From assembly GCA_022385755.1 (NCBI GenBank), contig MU278369.1:434803-498802 (forward strand): a DNA stretch of 64,000 nucleotides. Direction: 5' to 3'. The notes below the pieces were generated by a model. That model had not been told where the DNA came from and did no database searches. It saw only the letters and a list, made by a program, of their open reading frames with translations. Of the stretch, positions 1-64,000 are shown piece after piece. Position 1 is the first letter of the stretch. The number at the start of each line of letters is the position of its first letter. The translations under genes and the position numbers were made by a program. This stretch comes from Trametopsis cervina. Lineage: Eukaryota > Basidiomycota > Agaricomycetes > Polyporales > Irpicaceae.

Positions 1-637
1 GGCTCAGTTATCGCCCCAGCGACTGTGCTCACATGTCAGAACATATGCACGGACCCTTGGCTCGTGCGACATCACCTACCCCATCGCAGCATCTGCCTCG
101 CTCTCTTTTTGCCATTGCTTATCGCGCCGTTTGCGACTTGAACAGAACCACGATACGAAGGATGGAATTCGTCTACATAGGACACTGGATTATGACGGCT
201 AGCAGCTGACAATCATAGAAATGTCCTGTCCGGTCGAGCATATAGGTGCGAAAGCAGCAAGAGGTAGTGCGGTGTCTGCATCTCTTCGTTACAACGGAAC
301 TCCTGCAGGACTGATAGGAACGCCGCCACATAGCCCTGTCGCTGAAGGGCGTAACAACGACCAGGATGGCGCTCATCCCGCTACAGCGAATCATGCCCCA
401 GTCTCCTCGCAGATTGGTCATAAGGAGCAGAGCACTTCCACGGACTTCGGGTTGCGAAGATGGAGGCCCCTGCGAATCGGCCTTGTAGCGGTAAACGAGC
501 CTCATCTCGAACCGTTGCCTGGTTGCCAACTTAGGTCGCATCTACATCACACCAAACGCTTGTACATGTGGCCATGAAGACATGTCATATTGCTGTACGT
601 GGGAAGGAAATGCGAGGTAGAGGAGAGCACACAATAA
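1..637. other. No supported gene; left edge and eL33 3' flank
   Basis: Overlapping reading frames of about 120 codons occur on both strands around 170-580, but none resembles a known family or has convincing splice structure. The right part should hold the 3' untranslated region of the neighbouring minus-strand ribosomal protein gene. Nothing else is seen. Confidence 0.5.
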
Positions 638-1331
638 TCAAATAGAAGACGGGTACAGCATCTATATTCATTATTAGCTTCAGAGCATACACTGCAGACA
701 AGGCTACGCACCACTCGTACACTGGCACCGAAGGCGTGAGGAGGGATGTTCGACCTGAATTTTGACTTGACAACACCGTTGCTGCCGTGAGAACGGGTGA
801 CACGGCTGATGCATAAAGCGTTAGGATGCAAAGCGAGCAATAGTGAAGGAGGATGCATACCCCCAGATAACTCGTACGTTGGACCCTTCGATCTTCTTCT
901 TGGCGCGGTAGACGTACGCAACGCGCTGCTCAACAATGAGTACTCTGCATGTCTCATGGATGATCCGTGGGACGTACCTTGCCGAGGTAGAACTGCGCGT
1001 CCTCCTTGGAGGCGACACCCTCGATCTGGACGAGGGTGGTGTTGGGGCGGGTGTTACGCTTGGCGCGCTTGTGGCCGAGGATGCGTCCCTTCGAGTAGAG
1101 TCTGTGAAGTATACAGCCCGCGTAAGTCTCCTGTTGCGATGTAGACGGCGTCCAGAACGAGCTAAGAGTGCGGCGGAGGGTCCTGCATGCGCCAGCCTAC
1201 CGAGCCATCATCCGACTGAGACGAAACCCATCCATCACATTCCAGTCTCTCCCGTCCCCTCCAAGTCACCCAACCCAGCCCAGAAGGTCGATATGCCAGC
1301 AAGGATTCGTCGCTCACCTTGTCGAACCCAT
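638..1331 (-). CDS. RPL33: 60S ribosomal protein eL33 (L35Ae family)
   Basis: Structural protein of the large cytosolic ribosomal subunit. Five exons join in frame: 1331-1318, 1101-978, 925-861, 805-712 and 661-638, giving 106 residues, the usual length for eL33. The first exon codes only MGSTR, the Arg codon being split by the intron. Diagnostic stretches are [49 protein letters not shown] and [10 protein letters not shown], and the protein ends in MLYPSSI like its fungal relatives. All introns are GT-AG. Four introns in a 321-base coding sequence, with a very short first coding exon, is typical of basidiomycete ribosomal protein genes. It is transcribed away from the ornithine acetyltransferase gene, so the two may share control sequence. 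Identification is secure; the exact 5' untranslated region is not visible. Confidence 0.96.
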
Positions 1332-1810
1332 TTTTGTCGTCGTTTCGGCCGGTGTCGAGAGTCTTGAGGATGCCGCCTAGTGTCGGGCGTCACACAAAAT
1401 GCGCAAAGGCGCGCCTGCTGACTAAGCGTCCGTGGGAATGTTTCTGCCTATCGCGGAACAGCGGTTATAGCCGCAGGTGCCTGCCGACTTTTTTGCTCTT
1501 GAACATCGATGCAACCTCCAGGGTTGCACTTGGCCGTCACTCTTCACGACGCGTGCAAGTAACGGAGCGGTGTCAGAGCAAACCTGTAGTCTTCATACCA
1601 GATACGTTTTCTAGCTCGGCTTTGTATTCTCAAAACACCTGAGCTTGGTGCGGAGGCAATATTATTATTCCAGCTGTAACTGACATGCTTTACGCCACGA
1701 AGCTCTGAGTCATTGCCTGCGTAGAGCATACACGTCTTGCGGTAGGCGTCCACGTTTAAAAAACTCCAGCAACCAATAGCATCAGCACCGTCACCTCTAC
1801 CTGCTCCACC
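1332..1810. promoter_or_regulatory. Intergenic region between two divergent genes
   Basis: This 479-base gap separates the start codons of eL33 (leftward) and ornithine acetyltransferase (rightward) and must contain both promoters unless an unseen gene is present. A T/A-rich run (tttaaaaaa) lies about 55 bases before the rightward start. No specific factor sites are claimed. Confidence 0.55.
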
Positions 1811-3299
1811 ATGACTGGAAGCCGCCTCCCAGTGCTGCCTGGCGTCATCCGCCGACTCTCGTCGACGTACACCTCCAAGCCGATGCCATCCAAAGCGCAC
1901 TGGCATGCCCCCATCTCCGACGCCTCCTTCCCGCGTGGATTCGTCCTGACTGGCGTGCACGCGGGGGTGAAGAAGCGTGCCGACCTACTCGACCTCGCTG
2001 TCATCCTCTCTAAACAGCCCGCCGCGGCTGCGGCCTGCTTTACACGCAATGCGTTCCAGGCCGCCCCCGTCCTTGTCTCGCAGGACGTCCTCGCTGCAAC
2101 CGGCGGCCGCGCGCGCGCGATTGTCGTTAACAGTGGCTGCGCGAACGCCGTCACTGGCGCGCAGGGGCTTGCTGATGCATGGGCCATGGTGCGCGCAACG
2201 GACGCACTCCTCGACCCGCCCCCGCCCCCATCAGGACCCAGCGAGACACTCGTCATGTCTACCGGCGTTATTGGCCAACCTCTCCCCATCTCCAAAATTA
2301 TCGCGGGCATTCGTGCACAGACCGCAGCGGGTATGCTCGGTTCAGGGTTCGACGCATGGGAGCGTGCCGCACATGCGTTCATGACAACGGACTTGTTCCC
2401 GAAGCTGCGGGCGCGCACGTTCACCATTCGTGGTACGGAGTACCGCCTCGCGGGTATCGACAAGGGCGCAGGGATGATCCACCCGCGCATGGGCCCGCCT
2501 CATGCGACGCTCCTCGGTTGCCTCCTCACCGATGCGCCCGTTTCGCCGCGCGGCCTACAGAGTGCGCTTACATATGCAGTCGAGCGCAGCTTCAACTCGA
2601 TCAGCGTTGACGGCGACATGTCGACGAACGACACTGTTGTCGCGCTCGCAAACGGCGCCGGTGCGCCCGTCGGCACACCCGCCATCGATGAGCATACCGA
2701 CGTAGAAGCGTTCACCGTCTTCAGGGAGGAGCTCACGTCGTTCGCGGCGGAACTGGCACAACTTGTCGTCCGGGACGGTGAGGGTGCAACCAAATTTGTC
2801 ACCGTGTCTGTTGACGGCGCGAAGACGTACGAGGACGCACACAAAGTGGCGTCGCGCATCTCAACTTCGGCACTCGTCAAGACGGCGCTGTACGGCGAGG
2901 ACGCAAAGTAAGCTCGCGCTGCCAGATGTTATTGGGCGACTGCTGATGGCTTGACAGCTGGGGCCGCATCCTGGCAGCGACCGGTTCGATCCCGCTGTCG
3001 ACGCCGTTGGATCCGGCGCGCGTCAGCGTATCCTTCGTTCCCAGCGATGGGACGGCCGCGTTGCCGCTGCTTGTCAACGGCGAGCCCGAAAAGGTCGACG
3101 AAGCGCGCGCGTCAGAGATCGTGGGCGCTGAGGACCTTGAGATCAGGGTCGAGCTGGGGCTCGGGAACGAGAGTGCCAAGTACTGGACGTGCGATTTTAG
3201 CTATGTGAGTGTTCGAATCACTACTGTCGTCCGTATGCGCCGTTGACATGCGGCACTGCTCAGGAGTATGTGAGGATCAATGGCGATTATAGGACGTGA
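1811..3299 (+). CDS. ARG7: Arginine biosynthesis ArgJ, ornithine/glutamate N-acetyltransferase, mitochondrial
   Basis: The family moves the acetyl group from N-acetylornithine to glutamate (ornithine acetyltransferase), and often also makes N-acetylglutamate from acetyl-CoA, closing the cyclic arginine pathway in mitochondria. Exons 1811-2907, 2958-3204 and 3264-3299 give 459 residues, normal for fungi. Residues 1-25 are rich in Arg, Ser and Thr and free of acidic residues, as expected for a matrix presequence. ArgJ signatures are [22 protein letters not shown] and HATLLG. Thr233 in HATLLG is the expected autoproteolysis site and nucleophile that splits the precursor into alpha and beta chains. 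The N-terminal family HPRMG replaces the more usual APNMA-like motif next to it. The C-terminus ([11 protein letters not shown]) is the typical ending and is supplied by the tiny last exon. Whether it keeps the synthase activity cannot be told from sequence. Confidence 0.95.
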
Positions 3300-4054
3300 G
3301 CGAGGATGATCGGACTATGGGGCACTTGCGCTACACATGATGATCATACTCCGTGGTATATGTTGGAATAGATCTAGGCTTGCTAATGTGACATTGAGAA
3401 TTCGTATCTGCGCTAACGCGGGTAGCTTGAGGCACTGACATCCATTGGTAAAGACGATACAGGTAGTACGGTACGAAATTCGATACTAGGTTGAGATTAT
3501 CATGACTGACTCACGTAATCCTGATAGTGTACAGTGGCCGTTCTATGGCTACCACCTGTGTACTACGTGCTGGCGTAGTCGCTCTGCACTACCCTCCCCC
3601 TTCCGCACTGCCACACGCTCTGCGCATCGCATTACCCTGACTAGCAGTGCGAGTCTGGCCGACATATGTGCACAGTGCATGATACTAAACCGACATACCG
3701 GCTCACCTCAACTATTGTCAGCCGCACATATTACCACATTAGAGGCTGTCCGCAGTGGCTGACGTCGAAGTGAGCACCATATCCGCGTTTCGGAATACAA
3801 GATCTCGCTGCGTATCTGATGTCAGCCTCGTCAGCCTTATCCTGATACCGCCTCCTTGTGGCGTAGAACCGTTCTTCTTCTCTTCCTTCGTACTGCTCTA
3901 CACCTTCGCTGGTCGAAGACAATCATCCGTGCCTCACCTTCTTCTCTTTATTATACCTTGACGATTGCAGGTCAATCTAATCACAGTTCCACTTTTCCTC
4001 ACCACCAACATCCACGTCAGACCTACGCCACTCACACTCTCCTCGTCACGTCAC
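3300..4054. other. Intergenic, no supported gene
   Basis: Contains the 3' flank of the ornithine acetyltransferase gene and the upstream region of the next gene. A possible acceptor (gattgcag at about 3963-3970) in the same open frame as the next gene hints that it may have a 5' untranslated or extra coding exon here. Confidence 0.4.
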
Positions 4055-5943
4055 ATGTCTTTATACCACGGTAACTCGGGCGACTCACTGCTGACTCCGA
4101 CCCCAGAGAACAGTCTCAGGCTCACGGACACTACCAACCACATCATCCCCTCCCTTCTTTCAATGCCATCCATCTCTGCCAGGACTGTCACAGAGCAAGC
4201 ACTCTCGGCTTCTCAGTCAGAAGCGTCGATCTCGGTGCACGAACGGGCCCTCCTACGACACCTCGCTCGGTCGCATACCTCCAATGAAACGGAACAAGAC
4301 AATAGTCAATCTACTCGCTATCCTCCTCGTCTCCACCCTGTCATGGGACGCGTATTGCCTCACTCGTTCGGCCAGCCTCGATCTGTGCTTGGTACCGCAC
4401 GCCCAAGTGAGATGAACAGAGAATCGTCGAGGGTCACGAAAAGGGACCAGGACCTTGACGAGAGTCCGAAGTTCAAGATGCGTCGCGCTCGCATCCGGGA
4501 AATGGAGCGATTGCAGGACCTAGAAGACGAAAGGGATATAGATAAACAAAAGGGGCTGGTGAGAAATAAGACTTTTGTTTGCTTGAATATCGCCACCTCT
4601 AACACAAAGGCTGACTTGACCGTGTTCTGCTCCAGGAGATCTTAAACGCCCTCCTGACTTCTCATCCGTTTTCCAATGTTAACGCAACCTTTGAAGATCT
4701 CGATGGACTGGCCCATAAATGGGACGAGTGTAACGTGAGAAGGAACATGAAAGAGCGCTGGGTAAGGACTTAGCATGACTTCGATGGGGCATCCGCCTTT
4801 CATACGCTGAGGTTGCATAGGTTTACTAAAATCTCTTTGCAGAATCAGAAGCACCTGCACGTCAAAAGCGGTCATTTGGACAATGTCCTAATTGATCACC
4901 GGGCGGTCCATGCATTGTACGCTGACCTGAGAAACAGCGGACACGGGTTCGTCCACTCTCAATCTCGCGAATCAAGTAGTTGGATGGTCTCAAGCATATC
5001 CGCGCCATATATCTCCCGCCAACGGTCTCTCTCGCGCGTGGCAAGTGTCGGCGGGCCCCGGCCGCTCAGGATACGAAGGACGAGTTTGTCCTCGACGCTG
5101 CGAAGTAGGAGTGGTTGCTCTACCAACGCCGTCGCTCAACCAAGCGAGAATTCAACTGAAGTTGGGACGCACACCATAAGAATGAACTATACGAGCTCAG
5201 AAGACCTGGATAGTCCTCCACAGAGAATCTCAGGTCTGTCAACAGGATCACATACACGCCGCCGCGATCCCAAATCAAAAGAGACGCTAGCTGGAGACAA
5301 TCAAACTGCAGGAAAGGTTTGCCTACCGCGTATGACCCGGACCATGTCGAGTTTCAGTTCGGATGGACTCGGTTGTGGAATAATGCCTCCCGACGTTCTT
5401 CTGAACATCAATGCTCCTGAGGTAGCCGCACGAGAACAACAACGGGACGCAAGTGAAGATACAGAAGCTCCGTTAATGATGCGGGTCAAGTCCAGCGCGG
5501 GATCCAGTTCTAGCTCATTCGGTGTGCGGCCGTTGCGCGTCAAGAAAAGAAGTGGTCCTGTCATTCGACCAGACACCAAGCTTCAAATCCATGGCTTAGA
5601 ACGTACGTCAGAATCAATGGGCCCAGAAGGCGAACAGGAGGACATAGAAATCGAGGAACTCGAGCGCATCCTTCTAGCTGCAGACCAGTCTCTTGACGGA
5701 GATTTGCTTACTGAGAAGCGGCCCCTTCCTCCCCCTCCACAGACTTCGCAGCGCTACTTGACCTGGAGCGGGTCGCAGGCGTCATATTCACTCGAATCAA
5801 CGATCTCTCGTGCAACTGGAAGAGGAAGGCATGCAATCCGAAGACCACCCTTGCCTTTCGTGAATGCGATGGAGCAGTATATTGAAGACCCAAGCTCTCT
5901 GAGACCGCTTCAGGAGGTATTACGGGAGCCAGTAGTGTGCTAG
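4055..5943 (+). CDS. Hypothetical Ser/Arg-rich protein, 567 residues
   Basis: I do not recognise the family. Three exons join in phase 0: 4055-4558, 4636-4734 and 4843-5943. The introns are 77 and 108 bases with consensus ends. The first ATG in the open frame is at 4055. The protein is largely low complexity and probably disordered, with many Ser, Arg and acidic residues. One ordered-looking stretch spans the first intron: a charged helix of the form RRARIREMERLQDLEDERD followed by EILNALLTSHP and a short block ending in AHKWDEC. Ser-rich basic segments such as SRQRSLSRVASVGG and a proline run (LPPPPQTS) follow. There is no signal peptide, membrane segment or catalytic motif. The exon joins keep a long frame open, so I think it is a real gene. 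A scaffold or regulatory role is possible but unsupported. The next gene converges on it. Confidence 0.75.
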
Positions 5944-6334
5944 ATTTGGAATGTGTGAGTATAGGCGATTCGGTGCGGGCGGTGAATAGACCGAATGTGT
6001 TGTTACTGTAACCATAACGCTATATCCTCCGATTGACCGTGATTTATTGTTCATGGATGTCACGATAAATGATGCTTTGAGATATCTTTGACGTGCGATT
6101 GCGGGCGAGTTAGCCTGGTCATAGCGACTTTTGTTCAACTTTGAGTCCGCGGGACGGCAAATAGCATTCTAAAGCTTTGAGTCGAATGATCCAATCAGGA
6201 GAAGCACAACTGACGACATGCGGCGGTGCAACAAGGTCAAAGCCATACACGCTAGTGGGTGCGACAATATAACACATTAAAATAGTCTGTCTGGTGCCTC
6301 TGATCGACTTCGCTTATGGATCATCCACTAACAA
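5944..6334. other. Convergent 3' flank
   Basis: The 391 bases between two tail-to-tail genes, A/T-rich and without a supported gene. Both 3' untranslated regions and polyadenylation sites should lie here. Confidence 0.5.
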
Positions 6335-7717
6335 CTATAGCCGTATGTGCACGCAGCTGTCGTCGCCACCACAATGGCAAGTTCTTCTCATCTCCATAAT
6401 AATATCCTTTCCCTTAAGCTCTTGCAGTTCTCCAATGACCCTGTCCGTCTCTTCTTCGTCCCACTCTTCCATCCAGTTCTGCTCGTACAGAAGCTCGATC
6501 GCTTCGAGTACCTTAAACTTTCGGCAAATCCTCCGGAATAAGCTCCAGTCCACAGCGTTGCACATCCAAGGGTTAATCAGACCTTCGTTTGACGGTACAC
6601 GAGCACAGTGAGTGTCGTCGAAGTCGACGGTGAAGTGGCGAAGGTTTTCTGGCGGCAAGGCGGCAAGGATCTTGAAGAACGCCGAGTACACTTCCACGTT
6701 TCGGGGGTTCCCTTGCGGTGCAAACATCGCCCCGCTACGGAAACTAAAATATTGAATTTTTTTGCATGAGTCCAGTCCGTCCCGTAAGGCTGATACGAGA
6801 AGCTGCGGTGCTGAGGAAGGGTAAGGGGATTATTCTTCTGGAGCTCACTCGAGTGTGAAAATTTGAGACTCACTGATGAGATATCTCTCGTTCTTGACCA
6901 TATTTAACCGCCATATATCCAAGATGAGGGAGACTAGATTCGTGCCAGTGTCACGGAGAAAATCGCCTGCAGCCTTCAAATCCGTCAGAGAGCGACACGA
7001 GATTTCAAGATGCGAGAGTGTAGATCCAGAAGCAGGAGCTAAGATGGGGAGAAATACGGCCAATGGAAGATGATGGGTTATGACTAGACGCGAAACCGCA
7101 GGTCCAGGTCCAGACCAGAGGGGTACTTCAGCGTGTTCGCTTCCTTTCATCTTTCCCAACTTGTCCTCGAAGCCGATGAATTCGAGGCTACTGATGCGGG
7201 AAAAGGAGCATAGAACCGAAATAACGCCTTCGTATGGACTCTCGTTCAGTGTCTTCACCCCACGCATGGTAACCGAGTGGATATCTCGGTGGCGGTTGAG
7301 GCCCTGGATGGACGATGATGGGGTGGAGACGACGATAGAAACATGTTCCAGTTCTAAGCTGCGCAGACACGGAAGCCTCTCCACGGTCTTGAGAAGAACG
7401 TCGACGTCGAGAACGGGCTTGTTGAAGAAGATTCCTCCGACCTTCAACACTTTGATGAACGGCGCGATATCTTCTTTCGTGGCGACTTGCTTCTTGATAA
7501 ACTCGTTGCATGCGGCGAAATTTCTAGCGTCGTCAGTGAGGTCGATCGTCACCTCGGAGAAGACGTAGCGGAGAGACGCCCTTCGCCATTGATGCGACAC
7601 CAGTGATGAGGTCTCGATATCTTCAGGTGGTACCATTGAAAGCGTGGCATCCAGTAGCTCTGTAGGCAAGCGCATGATAGGTGAAAAGCGAGAGTTCTGC
7701 TGAGCAATAGCGCTCAT
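6335..7717 (-). CDS. F-box protein with probable leucine-rich-repeat-like C-terminus
   Basis: F-box proteins are substrate receptors of SCF ubiquitin ligases; the F-box binds Skp1. Exon 1 is 7717-6874 and exon 2 is 6789-6335, giving 432 residues. The join was chosen because A|CC restores the frame and yields TLRDGLDSCKKIQYFSFRSG; other acceptors shift the frame. The F-box covers about residues 14-52 (MRLPTELLDATLSMVPPEDI, then LVSHQWRRASLRYVF). The rest has recurring short Leu/Ile-rich strands of the type LRSLELEHVSIVV, ISSLEFIG and LSHLEISCRSLTDL, typical of degenerate repeats in the large basidiomycete F-box families. The open frame continues upstream, but the first ATG gives the start used here, and a TATAAAA box 71 bases upstream supports it. 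The substrate is unknown. Confidence 0.85.
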
Positions 7718-7787
7718 CTTGAAGGGTCGAAAATAGGAGACTGAGAAACGCTTGGTCCCGTCCAAGCTCCTGACTTCACGTTCCCGG

Positions 7788-7794
7788 TTTTATA
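7788..7794 (-). promoter_or_regulatory. Probable TATA box of the F-box gene
   Basis: The minus strand reads TATAAAA here, 71 bases before the chosen ATG at 7717, a sensible distance for a fungal core promoter. Confidence 0.5.
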
Positions 7795-9729
7795 GATCTT
7801 TGTCTTCCGGTGTGGCCAGAGCCAAACTGGAAGTGGGGCCAACTTGGCTCCCATCATTTGACATGGTCAACATCCCGTACTGGCCACAGTGAAACGCGAA
7901 TTTCCCTGCCCGTGTGCCCCTCTGGTGGTTCCAACCGCTTACGCGCTCCCAGCATTGAGTAGAGCTAGCAGAGATACTGAGACGATGATTCGGCCTAGTC
8001 GATAGTCGAATCGAGTGGAACAAAAAATCGGCCACTGGGGAGTGCTTGAGACTGATCGCAATACAGCGGAAGCAAAATCCTGCCCTTGTTTCTTGTGGCT
8101 TAGTGACGGGCTCGGGGCCTTGATTCCAAAACCTGTCTCCTGGAAAGCGCGCTGAGCTCTACTCCGCGCATCTTCATCTCCGTCTCTAATGCTGGCCTGA
8201 GAGGGCACGAGGGACCGCAGAGAACGACTTTTCTTTGCTGCTCCGTCGGTGTTGAAGCACGGGATGAAGTCCTTCAATTATCACCAAAGCTGGTTTGGGT
8301 TACAGCGTGTGTTGCACTTCCACCATCCGAGACCACCGGCACTATGATGCCCTCCCGTGTGCCCAACCCTATTGATTTAAAGGAATTAACCCTAGGGCCC
8401 ACAGGGAGCGGTAGAGACGGTCTCATACCATCTGCGCCCCTGGTGATGACGACCGTGTTCCACTGGCCTTTCTCGGCCACGCCATGCTTGGACGCGCTGA
8501 CAGGTGGCGTTCGGCGACAAGGTTGCTGGCGCTGAAGGGACGATTCGTCATGAACTCGGGCAGTACGATGAAGAGTCCCGTGATTGCCTCGGGAAAGCCA
8601 CAGGCGGGAGTGCAGATCCATGCTACTGGCAACGTATTGTTTTGGTCCCTCCGAAAGGGTGTAGATATCATGGGATACGCCCAACTGCTGCTCAGGCAAT
8701 CTAAACAGAACTTGAAGCGGTCGCTATACTGAGAGAGAGCATCCGTTCCGTGTGTGTTTTGAAGTTTTTCCTTGCCCAAAGAAACAGGGAAGGCGTCAAC
8801 CTCTTGCGCGCGCAGTATCTTATCCGCTAGCAGCCGTCCAATCGCAGTGCTGAAATACGGTCATCAGTGCTTGGTCCATTTAAGTGAATCACAATAGGCG
8901 TACCGTATCATGGCGTACAAAATGGACACGCTGTCCACGATATGGAAATTTGAATCAATTAAGCGAATTTGCAGAAACAAAGGTAGGTCCGCTGGACGTT
9001 CAATAAACTTTCCGAGTTGTGCCAGCAACAATCCGGTGCGGTATTGCTATGGTGGGGATGAAGCAAGGGGGAAAATACTTACAAGATTGGAGGTTCTGAA
9101 TAAGATCATATGCATCAAGACTAACGAAGTCACGGTAACTATGAGATGGTTCTGAGAACGACTAAAATCAAATAAACGGAATCGGCTACGAATGACTCAA
9201 CCACACTTGCCTAGGCAGCGACGATGCCACAATATTCCACGAGGGTGTGTGATTCACCGATGGTAAGGCTTTCGATGTCGCCTTAGCTTCGTGTTTCAGC
9301 ATACATATCGAAAACGTATTATGCAGATGGAACTGGTTGCGAAAGTTATAATGCTTCTCGTTGTTACGCCCCCAACGGTATTACCTTCGCAGCAGCGGCT
9401 GAGAACAAATCTTGCATGCTTTTTGCTGGTAGCATTCAAAGAGACACCAGGACGCAAGAGCAGGCTGTCACTGAGGAAAAGACGAACTATGCAAGCTGCA
9501 CTGCGGCGCCTGTAACGTGATGTAAACGTGGTGGCGTGCGAACCTTCCCAAGAAACTCCTCGGAACTTGCACGCTGTGTGGGACGGTGATTTGATCCGAT
9601 GAACCAGTTACAGTAGTGACAATGTAATCTGACAAAGTAAATGAAAAGGGAAAATATCTAAGGTAGAGACATAGAGATTTACTGTTAACATGACAATCTA
9701 ATGGGAGTACATCTACACCAAGCTACGAG
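7795..9729. other. Unresolved 1.9 kb, possibly a decayed minus-strand gene
   Basis: No confident gene. On the minus strand, hydrophobic exon-like pieces end at splice-like sites: one ending in SNL before GTAAGT near 9088, another (IVDSVSILYAMIR) before GTACGC near 8905, then an open frame at about 8870-8423 starting TAIGRLLADKILRAQEVD. They do not join into one convincing protein and frames break. It could be the remnant of a multi-pass membrane protein gene, or chance. The segment from about 9150 to 9729 shows nothing recognisable. Confidence 0.25.
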
Positions 9730-12700
9730 TACAATAATAATGCTAGTAATGTGAGTGATAACGGGAATTAAATCAGTGAGCGACTATCCACGGCGTTCAG
9801 CTCCAATCCAGGTCTCGTCCATCATCCACGGTCTACGACTTCCACAACCACACTCCCAACACATTCATCCCCACCTTTCTCATAAATTCCAACATCAAAC
9901 TCTCCAACGTCACCAGTCCCAGGGAATCCGGACAGTTCAACCATCCGCCGTTCCTTCTTCTCGCCACTGCCACCCGAAGACTGCGACCGAGGACTGCCCG
10001 CTGCGTTCGTGTCCACAATCATGAACCCCGGCATCTTCCCACCTCCCGCCTTCCGTGCCTCCAACACCACTGCCGGCGACGACGGAACAGAAACAGGAAT
10101 GCGGAAACGGAAGTATTCGTTGGCCCGCGCAAGCATCCGAGGCACAGGAAGTTTCGAGAGCGACATCGCCGTTCCGTGATGAGACGATTCAGCTATCGAG
10201 AAGCTCGGCGACGGGGAGTTGCCTGTTGGGGGGGGGGTGCAAAGGTAGTCAGTATCATAGTGACAGAGTGTAGAACGTACAGAGCAGCAGTCCGCAAACG
10301 GCGAATGAATGCGAATGAATGTGGATAAAACGACAACAACAACTTACCGGCAGATAAACCACTCGCGTCACCTCCCAACGCACGCACGTACGTGATCCCA
10401 ACAGACAGGTCGTCGCCACTCGTGTCCATCCCATTCTCACGGCCCTCCGCGCGACTCACCCGCCGCTCCACAGATTCACTCCTGAACACTCGCGCCATCT
10501 GACTCACTACCCGCTTAGGACCACCATGATATGACCGCTGTGTGTTCGGTCCGACGGACTTGGCTTCTGCTGCTACTGCAGACGTACCAGGGACAGATCC
10601 AACCGGCAGCTTCGGTACAGGCACTCGAGTGGCAGACGTGAAAGGCACAAGACGTGGTCGTGTGGTAGCAGCAGCAGCAACAGCAGCAGCACTAGAGGTA
10701 GCAGCGGAGGATCCTTTACCAGGGTGAGGTGCCTTGAACGACCACATACTCCCGTCGCGTCCTTGCAAACTCCGGATGCTTCTCGCACGCTCAGCCTGTT
10801 GGATCACAGCGACTTCCCCATCGGACCCGCTGCCAGAACCGGTCGATTCGAGTGAAGCTTGACGAGTGAGAGGGACAGCATACGCATGCGTCTTCGATAC
10901 ATGTGCTTGCGGGGGCGTTGTCAATGCAGAACCAGCAGCTCTCATCCCAGAGCTAGACCGAACAGGAGGCGGAGGAGCCGCAAAGTCAGGTCGACGGCGG
11001 GGGATAGAAGGCGCAGAACGTCCATCAGTGGAAAACGACGGAGAGCCAGCAACAGATGTCCCAGTCATCCCGCTCATGTTGTCCATCACGCTCGTAGTGT
11101 AGCTTGCATCATCGAACGGATCGTGTTCAGCACTTCTCACCCGTGAACGACGCGGCGCATTCGTGTACCGTAGGTCGTCTGCATTCGCCTTCTGTCCGTC
11201 CTCCGTCACGATCAGACTCGGCTTGCCGATCACAAGCTTCACCATTCCCTTCCTATTCCTCGTGGAGTTCCCGACATTGGTAGTGACAGCTCGGCGGTAC
11301 GTGTCACTGACCATCCGAGCTGTGGCCTTCACTTTGCCTACAAAATCGCCCTTGCGCATCACACCGCTGCCGCCAGGACTCAGCATCTCGCGAGGAGCGT
11401 TAGTACCACGATAGCCAGTGGGTATTCTGCGAAGCGGAGTGCCAGCGGCCCGAGGACTCGTGGGGCTCGACGTATGTGACCTGGTAGACGGCGACCCGTT
11501 GGGACCAGAGTGGGATTCCCCGCCTATCTCGATCCCGATGCCATACCACCTTTTCTCCTCTGCAGTCCAAGCCTTCTCGCCGTCTTCGCCAACCATCGCC
11601 GTATCCGGTACAGCGGCACATTTCCGTAGTCCAGCAAGTAGAAGACCACAGAGCACAAGTCCACCGACGATCCCAAACGCAATCTTCAGACCCAGAAGCA
11701 TTTTCTGTCGAGCAGCTAGAGACAGTTTTGATCCATGAGGCCCAGAGTTCGCATCATTGTTCGAGTGCTTGAAATCGGCCTCGGTCAGAGAGATTGGCAG
11801 AGTCGTGTGAGACGTCGAGTGCGTGACATGAGAGTAAGCCGTAAACGTGATTGTCACATGCGTGTAGTTTGCTGTTGAAAAATTTGCTGGAAAGGCCCCA
11901 GAAACAGTCGCAGCTATAGGGTCGAAAGCCAAATATTTTGTCGAGTCTTCGGGATCGAACGAGGCCGAGAGAGAGACGTCTGCCGGACTCTTCTCCCCAG
12001 TTGCGTTGGAAAAGAATTCCGTCAGGCGGAACTGGGTGCTGCCACTTCCTGTTTGCACAAGCTGCGGTTGAAGCACGTCAACAGAAAAATAGGATGGCAC
12101 AACAGCAAGTGATACATTCGTCTCGATAGTCTGGTTCACTGCCGTCGCGATCGTCACGGGGAAGAGGATGGGCGACTTCTCGCTCTTCGGTACCTCTCCT
12201 TTCAGTGTCCGGGTGCCGGTGTCGTATTCCAGCCACTCGCCGTAGAAAGACGTGTCGACCTCCAGAGTCGTGATGTCACTGGGCTTGATCGGCTCCCCGT
12301 CCAGCAATATCCCTGAGAAGTCTGCAGGTGAAGTCAAGGACACCGAGAACGAAGAGTCAGACGTCACATTGATAGTAGGCAGTGAGGAGCCGGCCAGAGA
12401 CACATCGTGAGACGCAACGTAGATGTCGAACGGTAGAGACGCCCCAGAATACCCCCGCTTATCGGACGCGTGTAGGGCGAGCGCAAGACGTGTTGACGCG
12501 TACGAGGATGAAGACATTAACTCCGACGGCGGAGGCGTCACACCGTCCAATGTAATCGTTTGGGAGTCGAAGCTGATCCATGAAGGCAACGGGGAACCAT
12601 CTCGTTGCAGAGCCGCATAGTAGACGTCCGCGTTCGGATCAGAATCTAGCAAGAATGTGTCGTATTCGAATCCGACGCTGAAAGACCACTTGGGCGGAAT

Positions 12701-13329
12701 TCGTAGTGCGGGTATAGGATCAGATGCCACAAGAGATCCAGACGTGGACGTAGACGCAGCCTGAGGTAGACTGACGGTTCTCAACGCGGACTTCTCGGAT
12801 ACCAGAAATACAGAAGAGAGCGACGGGTTTGGTAGATGGAACTGGTCTTCAACCGAGCGGTGAAGCTTAGGAGGGGGAGAAGACGTCGTTTGAATAACAA
12901 AACTTGACATCGCAGTGTCGCCTGAGCCTTTCGCCAAGACCTGAACGTCCTGAGACCCGAGGTCCGCCTGGGTAGGGGTACCATGAAACGAGAGCGTCGA
13001 CCGGTCAAAGTTCAGCCACGAGGGAAGGTTCTCGGCGGTGTATTCCAGGCTACCGTTGTTTGAGGCCAGGAAGGAGTTTTTCGAGAAGGACCAGCGATAC
13101 TCTGTGTTTGCTCTTGCAATAAGAGGAAGTTGATCTTCTAGAGGGTATTGGACTGATACCGATGCGGACGCAGTCGAGAAGAATAGTAAGAGGGAGACAA
13201 ACAAAGGAAGGACGTGCATAGCGATGGTCTTGGGAAAAAAAGAGTGTAAGTTAAGATGTCAAGGTCGTTGATACAAGGCAGCCAGCGAGTCTGCCAGCGA
13301 CTCGTTCAAGACTTGGGCAAACGGTGATG
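9730..13329 (+). repeat. Left arm of a 3,600-base inverted repeat
   Basis: The reverse complement of this arm matches 15072-18671 base for base by position (coordinates sum to 28401), with no insertions or deletions. Three mismatches were found, all in the outermost 65 bases, at 9759, 9765 and 9794. Outside 9730 and inside 13329 the similarity stops at once. Each arm holds one complete AXL2-like gene, including about 110 bases upstream of the ATG and about 90 bases downstream of the stop. Confidence 0.95.
9822..13219 (-). CDS. AXL2: AXL2-like cadherin-fold membrane protein, left copy
   Basis: Predicted type I plasma-membrane glycoprotein of the Axl2 (axial budding pattern) family, which in yeast marks sites of polarised growth. 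Exons 13219-10348 and 10222-9822 give 1,090 residues; the intron is 125 bases and is preceded by a C-run acceptor. Residues 1-19 are a clear signal peptide ending in STASA. Dystroglycan-type cadherin-like units are seen at about 22-110 (LPSWLNFDRSTLSFHGTP) and 175-235 (LPSWISFDSQTITLDGV), with more beta-rich, N-glycosylation-rich sequence up to about 490. The membrane helix is about 508-530 (LGLKIAFGIVGGLVLCGLLL). The cytoplasmic tail of about 560 residues is Ser-rich and basic. The predicted protein is identical to the copy at 15182-18579. Function in a filamentous basidiomycete is inferred from the family. Confidence 0.92.
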
Positions 13330-14078
13330 AAGAGCGGTGACAACTTTCGTCCAGGTTGTAGTTCAGCATATAGAATGCTCGCGCAAGATATCACGTGCCG
13401 CTTGATCAGTATTGGGCCTGACCACTACGTGTTACAGTAACGGATCAGCGACCTCTAGGTCTGTAAAGGAGTTCTTACTCAAATCCTCTTTCAAGATGCT
13501 ATCGTACAGCAGACGCTGCTTGTAGGTAGCTCTCAAAGGCGTGCGGCCTTATTGTGAGTGCATACGCACCGGAAAAAGCTCCCTCAACATGCGGTCTCTC
13601 CGTCGCCGCACGCAAGAGTCATTCCCGGTCTATCGAAGGTCTAACCAAGCCCGCAATCCGGCCCTCCTCCAGATTCCAGGATCGAGCTGACGTAGAATGG
13701 CGCACACGGCGTCGAAACTTATGCCGGTGTAGATGAGAGGCGGACGGCAAGGCGTGGTCTTGTCGTAATAAGCTCCTCGTACCTCTTGACTAACAAATCT
13801 GATTCCCATCATCGTTCTAGCTCGCGTTATTCTGCTAGGCGGGTCCCTACGCCCCCAATTACAACGCGGTGAGCACAGGTTCCGTGAGCTCGTCCACCTT
13901 GCAGATGCCCAGCTAGGCACACAAAGTTACAAGATATCTAAGGTACATTGGATATCAGTGTGAGTGTTTGTCTCGCAAATGGTGGAATAATGTGGTACGT
14001 TTCGTTTTTAGTCAAAGCTCAGGCTGGCTGGGTAAGCTCGTCATTTTCTTTCGTTTCAGTATAGTACATACCATACAT
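13330..14078. other. Left part of the spacer between the arms
   Basis: Unique sequence between the left AXL2-like gene and the stop of the prefoldin gene. It must hold the promoter of the left AXL2-like copy beyond the shared 110 bases, and the 3' end of the prefoldin transcript. No gene seen. Confidence 0.45.
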
Positions 14079-14921
14079 CTAGTTTTTGTCTTCCTTCTCC
14101 AGGGCCTCTTGTTCCCGCAACTCGCGCCGTCTCTTGACATCCCAGTTGTATACTCGTGCTGTATTAACCTCCATTACCGTAATTTGTTCTCGAAGGAACT
14201 CCAAATCTTCAATAACGCCCTCCAGACTAGACTCTGCGGATTTGAGCTTTTCTCGTAGCAAATCTATCGCTGCAGGTATCTTATATGATAGCATGACATT
14301 CGCCTAGGGAAAGCAACTCAGTACGATATTTATAATCCTCGAAGAGAAGCGTACCCCGAGCCACAGATAGACAGTATCGGTGTTCTCCAGTTCCGCTTCC
14401 GCATATAAGGTGTCATTAAGCTCGAACGTCGTTTGTATTGGCTTGACGTCGTCGGTGAGCTCATCATCGTCCTCTAGGTCGTCGTCGTCGTCTGTTGTCT
14501 TCTTACCCTCCTGGGTGGTAGTAGTTAGAACGACTGGCGAGCTACATTGTGACTGAACGTATACTAACTCGTCGTTCATGCAAGAATTCGATCATGCTCA
14601 AAGTTTTCTTGATGTCGGGAATCTTCTCCTCCAATCCTCTTCGTCTTTGTGCAAGGTTCTGATCCATGTACCGATATTTTCTGCATGTGTCGTTAAGCGA
14701 GTCGAACTGTCAAGGATAATATGCAATACGCACGCAAGTGCGGATTGGATTTCCTTCAAAGCAACCTCCACGTCGGGATCGGGGCCCAAGTGCTCTGCAA
14801 CATCGGCCTAAGCAACTCAGAACATATCGTCCATTGAGATCCCTCCCTCACTTACGATGAATGGTGCTCTCGGTATGCCACGCGCATTCTTCTCTTGGCT
14901 TTGAGTGACAGAGGTCGACAT
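14079..14921 (-). CDS. PAC10: Prefoldin subunit 3 (alpha-type; Pac10/Gim2, VBP1)
   Basis: Alpha-class subunit of the hexameric prefoldin chaperone, which hands unfolded actin and tubulin to the CCT chaperonin in the cytosol. Five exons join in frame: 14921-14856, 14807-14734, 14680-14569, 14510-14355 and 14303-14079, giving 188 residues, normal for this subunit. Diagnostic stretches are RGIPRAPFI, GPDPDVEVALKEIQ, the coiled-coil helix RRRGLEEKIPDIKKTLSMIEF, then FELNDTLYAEAELENTDTVY and LWLGANVMLSY in the beta-hairpin core. The second coiled coil is EKLKSAESSLEGVIEDLEFL, and the end RVYNWDVKRRR is typical. An Asp-rich insert (DDDDDLEDDDELTDD) sits between helix and core. The third intron uses the less common donor GTTAGT. 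The gene lies wholly inside the unique spacer between the inverted arms and is transcribed toward the left arm. Confidence 0.94.
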
Positions 14922-15181
14922 AGGGAACTGCTATGTTGTGGCGGTTTTGAAGTAATTGTATGATGTAAGAGATGCAACCGTAAACACTACGTTTCCTCCA
15001 ATCGAAGTTGCTCGGGTATCTCCGCTGGGTGCGCTTTCAAACCCAACAGCCACTCCCTCAGTCTACTGAACCATCACCGTTTGCCCAAGTCTTGAACGAG
15101 TCGCTGGCAGACTCGCTGGCTGCCTTGTATCAACGACCTTGACATCTTAACTTACACTCTTTTTTTCCCAAGACCATCGCT
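14922..15181. promoter_or_regulatory. Divergent promoter of prefoldin 3 and right AXL2-like copy
   Basis: 260 bases separate the two outward-facing start codons. Only 15072-15181 belong to the repeat arm, so the right AXL2-like copy has this unique upstream context, while the left copy has a different one beyond 13329. No specific sites are claimed. Confidence 0.5.
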
Positions 15182-18100
15182 ATGCACGTCCTTCCTTTGT
15201 TTGTCTCCCTCTTACTATTCTTCTCGACTGCGTCCGCATCGGTATCAGTCCAATACCCTCTAGAAGATCAACTTCCTCTTATTGCAAGAGCAAACACAGA
15301 GTATCGCTGGTCCTTCTCGAAAAACTCCTTCCTGGCCTCAAACAACGGTAGCCTGGAATACACCGCCGAGAACCTTCCCTCGTGGCTGAACTTTGACCGG
15401 TCGACGCTCTCGTTTCATGGTACCCCTACCCAGGCGGACCTCGGGTCTCAGGACGTTCAGGTCTTGGCGAAAGGCTCAGGCGACACTGCGATGTCAAGTT
15501 TTGTTATTCAAACGACGTCTTCTCCCCCTCCTAAGCTTCACCGCTCGGTTGAAGACCAGTTCCATCTACCAAACCCGTCGCTCTCTTCTGTATTTCTGGT
15601 ATCCGAGAAGTCCGCGTTGAGAACCGTCAGTCTACCTCAGGCTGCGTCTACGTCCACGTCTGGATCTCTTGTGGCATCTGATCCTATACCCGCACTACGA
15701 ATTCCGCCCAAGTGGTCTTTCAGCGTCGGATTCGAATACGACACATTCTTGCTAGATTCTGATCCGAACGCGGACGTCTACTATGCGGCTCTGCAACGAG
15801 ATGGTTCCCCGTTGCCTTCATGGATCAGCTTCGACTCCCAAACGATTACATTGGACGGTGTGACGCCTCCGCCGTCGGAGTTAATGTCTTCATCCTCGTA
15901 CGCGTCAACACGTCTTGCGCTCGCCCTACACGCGTCCGATAAGCGGGGGTATTCTGGGGCGTCTCTACCGTTCGACATCTACGTTGCGTCTCACGATGTG
16001 TCTCTGGCCGGCTCCTCACTGCCTACTATCAATGTGACGTCTGACTCTTCGTTCTCGGTGTCCTTGACTTCACCTGCAGACTTCTCAGGGATATTGCTGG
16101 ACGGGGAGCCGATCAAGCCCAGTGACATCACGACTCTGGAGGTCGACACGTCTTTCTACGGCGAGTGGCTGGAATACGACACCGGCACCCGGACACTGAA
16201 AGGAGAGGTACCGAAGAGCGAGAAGTCGCCCATCCTCTTCCCCGTGACGATCGCGACGGCAGTGAACCAGACTATCGAGACGAATGTATCACTTGCTGTT
16301 GTGCCATCCTATTTTTCTGTTGACGTGCTTCAACCGCAGCTTGTGCAAACAGGAAGTGGCAGCACCCAGTTCCGCCTGACGGAATTCTTTTCCAACGCAA
16401 CTGGGGAGAAGAGTCCGGCAGACGTCTCTCTCTCGGCCTCGTTCGATCCCGAAGACTCGACAAAATATTTGGCTTTCGACCCTATAGCTGCGACTGTTTC
16501 TGGGGCCTTTCCAGCAAATTTTTCAACAGCAAACTACACGCATGTGACAATCACGTTTACGGCTTACTCTCATGTCACGCACTCGACGTCTCACACGACT
16601 CTGCCAATCTCTCTGACCGAGGCCGATTTCAAGCACTCGAACAATGATGCGAACTCTGGGCCTCATGGATCAAAACTGTCTCTAGCTGCTCGACAGAAAA
16701 TGCTTCTGGGTCTGAAGATTGCGTTTGGGATCGTCGGTGGACTTGTGCTCTGTGGTCTTCTACTTGCTGGACTACGGAAATGTGCCGCTGTACCGGATAC
16801 GGCGATGGTTGGCGAAGACGGCGAGAAGGCTTGGACTGCAGAGGAGAAAAGGTGGTATGGCATCGGGATCGAGATAGGCGGGGAATCCCACTCTGGTCCC
16901 AACGGGTCGCCGTCTACCAGGTCACATACGTCGAGCCCCACGAGTCCTCGGGCCGCTGGCACTCCGCTTCGCAGAATACCCACTGGCTATCGTGGTACTA
17001 ACGCTCCTCGCGAGATGCTGAGTCCTGGCGGCAGCGGTGTGATGCGCAAGGGCGATTTTGTAGGCAAAGTGAAGGCCACAGCTCGGATGGTCAGTGACAC
17101 GTACCGCCGAGCTGTCACTACCAATGTCGGGAACTCCACGAGGAATAGGAAGGGAATGGTGAAGCTTGTGATCGGCAAGCCGAGTCTGATCGTGACGGAG
17201 GACGGACAGAAGGCGAATGCAGACGACCTACGGTACACGAATGCGCCGCGTCGTTCACGGGTGAGAAGTGCTGAACACGATCCGTTCGATGATGCAAGCT
17301 ACACTACGAGCGTGATGGACAACATGAGCGGGATGACTGGGACATCTGTTGCTGGCTCTCCGTCGTTTTCCACTGATGGACGTTCTGCGCCTTCTATCCC
17401 CCGCCGTCGACCTGACTTTGCGGCTCCTCCGCCTCCTGTTCGGTCTAGCTCTGGGATGAGAGCTGCTGGTTCTGCATTGACAACGCCCCCGCAAGCACAT
17501 GTATCGAAGACGCATGCGTATGCTGTCCCTCTCACTCGTCAAGCTTCACTCGAATCGACCGGTTCTGGCAGCGGGTCCGATGGGGAAGTCGCTGTGATCC
17601 AACAGGCTGAGCGTGCGAGAAGCATCCGGAGTTTGCAAGGACGCGACGGGAGTATGTGGTCGTTCAAGGCACCTCACCCTGGTAAAGGATCCTCCGCTGC
17701 TACCTCTAGTGCTGCTGCTGTTGCTGCTGCTGCTACCACACGACCACGTCTTGTGCCTTTCACGTCTGCCACTCGAGTGCCTGTACCGAAGCTGCCGGTT
17801 GGATCTGTCCCTGGTACGTCTGCAGTAGCAGCAGAAGCCAAGTCCGTCGGACCGAACACACAGCGGTCATATCATGGTGGTCCTAAGCGGGTAGTGAGTC
17901 AGATGGCGCGAGTGTTCAGGAGTGAATCTGTGGAGCGGCGGGTGAGTCGCGCGGAGGGCCGTGAGAATGGGATGGACACGAGTGGCGACGACCTGTCTGT
18001 TGGGATCACGTACGTGCGTGCGTTGGGAGGTGACGCGAGTGGTTTATCTGCCGGTAAGTTGTTGTTGTCGTTTTATCCACATTCATTCGCATTCATTCGC

Positions 18101-18671
18101 CGTTTGCGGACTGCTGCTCTGTACGTTCTACACTCTGTCACTATGATACTGACTACCTTTGCACCCCCCCCCCAACAGGCAACTCCCCGTCGCCGAGCTT
18201 CTCGATAGCTGAATCGTCTCATCACGGAACGGCGATGTCGCTCTCGAAACTTCCTGTGCCTCGGATGCTTGCGCGGGCCAACGAATACTTCCGTTTCCGC
18301 ATTCCTGTTTCTGTTCCGTCGTCGCCGGCAGTGGTGTTGGAGGCACGGAAGGCGGGAGGTGGGAAGATGCCGGGGTTCATGATTGTGGACACGAACGCAG
18401 CGGGCAGTCCTCGGTCGCAGTCTTCGGGTGGCAGTGGCGAGAAGAAGGAACGGCGGATGGTTGAACTGTCCGGATTCCCTGGGACTGGTGACGTTGGAGA
18501 GTTTGATGTTGGAATTTATGAGAAAGGTGGGGATGAATGTGTTGGGAGTGTGGTTGTGGAAGTCGTAGACCGTGGATGATGGACGAGACCTGGATTGGAG
18601 CTGAACACCGTGGATAGTCGCTCACTGATTTAATTGCCGTTCTCACTCACATTACTAGCATTATTATTGTA
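15072..18671 (-). repeat. Right arm of a 3,600-base inverted repeat
   Basis: Partner of 9730-13329 in opposite orientation. The arms have the same length. Identity covers promoter-proximal sequence, both exons and the intron. The three mismatches lie at 18607, 18636 and 18642, beyond the stop codon at 18579. The last shared bases are ttattattgta at 18661-18671. Confidence 0.95.
15182..18579 (+). CDS. AXL2: AXL2-like cadherin-fold membrane protein, right copy
   Basis: Same 1,090-residue product as the left copy: signal peptide 1-19, cadherin-like ectodomain, one membrane helix at about 508-530, and a long Ser-rich cytoplasmic tail with a run of Ala and several Pro-rich segments. Exons are 15182-18053 and 18179-18579. 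The second exon adds about 133 residues including MSLSKLPVPRMLARANEYF; reading through the intron instead would give a shorter 1,008-residue form ending in a different tail, so intron retention could make two products. It is divergent from prefoldin 3 and followed by a glycosyltransferase gene on the same strand. Being next to unique sequence on both sides, it cannot be said from one genome which copy is the original. Confidence 0.93.
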
Positions 18672-19117
18672 TTTATAGCCTGGATTAGACCGATGTAGCT
18701 GTAGTTCTGTACGATGTTCGTACTACACATGTATTCCGCAATCTAGACCATAAACCTCTCGCGCGTTTGGCCAAGGCAGATTGATGTTTGTCCTCTCTGT
18801 CTAGTACTGATCTCGTGTGCAACATCTCTTTACGCGTTCATGCCAGTATGCGCCCGATCGTTGATACATATTCATTCGGCCGAGCAGGATGCGGCCGTAA
18901 TGGTGAAGTCGTGCACTCGAAGATGTTTTGCGATTTGCAAATGATTGACTGGGCGGCCAATGGTCACGTGATAGATCGTGCCAGCGAGGACCGATGCGAG
19001 CGCGTTCCTGCTACACTTGGTGCAACAGATGAGCAGTCCAAAAGCGATGCTTGCCGTGGACTCTGTCCTCGACGCCGCCTATCACTCGGCGTTGACACTC
19101 TCCCCCGTCTACAAGCA
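18672..19117. other. Intergenic and possible 5' extension of GT17 gene
   Basis: The frame of the next gene stays open upstream with in-frame ATGs at 18848 and 18923, but the extra sequence is polar and unlike the family, so I treat it as leader. Confidence 0.45.
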
Positions 19118-20320
19118 ATGCTTGTAAGCCGCCGCAAGGTCGTACTACTCCCTGCCATCCTTATTTCGCTCTTTCTGGTATACTATGTCTCCCTCTACCA
19201 CTACCAACTGCGCAACACACTGTCCTACGCGACTCGACCCCTGTGGGACCATCCAGATGGACCGAAGGATGTTCTACCCCACTACTATGCGCCCGGGATA
19301 CCTATGAACGACTACACCTGTTCGTTGCATGGATGGACCGCGCGGCGGGATGCTCAGCCATTTGTGCTGGATGCTGTGCTCATGAGCAGCGAGCTCGACC
19401 TCCTTGAGATCAGGATGCACGAACTGGATGCCGTCGTGGACAAGTTCCTAATCTTGGAGAGTAACGCGACCTTCACAGGCTTACCGAAGACGGCGTACTT
19501 TGCGGAGAACAGAGCGAGGTTCGCGGCGTTCGAGCATAAGATCGTGTATTCATTGTGAGTCCGTTTGTTCGTCTCCTTACATACCATCCCTCGCTCATCG
19601 CACGCAAAGTCTTCCCGGATACCCCCTGAAGCCGGGACAACACGCCTTCGATGTCGAATCACACACCCGGGACACGATGACGGTCCTCCTCCGCACCACC
19701 ATCGATGCCTTGCCCCCCGGTAAAGACGTCCTCGTAGTAATGTCCGACGTCGACGAGATCCCGTCTCAGCACACGGTGTCCCTCCTCCGCGCATGCGACT
19801 TTGGGCGCTCCATTCATCTCCAGCTGCGCAACTTCTTATACAGCTTTGAGTGGTACCTTGGTCCAACTAGCTGGCGCGCCAGCGTCCACCTTTGGGATTC
19901 CTCGTCATTCTATCGACATTCTCAATCAGGGAACACGGTCCTTGCCGATTCGGGATGGCATTGCAGTTTCTGCTTCCGCACAATACACGAATACGTCGTC
20001 AAGATGCGCGGGTACTCGCATTCGGATAGGATTGGGGGAGACTTGAGTCTGCTGGATCCGGCGAGGATCCAAAAGATCATATGTCAAGGAAAAGACATCT
20101 TTGGGATGTTACCGGAGGCGTATAGCTGGGCGGACATGTTTTCGCACCTCAGTTTGGAGCCGTACGTGTCCTCCGTCCTCTGGCCTGCTATATTGTTAGG
20201 TGCTGTTACTGATATAAGAATCGCAGATCTGCATCGGCTGTCGGCATACCTCGATATTTAATCGAACAAGCAAAACAATTCCGCTTCCTTCTTCCAGGCG
20301 GGTGCATTCGAGAAGCATGA
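19118..20320 (+). CDS. GT17 glycosyltransferase (MGAT3-like beta-1,4-N-acetylglucosaminyltransferase)
   Basis: Family 17 enzymes include the vertebrate enzyme adding bisecting GlcNAc to N-glycans; fungal members are Golgi type II proteins of mostly unknown acceptor. Exons 19118-19554, 19610-20161 and 20227-20320 give 360 residues. The chosen ATG gives a short basic tail (MLVSRRK) and a membrane anchor at about 8-24 ([17 protein letters not shown]), the classic type II layout. The catalytic domain shows [35 protein letters not shown], the acidic metal-binding type motif DVDE at 192-195, [21 protein letters not shown], and the terminal [18 protein letters not shown] that is characteristic of the family. 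All three exons are needed to reach this ending, which supports the splicing. Donor and acceptor specificity in this fungus is inference only. Confidence 0.92.
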
Positions 20321-21261
20321 GCGCACACTGTCTTCGCCACGGGCAAATAACTTATTGGTTCGATGATGTATCATATAGCTTCTGTATCGCATAAACTACG
20401 TAATACAATGACGAAACTATTCCAGACACAACTACTTGAATCAAATCAATTTACAGTAGGAGGATGTCGCTCGCTAAACAGAGTGCATCGCGGAGGTGAA
20501 GTTGTAGGCGCCTTGAGTGCGTGCTAAAGGGGCTGGTGGTAGATGGGTTCCCTGACATATCCTCAGGCTTGAGGACATCGAGGTCCACAACGCCTTATCC
20601 GTCTAATCATTCACTACAGCTGAACATCAAGAAACGACTCCTCGTTACCCGGCTACCGACGCACGCACACACAGTCAAATACTCGTACGCGAAGCAACGT
20701 AGAATTAGTGCAGAACGCAGAAACTAGGACTAGGGACTATAGCATCGTCGACAAAAAACACACAGTCGAGAGACGAGAGATAAGACGATAGACAGAAGCG
20801 AGACACAGGAAGAGGGAGAGGGAGAAGGGTGGGCCACGCGCGCGCACGAGAACAACATTGGGATCGGAAAGTAAAAGTGCGGCGCGAACAAGAAGGAAGG
20901 AAGGAAGGAAGGATGCGAAAAAGTCGTATTGTACGCTGCTTACACGAAACACGGAACAACACACCACACGCCTCTGAAGCGAACACATCGAGCAACAAAC
21001 GAGGCGAAGCGCACAAGCAACACTAGCAGTAGCAGTAGCAGTCACAGACAACCGACGAGCGACAAGAATCCGGGCGCGCCGTACGAGCGAAAACGTACAA
21101 GCATACAATGACCCAAGAAGACGCAGACGTGCAAGCAGACGCAGACGCAGAAGCAGAAGCAGCCTCGCGAAACAAAGACATGCCAAAAACACGACGAAAG
21201 ATGAACACGGCACAGCACAGGTGTCCCAGCACCCACACCGCGCCGCACCGCATCGCATCGC
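20321..21261. other. Convergent 3' region, no gene
   Basis: Lies between the ends of the GT17 and GATA genes. It includes purine-rich simple sequence (gaaggaaggaaggaagga near 20893-20911) and, from 20700 to 21260, sequence likely to be the GATA gene 3' untranslated region. No supported gene. Confidence 0.45.
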
Positions 21262-23734
21262 TCACGCGTTCGCACCAGAGCGCTGCTGGTACATGTACGG
21301 CGGCGTCCTCTGCTCCTGCCTCGGACTCCGTCCCGGCGAGCCAGGCGACAACGGTCTCTTCAACGAATTGCCGTTCCCGCTCTGCCCCACGCTCCCACTC
21401 CCGCTCCCGTTGCCGTTCGTCGATGCGCCGTCGACTTGTTGTTGTTGTTGGCTGGCGGCGGCGGCGTTCGGGCTGTTCAGCAGACTCCCGATACTGCCGT
21501 TGCTGTCTCCGCGCCCGTTGGCATTGCCGTTGGCGGCGGTCGCTGGACTCCCGCTCCCGTTCTGTGCGGGCGACGCGTTCGGGTCGACGTATTGTTGCTG
21601 GGGACCACCGTCCTGCCTCGGCATGAGCGGGGCGATGCTCGGGTGGTCGTAATGGTGCGGGGGCAATTGCTGCGCTTGTTGTTGCACCTGTTGTTGTTGC
21701 TGTTGTTGAGCGTTCATGGGCGGGAGCCGCGACGACGGCGGGGGCGGCGAGCGCGAGCTCTTGAAGGTCGTAGTGACGATCGGCCCGCGTTTGTGCGGGA
21801 ACTGCTCGGGGCGCGGACGCGAGTGGGTGCGCTCGAACAAGCCGCACTTGTTGCACAGCTATTGTTGTTGTTGTTGTGTTGCATCGCCGATGACGACAGA
21901 GTGGGGGTGGTGTGATGTGCAGGGTAGGGCAAGATGGCGAGGGGAGGGAGGAAAGGCTATCATCAGCGTTCCGAAGAGACATCATTGCAATCAAAAGAGA
22001 TCGGTCGACGGTCCATCTCAATCTGAGATTACCTCGCAGTGCGATGCGAGGGGTCCATTGACCCGCTCGCGCGACCGATCATATCATAGAAAACCAGGAA
22101 CGAACGACACAACGCAAAGAACGGGGAGATAGGACATGACGAGAACAACAAGAACGACACTCACCACTTTGCCCGGCGTAAGACTCGACCGCCTCCACGT
22201 CGACGTGTCCGTCGTCCTGCAGTTATAACATTTCCTACGCACGCGGTCGTTGAGCTTGGTCGCCGCGTCGTCCGTGTGGACGATATAGCTCGGCTGGACG
22301 TTCGACGAGCCCGCGGACGACGGCGACGCGGCAGGTTGCGATTGCGAGGTATAGTACGGGTGCGATTCGGGAGGAGAAGAGGTAACGTACGTCGGCCGGA
22401 TCGCTCGTGTGTTAAGATGAACGGGGGCACCTACCGGAGGTGGGCCGTAGTGCGACGACGGCGGGTACGGCGCGCTGCTCGGCGGGGGCATCGGGTGCCC
22501 GCCGCCTGCGCCGTGTTGGTTGGGGTCCCCCTGGGGCGCGTATCGCGCGTGGGGAGCGTACGAGTATGAAGAATGCATGCCTGGCCCGTTTTGCGGGGGT
22601 GCGGTGGCGTAGTACGGGCTTTGGTTGAGCTGCGGCGACGGAAGGACTGAGTACGGATGCGGACGGGGAGAGGAGGAGGAGGAGGAGGGCACAAGTAGAC
22701 GTACTGGGGGAGAGGGCGAGGTGATAGACGAAACGATGGCGGCGGTGTCGTCAGCAGATGTCGGGGTCGAGTTATGTAGTGCAGCTATGGGCGGTGGTGA
22801 TGGGTGGGAAGCGTTCGGGTGCTGTTCGTACGGGCGGTCTTCTGGCCTGTGGCTGTCATAAAAAGAAGGCGAGCGTCAGATGGCGAAACAGGTGATGGGT
22901 TGACGGAGAAGACGGCAAGGTCTGATAGATAGTGGGTGTTGTGATACGGACGAATGGAGATGAACGGGGGAACGAAACCGGGGCTACGAAAAAAGGAGAT
23001 GCGAGGAAGCATGCAAGACGCACCTGAGGGCCGCGGGCCTGTCCTGGGAGTCGACGCGGTGCGGCATGTGTGAATAGGGATCTGGATGGTGCTGCTGCTG
23101 GTGATGATGATGGTGCGGCTGATTCTGCTGTTGGGAATGCGGTGGGGGAGGATGATGTGGTTGGTGATACCGGCCGGGTTGAAATACAGCTGCACTGAAT
23201 CCTGGCGCCTGGTTGTGCGACGAGGGCTGCTGTTGGCCTTGTTGTTGGTGGTTCTGCTGCTGCTGTTGTTGTTGTTGCTGTTGCTGTTGATTCGGGCAAA
23301 ATGAAAAAAAGCAAAGCGAATGATGACATCAGGAAAGGTAACGGTATCATTGACGGAAATAGGAAACGTACCCAGTGGCCGTCCAAGTGATACGGATTCG
23401 GGTGGTAGGTCAGCGGGACGTGGGGTGGGGGCGCGTTGCTGCTAGGAGCGCCGTTGGGACTGGCTCTGGGATCGCCTGCAGGGCCGCTGAGGGCGGGGTC
23501 GATCTGGTGGTGGTGGCGAGGGTGGAGGAGTTGATGATGCGACTGATGCGCCTTGTTGTTATCTTTTTCAGGAGCGGGGATGGCGGGGTTGTTGCCGGTG
23601 CTGATGATGTTCTCCTGGGTGTGGCTGGGAGGAGGAGGCGAGTGGGTGGGCGAGGCTGGAAGGGACCTGTGGTGTGGGACGGCGTCCGTATTTGATGTGT
23701 CGGTTGATTGGATTTCGGCACGGGCGAAGAGCAT
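21262..23734 (-). CDS. GATA-type zinc-finger transcription factor
   Basis: DNA-binding regulator. Exons 23734-23372, 23283-23024, 22852-22165 and 21858-21262 give 635 residues. A single finger has Cys416, Cys419, Cys439 and Cys442 (CYNC then CNKC) with a 19-residue loop containing TTDTSTWRRSSLTPGK, followed by the basic tail FERTHSRPRPEQFPHKRGP. The last intron, 306 bases, falls inside the finger, right after the Val before LCNKC. Flanking regions are low complexity: His- and Pro-rich N-terminus, a Gln tract opening exon 2, a Pro/Tyr/Ser-rich middle, and Gln- and Asn/Gly/Ser-rich C-terminus, typical of fungal activators. The start MLFARAEIQST is the first ATG in the exon 1 frame. Which fungal GATA regulator it corresponds to (nitrogen, light, iron or development) I cannot tell. 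Exact borders of exon 2 rest on splice consensus alone. Confidence 0.88.
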
Positions 23735-25090
23735 CGACAGGCGCGGCGTCAACGGGCGATGGGAGGAATAATGAAAGATGAAATGGGATGAATGGGCGAC
23801 GAATGAATGGTGAGGCAGGAAGAACGGTGATTAGCTAAGGAACGCACATTGCTCGTCACTGCTGCTTTTTCTCAAGCCTGTCGTGCAGAGGGCCGGTGCG
23901 TGGGGGCGTATATCACCGTCTGTCTCGCGAGCTGCCACTGAAGAGAGCTGCTATGCAAACGTTATGCAAACACACACACAAAGCTGCTGCGTGGCCGTGC
24001 GTGTTGGACGCTCGCTCTCGTCGAGTCTGCCGTCTGCTGTTTGCCGTCTGTTGTTGGCACCAATTGACCAGAACCTTGTCCGCTGCGAAATCAACCATCA
24101 GTGACCGCGTTGATGGCCTTCCAGCGCACGCCCCGTGCCGCCGAGAAAACGCACCTGTGTCTGTCGCGCGCGTGTCTGCGTGCGGTACTCGCTGCTCGCC
24201 GGTCGCTGGCACGCTCGGTGTCGCGCTGGCTGTCGAGGCGGAAGAGGAAGGGCGGGGGTGAGCTGGGCGAGACGGGGGTGGGTGGTCGTTTTTGATGGGA
24301 CGTGTTCTGTGCTCGTCGTCGTTGATCAAAACTCTCACGACCCGCGGCTGTTTTTTTCTTCTGCCTAAAAAGGGACTTTTCCAATCAGGTCATCAGCGCG
24401 CGCTGCCATCAGCCGTGGCGTGCCGGGCATCATCCCACGCCATCATCCGCGGCCGTGCACTGAACGCACACCCAGCGAGTGGCTGCGACTATTCGTGGCA
24501 CTGGACGCTATATTCGCATAACGCGTTTGCTTATCTTGCACGCATACTGTACCATTGAATGGCTGGCGTCCTCGGTTTCGAGATGGGAACCGAACCCGCC
24601 GTTTCCCGGAGGAAATGGAATGGAATTCGCGCGACAATGGAATTCCGCACAACAGCTCGTCTTAGTCTCATGGACAACGAACAGATGGGACGCTTCCACC
24701 GACCACCGGACCAGCAGCAGCAGCAGTGCGAGAAGCAGGCCCCTCGAACGCTTCAGTGCTCACTCGAACACTGCTCATTTGATTCGCATCTGACCACCCA
24801 TTGTCACCGTATTGACACTTTGATATGGACGCGGTGGAACTGCGGGTGCGGGCATGATCAGATGGACGGAAGGTTAACGAGAGGAGAGCCCTGTTCGTGC
24901 CTTGCGCTCGCACACACAGGGCCCATCTCAACAACAAGACGACGTAGCCACCACGGGGTTCGTGCGCTCCCAGCACCCACCTTATCATAGCGACCCTGAC
25001 CAGGCTGACCCATCCCCGAACGCCTCTGCCTCCGTCCGAGGGCAGGGAGGGGCAAGATTCATGATGACTAGATTACTGACTGACGGCAGC

Positions 25091-25132
25091 GTAGATTCCG
25101 TCTGTGCAGATTCCGTCTGGGTAGATTCCGTC
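25091..25132 (+). repeat. Short direct repeat, three copies of agattccgtc
   Basis: Three imperfect 14-15 base units (gtagattccgtct, gtgcagattccgtct, gggtagattccgtc) lie head to tail. A small local duplication; no function inferred. Confidence 0.85.
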
Positions 25133-25788
25133 CTAGCCCCAATCTCGATGGGATGGCATGAGTGGGGTGTGTGCGTTGTGTGTCCCCATCGACCCCTCGC
25201 TCGCATCCACATCCCTCGGCTATCGAACTATCGAAATCTCTCTGTCGTCCCTCCCCTCCCCACTTCAGACGGCGCGAACGTCCCCTCGCGCTCACTGTGT
25301 CGCACACTACCGCTCCCCCCGTCCCGAGTTCTGCCCGAGCGACGGCCGCAGCGAAGGGGTGCTGTCGACCCCGGACCGCACGCAGAGCCATTGGGGCGAT
25401 AGCAGAGCTGATAGCAGCCTGTGGGACGGTCTAGTGCCCATCATCGGAATCCAATCCCAACTGCGCCGACTGAACGTGGGTGATTGCGTTTGATGGCTGC
25501 ACGACACGAGGCACCGTTCTACTCAGTTCGTGCTGCCCTCGTACTCTCCCCGCGAGCACCGCAGATCTCTTTCCACGCCGTGCTGCACGCTCTGCCACTC
25601 CCACCGTCCCATCGCGTTGATGCAGCTGCCATTCCTACCACCCAACTATCCCCCGACATCGGACTGTTCCCTGACTGCGTTCGACCTTCCAGGCATCAGC
25701 TGATGCCACGGACTGAATGCACCTGCGCTGCACAGGAATACAGCGAATGCCGCGAATACACCCCAAGCGCATCGCATCCCTGTCCTTG

Positions 25789-25816
25789 TCCCAGGGTGTG
25801 TCCCAGGGTGTGTCCA
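25789..25816 (+). repeat. Tandem pair of gtcccagggtgt
   Basis: Two adjacent 12-base copies plus a few bases of a third. Simple local duplication. Confidence 0.85.
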
Positions 25817-27199
25817 ACTGTTGCCGTGCTCGTATCAGTCCTAGGACGCTGGGCACAGCACGAGCACATCCCATCTGCCTGTCGCCGCTATCACTGTCAC
25901 TTATCAATCCCTCTGCATCGCATCTCGAACGTAATCTTACCTCACTCTGCGCTATCAGAACGCGCCGTCCGAACAACATCTCATAATGAAATCGTCTTCC
26001 ATACCATACACACGCACCGCACCCAGCGCTCTCTCATCAAATCAAATCAAATCAGCCCCATCACAATCTGAATATCATCGTCCGCTGGGGTGGCTCGGCG
26101 ACTCGATGTGCCCAGGGATTGTTTTGTTCTAGTTTACTGTATTCTCCCGTTTACTGTACTCTATAGCAGCCTCTGTTGTTGGTGGCGAACACTGGTGGTA
26201 TCTCGGACCACCGAAGAGCCCGCGAACGTTTCCCTCTTCGCGAAGGCCGGCATCGGGACGCAGCCGCGGAACTTTCATCGTGCGCAGGGCAACGATCCTC
26301 CCAGGCTTTATCCGCCCGTGCTCGTGTTCTCTTCTCCTCTACAGTACCCTTCCCTCCGCCGTCTGTCTGTGCACGCTCTGGCCAGGCCAACAACCCGACA
26401 TTCGCATTCCATTCCATACTGTACTGTGCATCCCACGCCTCGCATCATCACCCGACCAACGGCCCCCTCGTTCACATTCATCAGCAGCGCGCGCCAACTT
26501 TGTGAGCACATCAGTCATCATTCCACCCATCCTGCCTGCCTGCCTGCCATTCCCGCGCTGCGCGGCGTGGCTGCATGCTGAGTCCTCTCTCCGTGCTCGT
26601 CTAGCCGCCGCGAACCTGACATCCTCACCGTCCATTCTATCTCCGCCTCATTTCTTCTTTCTGGACGGGTGTGCATGCCGTTTCGGGCAACGCTCTAGCC
26701 GCGCCCTCCTGGCCAGTCATGCGGCGAGGTCTTAGATGCAGGGAACGGTCGGGGCACTTGCGCCACCGGGTCACCGTTGGGCACACGTAAACATTCGACA
26801 TGAGCTTGTTTGACGGGCTCGTACCTTGTGCTCCAAGGGCGTGGGCCGAGGCCCCGTGCATCGCGAATGAACTCTACGCAAAGTTTTTTTGAAATGTGGG
26901 ACGCGGTGCGTACGGCCAGCCGACGTGAAGTGCATGTATGCGTTCTTGGGCAATGGATGACGGTCTTTGCGCCCCGCCCGAGCGTACTCGCACTCGCCGA
27001 AGATCGCCGCCCCGTCCGCAATTGACAGGACCCGTTCATCCGATTTTCTTTGACCTCATCGACCATCTATCTGTCCCCTGGCACAGCACAATCGGCTGAA
27101 CGGCGTATCGCCCTTCGCCTCGTCCGCCGCATCCCTCAAACACCAGGCTCATCTGCGTCCCCGTCGTACCTGCACGCCGACCGCTCGAACGCTCGCCAC

Positions 27200-27910
27200 T
27201 GTGGCTCATGCGCCACCGGCATTTCTAGATCGTCGTGCCCACGGTACACAACGCCGGTTCGTCATTTAGTTTAATAACCTTCGCGGGAACGCTGGCCTAT
27301 CACTGTCGCTCGCGCTATCAGCCATCTCTGCTGATTTGTTGGCGGTCAACGAGGATACAGTAAGTAATGGTAATCGACGCGTGTTTGGGTAAGTCGTCTG
27401 CGTTTTGTGGATGTGCTGGTGAACTCATCTAGTGATAGTGATCCTACAAGCAATGATGAAAATGATACTGCGTTGCATCGTTCGCAGCATTCTCCCCAGA
27501 CCTCGCCGTACCCGTCATACTCGCACGCAGACCCGAACAACCATCGGTGTCTTTAGATCGTCGTCCGCGCGTTCACCTCGCCGGTTGGTTCGCTATCTCG
27601 TTTAATAACCTTGGCGGTCAGCGCATCAGTATCATCCATCTGCTGTTGGGTGTTGCCTGTTGGCGGTCAATGAGCATAAGTAATCGACGGGGTAAGCCGT
27701 GTACTCTCTATGATGTGCTCGTGAACCCAAACTCAGCTCATCCATCTAGGCGACCAACGCAGATTTGGGTGAGCCGGCTACCGTTCGCAGCTGTGTCGCC
27801 GATGTCCTCAGCTCAGTTCATCCATCTGGTGATACAACAGGCAATGTTTGGGTAAGCCGTCTATACTTCCCATGCGTCGTCGACTGAACTGAACTCATCC
27901 ATCTAATGAT
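27200..27910 (+). repeat. Diverged direct duplication of about 330 bases plus shorter units
   Basis: Shared anchors recur in the same order: tagatcgtcgt at 27226 and 27554, gtttaataacctt at 27269 and 27600, and ttggcggtcaa near 27339 and 27661, an offset of about 325-331 bases. At the right end a shorter motif, tcatccatct followed by a tttgggta-gccg element, recurs at about 27736, 27817 and 27893 (spacing about 80). No coding potential is conserved between the copies. Confidence 0.7.
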
Positions 27911-28362
27911 ACCACCAGCCGCGTTGGATACCGACACCCCCAGCAACTGCACCACTCAACTCTATCTCCTGCGAATGATGCACCCATCCCATCGCACTCA
28001 TCCCACTCGCGCGCCCAACCCCTCCTTCCCCTTCTCCTTCTCCACCTTCTGTTCTGTTCTTTCTGACGAACTCATGCACCCCAACACAACAAAACATCAC
28101 CTCACCGCCCCACATCATCATCAGTGACAACCAACCCTCATCTCATCACGCACCGTCCGCGCCTGCCATGCCATGCCTGCCTGCCTCCCTCCATTCGCAT
28201 TTGGATTTGGGTTTGGCATTTGGCATATCCAACAGAACGGAAAGCGGTGCAGCGCGATGGCGCGATGGTGCCATGTGGCCCCATCCATCATTCCCCGTGC
28301 ATTTTCCAATGTATGTCTGTCTGGCCACGTTCGTCTCGATTACACTATCCTCGTCTCGCACT
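27911..28362. other. Intergenic, no supported gene
   Basis: C/A-rich then mixed sequence between two repeat tracts. Overlapping short frames only. Confidence 0.4.
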
Positions 28363-28402
28363 CAGACGGTCAGACGGTCGTACGGTCGGACGGTCGGACG
28401 AT
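28363..28402 (+). repeat. Minisatellite of cggtcggac-type units
   Basis: About five imperfect 8-9 base units of the form agacggtc / tacggtcg / gacggtcg. Confidence 0.85.
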
Positions 28403-28429
28403 AAGCACTGGGACTGGACAGAATTTTTT

Positions 28430-31400
28430 TTCTTTCTTTCCGATCGGGGTTCGCGCGCGCGCGGGGACGATAACGAAAAACGGAAACTAAAAAACGAACT
28501 AGGGCCAGGGACAGGGAAAGGGGTGGTCGGCGTCCTTGGTTTTCCCAACACACGTACAAGCACCCTGAGCCCGCGCGCCCCACCCACCGACCGCTTTTCC
28601 TTTTCTTTTTCAAACGCCTCCGTTCTACGTTCCTCTTCCTGCCCAGGAAACGCGTTTCCTCTATTTATTTTCATCAGGGGCGAGAGGCTCTGCGCTATGG
28701 AGGTGGGAGATGGAAATGTGACGGTTGTTCGTTGCAGGAGCTGGGGCGTATTGGAATATCCAACCACGAAGAAGAAGAAGGGTGTGTTGTGGTGCCCCTT
28801 GTTTCCTGGGGACAAGCCTTCGTAGCTCGAATGCGAAATGTGCCGCCTTACACGGGAGTCGTGCGCGGCTTGTCATACGAAAGCAGTCGCGTCTGTGGTC
28901 ACTGCAGGTGTGCTAGTAGTCCGGGAAGACCGCATCACCCGCAAGGCCTTGTCTTACGCCCGCCCGACTTGCCATGTCTTCGCTTCACAGAGTGAAAGGG
29001 ACACCCAGCAATATTCCCCGAGAATGAATCACGGCTAGGAAGCAAGCACAACGTTGCCTCAAACACCGCTTGTTCTCCCAGCACAAGCGCACTCTGAAGT
29101 TCCTTTAGAAACACTCGGCTCGCATGTCTCTGTTCCCTCCTGCTCAAGAAAGGCATTTTCGAGTCCCCGAACCGTCTCATGCCGTTTGCCCAAGGGGATA
29201 GCTCGGAGCGAGAAAGACGTAAAATAAAACCGCACAGCGCAACTACCCGGTTTGTTGTCAACAGGACGGCTCGTCCCTAGAATTTAGAAACGCAGGAGCG
29301 CCATTCCCCCGTTTGTTCCCCGGTACCAGCTCGAACGCCCCGCTTTACACGGGCTTTCGACTTGGACGCGCGGTCGGTGTACGAAAGTAGTTTTGGGTGT
29401 GGGTGGTACAGGTGCGTTTTTGGGTCCGGGAAGAGTAAGGGATTGTTTGGGCTTTGTCTTACACACGGCTTTCTATGCAGATGTTTTTCGCTACGACGCG
29501 TCGAAGCATCGTTCTCAAGTTTTCCTCGCGAATGGAACGCGGCTATGAAGCACGACGTAACCTCAAGACCGAATTATTTCCCAACATAATCATAATCCAT
29601 CCATTTACCACGTCCGTGTCGGTGCATCGATTACGGTACCATCCTTCTCCTCCAGCCGCGCAGACGCTAGGATTGCGCAGGATATTTTCTTTCCGATCGG
29701 GGTTCTTCGCGGCGACATAACATAACGAAAACAAAGGAGAAGAAGAAGGCGGAGGGTCTCTCGGCGTCTTTGTTTTCGCCGCAAGCACACCCTGATGCTG
29801 AGTCGCTCTCTGCACCCATCTTACCAAACTCAAGAACCTCTACTTTCTCTACTTGCTCAGGAAACCCATTCCCTCGATATATCAGCGTTTGGCTGGGTGA
29901 GAGGCTGGGTGATTCAATCTGTGTGGGAGGGATGGGAACAGGACGGCGCGCAGTAACGCAACGCAACGCAACTGACTGGCTGTTCTCAACAGAACTGTTG
30001 GTCTCTGACATCCAGCGTATGTCTTTGTTCCCCGGTAACAGCTCAGACGCGCCGCTTTGCGCGGATTTCACGCGCGGTCGGCCAACGAAAGCGGTCATGT
30101 TTGCCACAGGACCATATTTCGCAAAGGTCTTTCCCTACACCCGCCATGTAGAAATTTACGCTTTAAACCTTCAACGCACCATTCCCAACTTGTTATTCCA
30201 TCGCGGAGGAATCACGGCTAGGAAGTCCAACATAGCCTCAAAGCCCACCGCTTGTTGTTCGCAACACAGGCATACCCTGAGACCGTCTATCAACGCGATG
30301 CCCGTACGTCCGCCATTCTCATCTTCTCGGGTACGGCGTTCCGTGTCCTCAAATCGTCCCATGGCGCCCACTTGGTTGATCGCCTCGGAGCGAGGACGAT
30401 GGAGGAACCAGCGTGCAGCAACGCAACTGACCGCTCTGTTCTCAACAGTACGGCTGGTCCCTATCGCCGAGCGCTTTCTCCTCTTCTTTCCCGGTAACAG
30501 CTCAAACGCGCCGCTTTACATGGGCTCGGGGTTCATGCGCGATTGACATACGAATACAGTTGTTTTTGCGGCCACCAGAGGCGTGTTTGTGGGTATGGGA
30601 AGACCACATCTCACATGAGGCATTGTCATTCAACCGGCCTGCCGTCCAGTAATTTTTTCGCTTCGAAACTGCAAGATATCATTCTCAAAAATTTCCCTCA
30701 CTTCACTTCAAGGTGTCCACGCGCTCCTTTCCCATCTTCCTTCGCGGACGTATCGCGGCAAGAAAGCACAATATACATCTGGAAGGCGTGTCGTTTCTTC
30801 CATCGCTCCAGGGCGACAGACTCGGGGTGATGACGATGGAAACAAAATGGCACAACGCAACTGGCCAGTCTGTTCTCAACAGAACGGCTCGTCCCCGATA
30901 TCCAGCTACGCAGGAGCGCTTTCCCCCTTGTTCCTCGGTAACAGCCCAAACGCACCGCTTTACACGGGCTCGGATTTTACGCGCGATGGCCATACAGGTG
31001 CAGTCGGGTCTATCGCCGCTACAGGCGCATTTTGAGGTCCGGAACGAATGCAGGACTCTGTGGCCCTTGTCTTACACCCAGCTTGCTGTGTATCAATTTT
31101 CGCGTAAAGACCACTCTCAAATTTTCCGCTCGCGGATGAATCACTGCTAGCCAGTACAACATACACCTCAAAAACCCCTTCTCCTCCCTACCCAAGCGCG
31201 CTCTGAAGCCATCTATAAACACTCGCACCTCTCCGCTCTCTCCTGGTCGGAAAGGCCTTTCGTTTCCTCAAAACGTCCCACGGCGTTTACCGGGTGAGAG
31301 TCTGGGTGATAGACTCAAGCGAGAAAGATGGGAAGAACAGCGCGCAGCAATGTAGCGCAACTGATCGGTCTGTTCTCAACAGGACGGTGGTCCCTAAATC

Positions 31401-31690
31401 CATCGGTGTTCCCACCGTACGCCCTTGTTCCGCGATAGCAGCTCAGACGCGCCGCCTTACATCGGTTCCCATTTTATGCGCGACCTGCATACGAATGCAT
31501 CTTTGTGCGGCCGGAACGACGGCAGGACCAAAAGGCCTTCTTCTACACCCGGCTTGCCATGTAGAAGTTTTTGTTTGTTTTCGCTTCGAAGCATAACTCC
31601 CCAGCTTCTTCCTCTAGCGTGTATCACGGCCTGGAAGTGCAATATAATCTCAATGACCACTGCACCGACCGAACAGTATAAGTGATATAC
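28430..31690 (+). repeat. Diverged tandem array, about six units of roughly 440-710 bases
   Basis: A composite unit recurs in one orientation. The element around ccgctttacacggg (preceded by ggtaacagctc) is at about 28842, 29338, 30051, 30510, 30953 and 31450. The element gttctcaacag-acggct is at about 29255, 29983, 30440, 30871 and 31372. The element atcacggctaggaag is at about 29028, 29531, 30211, 30750, 31139 and 31622. A further block, tttctttccgatcggggttc, occurs only at 28434 and 29686, about 1,250 bases apart, so there is a higher-order level. Copies are heavily substituted and differ in length. No shared reading frame survives across units. Confidence 0.85.
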
Positions 31691-34622
31691 TGATGCAGTA
31701 TAACGGCGGTATTGTATCAATAACCGGACCAGTAATGTTGGGTCACGGCTGTTGGCGCACTCGCTGGTGAAACGCGTGATGGGCACTCGCATGCACCACC
31801 TACCCTGCTCTGAGCAGACGGTGAGAGTATCTGGACTCGTAGTTCTGGTGCACGATCCAGGGGAAGGAGCCTGAAGCCCTGCGGTTTATTTGCAAGACAA
31901 TTTGGCCGCGTTTGACAGGTTGAAAGGCGAGGAAATATTGTACAGGGTGGTGTGAGACGGTATGTTCCACAAAACTCCACGCATATGGCATATGTCTTAT
32001 TTGCAAGAGCTAAAATTAATCGGTACACATCAGAGGCTGGGTTATTCCCAGTATCGTGTCCTGGCACCGACGTTGACCACGTAGCTTTGGGGTGATGCTT
32101 TCATCATATCTCTATGAAGGCTGCAACGCGTCGAGGAGCTATAGGCGAATCGTGGTCAAAAGGTGATCTGCCACTGTTACACTGCCGACCGTTCCCGCTC
32201 AGTATCCCACAAGCCCTGCTTCGACTATCGTCCGAGTCAGCCTGCCATTCAACTGAATGCGCAATTGACTGGATCTCATATACCTGCGAAACACAGAAGA
32301 CTAAGCTCGGTCGACCGTCCCACATCCGCCGACTCCGAGCGGCGGACATCTCGGGCCTACTTGACTCTCGGATATGTATCGACTTCTGGATCACGGCTAG
32401 GGCAGCACCTCATCTGATAGCCTCGCTCGTGGAGGTCCGATCCGCTGAGACGCTTCATAGTCCCAATCTGCGGCTCCGTCGAACTATTCGTCGTCAGATC
32501 CAGCAATGAAGCTCGATAAGACGGAATGTTTTAGGTGGTCAAGACGAGAAGATAGTAGCCGTACTAGTGATTGTCGCATTCGCCGTTCCTTGTTGGTGAA
32601 GCGTGTGCAACAAAGTTGTAAAAAGCACCACGTGAACATTTATTCTTCGAATACACACCTGAGGGACCCATACTGCATTTCGCGCAAAAACAGCTTTCCT
32701 TGCCGTTTTGATACAGACTGGTGAATTTGCGCTCGTTGATTTGTTCTCCTTGCTGTCACGTTCTATAGGCTCGGGACTGCAATGGCCCTATGACAGTGCA
32801 GTCGAACTGCTTGAATTCTAGAGTGATTCGAATGTGAGAAGCGACATAATTAACGTTAGACCACATAGCTTAGTAAATTGACTGGACATACCATACGTGA
32901 ATTTCTTTAACACAGGTCCCATTTTGTTGGGCGCGTGCCAAGAGGAGCACGCAACCGTTGTAGGGATTCGTGGATGATAAACTTGAAACGGGTACTAGAT
33001 CGTGCTGTGAGTACGAGCCAGTCAAACAAAGGAGACTGTACGTCGAGCTTTCAGCCTGACGCAATATCGCTATTAATTGCAAGGGGGATTGCGCCCATTA
33101 CATTGGGATCCAGCGCAAAAAGTCGTGCAAAGGAATTTCTGGTCGGTGTATGAGACCCCCCAAATAACATCGACTGCATCAAGCGATGTGTCTAGTATTT
33201 CCATGAGATTCAAATATTAAATATTATATGCCGTCATGGATGCTACATACCTGCAATGGTGACATATAAGGCTGTGCACCGAAACGCAAGACTCCCATAA
33301 CACATGTACACAAGAAACTCGGGAGCTGCAGGTATCGCATTGCGTTAACGATCGCAACAAGGATTTTCTAGAGAAGAATAGGTCAACGAGCCTTTGTAGC
33401 GTCATGGTACCGAAACAAGCAACGCTGTCAGCTCATACTTGGCTGTAAATGACTGCAGTCTGACTGCACCCGAGCGGTGGTAACGTTAGGCCGTCCTACA
33501 GTCACTTAAGCTCGAAAGATAATGATTATGCAGCCGACAATACGTTACACTTTCGAAGACAGCTATCACCAAAGTGAAACCGTCTTCTCGAGTTTCAGCT
33601 CCATTGGGTCCCTTCCGTAGTTGACGCGAATGCAAATGACCATGCCCCTCATGTATTAGCGATTATGAACATTTTAGGGCAACTTCGTGAAGCCCTATCC
33701 GCTGGGAAGACGACGACGATGAGATGTCAGCCGATAGACATCAAGAAGAAAATGGTACACGCACAGTTCTGCAGTGCCACTTTCTCGTACACCCAGATTC
33801 TCGTACACGTATGTTCTCGCATGGACTTGTACACCTAGTGAGCCCCAGATCGTGGGATGTAGCTTGAACAGGCCTGTAGAGAGCATTTTTGGTTGAAAGC
33901 CTGAGCGGGATCGCAATCTAGATTTATATTTAACGTTGCAGCTAGCGTGCAGACAGTTCGGGACGTTCAACGACGTACCATCCATCCGCTTGGGCACGGA
34001 ATACATCAGCTTACCCGAACGTCAGACACTCGCCAAGGACTCTACCATCTAAATCCAACATGCCCAATGTTCCTGGACAAGTCAATGAGGTCGTCAAAGA
34101 ACGTGACACTACGGTTCGCATAAAGATATGACGACATCGGGCGCTTGCGAGAATTAAACTAACATACTCGAACATACTGGCGTAACTTCAGGGATAGAAA
34201 GCTATGCTGAACTTCCGAGAGCGCGAAAGGAACACAGATGGATTCAACTACAATGCTGCACAGCGTCTTGTGTTGGCATTCAGCGCTGCTGCACTTCTAA
34301 CCTACCGTTGCTCAGTACTGCGGATCGGCATTACCCAGTGCGCGTGCCGATAGCGGCACAGCACAGGCTCGGCGCTCTACCGCTATGGCGGCGGCCGCCC
34401 AGCTTTCTCCTTCGTCCCTTACTTATCCCTTGTTCCACTACTTATCCTTTCCGTGGCTCATTTCCACGACTTTCCTGGGTTCTGCCAGTCGCTCGTGGAC
34501 GTGAGAGCATCGCAGCGCAAGGGGGCCAACAGCATCGGCTCGACAATTGCCGATAACTTCCAGACGCAGTGCAGCCCTTATAACTACTAACTCGCAGTCC
34601 AATCCCAGCCATCTCCCTCGTA
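31691..34622. other. 2.9 kb without a supported gene
   Basis: Lower GC than the flanking genes, with scattered frames of 60-130 codons on both strands. No family match, RNA gene or repeat identified. The final few hundred bases should be the promoter of the Rho2-type gene. Confidence 0.45.
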
Positions 34623-35976
34623 ATGTCCTCACAGTCACCGGTACGCATTATGTCTTAAACGCAAATATCTATACTCATTTGCCCCTGGATATCTCAGATT
34701 CGACGGAAGCTCGTCATCGTCGGCGACGGTGCGTACCTTATTGGAATGTACGCGTTATGTGCTCATCGTGCAATGTCTTCCTAGGTGCATGTGGCAAGAC
34801 ATCCCTCTTGTGCTCCTTTGCACTGGGCGAGTTTCCAAAGGAATACGTGAGTCCTCGTTTTGCTTACCCGACATTTTCCCGCTTCCAGCCTACCAAGACG
34901 TGTTTTCGTGTACGCGTACGCATCCACTGACGGCGTTTATCTTTATATGGAGATAGCAACCGAGTGCGTCTCGCTCCTCTCACTGAATATCCGGTGCTCA
35001 CCAACTGCATTCTGGTCGTACAGCAATATTTGAGAATTACGTTGCCGAAATCAGACTTGATGGAAAGCCAGTCCAACTGGCCTTATGGGATACAGCGTAC
35101 GTTCTTCTCATATCCCATCTCGTTCTACCTATCCATTGCTTCACTGCCCTTTGAGCTGTGCATCTCTTTACACCGTCACGTTTGCCTGAATTACTTCACT
35201 GTGGTATTGCCACTGTCCCTCCTTCTCATTTCCTTCCTGAAAGCTGTGCATATTCGATGCTAACTATTTTTCATTGTCTGCAGTGGACAAGAAGAATACG
35301 AGGTGTGTGTACCCCTGCCTGTCCCGAGACCAACCAGTCTCTGACGGCTTGGTCCGATCTTTGACCTCTGATGCACTACGATCATAACGCTATATTTAGC
35401 GACTACGACCAATGTCATATTCCAAATCGCACGTCGTCCTCATAGCATTCGCTATTGACACTCCCGATTCTCTCGACAACGTCTCAGTCAAGGTAAGCCC
35501 ATCGAATATTCGTGCGACTCGTGGCTCATACTCTCTCACTCGGCAGTGGATAGAGGAAGTACGGTCAATATGTGGCTCACAAATTCCTGTGATACTGGTC
35601 GGCTGCAAATCCGATCTCCGTCCGGCGCCGTCCCATCCATCGTTCACAAACTTTGTATCTCGCGAGCAGGCGGAACGCATTGCACAACAGATCGGCGCAC
35701 GCGCGTACAAAGAGTGCTCCGCCCTTAAGATTGAGGGCGTCGACGACGTGTTTGAGGCTGCAACCAGAGCAAGCATGCTCATGCGGGAAGGTGTGCCTAC
35801 ACATGGTATGTGACATCTACGGCCATGTTGCCCGCAATGTAGACGCTGACTGCGGTTTGCCTCTGGGTGTAGTGGGCTCAGGGGGTGGCTCGCTAGGCGG
35901 AAGCCATCGGCGTGGTAACAGCAGAGGCGGCGACCAGGACTGGGAAGGGCAAAAGGGGTGTTGTATCATATTATAA
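34623..35976 (+). CDS. RHO2: Rho2-type small GTPase
   Basis: Membrane-bound GTPase of the Rho family; Rho2 acts in cell-wall integrity and polarised growth. Nine coding exons: 34623-34640, 34698-34728, 34785-34846, 34957-34963, 35024-35096, 35284-35302, 35400-35492, 35547-35805 and 35873-35976, total 666 bases and 221 residues. Motifs: P-loop GDGACGKT at 15-22, switch I QPTIFENY at 38-45, DTAGQEEYERLRP at switch II, LVGCKSDLR for guanine binding, ECSALKIEGVDDVFEAATR, and CaaX box CIIL at the C-terminus, which predicts geranylgeranylation. The Gly/Ser-rich hypervariable tail is encoded by the last exon. GVDDVFEAATR and the EEYERLRP run favour Rho2 over Rho1, Rac or Cdc42. Exon 4 is only 7 bases; without it the conserved Pro-Thr of switch I is lost and the frame breaks. 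Confidence 0.92.
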
Positions 35977-38389
35977 CCTCTGGCCGGTCGTTCGGTGATT
36001 CGGAAACGGACATCAGTTAGACAAGGAGGTGACGGACGATTCAGTGCATGTTCTCCTTTCTCTCATTTCATGTTCTTTTTGTTTATACTTCCTTTGTTCT
36101 CTGTTTTCTGTGCTTGCGGAGTGTGTCATAGACCCATGAACGGACAGCAGACATCTATTTACGTACTGACACGCGAATTCTTGATTTTCACTCACTCTTT
36201 GAAGTTGCAGCCGCTATCTGCCATGGGACTGAGCACGCCCTCATCTTTCGGTATTCACATGGAGGTTTCAGATGACGAGGTTCTGTGGTATTCAGCTTTT
36301 TCCATGGGCTCTGAGACGCGTATCTGACTACTTCAAAGGATAGTAATCACCTTGCGATTTTCTCGGCATTAGCTCGCTCCACCTCAGACAATTGCAGTCA
36401 AGTGAACCAGATATCGCAGCTGTGTTGCCAGCGTTGAGCAGCAGAGGACTGAGCTTCCAATTCTTGCTACGTTTATATCTCACGAGTCGGTGGAATAGCT
36501 TCGGCGGAGTGCAGTGGACGGTCTCAAATTGATTTCGTAGCAACGACATGCAGATTCACCTAGCATAAGATACGCGCGTCGGGCAGCCATCATCAGCAGC
36601 GATGAACGGCTCTCTACAACCTCAGATGCTGAGCAAGGTCATGCGCACTGTGCTTCAAAATTGTCATATTGGATAGCAGGTGGTTGACCTACATCTAGTT
36701 TATCAGCCTCCCTTGGTGACCGGTCACTATTGAAAGGACTCAAAGATGGTTCATGTATGAACGTACGCAACCCACTGTCAGAAACGAGCAGTATAATCTA
36801 ACCTCTCTTGATTAGAAAGTGCATCAACCACGTTCTCCCCTATTCTATGGAACATGCATCTACAGCCAGTACGAGCAAAGCTAATGTATTCATGGCATCG
36901 CGTCTAAAAGGATAGATGCCCCGCCACACCGTGGTGTCTACTACATCGTATCAAACACCGACGGATTCGCAGGCGAGCATCAGCCTTGTCCCCCATAAAC
37001 ATGAAGAAACCGGTGACGGAGCTTGGAGATAGTCTGACTCTCTCGAAGCGTGCACACGTCTCACTACCACTGGCTTTGAGCATAACGAGGTGCAGCCCAC
37101 TAACCTTTGTTTTTCTGTACAACTAAACTCCTTTTCTCATCGGAAGATTTATAAGGCGACGGCTGGAGCGCTGCTTGCCTTCGCGAGAGCGCAGGGTTTT
37201 CAGAACCCTCATGACGCTGACCCATGATGTTCACTTCATTCCGACAGATTGTGGCTGGAGACGATATGGAGACGATAGCAAGCCGAGTACGTAACCACAT
37301 TCATTCCTGTGGCTCGCGATCTTCACTCGGTATTAGAATGTCCATTATGCCTTTCGATCAGGCTTACCAATGGCGTTGCTTGGCTCCTACGGAAGCGACC
37401 GTTACCTTAAAGACGGTACAGTTGTCAAAGATACTTAAAACTGACAGAAGATACATGCATGTGGTCTCAAGCGTAGATTTCTGCGAGAACGTACAGCGTG
37501 TTGCATAAAGACTTGGTGCATGTGAGCAATAAATTACGTCTGCTGTGTAGCTCGCAAGACCGTGCTTAAGGATCGTCTGTTGTCATATAAAGCAATGCCA
37601 GCGGGGGTTAGGCTGAGTACAACGTTACAGAAGTTTTGAGAAACATGGCCGTATCACACAGTACACGGGACATCAGGCAGATGCTACAGCGACATTGAAT
37701 AGCTCAAAACTGCAACGGTGCAGACTTACAGACACATACAAAGGCTATGACGTCATGACTATGATCATTGTCAACGCAAGATGATCATGAATTTGCGATC
37801 ATCTCAAGGACGGTCTGCATTTGTTCTTTGTGCACTTGACGAACAACGTCGCATTACACAACGCGCGACAAGCAACGAGTCGATGTGGGCCTACCCTTCT
37901 TGTGTTATCGACTCCGGCACGCTGGAAGTATCTGGAACCCGCGAACATTTCAGCTTCTTCTCGACACCGACATTGATGCTGTTCGTGTTCGCTTAGAGCA
38001 GCACTCACCCCGACATCAGGTCTTATCCACACTTATGACGCCCTGCATTGCATCTCTCGAGCGAAAATTTTCTTTCGGGACTGCATGCGAACGTCGAATA
38101 ACGTGAGGGACCCGCGTCGTACACGTATACTTAGAAGCCCCGGCGTAGCATCATATATCCAGAAGTGAACCCGATGGCCGCATACAATGGCCGCAGCTTC
38201 CGATATTCGCAACGAGTTTGGAGTGATAATTGAGTAATAAATGTCGGGGCAGTTGATTCTCGTGATAAGTACACGTAGCCTGGGCATCTCTAGTCACGGT
38301 AGTATACGCTGGTATAATAACATCCACGTCCTTTTGACCTATATTCCCCACATTATACAAGAAGTCCAATATGATACACACCTCCTCAC
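35977..38389. other. 2.4 kb without a supported gene
   Basis: Holds the 3' flanks of the Rho2-type and first epoxide hydrolase genes, which converge. Only short unsupported frames are seen, the longest about 110 codons. Confidence 0.45.
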
Positions 38390-40111
38390 TCATGCCAGCG
38401 CAAAGTACCCGAAGAACGGCAGCTTTTCATTCGCGGGCTGAGTCACCTTGTACACCTGCGCCTCGCGCTCAGCTGCAGAGAGCACGCGGACGGTGAAACG
38501 GTAGTAGTTCTCGCCGAAGAACGCGCGTACGTCCTCGAGGAACTCCTGCGGGCTATCGAGCGCAGGGAAGTGGCCACCTTCGGGGTGTTCTGTGGATATC
38601 ATGAGCGTCGGTATTAGTACGAACAGAATGTGTGGGGCGGCATACCTCTGTAGAAAGTCAAGTTTCCAAGAGGCTCCATGTACACCCGCGGTCCACCGCC
38701 TACCTCGTAGGGCTACAGACAGACCATTTGCCATCAGCTCATCTGATCATTGAACCAATGATAAGCTCGAACTCACGAAGGCAGAGAAACCAAACGCGCG
38801 CGCGTTAATCGGGAGCGTCAAGCTGTCGAGCTGCGAGCTGCCATCGTTGTCGCGCGACTTGAACGCCTACATTCATCGCGTCAGCCGGGAGTCCGAGATG
38901 CAATGACAGGAATGTCAGAAGAACCGCGATGTGCACGCACCTGGTTGTACATAATGCTGGAGCTCGCAAAGGTCCCGCTAAGGAAGTAGAGGGCAACGTT
39001 GTCGATGATATCCTCCTGCTGGATGCGACGCGGGTCCGACCAATCATGCATCTTCTCGCCGATATAGCTCAGCATCGCGAGCGGGGAAGCGCCGATCGCA
39101 TACCCAATCGTCCATGGCTATCACGCCCGTCAAATTGAGCCTATTATATCGGAAAGAACACACACCTTCGTAGCCTGCATGGTGAAATATGAGCTGCCCC
39201 ATTTGCTGAAGCGTTCGAGACCAGCGAGGATGGACTTCTCAACCACGGTGTAAGTGCTGGGGTCGGCGTTCGCCGGAGGGCAAACAAGCAGGAAATTGAA
39301 GTGGATGGAGACAACGGACTCCGAGTACCGGTTGGACATGATCCGCGCGATCATTGAACCCTGTCATGCGCATCAGTATCAGCGAAATTTGGAAAAGCTG
39401 AAAAAGGAAAGGAAGAAGGGACGGGAGAAAGACGTACCCAGTCGTTAGCCTGGATGGCATACAGATTGTACTTGAGCAGGTCAACCATGAACGCATTGTA
39501 TACACGGGCGATGTCGGCGAGATTGAAGCCGTCCCGAGGGGGAAGGGTCGACTGGAAGTACCCAGGAAGGGAGGGGATGATAACATGGAAGCTGTACGGT
39601 AGGGTCAGCATGATATGTGAGGGGGAATAGGAAGGGGTTAGCGTACGCGGGGAGGTCTGCGCTAGGCGGGTTAGTGAGGGGCTCGATGACTTTGATGTAG
39701 TCGTAGAAGCTGCCTATAAAGACGAGTTGAGTCAACGGACTTGAGACATGGTGATGACCATATCGCACCTGGCCAGCCATGCAACAACATCAGGGGGATG
39801 GCGTCGGCACGGCTACTCCTTTGATGAATAAAGTGCATCTGGAACTTGTCGTCGTCCTTAGTAGTAACGTCAACGAGGTAATGATCGAGCGAGTTGATGC
39901 GCTCCTCGAGCTTCTTCCAGCTCCACTCAGTCTCGAACTTGTGTTTCATAGACTTGAGGTAGTCGAGGTCGATACCGAGACTCCACGGTGAGCTGGACCC
40001 GACGGGCGGGTGTTCGGGCAGCTTGCCATGCTTGAGAAGGAGAAGCATGTTCTCGACGGCCTCGTCATCGTAGTGGATGTCCGTCTTGCGCAAGTTAGCG
40101 AAGGATGTCAT
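38390..40111 (-). CDS. Epoxide hydrolase, alpha/beta-hydrolase fold, paralogue A
   Basis: Adds water to epoxides to give diols; fungal members act in detoxification and secondary metabolism. Exons 40111-39769, 39713-39647, 39591-39438, 39360-39166, 39117-38941, 38866-38777, 38712-38646 and 38589-38390 give 430 residues, the usual length of the microsomal-type family. An epoxide hydrolase N-terminal domain spans about 1-105 (SWKKLEERINSLDHYLVDV). The oxyanion motif HGWP is at 111-114, PSLPGYF follows, the nucleophile is Asp187 in AND-WG (its codon precedes an intron), and the triad His is probably His371 in EGGHFPALDSP. No signal peptide or membrane anchor is evident. The next family member lies 7.6 kb away with the same exon pattern. 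The natural substrate is unknown; juvenile-hormone-type labels in databases should not be read literally. Confidence 0.93.
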
Positions 40112-40200
40112 GGTGATGGGGAGCGGAAGGGTGCGTGGGGTAGGAACGGGGAGGTTGGGCAAGGTGGTTGGGCGAACGTCCTGGTGGACGGGGGAGCCGC

Positions 40201-40209
40201 TTTATTATA
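40201..40209 (-). promoter_or_regulatory. Probable TATA element of epoxide hydrolase A
   Basis: The minus strand reads TATAATAAA, 90 bases before the ATG at 40111. The paralogue has a similar element at about the same distance. Confidence 0.45.
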
Positions 40210-43200
40210 CTATTCCTGCAGAAAAGTAAATTATGGCGCGGACAATTCTGCTTGTCATATAATTCGATTGTGGACATTTCCGTACGGGGAAAATCCAGGG
40301 GTGGATGTATATGACGAAAGAAGGGTAGACCAATAGGGATGAGTTTGTCATCAGATGATGGATGGTTCTATGTCGCAGAAAAGGCAAGGGCGGCTGGGAG
40401 TAAAGAGGCGGCTGGTGGCCCCAAAGTGCTCATGTGTCAGAGCTCGGTCTGCTTGGTGAGATGTTTATGACTCACCACTGTAAGTCCAGACAGCTGGGCG
40501 CCACCCGTGCCAATCGTGAAGATTTACAGGTTCCACGTCGTGCGAACGATGTGCAAACCTGTCCTCACGAAGAAGTGGCTCGGCGAGATGAGTAAGGCCT
40601 GGTAATGCCTGCCCACACCCCTGACTCAACTCTGGTTACATTAGAGTCGATGCGGGATCCGTGCAGGCAGTGCCGTCAGCCCAGCGGACCCCGATAACAG
40701 CAGGAAATGAGAATGTTCGGCACTTTATCTGTTCAAATGCCACCGTTTCCATCTTCCAATCAAAACAACGAGCGCCACTCCGAGATGTATGAATGTCACA
40801 GTCCCGAGGGTGCAGTAGAAAGTACGATGGCAAACGAATTGCTCAGCGAGCAGAGAACCGTCTAGTACTCTCTTCGAATCCGGTGCACCTTCGCATGGCG
40901 AGCCGGGTCACGGGGAGGACGTTAGTCGGGTATAGCAGCCCGTAGCCCGCCCTCTGTCAGCCATCGCTCAACGATTTATGTCGTCACGTCTACCTTCATA
41001 GGCCATAGGATCATCAAAACGTGAAGACGGTATTGAGGCAAATGACGGCACCCATTGAGCGCGTACACATACCTCGCATCCCAGTCATGCCTCGTGCATA
41101 CCATCTGACGCCGTCTTAAGCGTTCTGCACCGTGGCTCGCTCCTGCCTCGTCTGTCAGCCTCAGCCCAAGTTGTACTTCGGTGAGAAGAGACGATTACTC
41201 CGAGGTATTGATACAGCGGTTTCTACCAGTTCAACCGGATTCTCAGCGTGCGCGCGATTCCATTTCAACCTTAAAATCCCACCAGGTTCTCTGAATCGAT
41301 TCTGTGTTGTTCTTTTCCAGGCTTTGTTGACTTTCGAAGGCTTTCTAGTGCGTTCTGCGTACTTCAGGCCAGCGGACGGCCTCCCGCAACGGAATGGCAG
41401 CCTGACTCATCGTCGTACAAGAAATAGTGGGGACGAAGGCTGGTCAGCGAGGCCGTTGTGGCACACAGCACGCGCCCAAGCGCCGTCGCGGCGAAGGCGG
41501 CCCGTCATCACCCCTCCAATACGCCTCTGAGCTCTCGTTCTCGTTTCTGTATCTCGCCACCAACCTCCCGCCAGCATGTGAACACCTCTCCAAAGATGCA
41601 TGTCAATATAATGCGCCACTAGTAGCGCCACCACTCGATCCTATGCACAATTGATAACCTTCATCGCAGCCCACCAAGCCAGTGCGACATTGGTTCATGC
41701 AGAGCCCATCGCAGGTGCACGGCTAGTGTCGTAACCTAACTGTCCCGCCTATTGTATGGAGATCGTGATTTGATGGGTATGTGCTACTAGCATACTCGAT
41801 ATTCTGCACTACCTTATCTCACGAATGATACGAAATCACTTTTGCACAGGAGTGATCGCGATGTAACGTTGGCTTGCAACAGACAGTCGCAGCGCGTACA
41901 CAAGATCTCCCTTACTCCTAACGCCTCATTCTGGTGCATGAGCAATAATTGCTCTGCGGGACGACGGTATGGTTTGCGTGATCACGACAATACCCGGGTA
42001 GACATGTTCATAACATCTACTGAAACTGTTCGACGTCGATTCGCGCCCGAACCATGCATGATGACCCTGCTACATCCCTTGATTCGCATACAGCGTGTTT
42101 AGGCCGCTCTTCGTCGTACAACCGTACGCGGCACTCGGGCCCAACACAACAAAACACATGCTTTGGCTGTTAGTGCCATCAAGACATGCTGTCGAAAGGT
42201 TATACTCGTGGCCGCATGAAGCGGCGGGCTAGCAATATCTGCAAGCCGGACGGCGACCTCAGGAACGTAGCGATCGTTATACTGTCAGTATGAGTTTGGG
42301 CAAGTACGCCCTATCATGTCTCAAAATTACCGAATCTAGCCTAAACGTTAGCTTATCCTTCATACCAGGAGTGATGGCTCTGGGCCATCTGTGGCGCTGT
42401 CGCTAGTGTGTCCGTACGTCTCCGCAAATAAGCCATAGATGCTCTGCAAACGAGGTGTCAAGTGTTCACAGCGACCAGGTACACTTCTGCTCATGTGGAC
42501 TGAATTGTGCGATCGACTTTGGCAGACCATACGCTATTCATGCAAAGACTGACCAAGTCAACAGTGGCGCTGCCCTGACTACCCCGCAATATTCGGCTAC
42601 TGTACTGCTCAAACATTGGTACCCTATGCCTCTCCCTATTGCGGTGTCCAATGTCGTGGAAGTACACCAGTACCATCTAGAGTTTTTTTCTCCCATGAAT
42701 ATCCGCGCCACGGATGGCTCCTCCAGCCTGGGCCCAAATTCTAGTACGTGTACTCTATGCACGTCATGCTCGGCTGAATTTACTTGATTTTTGGTTAGTC
42801 AAGTCTCACCAATTTGTTCCGATATGAACTCTCATGCATGCTCGGGTCTGTTGCACGGCGAGCAGCTGTCACGCCCATCGGATCGCGTGCTGTAGCAACA
42901 CGGGAACGACGCCCCGTATGTTCAAAGCTGCCGGAACGGCCACATTCATCCTGAATATGCAAGATTATCTGCCTGGCCACGCACCATCACCTTCACCAGT
43001 TTGTCGCCATCAGGTCGGACTTTCTGCGCTCATGTAGGACAGTGCATCCACACCTTACCTCTGGTCCATATACGAGCTAGTTCTAACACGCTGTCGCGGA
43101 CTATTGTATACATACGGAGAGGGGAAATCTACCGCAACGGTAAGCAGCTGTCAACCTCATCGGATCACGAATAGGCGACGCGCAAGGCGTACTGATTGTG

Positions 43201-45799
43201 CTGTATGAAAACAGGACCAGCACAATCTTACTTTGCATCAGTAGATATTACTATTGCTCAAACGTTCGCTACGCATATGCAGCTGTTGGTGAGTACCACT
43301 ACAGTTCTATCGGCTCCCATTACATCGAAGCGCACTCTGTATCTACGTTTATTCTCCGTTACTTATCCAGTATGTTTAAGCATGCTCGGATCCAGAAGAT
43401 GCTCCAATCCAGCGACTGCGCCAATCATGCACGTCCAATGCGCGTTATATCAGCAGTGCACCGCAAACAAAGATCCTCAGGGCGCCATCACGCAACTACC
43501 CGCGAGCGTATCAATCTCACTACCTCCTTCCGTATCGCATCCCGATGATCCCGTATTGCTGGTTGACTGATGCGCCCGAGTCCCCACATCCGATGTCACT
43601 GGCTGCTAGGACCAGAATCCACTCTACGACGGGTCGCCACCTCCGCCATACAATCCGGCATTACCCCAGTCACCACCCACACCGCTACTACTATGCACGC
43701 TGATATTTCTCATGGATGGATCGTCGTTGTCAGTGTGCGCTGGGGCGCCGCCTGCGCACACGGTGTTCCGCTTGCTATCGGGTCGTCGACCTAGTGCCGT
43801 AGAGTGGACATTCAATGCTGACCTCGCAACTAGAATTCTACGCGCCATTACTTGAGGTCCGGTATCTCTGGAGTCGCCGGTACTGGTTGTCTGCTGTTGG
43901 CCTGACAGACGACTCAAGCTACACTCCCTCTCGTTACAAGGGCTCTGGCCGCACTCTCGAAGTAGAGCTGTCCGTACCTCCCTATCGTTATCGTTATAGT
44001 CATGCGCGTATCTCGGTATTTGTCATCATGCTCCCGCACTCACAGACAAGTGGACTACTGTATACCCAATTTCGTCACACAGCGCACATGCGCGCCGTTA
44101 GCGGATAACAAGCCTCAGCGCCGATCCACCAGTAACGGTGCCCCAACACATGTATGGCCCAAACATCCCTCCGTGCCGACATCGTTGATATCCAACCTCA
44201 AACGACACCTAACTGGCCTCCGAGTCGGATGATCTTTCAGACCCGCAGCACCGGGATATGTCATAGACATGTACCATTTGCATTATGTCTGGCGCTGCAT
44301 CTAAAATCCGCCGTTTTTCGGTTGTTCATGTTTGTACTCATTGCTTTGGATTTCATTTCCAGACATCGTGTCCGAGTCGCCCTCGGGATAACGTACTGGA
44401 ATACGGACGGCAAACGTGTTTTTTTCGCTCTCGTAAGTGTACGTTACTATCCTCGTTCACCACAACATGGAGTGCTGCCGTATCAAATAATGCAAGGATA
44501 TTCACAATTCTGGACGCAAACACATGCAAGCTGCGATTGGACACTGGGACGATGCACGTGATAGCCTACGGTGATATGATCTCTCCGTCGAGCTATGCGA
44601 CATATCTTCTGTCCTGCTGCCCACTGTGTCTTGCCATCCAAGCCCAATCATTCGTCTCCTGCAGACTGGTCGCTACGCTCACTCACCTGGAACGCCAGCA
44701 GCTGTGCAGGAACGTGTCTGGACGCGCCTGGTGAATTTGTACACGGCCTTGACCTCGCCGCGGGGCGTTCACATGCTCAGGTAGTCGTAAGTCGTAGATT
44801 GTGTCGCTGCGATGGCAAGGGAGTATGCTGCCGGAAAGCGCGATGCTCCTCTAACCATTACCGGCAAGCCCAGCCTGACGCTTGCTTCCGCAGCCCACCA
44901 CAGTTTCTCACGCGATACGTTTATCATGCTCCCGTTGACAACACTCCATCTGTACGCCGGTCATGGCCATCTCGTGTGTTATATCACGTCATGGTTTCAA
45001 GGTCATCCAAGCTGCGATTTGATTCATGCGCTGACTACTATATCTCAGTCGGAGAGGCTAACGAATGTTGTTCATACTCCCAGACACTCTGACGCTGTCA
45101 ATGCCTTCATAGGGCCGAACCGTTCGCAATAACAGTTTCGAAACGGCTGAAACCAGTGTAATGAGATAGAGTTAGTGGTTGGTAAGCCCGACTTTCGCAT
45201 GTATCATCGTCCATCACCAAACTCATCAGCGCAGATTTTCGTGATTTCATTTCATCTGGATTGACATGCGAAGACGTACACACAGACTCACTGATCTGCG
45301 TGTTTTCCGCCTTCCTCCTGTCTGTCCCCGGCCTCAGCGTTTTTGACTGATCGCTGTCGACGACAAGCGAGGCGAGGCGGGGACGAGTGAACAGCTGGCA
45401 GGCCTGTACTGCACGTTTTCATCGCTCACGGGACGTACCCGCGGTGTTGTGCGATGTTCGCAGCTGTTCGCACGCCTGTAACGGTGTTAGAGACGGATAT
45501 GACCGTTGACTGTGCACCGGTCGAGAGGCCCCCCATGTACGTTCTGCTTCGCCCTTCTCTCTTGTTCCCTCTCTCACGTTGCTGGGCGTAACAAGGTTAC
45601 GCATGAGACTCGGCCGGACTGGAGCAAGCCGCAGAGCTCTCCCTGTGTCACGTAAACGTCCGTCGTGGCGCACGCGCACACGAGGCACCTCGCTGATCTG
45701 CCCGTGTGCAGTCTGGTCTGCGCACGCCGAGGCTTGCGCAAAACTTCGCCTGCCAGTAAGGAGCACCACCGGGCTGATTCCCGAGTCGAGCACGTCCTC
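40210..45799. other. 5.6 kb without a supported gene
   Basis: Many overlapping frames up to about 165 codons on the plus strand between 42.4 and 45.1 kb, including a Pro-rich piece near 43.62 kb (YDGSPPPPYNPALPQSPPTP), but I could not link them into a protein with consistent exon joins, and none shows a known motif. It may include a decayed gene. No transposon domain or RNA gene recognised. Confidence 0.4.
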
Positions 45800-46985
45800 C
45801 ATATTGGTCACGGAGTATCTCACGGATCCCGTCGGGATACACCTATCCCGTGTACCACGGGTGGAGGCGTTTAATGTAAATCTTGAGACGTGCAAATACG
45901 AGTCTGTGGCCGAGGAACATGAGTATGAGAATAGGAAGGAGACCTTCTGGCAGTCTCGCCCTCCTACACGCAGGCTTGTCGTGTGAACTCAGGTACGCAC
46001 CGTCCCGCTCTGGGCTGTCGACGTACTGTATTGTTCTTTCAACCACAGTGGACATCCCATCCTTAAGCTCGCACAACGGCGTGCGCGACTCCGACTTGGA
46101 ACCCGTCAACGTCCCAATCGCTCGTCGCTCCGCATGTAAACGCGAGCACAGCAGAAGCCAGCCCGTTTGCAGAGGTACAGCGAGGATAGTGCCATTTGTG
46201 CAGCCTCGCCTTGACACCGCGGACGCCAGACGGACCTTCGGCCGCTGATGGGAAGAGATACAAACCGATACTAAGTCTTGCGTGGCGTAGAAATAACCTA
46301 TCGCTCGTTTCCACGATACAACGAAGAGCCCTTTCTAACACGGATGTTCGATAGGCACACATAACCGGCAAGGAGAGCGTGCTGAACATACCGCGTTGTG
46401 CACGTTCTTCTCGTTGGTCATGCAGTGCCCCACGGATCCCGACGGGGTACCTTTCCCGTGTACTTCGGGTTGGGGATATTCTATGCAGATCCTCGAATCT
46501 GCGGATTCTGCCGTATCTTCTGTGATATGGCAGTAAGATATTTGTGAGTTTTGTTAAACTCTTTAATTCACATGTCGTGATTCTGTTTAGGTTATCATAT
46601 TTGATTGAAGAACATAAGAAGCAGGTGCTTCGGTGGTCACAATGTCGCATTCGCACATGCGGACTTGGCATACGGGGTTTGGTGCGTGCCATCTAGCTCT
46701 GTATCGATGACGCACTATTTTTGTCCTTCGGGCGCAGAGAACAAACTTAGGCTCGCACAATATGTGCAACTCTCTTGTACGATACGCCAAAGTTCCAACC
46801 GCTCGTCAAACATTGTACCCCGAGAGCGCGTGCACGTCCAGCCACGGACTTTTTGTACGCATATGTGAGCAAATCAGAAGCCAATCTATTTGCGAAGATG
46901 CATTCAGAACAGTCCGATGCGTGCGGCCTCGTAGAGCTCTCCGCGCATGCCGAACGGACCTTCCGCCGATCATAAAGAGCTTTGG
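45800..46985 (+). repeat. Diverged direct duplication with offset of about 610-725 bases
   Basis: cacggatccc followed by cgggata/ggggtacc and ttcccgtgta occurs at 45821 and 46431. ctta(a/g)gctcgcacaa occurs at about 46063 and 46747. cagaagcca is at 46152 and 46875, and cggacctt-gccg at 46231 and 46955. The order is the same in both halves. Spacing changes show insertions or deletions since duplication. Confidence 0.65.
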
Positions 46986-47013
46986 CTATCCCGCCTGGCC
47001 GGTACGCAGGCAA

Positions 47014-47672
47014 AGGTTAGGTTTGGCAATGAGAGAGAGAGAGAGAGTATGTGAGCATATTCAATGATACAATATTGAGTGGGAACAGACAACACACTCA
47101 TTGACATGAAGAAATAAAGCTACGAACACGTCCTCATTCATTGTGCACCTGTACCGACTTGATGTCCTAACCACAGTGCGTGCCGCACATAGGTTAGGTT
47201 ATTCGTGTGCACATGCGAACAAGTTGCATGATGAGTAAGCTTAACCATCGCTTGACTCATACAATTGCAGGAATAACCGTTGTAACAACGGCGCGCGCTT
47301 TCCCCAAATCCTCTTAGCAAGACGAAGCTGTTGCTGTCTTATCTACTCGCCTAACCTAACCCTTCCTAAACTAGAAGCGCCTACTAAAGTATGGTGCCGT
47401 ACGCGAAGGCCCACACAGGCGGGACAGTTTAGACACCGTACCCTTACCCGAGAATGCTAGATCTCACATAGCATGCAACAAACACTAATAGCACGAAAGT
47501 CGAGTCCAGATGAGACGAGGACTAGAGCCAAGTGTTAACGGTGAGTCTCGATCACGATCACGCTGACTAAGCGGTGCCACACCCGATGCGGCATGTCCAG
47601 TGATCGTTCGCGTCCATGATCATATGAGCCCTGTTATTGATTCCATCGTAGTACGCTATTCTATCCTAACCT
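47014..47672. repeat. Cluster of AGGTTAGG motifs and a GA microsatellite
   Basis: AGGTTAGG (or complement) occurs at 47014, 47191, 47350 and 47665, twice in each orientation, the third as cctaacctaaccc. A 17-base GA run is at 47031-47047. It loosely recalls telomeric sequence but is not a TTAGGG array. Confidence 0.6.
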
Positions 47673-47747
47673 ACACTTGTTGACCAATACGAATGCGAAT
47701 ACAAAATACAATACGAATACGTTATCCAACCACCCGCTTGCTCATGT

Positions 47748-49534
47748 TCACGCGACAGCAAACCACCCATAGAACGGCAACTTCTCCCTCTCTCCCGCCG
47801 GCTCCATCGCTTTGCCCTTACCGACCTTAGCAGTCTTGCCCGCGCTGTCAAGCGTGCGCCTGCGACGGACACCCACAGCGGCGCGTACGAACCGCTCGTA
47901 GTTCTCGCCAAAGAATTCGCGCACGTCGTCCACGAGCTCGGATGGGCTGTCGAGTGCGGGGAAATGTCCGCCTCCGGTGTGTTCTGGAGGAGATGCGTCA
48001 GCGCCGTTTTGGGAATTTGGAAATAAGGGAGAATGCGCACCTTTGTAGAACGTGAGGTTCCCGAGGGGCTCCATGTATGCGCGCGGGCCGCCGCCTGCTT
48101 CGTATGGCTGTTAAATATATTGTAAGTACACAAGTACAAAGAAAAAATATACAAAGGACGAAAACGTACGAAAGCGGAGTACCCAAACGCGCGCGTGTGG
48201 ATGGGCAGTGTGAGGCTGTCGAGCTGCGAGCTCCCGTCGTTCCCGCGCGTCTTGAACGCCTACCATAATCAAATCACTCAGGTCAGCTCCCTTGTCCCTC
48301 CGTTTCCCTTTTCCATCTCGGAGGAAGAAGCAAGGGTGTGGTGGGAAACATAACGCACCTGGTTATACATACACACCGAGCTCGCGAACGAGCCGCTGAG
48401 GAAGTAGAGCGCGACGTTGTCGACGACGTCTGCGTCGCTGATCCGTGCGGGGTCTGACCATCGTCGCATCTTGTCGCCGATGTATGCGAGCAGAGCGAGC
48501 GGAGACGCGCCGATTGCGAATCCGATCGTGAATGGCTGTAGCGGGATGCCAGTGTTACGAGTGCTCAAAGTGTGAAGAGGGAAAGGAGGGGACGCACCTT
48601 GGTAGCCTGCATAGACCAATACGCACTCTCGTGCTGGATGAACCAGTCGTTGTTCGCGAGGATCTGGCGTTCCGTCTCGCCGAACGTCGATGGGTCTGGA
48701 GAGCCCGTGGAGGGCGGGAGGACGAGGAGGAAGTTGAAGTGGGCGGAGACGACGGAGGAGGGGTACTGGTTTGACATTATACGTGCTATCATCGCGCCCT
48801 GTAGACGTATGTGTTAGTTATGTTGGCGACAGGGGGGACATAGGAGGGAGGGAAGACGCACCCAGTCGCCGGCCTGGACGGCGTACATGTCGTAGCCCAG
48901 GCAGCGGGTCATGAAGGCGTTGAGGACACGCGCGACGTCTGCGAGGTTGAAGCCGTCGCGCTTCGGGAGCGTCGACATGAAGTAGCCTGGGAGGGACGGA
49001 GCGATCACGTGGAAGCTACTCGCGCGTGGTCAGTACAGAGAGAGAAGGGAGATGAAGGGGACGGGAACGTACGCAGGGAGGTCGGGGCTTGGAGGGTTTG
49101 TGAGGGGCTCGATGATCTTGTGGAAGGTGTAGAACGAGTCTGTTTGCTCGTGAGCGGACAGCGAGGACGAACGGAAGAAATATGAGACACGCACCTGGCC
49201 AGCCGTGCAACATAAGCAGAGGGATCGCGTCTGGGCGACTGCTACGCTGGTGCACGAAATGCATAGTAAACTCATCGCCGTCATCGGTGTTGACGTCGAC
49301 GAGGAAATGCGGGAACTTGTTGATGCGCTCCTCGAGGGCGGACCAGGACCAGTCGTGTTCGAAGCGGTGCTTGAGGGCGCGCAGGTACGCGTGGTCGATA
49401 CCCATGCTGCCCGCCTCCCGTGGCTGCACGGGCGGGGCATCGGGGAAGGGCGCGCGCCGGAGGAGGTCGAGCATGTTTTGCACATCGGATTCGGGGTAGT
49501 GGACGGTCGTCGGGCGGAGGTTGGTGAAAGACAT
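47748..49534 (-). CDS. Epoxide hydrolase, alpha/beta-hydrolase fold, paralogue B
   Basis: Same family and fold as paralogue A. Exons 49534-49195, 49139-49073, 49015-48862, 48798-48598, 48535-48359, 48259-48170, 48107-48041 and 47983-47748 give 443 residues; five of the eight exons match paralogue A in length exactly (67, 154, 177, 90, 67 bases) and all phases are the same. HGWP is at 110-113, nucleophile Asp186 in AGD-WG, triad His probably His372 in GGGHFPALDSP. Exon 4 is two codons longer. The last exon is twelve codons longer and carries a basic Lys/Arg-rich insert (RRRRTLDSAGKTAKVGKGK) before the shared ending EKLPFYGWFAVA. Coding GC looks higher than in paralogue A. The pair came from one ancestral gene; separate substrates or regulation are possible but not shown. 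Confidence 0.93.
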
Positions 49535-49631
49535 CGTGTTCGTTCGGTGTGTTTGTGCTATGTGTCCTGTTGTGCTGTTGAGAGGAGATGGGGTGGTTGT
49601 GTTTCTGGTGGGTTGAGAGAGACGGGGGTGG

Positions 49632-49640
49632 TTTAATATA
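49632..49640 (-). promoter_or_regulatory. Probable TATA element of epoxide hydrolase B
   Basis: The minus strand reads TATATTAAA, 98 bases before the ATG at 49534, matching the placement in paralogue A. Confidence 0.45.
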
Positions 49641-50818
49641 TGGATTTTGTGGTACGGGCGATGGTTCCGAGAAGTTCGACGGGGGAACCGAGAATGGTAT
49701 GGCACACCCAATGAGAGACTCACAGGTGCGTGTGATTGGCTTTGAGGTGACGATGGTCGGCGTCCTGTTTGCAAAAAAACAAACCGTGCTCAGGCAGTAG
49801 ATTGCTGCCATAGGATAGCGCGATTTCCACCACGGGCCGTGGTTGCGTGCGGTCGAGGCCGCCCTGTGCGCGCGCCGTCGGGGCAACAACTCGCCAGTGT
49901 GCAATGCGTTCGATGGTGCTGCTGCGTTTGTTGCGGCCATTGCGCGCGAGGGGCGGCGGCGGCGGCGACTGTGTCAGCGGCGGCGGGGAATACGCGACTC
50001 GACGTGCGATGCTGCAGTGGCCAATGTTCTCACGACAAACTAGCGTGCGAGAACGATCTGCATGTCTGCCTTCCGAACACCATCGAACGTCTGGCTCGAG
50101 ACTACCATACTGAGGATCGCAGTGTCATGTCCCGGCAACATATCGAACATGACAGAACATGCATGCTGTCACGGTCTCTTGAAGTCACGATCGTGCTCGA
50201 TATGGTGGCGGTGGCGTGGTCTGTGCCTGCAGTGGAGGTTAGAACACGTCACTGATGATGTCTGCTCACTTGCCATACGGGGATCCAAGACGATGTGACT
50301 GTCCTCCGAACGCCACAAACGACGCCACGAGGCAAACTCATGCCTATACACGGTTGGGCGCTCAAGAGGTTATCTCCTGCGCTCTCACTACACATCGAGG
50401 CTCACATCTCAGCAACAACGCTACACGTAAATAGCGTAAACTCTCTCCTGAAATCTTATGTTGTGAGTTTGCTCATGGAGCGCAGGTGTCCCTATACGGA
50501 CGGGACGCGCTGGCTTCGTCAGCACCGAGTTGCTCAACGGGGAAAACATATACGTGCGCTCCAGCATCTGTACAGTGCCGTAGGGTCACGCACTCGAGCT
50601 TCCCGCTGCCCGTGTGCTTCGATGCAATGCCCTCACTCCACTTCCTTCGTGCGATCTCCGCCCCCGTCAATGCTTCCCTTTCCTGCTCCCCCTTCCGCCG
50701 CCTTGTGGCGCATGTTCTTTCTATTACAGACTTCTCAGCCGCCCCTTCGAGCGACTGATAACGACGAGCGGCGGCGCACAATAAGGTTAGGCGACCAGGT
50801 CCCGGGCTGTGGAAGCCA
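49641..50818. other. Upstream region of epoxide hydrolase B, no supported gene
   Basis: Includes a GGC-rich trinucleotide stretch near 49945-49988. Overlapping frames only. Confidence 0.4.
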
Positions 50819-51900
50819 TGGTTAGCGTTCGTATCTACCTTTCTTCTTCGTCGTCACTCGGCGTCTGCAAGTTATCTGCGCTACTACTCTGTACGCTGAC
50901 TGTACTGCCCGATGAACATCACATCACTCCCAGGCAAGCAAATTCCTCGTATTCCACCGCGCACACGACGCTATTAGGCCCCGAAGTGAGAACAGTCACA
51001 ATTGAGTTCGTACGTACCATCGTTCTTCATCACCGGCCAAGGCTCTTACTGTACACCTGCCTCAGTTACCAGCTTTGCAAGATGTCCATGACACCGTTGA
51101 GACCAAGTTGATTTCATTCCAAGTAAAGCTTCTCCTATGGTGCGCGCGACGCCACCAGGTCCCGGAGTGCAAATAATTACGGCTAGCGTCCGGCGAATGG
51201 TCTGTGCTACCGCTGACTATGTGTTTGCCCATAGGTCCATCGAGACCCACCTGCCGGCCATTTCATCTCAACACCCTGCAGAACTTCTCCTTCCATGAGC
51301 ACGAGACGACCAGATCTTGAATCGCGAGCAGGGTTCTTCCTGTACGTACCGGTCTTTTTGTTCACTTGGCAACAAATTATCTCCGCCACCATTTTAAGCG
51401 ATGACTGTACACCCGTCTGTACAACACCTATCACACCACGCAGACCCACCTGCCGGCAGCAAAACTCACTTCAATTCCATTCCAAGACCTCGCAAACCTT
51501 CTCCGTGTCCACGACACCACCAACTCACGGCCAGCAAATAGCCACCGTTAACGTTCGTGCTCGTACACACCCTCTTCTTTATCACCCGCATCTTCAAATT
51601 ATCTGCGTTCCCGCTGACTGTGCACTCGCTCAACGCCCATCGCTCTCCTTCCTGACAAACAATTCTCGTCGTACCGTACGACCACTCTTCGCAGAGCCGC
51701 TCCTCCTCCCGCGTGCACGAGCCGAACTGCAAACGGCTGTGGTAAGCGTTCGCACTTACCTGTTTCTTATTCATCACCGGCGAATACTCTGCGCTGCCGC
51801 TGACCGTGCATTCACCCTTGACATCGTCAACGCCCATTTCCCGATAAACAATCTCATATCATCGAACGAACCTGCAGAGCTTCCACGCACGCGTCTTCTA
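50819..51900 (+). repeat. Diverged tandem repeat, about six units of 150-215 bases
   Basis: A gttagcgttcgtacttacc-like element recurs at about 50820, 51006, 51181, 51330, 51547 and 51742, followed by cttcatcaccggc-like sequence and then a gctgactgtgca-like element at about 50894, 51048, 51212, 51400, 51613 and 51799. Units are strongly diverged; some have lost one element. The array leaves open frames on the plus strand (219 codons at 51295-51954) but the repeat, not a protein family, explains them. Confidence 0.65.
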
Positions 51901-54234
51901 GTTTCGTACCCAGACGTTCGACCGTATCATGCAGGTGTCTCCTCCGTGTTTTGAACCGTGCATGCTATTCACAGCCTGCAGAAACCAGACCTCACTATTT
52001 CTGTCCCTACAAGCGGCCCGTGAAAGACCCACGGAGGAAGCTCAGCAGCTGCTCGCATACTCGGACCCCGAAATTCACGGGATAGTAAGTGTCGAACATC
52101 TTGTCCTACCCAGTGGGCTGACCGTCTTGCATAACAGGCTACAATGTCCCGTCCGAACCTCCACTACGTGATGATAGGTCGTCCGAGGAGATATCTTAAT
52201 GCCAACGGAATCGAGCTGACTGACTGGGCACCAGATTTTGTCCAGGTAGACATCCTCCGCGCAGAAGCGTACTGTGAGGCCTGTTGGACACCCCGCAGAA
52301 GCACCCGACGCTGGCACTAGTCCTACTGCGCGCGTTCTCTTCTCTTCTCGACCCAAAACCCGCCCACGCCCTTCATCGGGGTAGTGCCCAAGGTGACGAC
52401 ATCCCTCCCTAGTCATCGAATGCGGACTCACTCATTTACTTAGGGCACGCATGTAGAGTTATGGTAGGAGATGCTCATAGACGCGCTATACATCGCTACT
52501 AAGTCCACCAGCAGGCGACTATGGGACATGATGTCCGCAAGGCTCTCTCTTTTCCTCTCGGCCAGTCATGATTCGCAACACGCACGAATCCTGGCCGGCT
52601 GCGAGGAGGGAAGACGTTCAGCGCGCGCGCCACGTCCAGCAGATCTGGCACATCATGCTGCAGCAGCGACTCGTGGCGACACATCCGCCGTCACCGCCTG
52701 ACCGCCGAACGCACGTGCACGTCTCGTTGTTGTGTCCGTGCTGCGAGGATCGAGCGTGCGTTTGGGTATGCATGCGCACATGTCTTTGGCTCGTGTCTCT
52801 GTCTTATTTCGAACAAGCGGACTAACGGCACCTGTTCGCACCCACGCACCTCGGTATTCATATGCTTTGGTGAAGTTCGTGTTTCTATATGGTGCCTAGA
52901 GTGTGCATACCCGTCGTCTCCGATCGTCTTAGCGTACCAACGCGCCCATCAAGCAATGTGTGTAGGACGGATACCTCACGGTGCGAGCGTGACTGCCAGG
53001 TCGCGACTCGAGGAGAAGGGTTGTCTATACCTCCGTTGTTGATCCTACCATCATACACATGATACTACCTACGACAGCTTCAGCTGTAGCTGCGCACGCT
53101 CAAGCTTGGCTACAAAACATCGTCACCGTATACTGTACGCCCGTCTCGTCAGGCAGCGTTGCTCTGACGATGGCTTTCGCCAGAGCGTGGTTGTCCATGG
53201 TATAGCCAGATGTACCTTTCGCTGCTGTGTGGTCACAAGACGGAAGAGACTCGACCAGGGGCCCGGTGCGCAGCTGGCTCGACACGCCGCCGTGACCGCA
53301 CTCCAGGCCTCCCGCCGACCCGCATGACTCTTCCTGCCAGCGAGTACCGCCGGTCGATGCGCCAACGGTGTTCGCAGTGGTGCCAACGATACGTATGTAG
53401 AACGTACGGGGGGAGGACCGTGCGCAATGATAGACAAGTAGGGTCCAAGGTGCCCAGTAAGTGCTGTACTGAGTAGTATGGTGCAGTGGTCACGGTGCAC
53501 ACCAGCATGCCATCCCCATCGCGTCTGTGGCACCATGTAAATACACTGCACGCGGATCCGTGCCACTGCAATCAATGAATATCGAAACGCTTGACGCGAG
53601 TGCCTGGTAGATCTGTGCCTCGTAATTGCATTGTAACTGCATGTACTTGGCAAGGCACGCACTAGAACGACCAAGGGAGTTCCACTGAGAAGGCTAGCTA
53701 TCGATCGTGGCTGCGACAGACTCCACGCGGCCGATAAGTACGGCAAGGCACGCGCGCGGAGAAGGAAGCAAAAAAGACAAGTGTCATTTTTCAAAGTACA
53801 CGGAACCTACGTATGTAGCAGCACACGCGAAAAAGAAACAGGGGTTAGAGTCAAAGGCCCGACCGCCGCCCAGGAATGAACACGCGAGAGGAAAGCATAT
53901 ATTACGGTATAGGATATGAGATAAGGGGAGGAAGCACAGGCGCACATACACACACATGCACACACTTGCGGTTTCGGGCCCTCGTTGCGCAGAGCGAATA
54001 GATGCGCACCGAGCACTCGGCGCAAGGAGCGGAACCAGATAAATAGGAAGAAAGACTGGGATAGGGGGTGTATGGCGGTGTGCGGGTCCAGGAGTGATGA
54101 TACAGAAAACAGGAGATAGAATCGGCGGGAGGTCGGTGTGTGCTGAAGGGTTCGTACAGAAGAAGAAAACCGAGGAAGGGAAATAATGAAGAAGGTCGTG
54201 CGTGCCGTCAAGGGGAAGTCGCACACGCCTATAC
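51901..54234. other. 2.3 kb without a supported gene
   Basis: Short frames on both strands; the long pyrimidine-rich minus-strand frame near 53.8-54.25 kb probably reflects the 3' untranslated region of the adjacent membrane-protein gene. No RNA gene or transposon domain recognised. Confidence 0.4.
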
Positions 54235-56082
54235 TTACTCGTTTGCAACCTGGAAAAAAGAGTGAGAAAGAGGTTAGCAACATCGGCGTGGTCCAGTCTG
54301 AGCGGAACGCACCCTCAATACCCGTCTGCCACTGCCGTACCCATAGTCCTCATCATCCCTCAGACTCTCATTATCATCTTCTCCGTGATGGTGCTGCGAC
54401 TCATGGTGTTGATCATCATCGCCCTCAGAACGATCACTGTCCTCCGGTGAGAATCTGTTGCTGGTCGGCGATGCGCTGGTATAAGCCGCGTACGGATCCT
54501 CTCCCGTCGTTGCCGTCGAGACAGGTCTCGGTTGATGCAGCGGAGCCGCGTACGCTTGATGTGGCTGGGGTATCGGCTGCGGGGCAGGCGGGTACTGGCT
54601 GTACTCATACGGGTTGTACGCCGCCTCACCGTGGTCAGACGAACTACCCAGTGTCCCGAGAGTCTTCCCGCTCTTGCTCCGGTTCAGCACATTGCCCTGA
54701 TGTCTCGCAGTCGTCACAGCACCGACACCTACAGCACCCAATCCTGCTGCTTCCGCCAAACCCGCTTCTGCGCCTTCGCTGGATCCCATACGGTACGGCT
54801 GCGGATGGGGCATCGGAGGGCTGGGGTATATCCCGCCCACGCCGATAGTGGGGTCGGTGAACGGGTCTGCAACGGGCATAGCAGGGACGGACGAGGTCGG
54901 CGGACCCGCGAAAGCGTTGTACGGCGCCGTCGTGCTCCTCGAGCGGTTTAAGCCCGCAGCGCCGACACCCGCCGAATTGTACAAAGGAGCCCCGTAGGCC
55001 GCAGGCGCAGGAAGTTCGGCCATGTTGTAGCTCTCGAAAGCGGCACCGCTAGGCTTTACAGGCTGCTGGTTGTACGTGCCGTGCGTCTGATCCGTGTAAA
55101 CGCTGCGGTTGCCGTACCCGTATTCTTCGTCGAAGTCATGGAAGTCGGGCGGGGAGGCGTGTGCTGCTGCTGCCGCTTCACGAGCCGCTTCGGCGACATC
55201 CTTGTCGAACTTGCGGGCCCGTCGACGACGAACGGCGTTCGTGAGAAGGGCAATGAAAAGAGCTAGGGCTACGAGGCCTACGACAGTGAATACGCCCGCC
55301 ACTGCGCCATGGTTTGCAAAGAAGCTACGGACGTGTAAAAATCAGTATAGTATTCTACAGCGTCGCAACCACGTCTTGAAATAGATATATCTTCGCTTGA
55401 AAGATCGTCGAGGGATGACCACGCGCCAGGCGCTTGTATGACCTGTCACATGGAAAGCCCCCGGCAGCAGTCGAGCGGAGAGCCGTGGAAAAGGTGCGCA
55501 GGGAGAAGAGGAGCCAAAGTGGGATGGACACTCACCCTTTGCTGGCGGCATTGTTCTGGGTTGCAACCGTGCTACCGCTCCCTCCGGTAGGAATAATCAG
55601 ACTGGTTGAGGTGACAGTGATGACCTCTCCGTCCGATTGAGTGGACGGAAAAGCAATTCCAGATAGAGTCGGTGTGGGAGAGAATGAGCTCGAGCTCGAG
55701 CTTAGACTTGAACTGGACGCAGACGAAGAGCTAGAGGAATCTGACGCAGATGAAGAGCTAGAAGACAAATCAGAGAAGCTGCTTGATGAGCTGGAACTAT
55801 CAGAGCTAGGTGAGCTGGACGACGACGACAAAGTGGGGCCAGCCGGCGGGATAGAGGTATCCGAAGCAGAGGTGCTGAGTGTTGTAGCACTACTCGAACT
55901 GGTCGAGTCCGAGAGGGTAGGAGTACTTGGAGGGCTGGATGAGACGGCGATTGTCAGAAAAAGCTAGGACGAGTAGCATTTCAATGACTTACGGGAAGAT
56001 GGGAGTAAATGCTAGAATTGTGCTGCATTAGTAGCCAAGAATAAAAAAACATTGGAAGAGGCGTACGCGGGAGACCTGCCAT
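54235..56082 (-). CDS. Ser-rich single-pass membrane protein
   Basis: Probable cell-surface protein with a mucin-like ectodomain; such proteins can act as wall-stress sensors, but no function is assigned. Exons 56082-55993, 55963-55536, 55324-54313 and 54249-54235 give 514 residues. Residues 38-150 are Ser/Thr-rich with long Ser runs. One membrane helix spans about 181-203 (VAGVFTVVGLVALALFIALL) followed by the stop-transfer patch RRRRARKFDKD. The cytoplasmic part of about 310 residues is rich in Pro, Tyr, Gly and His, with an acidic stretch near the end. The last exon codes only VANE and the stop, giving the ending GRRVLRVANE. The N-terminus is the weakest part: the start used keeps the frame open through two introns and contains hydrophobic pieces, but another Ser/Thr-rich frame lies just upstream (about 56060-56237) and could be part of the true first exon. 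Confidence 0.75.
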
Positions 56083-56786
56083 GGCCGCTTGTGCAATAAG
56101 TTAGACAAAAAGTTACGAGGGTCGAGCAGGGAGCATGAACGAGCGTGAGACGAGTGTAGGGAGGGACTCGTTGCAGTTGACAGTGAGGCTGTCGAGGGAG
56201 AGCGTGAGCTGGTCGACACGGTCGTCGTTGAAGACAAGAGACATCAAAGCTGGAGAAACTAAATGATACCTGTAGCGAAGTCTGTGTCATCTGATCAGTG
56301 CAATGATCGCGTCAGAGCATTGACAAATCACATGACGGGTCAGAAAAAGCAGTTTTATCTTATGCAGCGGGGAGAAAAGGCGAGTGCTGTCCACCGTCGT
56401 GTCCGCTCGCTGTGTTCCCCTTTTCTCTCTCTCGTGTTCGACGCAGCCGTATTTTTATGATTTCAAAGTGAAAACCACCGATTTCGCCACATATTGCGTT
56501 AGAGACGCTGCCCGGTGCGGTCGAGGAGTCGATATGGTCGGCTAATATGAGCGGCCAAGAAGCAGCATGCTTTGCGATAGCAGAGCACATGAAGCCGTGT
56601 TCGAGACTGACCATGGGGCACCGTAGCACGTTGGTATGTCAAATGCGCTTCATTGGTCGCGCGTTGTGACTCGCATCGATAGAGGCAACGGAAACTCACA
56701 CATTTAGGCTTTAGCCCGCTCGAGCTGTCCTTCCGAGCCCCTCTCACCTTCAGCCCTCGTCCCTCAACCTCACATCGCCCACAGCT
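56083..56786. promoter_or_regulatory. Divergent intergenic region
   Basis: Separates the outward-facing membrane-protein and glucosamine-6-phosphate isomerase genes (704 bases). Part may be an extra 5' exon of the membrane protein. No specific control sites claimed. Confidence 0.45.
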
Positions 56787-57970
56787 ATGCGTGAGCAACC
56801 TGCAGCAATCGCTCATTGTTCCACCTTCAATCGTCTCCTTCTTTAGGTCTTATCATCCGCGACCATGCCGCCAACGTAGGAGAGTACATCGGAAACTACA
56901 TCGCGAAACGGTACGTTATCCGACTGCTCTCAACCGTCGGCATAGCCTTTCTCTAATGCGAACGCAGCATCAACGACTTCAAACCGACCGCCGAACGGCC
57001 ATTCGTCCTCGGACTGCCCACCGGATCGTCGCCCATCCCGACATACAAGCACCTCATCTCGCTAGTCAAGGCCGGTAAACTCTCGTAAGTCCTCCTGCTC
57101 GTCCCTATCTACGCCACATCGTTCACACGCGCGGACAGATTCAAACATGTCGTCACCTTCAACATGGATGAGTATGTCAACCTTCCCCTGGACCACCCCG
57201 AGTCCTACCACACCTTCATGTTCCGCGAGTTCTTTTCCCATGTCGACATCCCGCCCTCGCAGGTTCACATCCTCAACGGCAACGCCAAGGACCTGATCTC
57301 GGAATGCAACGCCTACGAGGCAGCCATCAAGGCGCACGGTGGCATCGAGTTGTTCCTCGGCGGGATAGGCGAGGATGGCCACATCGCCTTCAACGAGCCC
57401 GGCTCGTCCCTGGCTTCCCGCACCCGCATCAAGACGCTTGCATACGACACCATCCTCGCGAATGCTCGATTCTTCGACGGAGACGTCGCCAAGGTTCCCA
57501 GAATGGCTCTTACCGTCGGTGTCGCTACCGTCCTCGACAGCAGGGAGGTCGTGGTTGTTGTCACTGGACAGAGGAAGGCTCTTGCACTTAGCCAAGCTAT
57601 TGGTGCGCTCTTCCTCGAGCTAGCTCATTGCTGCAGCTGCTAACCATGCTCGCAGAAAATGGCGTGAACCACTTAGTATGCCACCTCGCCGCTTCGTTCA
57701 CCATTTAAGCTGACACCGTTTAAAGTGGACACTGTCCGCCCTTCAACAGCACCCCTGGGCACTCATCGTAGCAGACGAGGACGCCACCGCGGGTACGTCT
57801 ATCTATCCACGCGCATATACGCAACCCGCTGACAACGAGCTACAGAATTGAAGGTAAAGACAGTGAAATACTTCAAGTCCATCGAGCGTGTACAGGATGA
57901 AGTAGAGGCTATGCATGCCAAGTTTAAGGACGACCCGTCGGAACCGACACAAGTTGGCAGCATGGAGTAA
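56787..57970 (+). CDS. NAG1: Glucosamine-6-phosphate isomerase/deaminase
   Basis: Converts glucosamine-6-phosphate to fructose-6-phosphate and ammonia, the last step in using GlcNAc from chitin. Exons 56787-56790, 56847-56910, 56968-57084, 57139-57602, 57656-57675, 57726-57792 and 57846-57970 give 286 residues, normal for the family. The first coding exon is just ATGC; splicing makes MRLIIRD, the standard N-terminus. Motifs: [13 protein letters not shown] (phosphate loop), FNMDEY with the catalytic Asp, [18 protein letters not shown] with the ring-opening His and acidic partner, [31 protein letters not shown], and [13 protein letters not shown]. The C-terminal tail past VKTVKYFK is the lid region plus a short extension. 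Cytosolic. In fungi NAG1 is often clustered with GlcNAc-6-P deacetylase and kinase; those are not next to it here. Confidence 0.96.
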
Positions 57971-58672
57971 AAAAAGGTTATCATTTCGGCTAGAGGTTTC
58001 GTCCCGATGATTTCTTATTATTGTATACTGTAAACGACACATTGATGTCCCCTACCCCTTCCGTGGTTCAATGGAGAATTTGATACATCCTCGTTGATTC
58101 GTCTTCTACAAAGTCATCATCGCGCCAAGGAGGTCACCCTCCCCTCTGCTACCTACACGCGCTCGCGTCATTGCTAAGTCGGGGAACCTCAGAGGAGAAA
58201 GCTAGCAGATGATCCGTGAGACTCTGTCGAGATAACTCTTGCGTCAAGACAGGGAGTTTTCCTGGCGCCGTGGCGAACGCCAATGGCGGTGCTCTACTGC
58301 GAAGCTAGATTAGCCTGAAAAGCCGTACACACAGCAATGTAGTTGCCGTCGGATTATATTACCGACTCTCCAGGGCGCAAGTGTGCAGCGAACTTGGAGG
58401 TGTCCTTGTCAAGAAGAACATACGGTAGTTTGACATACCGGTGTTTGTTCTCATGGCCCGTTCATCTTCCATGGGGATCAGAAGCGAAGTCCTGCTTACA
58501 CTTTCGTGTTGAACTACTGAGACATCTGGACCGACGACTACCCGTAAGCTTGAAGCCGTTAACCGTGAAACAGAGGTTTGGGGTAAGCCCCAGCTGAGCG
58601 CTCGACCATAAAACACGTGAAAAGGGACAGCACACAGCCGGAACTGAGAAGGTGATTATACATGGGTGCGTG
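57971..58672. other. Intergenic, upstream of the thiolase gene
   Basis: Contains the isomerase 3' flank and the thiolase promoter. No gene supported. Confidence 0.45.
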
Positions 58673-58680
58673 TATATAAG
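58673..58680 (+). promoter_or_regulatory. Probable TATA box of the thiolase gene
   Basis: TATATAAG lies 74 bases before the ATG at 58754 and is followed by a pyrimidine-rich stretch (ctctctccttcc), the usual layout of a strong fungal promoter. Confidence 0.6.
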
Positions 58681-58753
58681 CTCTCTCCTTCCTTGATCAT
58701 CCCACACATCCCCAACTCCCCACCCGTTTCCTTCCTCACGAACAAAATTAACA

Positions 58754-60243
58754 ATGGCCTCGATAACTCAACGTATCTCAGACTTTGCGTCTGGTTCTGG
58801 CAAGTCGAAAGTGTTGGCGAAGAACGATAACGATGTTGTTATTGTCGCAGCGGTGAGGTCTGCGATTACCAAGGTGCGTCGAGAGCTCGCTGTACGCTCG
58901 TGTTGTGTTTGACACTCCCCATAGGGCAAGAAGGGTGGCTTCAAGGACACGCTGCCAGACGAAATCCTAACTGGCGTTCTGCGCGCCGTCTACCAGAAAG
59001 CTGGCTTGGACCCCTCACTCGTTGAGGACGTCTCAGTCGGAACCACACTCCCCGTTGGAGGCGGGCAAGCCGCTGCACGGATGGCCGCCTTGACTGCTGG
59101 CCTTCCTATCACAAGCCCCGTCAACACCGTCAACAGGCAGTGCTCCTCGGGTCTCACAGCCGTCGCTCAGATTGCGAACGAAATCGCCGCAGGGCAGATC
59201 GACATTGGAATCGGTGCGTGTATATTTACATAGCAGTGATACGTCATGTGTAGACTCACGACGCTTCGATACAGGTGCTGGCGTGGAATCCATGACACAC
59301 GGCTATGGCTCGGGCCAGATGCCATACACCTTCTCTGAGAAGACACTAGCCTCCCAGGACGCTCAAGACTGCCTCATCCCCATGGGTATCACGTCTGAGA
59401 ACGTCGCCACTGATTTTGGCATCACGCGCGCTGCCCAGGACGAGTACGCCGCGAAGTCCTTCCAAAAAGCCGCAGCAGCGCAGAAGGCAGGCAAGTTCAA
59501 GGATGAGATTGTCCCTCTCACTGTCAAATGGGTCGACCCCAAGACCGAGAAGGAAAGCGAGATCGTCGTCGACGCTGACGATGGCATTCGTGACGGTGTC
59601 ACTGCCCAGTCTCTCGCAAAGCTCAAGCCGGCGTTCACTCCTACTGGCTCTACCCACGCAGGTTAGTGATGTATGCCGCTACCTGAAGTGACCCGGTCTG
59701 ATCGGTTCGCTTTTGCACACCTTTTTCGTAGGAAACGCATCGCAGGTCTCTGACGGCGCGTCCGCTGTGCTTCTCGCCCGTCGCTCAGTCGCTAAGCGTC
59801 TTGGTCTGCCCATCGTCGGCAAGTACGTTCAGTCAGTAGTCGTCGGCGTGCCGCCGCGCATCATGGGTATCGGTCCGGCGTACGCAATCCCTGCGCTCCT
59901 CGAGCGCAACAGCCTCACGAAGGAGGACGTTGACTTCTTCGAGATCAACGAGGCGTTTGCAAGCCAGGTCGTGTACAGTGCGTTGAAGATGGATATTCCG
60001 TTTGAGAAGATCAATATCAACGGTGGTGCCATCGCCATTGGGCACCCGCTCGGCAGCAGTAAGTGCCATTGTGCCCCTCGATGACCGCCGTACCTAACCA
60101 GGATGTTCCTCTTTGTAGCTGGTGCAAGGCAGATCGCTACCGGTCTAAACATCGCCAAGCAGACGGGTGGGAAGATCTTCGTCACGAGTATGTGTATCGG
60201 TACTGGTATGGGCATGGCCGCTCTCTTCGTCAATGAGCAGTAG
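58754..60243 (+). CDS. POT1: 3-ketoacyl-CoA thiolase, peroxisomal type
   Basis: Last step of fatty-acid beta-oxidation, cleaving 3-ketoacyl-CoA with CoA to acetyl-CoA and a shortened acyl-CoA. Exons 58754-58873, 58925-59213, 59275-59661, 59732-60058 and 60119-60243 give 415 residues. Motifs: VVIVAAVRSAITKGKKGGFK, the nucleophile Cys in NTVNRQCSSGL, GAGVESMTHG, INEAFASQ, GGAIAIGHPLGSSGARQ-type His loop (reading SSTGARQ after splicing), and the second active Cys in SMCIGTGMG. GGFKDT after the first strand and overall similarity favour the peroxisomal subgroup over acetoacetyl-CoA thiolase. The N-terminus MASITQRISDFASGSG has Arg-Ile but not the His/Gln-Leu half of a PTS2 signal, and the C-terminus NEQ is not a PTS1, so location is uncertain. 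Confidence 0.95.
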
Positions 60244-60773
60244 TTGGATTCCATTGTGTTTGTATATATGTATCTTAATGAATTGTCGATCCCCTGTGAC
60301 TGAAACACACATAATCGCGGGGTCGGTTGTACGCATTTTCAATCATACAGGTCACTTCGACCTGACAAGACAGCTCAAGTACTCGACATAGTTGCCACAT
60401 CTGACCATGTCGATTTGCCACCTGGACGGAGCAGGTCGCTCAGGACGTTGACCACGACGCAGGTCTGGCCAGGTAGGGATTTGACAGTTTGCTGATGTGA
60501 AAGGAGTTGTCAATTTTCGGTCCTGTTTTTGGCGACTTATTATCTGACGAGCCTCAGCTGGATGAGATGGCACAACCCAGTCACCAAGGGACCGCTGCAC
60601 ACTCTACAAGAGTTTCGACTGGACCATGTAATAATGTATCAGTTACAGCAAAAACGAAATACACTGCGTGGGGTCATTAACCGGTTAATGCGGCCCGGAA
60701 CTCTCACGAAGAAGCGCGCGGGTTATTGCAGTAACTTGAAAACTGCTCCAAAACAGTTTCTCACCGTGCTCTA
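60244..60773. other. Intergenic, no supported gene
   Basis: 530 bases between two genes on the same strand: thiolase 3' end and EBP2 promoter. Nothing else seen. Confidence 0.5.
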
Positions 60774-62254
60774 ATGCCGTCCACAACCAAAACCACGCCG
60801 GCGAAGGCCACACGACCTACGGGGAAGCTTGCTGCTACAAAATTGACACGACAAGCGAAGACAAATAAGCCGGCGGCCTTGGCAGAATTGTCTGACGACG
60901 AAAAGAATGACTTCCCGGAGGGCGAAGGCAGTGAGGAAGAACACTCAGGGGAGGGGACAGACGGCGAGTCTGATGAAGATGTAGATGAAGAGGGTATGGC
61001 TAGGCTCATGAAGGCTTTAGGCGAAGACGGCTTGGACGACTACGCCCAGGCTGAGTTACAAGCATTACAAGGCGAAGGAAGTGAGGATGAAGAAGACGGC
61101 GGTCAAACTGACGAAGATGCTGAGTCGGTGGGAGATGAAGAAAACGACGACGTCGACGATGAGGAGGAGGCTAGTCGTGCCGAGGGCGGAGATGATAACG
61201 AAGATGGGGATGCCGGGGGCGTTGCCCTCGACGAGGTTGACGAAGTTGACGAGGATGTAGTTCCTCAACAAAAAGTCGAAATCGACAACCAAGTACGTTG
61301 TCTGACCTCATGTTAACTACTGTTGTGCTGACATACTCGTTAAGATTGCTCTTGCTCGGATACGGGACAGTATTAAACTCGACTCGTCAATACAATGGAC
61401 GGAAACATTGGTGGTTTCCTATCCTCACACTATCGAGGCTGACGTCGACGACGATCTCAATCGTGAACTTGCCATGTAAGTACTATCATCGGGGTGTCTT
61501 GTCAACGTGCTTATTTAATAGTCGCAACTCTCCAGCTACAAACAAGCTCTGCATGGCGCACAACAAGCAAAGGCCCTCGCCGCCAAACATAATCTCCCCT
61601 TCACACGACCTTCCGACTATTTCGCAGAGATGGTCAAGTCTGACGCGCACATGGAACGGATACGACAACGCCTGCTGGATGAAGGAGCAACGATCAAGCG
61701 GGGCGAAGACAAGAGGAAAGAGCGGGAGGGGAAGAAGTACGGCAAACAAGTGCAGATGGAGAAGTTGAAAGAGCGAGAAAGAAGCAAGAAGGATATGGAG
61801 GAGAGACTAAAGGGCCTAAAGCGAAGTATGTCTGCGCCACTTTGATCGCGTCGCCTTTCTAACTTTCTTGTTAGAGCGACAGGGTGCTTTGGATAACGCA
61901 CAAGACGATGACGGCTTTGACGTCGCCGTGGAGGATGCTATTGCCGATAGACCCAACAAACGAACGAGGGGTGGCGCCGATGGTGGAAAGAGACATGTTA
62001 CTAGGCAAGCTCGCGATCAGAAATTCGGTTATGGCGGCCCTGGGCGAAGAGCGAAGCAGAATACGAAAGATTCGACCGACACCTTCGAGTCGCGGGGTGG
62101 GTCTTCACGAGGCGGACGCGGTGGTCGCGGCGGCGCGAGAGGTGGTGGTGGCAGAGGCGGTGGTGGTGGACGCGGTGGACGCGGTGGCGCGACCAGAGGA
62201 GGCTCCAAGCGTCTTGGAAAGAGTAGACGAGTGGATGCCCGCAGTCGTTCATAG
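60774..62254 (+). CDS. EBP2: rRNA-processing protein EBP2
   Basis: Nucleolar factor needed for 27S pre-rRNA processing and 60S subunit assembly. Exons 60774-61292, 61345-61475, 61536-61825 and 61875-62254 give 439 residues. Residues 1-40 are basic, 41-170 strongly acidic (many Glu/Asp runs, as in many nucleolar proteins). The conserved EBP2 domain follows: WTETLVVSYPHTIEADVDDD, NRELAIYKQALHGAQQA, LPFTRPSDYFAEMVKSDAHM, then basic coiled sequence EDKRKEREGKKYGKQVQMEK and DKRKRTRG-like elements, here KRTRGG. The C-terminal 85 residues contain QARDQKFGYGGPGRR, as in orthologues, then a long Gly/Arg-rich tract of GGRGG units and a basic end. The intron-3 acceptor was chosen at ctctccag because the nearer tag shifts the frame. 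Confidence 0.95.
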
Positions 62255-63890
62255 CCTATTTATGTGGAAACACAAACTCATATATATTGGGTGGTAGGTC
62301 TATACCAACATGTACGGTATGCGTGATGTCAGCGGTGAAGTGACATTATACCAGAACGTGCGGTATAAAGCTCCGACAGGGGATGTACACTGTATTTCTA
62401 TAACTCAGAGGTCCGCCACACCTGTCGTGTGGCGCCCAAGAGTGCGGTGCGCTCAATCACTGTCTTTGGACCTTTCCTCCGTGTGCTCCCACAACGTTCG
62501 TTCTCGCAACCCTTGAACTTTCCGGTAATGCAGCGCGCACTCCTACAGTAGTACAAAGGCTCTCTGGTGCGCTATTTTCCTGACGACGCTTCAACGAATG
62601 CGCCTAAACGGGGGTGTACCACGCGAGCGACGCACCTTAGAGTTTTCCAGTAACTGAGGTGAGTAAACTGTCGTTTAATAGCTCTGTGATCGCTTACCGC
62701 GCCCGGGGTCTTGAAGAGTTGCAGTACATGTATGCGCGACCATACTCGACCCCTTTGTCTCTCATCATATGAAGACGCTTTCGTGATCAGGACAAAAGAA
62801 CTTCAGAAGTGAGAGGCCAACTGTGGGCGGCACACGACGAAGCGGCCACGAAGGAAGAACAAGGCGGAACTGGAGAAACCCTTTGTGAGTGGCGGACCTG
62901 CTTCACTATCAACTGCTCACTAAGACCTGCACCCGAAGTGCGCTGCGGGTCCCTATCTGCACTCAAAATGCGCGCGAAGCTGTCTTGTGTATTGCCGATC
63001 TGGATGGAGAACATATCGTTAAACCCAACTCTGACCGCATCCAAGTTTTCGGCGAGTTAGGGCGTGTATGGGGCTCGTTTCAGGCTACCACGCTCTCTTC
63101 CATCTTCCCCGTAACGTATATGCGGGAAAGACAGAAGAATCACAGGATACCGAGAACTACACATGCGCTGTATTGTCTGCGAGAGTGAGGATGGACTGAA
63201 TCAAGACGGTTTCTGAAGTCTCTGGCGTTTGGGTTCGTCTCTTCCGTTGTGCTTGCCACTCTGATTTCTTTCGTGCTCAGATCCACTTCAACCTCTTGTA
63301 CCGTGGGGCGACCGTTTCGTGGCGACGTCGTGCAAGACGACAGCACGAGTGTATGGATCTCAGCTTTGTACCTTCCACGCCTCTCGCTACTTCTTGAGTG
63401 TCCACTCGCTTTACTGCGCGTTGTTTCTTGACCTTCTCGCCTCGAACAAGCTATGACGAACGCCTCGTGGCGTGAATTATTGCTTTTTCTTATGTGCTCG
63501 AGAAAAGAAATCGTGTTATATTCGGGTGAGTGAAACCATCGTGTCGACATGTTTCGATTTTCCCCTTCACTCACTCCGGGTTATGCCATACTCAAAGTAC
63601 TCGAAGCTGAAAATGGACACAGACTCGGACATATAACAAAACCCGCCTTCAGGATTCAGAGGGCCGTGTCTACCGCTGCAGCCACATTGGCTCTGGAGCA
63701 CAACCGCACATAGCCTACGCGGACAGTAGGCAACTTTGGACTGGGTAGGGACAGCATCAGAGACATTGCTAGTGGCGAGCTTCGGCTGCTACAATTATAG
63801 ACAAAAAGTCATAAAGGGGTAAGGCTAGTCATGGGTAAGGTTGCTAAATTGAGAAAGTCCAAAATGCATCAAAACAGCAGTATGAATAAA
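62255..63890. other. 1.6 kb without a supported gene
   Basis: EBP2 3' flank and mixed sequence with short frames only. No RNA gene or transposon domain recognised. Confidence 0.45.
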
Positions 63891-64000
63891 TGGCAAATGA
63901 ATGTCAGTGACATTCATCTGCCAAACAGTAGCAAGAATATGAATGTCAGTTGCATTCATCTGCCACAAAGAATATGAATGTCATTGACATTCATCTGCCA
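63891..64000 (+). repeat. Palindromic repeats at the right window edge
   Basis: Three copies of atgaatgtca-n-tgacattcatctgcca-type sequence at about 63897-63923, 63940-63967 and 63974-64000. The first is part of a 33-base near-perfect palindrome starting tggcaaatgaatgtca at 63891. Each copy can fold into a hairpin. The series continues past the window. Confidence 0.85.

Follow-up and report, generated by a model that had tools for sequence, protein, structure and literature searches.

The assembled genome of Trametopsis cervina carries two identical AXL2-like genes that face away from each other across a gene for prefoldin subunit 3. Each lies in one arm of a long inverted repeat, and across almost the entire length of these arms not a single base differs. 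Our preferred account, held tentatively and with somewhat less than even confidence, is that a genuine inverted duplication, specific to this lineage, placed an AXL2-like unit on both sides of prefoldin 3, and that gene conversion has since kept the arms identical.

The inverted repeat and its genes

When the window (the whole 64-kb stretch of DNA that was analysed) is compared with itself by BLAST, a single large inverted match is returned, which sets 9712-13329 against 18689-15072. Pairing the two sides base by base, with left base x matched to right base 28401-x, resolves this into a left arm (9730..13329) and a right arm (15072..18671) that are reverse complements, 3,600 bp each, separated by three substitutions and no insertion or deletion. 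On the left, the substitutions lie 3' of the AXL2 stop codon at 9759, 9765 and 9794; their partners on the right are 18642, 18636 and 18607. All follow the AXL2 stop codon, at distances, measured inward from the outer arm edge, of 30, 36 and 65 bp. The remaining 3,535 bp (9795-13329) pair without a mismatch. Chance is, of course, no explanation for an exact match of this length. Between the arms, which are long, inverted and more than 99% identical, lies an unmirrored spacer of 1,742 bp (13330..15071). The original prediction had given these arm borders, the equal arm lengths, the three mismatches and the spacer length, and self-comparison and pairing return every one of these values exactly. 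It had also put the mismatches at the outer edge; they lie near it, 30-65 bp inside, and a weaker similarity, 18 bp long, continues beyond the arm.

Across 164 contiguous kb (the window and the 100 kb upstream of it), compared with itself at E 1e-10, just one other inverted match among those listed exceeds 200 bp; it is 209 bp long and 72% identical. The sequences just outside the two arms have one match each in the genome. The spacer has one full-length copy in the genome, together with three partial matches of 67-73% on contig C43; the part that resembles C43 sequence is 13403..13840, with its counterpart at two places on that contig. To the left of the left arm, a short dispersed repeat at 8444-8642 has an inverted relative (72% identity) at positions 426624-426829 of the contig that carries the window (C22). 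Compared with the genome, positions 1-9700 of the window give their self-match and two short matches of 72-79%.

Each arm corresponds approximately to one AXL2-like gene, beginning 110 bp before its start codon and ending 92 bp after its stop codon. The right copy, on the plus strand at 15182..18579, has exon 1 at 15182-18053, an intron at 18054-18178, and exon 2 at 18179-18579; these exons come from a splice model, and both were aligned to Irpex and Cytidiella proteins. The left copy, on the minus strand at 9822..13219 (exon 1 13219-10348, intron 10347-10223, exon 2 10222-9822), was modelled as the mirror of the right copy, with which its open reading frame and the exact identity of the arms agree. 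Splice model and arm identity thus bear out the earlier claim that each arm holds a full gene with the same 1,090-residue product. The single intron, 125 bp long, is present in both arms. It contains ten consecutive G (C when read along the gene) at 10228..10237, with its partner at 18164-18173. Such a run is a length-mutable tract, yet it is equally long in both arms.

The predicted AXL2-like product carries a He_PIG domain (PF05345). Its exon 1 is 65-67% identical to four aligned homologues (Irpex lacteus, I. rosettiformis, Cytidiella melzeri and one more), with 65-66% for the three named, and its exon 2 is 58-68% identical to the proteins of those three. Several of the matches listed bear the name "axial budding pattern protein 2." The match over both exons, together with the He_PIG domain, assigns the predicted protein to the AXL2-like family. 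In budding yeast, AXL2 marks the bud site and polarity. DNA, protein and domain searches of the genome, whose counts are lower bounds, find two AXL2 places, and both are here.

The spacer holds, on the minus strand at 14079..14921, a five-exon gene (14921-14856, 14807-14734, 14680-14569, 14510-14355 and 14303-14079) with a predicted product of 210 residues; the border of exon 4 was shifted by one base by hand before the protein was compared. That product matches PF02996 with 87.5 bits; against a prefoldin 3 of T. cervina, it shows 100% identity across 96% of the query. The prefoldin domain, together with close similarity to proteins named as subunit 3, identifies the predicted gene as prefoldin subunit 3. 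Both family names in the original prediction are upheld by the family matches and by PF05345 and PF02996, and so is its statement that the spacer carries a full prefoldin 3 gene. A candidate second prefoldin copy, the one other place that the family search returned (on contig C4), proved to be different DNA.

In the gene models, the start codons of the divergent prefoldin 3 and right AXL2-like genes are separated by a gap of 260 bp (14922..15181). The right arm starts inside this gap, of which the left AXL2 copy has 110 bp and no more. The right arm's immediate outer neighbour, on the plus strand at 18848..20261, is a glycosyltransferase family 17 gene, whose start is uncertain and whose public model is shorter. 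Its product is 100% identical to a T. cervina protein over 77%. Among the best 120 of 772 matches to it, Stereum and Hohenbuehelia rank high, and no Irpex, Cytidiella or Phanerochaete occurs. From these matches, the gene looks patchy in this clade.

Origin of the neighbourhood

The contigs listed for AXL2 and for prefoldin 3 differ in length in all 45 species compared (45/45), among them the three nearest named relatives. Here, the longest contig printed for each database row was compared, with one pair of rows chosen by hand per species from the best 120 of 189 AXL2 matches and the best 120 of 3,131 prefoldin 3 matches. Hermanssonia centrifuga, Lentinus tigrinus, Dichomitus squalens and Schizophyllum commune were excluded, as they presented mixed strains, mixed assemblies or several rows; for Trametes versicolor, rows that share a tag prefix were used. 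For some species, the two rows may stem from different assemblies, and the prefoldin rows of Rhodonia and Sparassis comprise two contigs each, with the longest alone printed. In none of seven species are the locus tags of AXL2 and prefoldin 3 adjacent (0/7), the smallest difference being 184, on the assumption that numbering follows position, which may fail for "DRAFT" tags such as those of T. versicolor.

Because the contigs listed for AXL2 and prefoldin 3 differ in every species of this comparison, the AXL2 - prefoldin 3 - AXL2 neighbourhood was probably derived in this lineage. An ancestral linkage of the two genes is judged unlikely from the differing contigs and the locus tags. Irpex lacteus, I. 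rosettiformis and Cytidiella melzeri have one AXL2 row each (one member, one contig), in a database that is non-redundant and clustered at 90% and so could hide an identical copy.

T. cervina belongs to Irpicaceae (Polyporales). Its strain BRFM 1824 has been sequenced by JGI, according to the available part of PMC6055342. A literature search returned no title or start of an abstract that names this locus, and nothing that combines "Irpex lacteus" with "inverted duplication." The accessible portions of PMC13322289, PMC8480192 and PMC8955403 hold nothing on this locus.

The outer edge and its explanations

Mismatches climb outward. From the inside, their number goes from 0 in 3,535 bp to 3 in 65 bp and then to 6 in 18 bp, after which similarity is gone. 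The last of these steps is a fading border at 9712..9729 on the left and 18672..18689 on the right, where 12 of 18 bases match; the inner arm edge is sharp and does not fade. An anchored, ungapped shuffle gives p 0.003 for the 18 bp, a stretch that was picked after the data had been seen. With gaps allowed, four scorings of 120 shuffles each give p 0.025, 0.092, 0.025 and 0.000. Farther out, the local alignment of the 400 bp beyond the arms does not outscore shuffled sequence (p 0.9).

For all three substitutions to fall within the outer 65 bp, the chance is about 6e-6 for the named end and 1.2e-5 for either end, or 2.7e-4 if some 1,000 roughly neutral (weakly constrained) sites can vary; these probabilities are rough, since here too the stretch was picked after the data had been seen. 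Evenly spread mutation after copying is accordingly rated an unlikely source of the cluster. The cluster and the fading border of 18 bp together favour a process that either passes over the outer edge or targets it. The differences are confined to the arm ends, as conversion would have it, but the inner end has none and clustering can have other causes. The pattern fits conversion that stops short, an error-prone junction, or the smoothing of a consensus by reads anchored in the flanks.

In the first of these three explanations, a gene-sized AXL2-like unit would have been duplicated in inverted orientation, on both sides of prefoldin 3. Because both copies hold the intron, this duplication would have been at the DNA level; the same intron rules out a retrocopy. 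It probably occurred in, or after, the rearrangement that joined AXL2 to prefoldin 3, and the simplest route would be a replication template that switched to the opposite strand. Thereafter, the arms would pair, and a break in one would be repaired from the other, keeping the two identical. Conversion tracts would end before the outer border, where differences would persist. Occasional crossovers between the arms would flip the spacer and its prefoldin 3 gene. Conversion is ranked first, modestly, since no special event has to be assumed and a direct precedent exists. Conversion alone, of course, leaves the difference-free inner edge unexplained.

It is possible, and rated less probable, that the arms are identical simply because they are young. 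Here, a very recent inverted duplication, made by template switching or break-induced replication, would have seen no later conversion, and the differences at the edge would have come from error-prone synthesis at the junction. Point mutations linked to junctions do occur in replicative rearrangement, and the AXL2/prefoldin 3 neighbourhood itself looks derived. Near-perfect identity would then need no conversion. Zero mismatches over 3,535 bp cap the divergence at 8.5e-4 (95% upper limit). At the rate of 20 mutations per Gbp per generation given for Schizophyllum commune in the part of the source available (PMC8156620), that much divergence would take about 21,000 generations to build up. Against this, the edge cluster requires an extra mutagenic step, and the weaker similarity past the edge would be unexpected in a fresh copy, although imperfect microhomology at the junction could supply it. 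The original prediction had offered recent duplication or continual conversion. That pair of options was rightly chosen and both members still stand; what the edge cluster adds is a preference for a process limited to the edge.

The third explanation puts the identity in the assembly or its consensus rather than in the genome. One copy might have been assembled as two, or two diverged copies might have been smoothed to a single consensus. Consensus smoothing predicts that differences survive next to unique sequence, and here no difference is farther than 65 bp from the unique outer flank. Further, among the best 120 of 189 AXL2 matches (with candidates limited to 554-1,764 residues) there is no T. 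cervina protein, whereas T. cervina prefoldin 3 and glycosyltransferase proteins are present in their own searches. The public contig that carries the latter two genes is 501,067 bp long, versus 498,802 bp here, which means that the assemblies differ somewhere. On the other side, the arm borders coincide with gene borders, no Ns occur across the 164 kb, and the differences are substitutions, unlike the insertions and deletions that are typical of long-read error. A simple fold-back chimera, in particular, is ruled out, since a fold-back read would not produce an unmirrored spacer and each outer flank has its one genome match. An artefact of assembly or consensus is considered the least likely of the three explanations.

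Another candidate, a mobile element that carries AXL2, was set aside because DNA and protein searches, with counts that are lower bounds, find no further AXL2 copies in the genome.

Should duplication followed by conversion be correct, a further step could be proposed: that a putative polarity or cell-surface gene pair is kept identical by continual conversion that also flips the essential prefoldin 3 gene, giving an inversion polymorphism in the population. This extension is regarded as doubtful. If the pair is real, the two AXL2 copies in this genome are indistinguishable to RNA-seq and to variant calls.

Known inverted repeats and other features of the contig

The arms of mammalian sex-chromosome palindromes are, as a rule, much larger than those found here. 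In the available portions of the literature on them (PMC6790999, PMC3308322), these palindromes resemble the T. cervina locus in having near-identical, gene-bearing arms, maintained by conversion; they differ in lying on animal sex chromosomes. Candida tropicalis offers a fungal parallel, in which homogenised inverted repeats flank a non-repetitive core. Those repeats, as described in the accessible text of PMC4741521, have a structural role at centromeres and are common to several chromosomes, while the T. cervina arms are protein-coding and occupy one locus.

Closer in anatomy are the flip/flop repeats of Saccharomyces chromosome XIV, which the available part of PMC9731477 describes as inverted repeats of 4.2 kb that hold complete genes and undergo continual homogenisation. 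Gene conversion is the mechanism its authors put forward, together with a crossover now and then that flips the intervening region; they leave the reason open (PMC9731477). Both cases are nuclear inverted repeats of about 4 kb in a fungus, with complete genes in nearly identical arms and unique DNA between them, and in both a repeat border falls shortly after a stop codon. The Saccharomyces arm, however, holds two protein genes and a tRNA gene, where the T. cervina arm holds one gene, and its spacer is 24 kb long with 15 genes, where ours is 1.7 kb with one (PMC9731477). Conservation across the genus, inversion polymorphism and homogenisation have been demonstrated in Saccharomyces; the T. cervina pair is known from one assembly. 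The suggestion in the original prediction that cell-surface genes kept identical in this way would be unusual in a fungus was too strong, given this precedent.

Palindromes in Caenorhabditis, as reported in the accessible part of PMC1803023, consist of divergent paralogue pairs that reach 100% identity and are kept alike across species. Like the T. cervina locus, they set divergent identical genes around a unique spacer. What separates their genes is short intergenic DNA, of 126 bp in one example and 414 bp in another, unlike the T. cervina spacer with its unrelated gene, and their structure is common to related species (PMC1803023), where ours is not known from any relative. The T. cervina locus probably belongs with the homogenised gene-bearing inverted repeats of Saccharomyces and Caenorhabditis, which it matches in anatomy; the comparative evidence that defines those repeats is known from them alone. 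If real, it would give fungi a second and compact example, this time from Basidiomycota, of genes carried on the identical arms of an inverted repeat. It would also help to ask why some gene pairs become homogenised, a matter that the available portion of the Saccharomyces report does not settle (PMC9731477).

Direct repeats also occur on the contig. On the upstream side of the left arm, some 25-57 kb away, C22:387452-418976 (L016-L019) holds three direct copies of a 4.4-4.8-kb unit that are 69-79% identical. Adjacent open frames in the L019 copy encode NPHP3_N/NACHT and many WD40 repeats, which suggests a cluster of NLR-like genes. At the other end, where window and contig finish together (63850-64000), lies a short degenerate repeat with units around CATTCATCTGCCA; no tandem run of TTAGGG occurs within the 64-kb window. 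Several internal direct repeats of 68-79% identity are found at 29222-31512; a frame of 204 residues there (29932-30546) matches nothing in Pfam. A pair of direct copies at 38495-39910 and 47889-49336 has diverged to 65% identity, and the second of these overlaps an open frame that encodes an epoxide hydrolase N-terminal domain.
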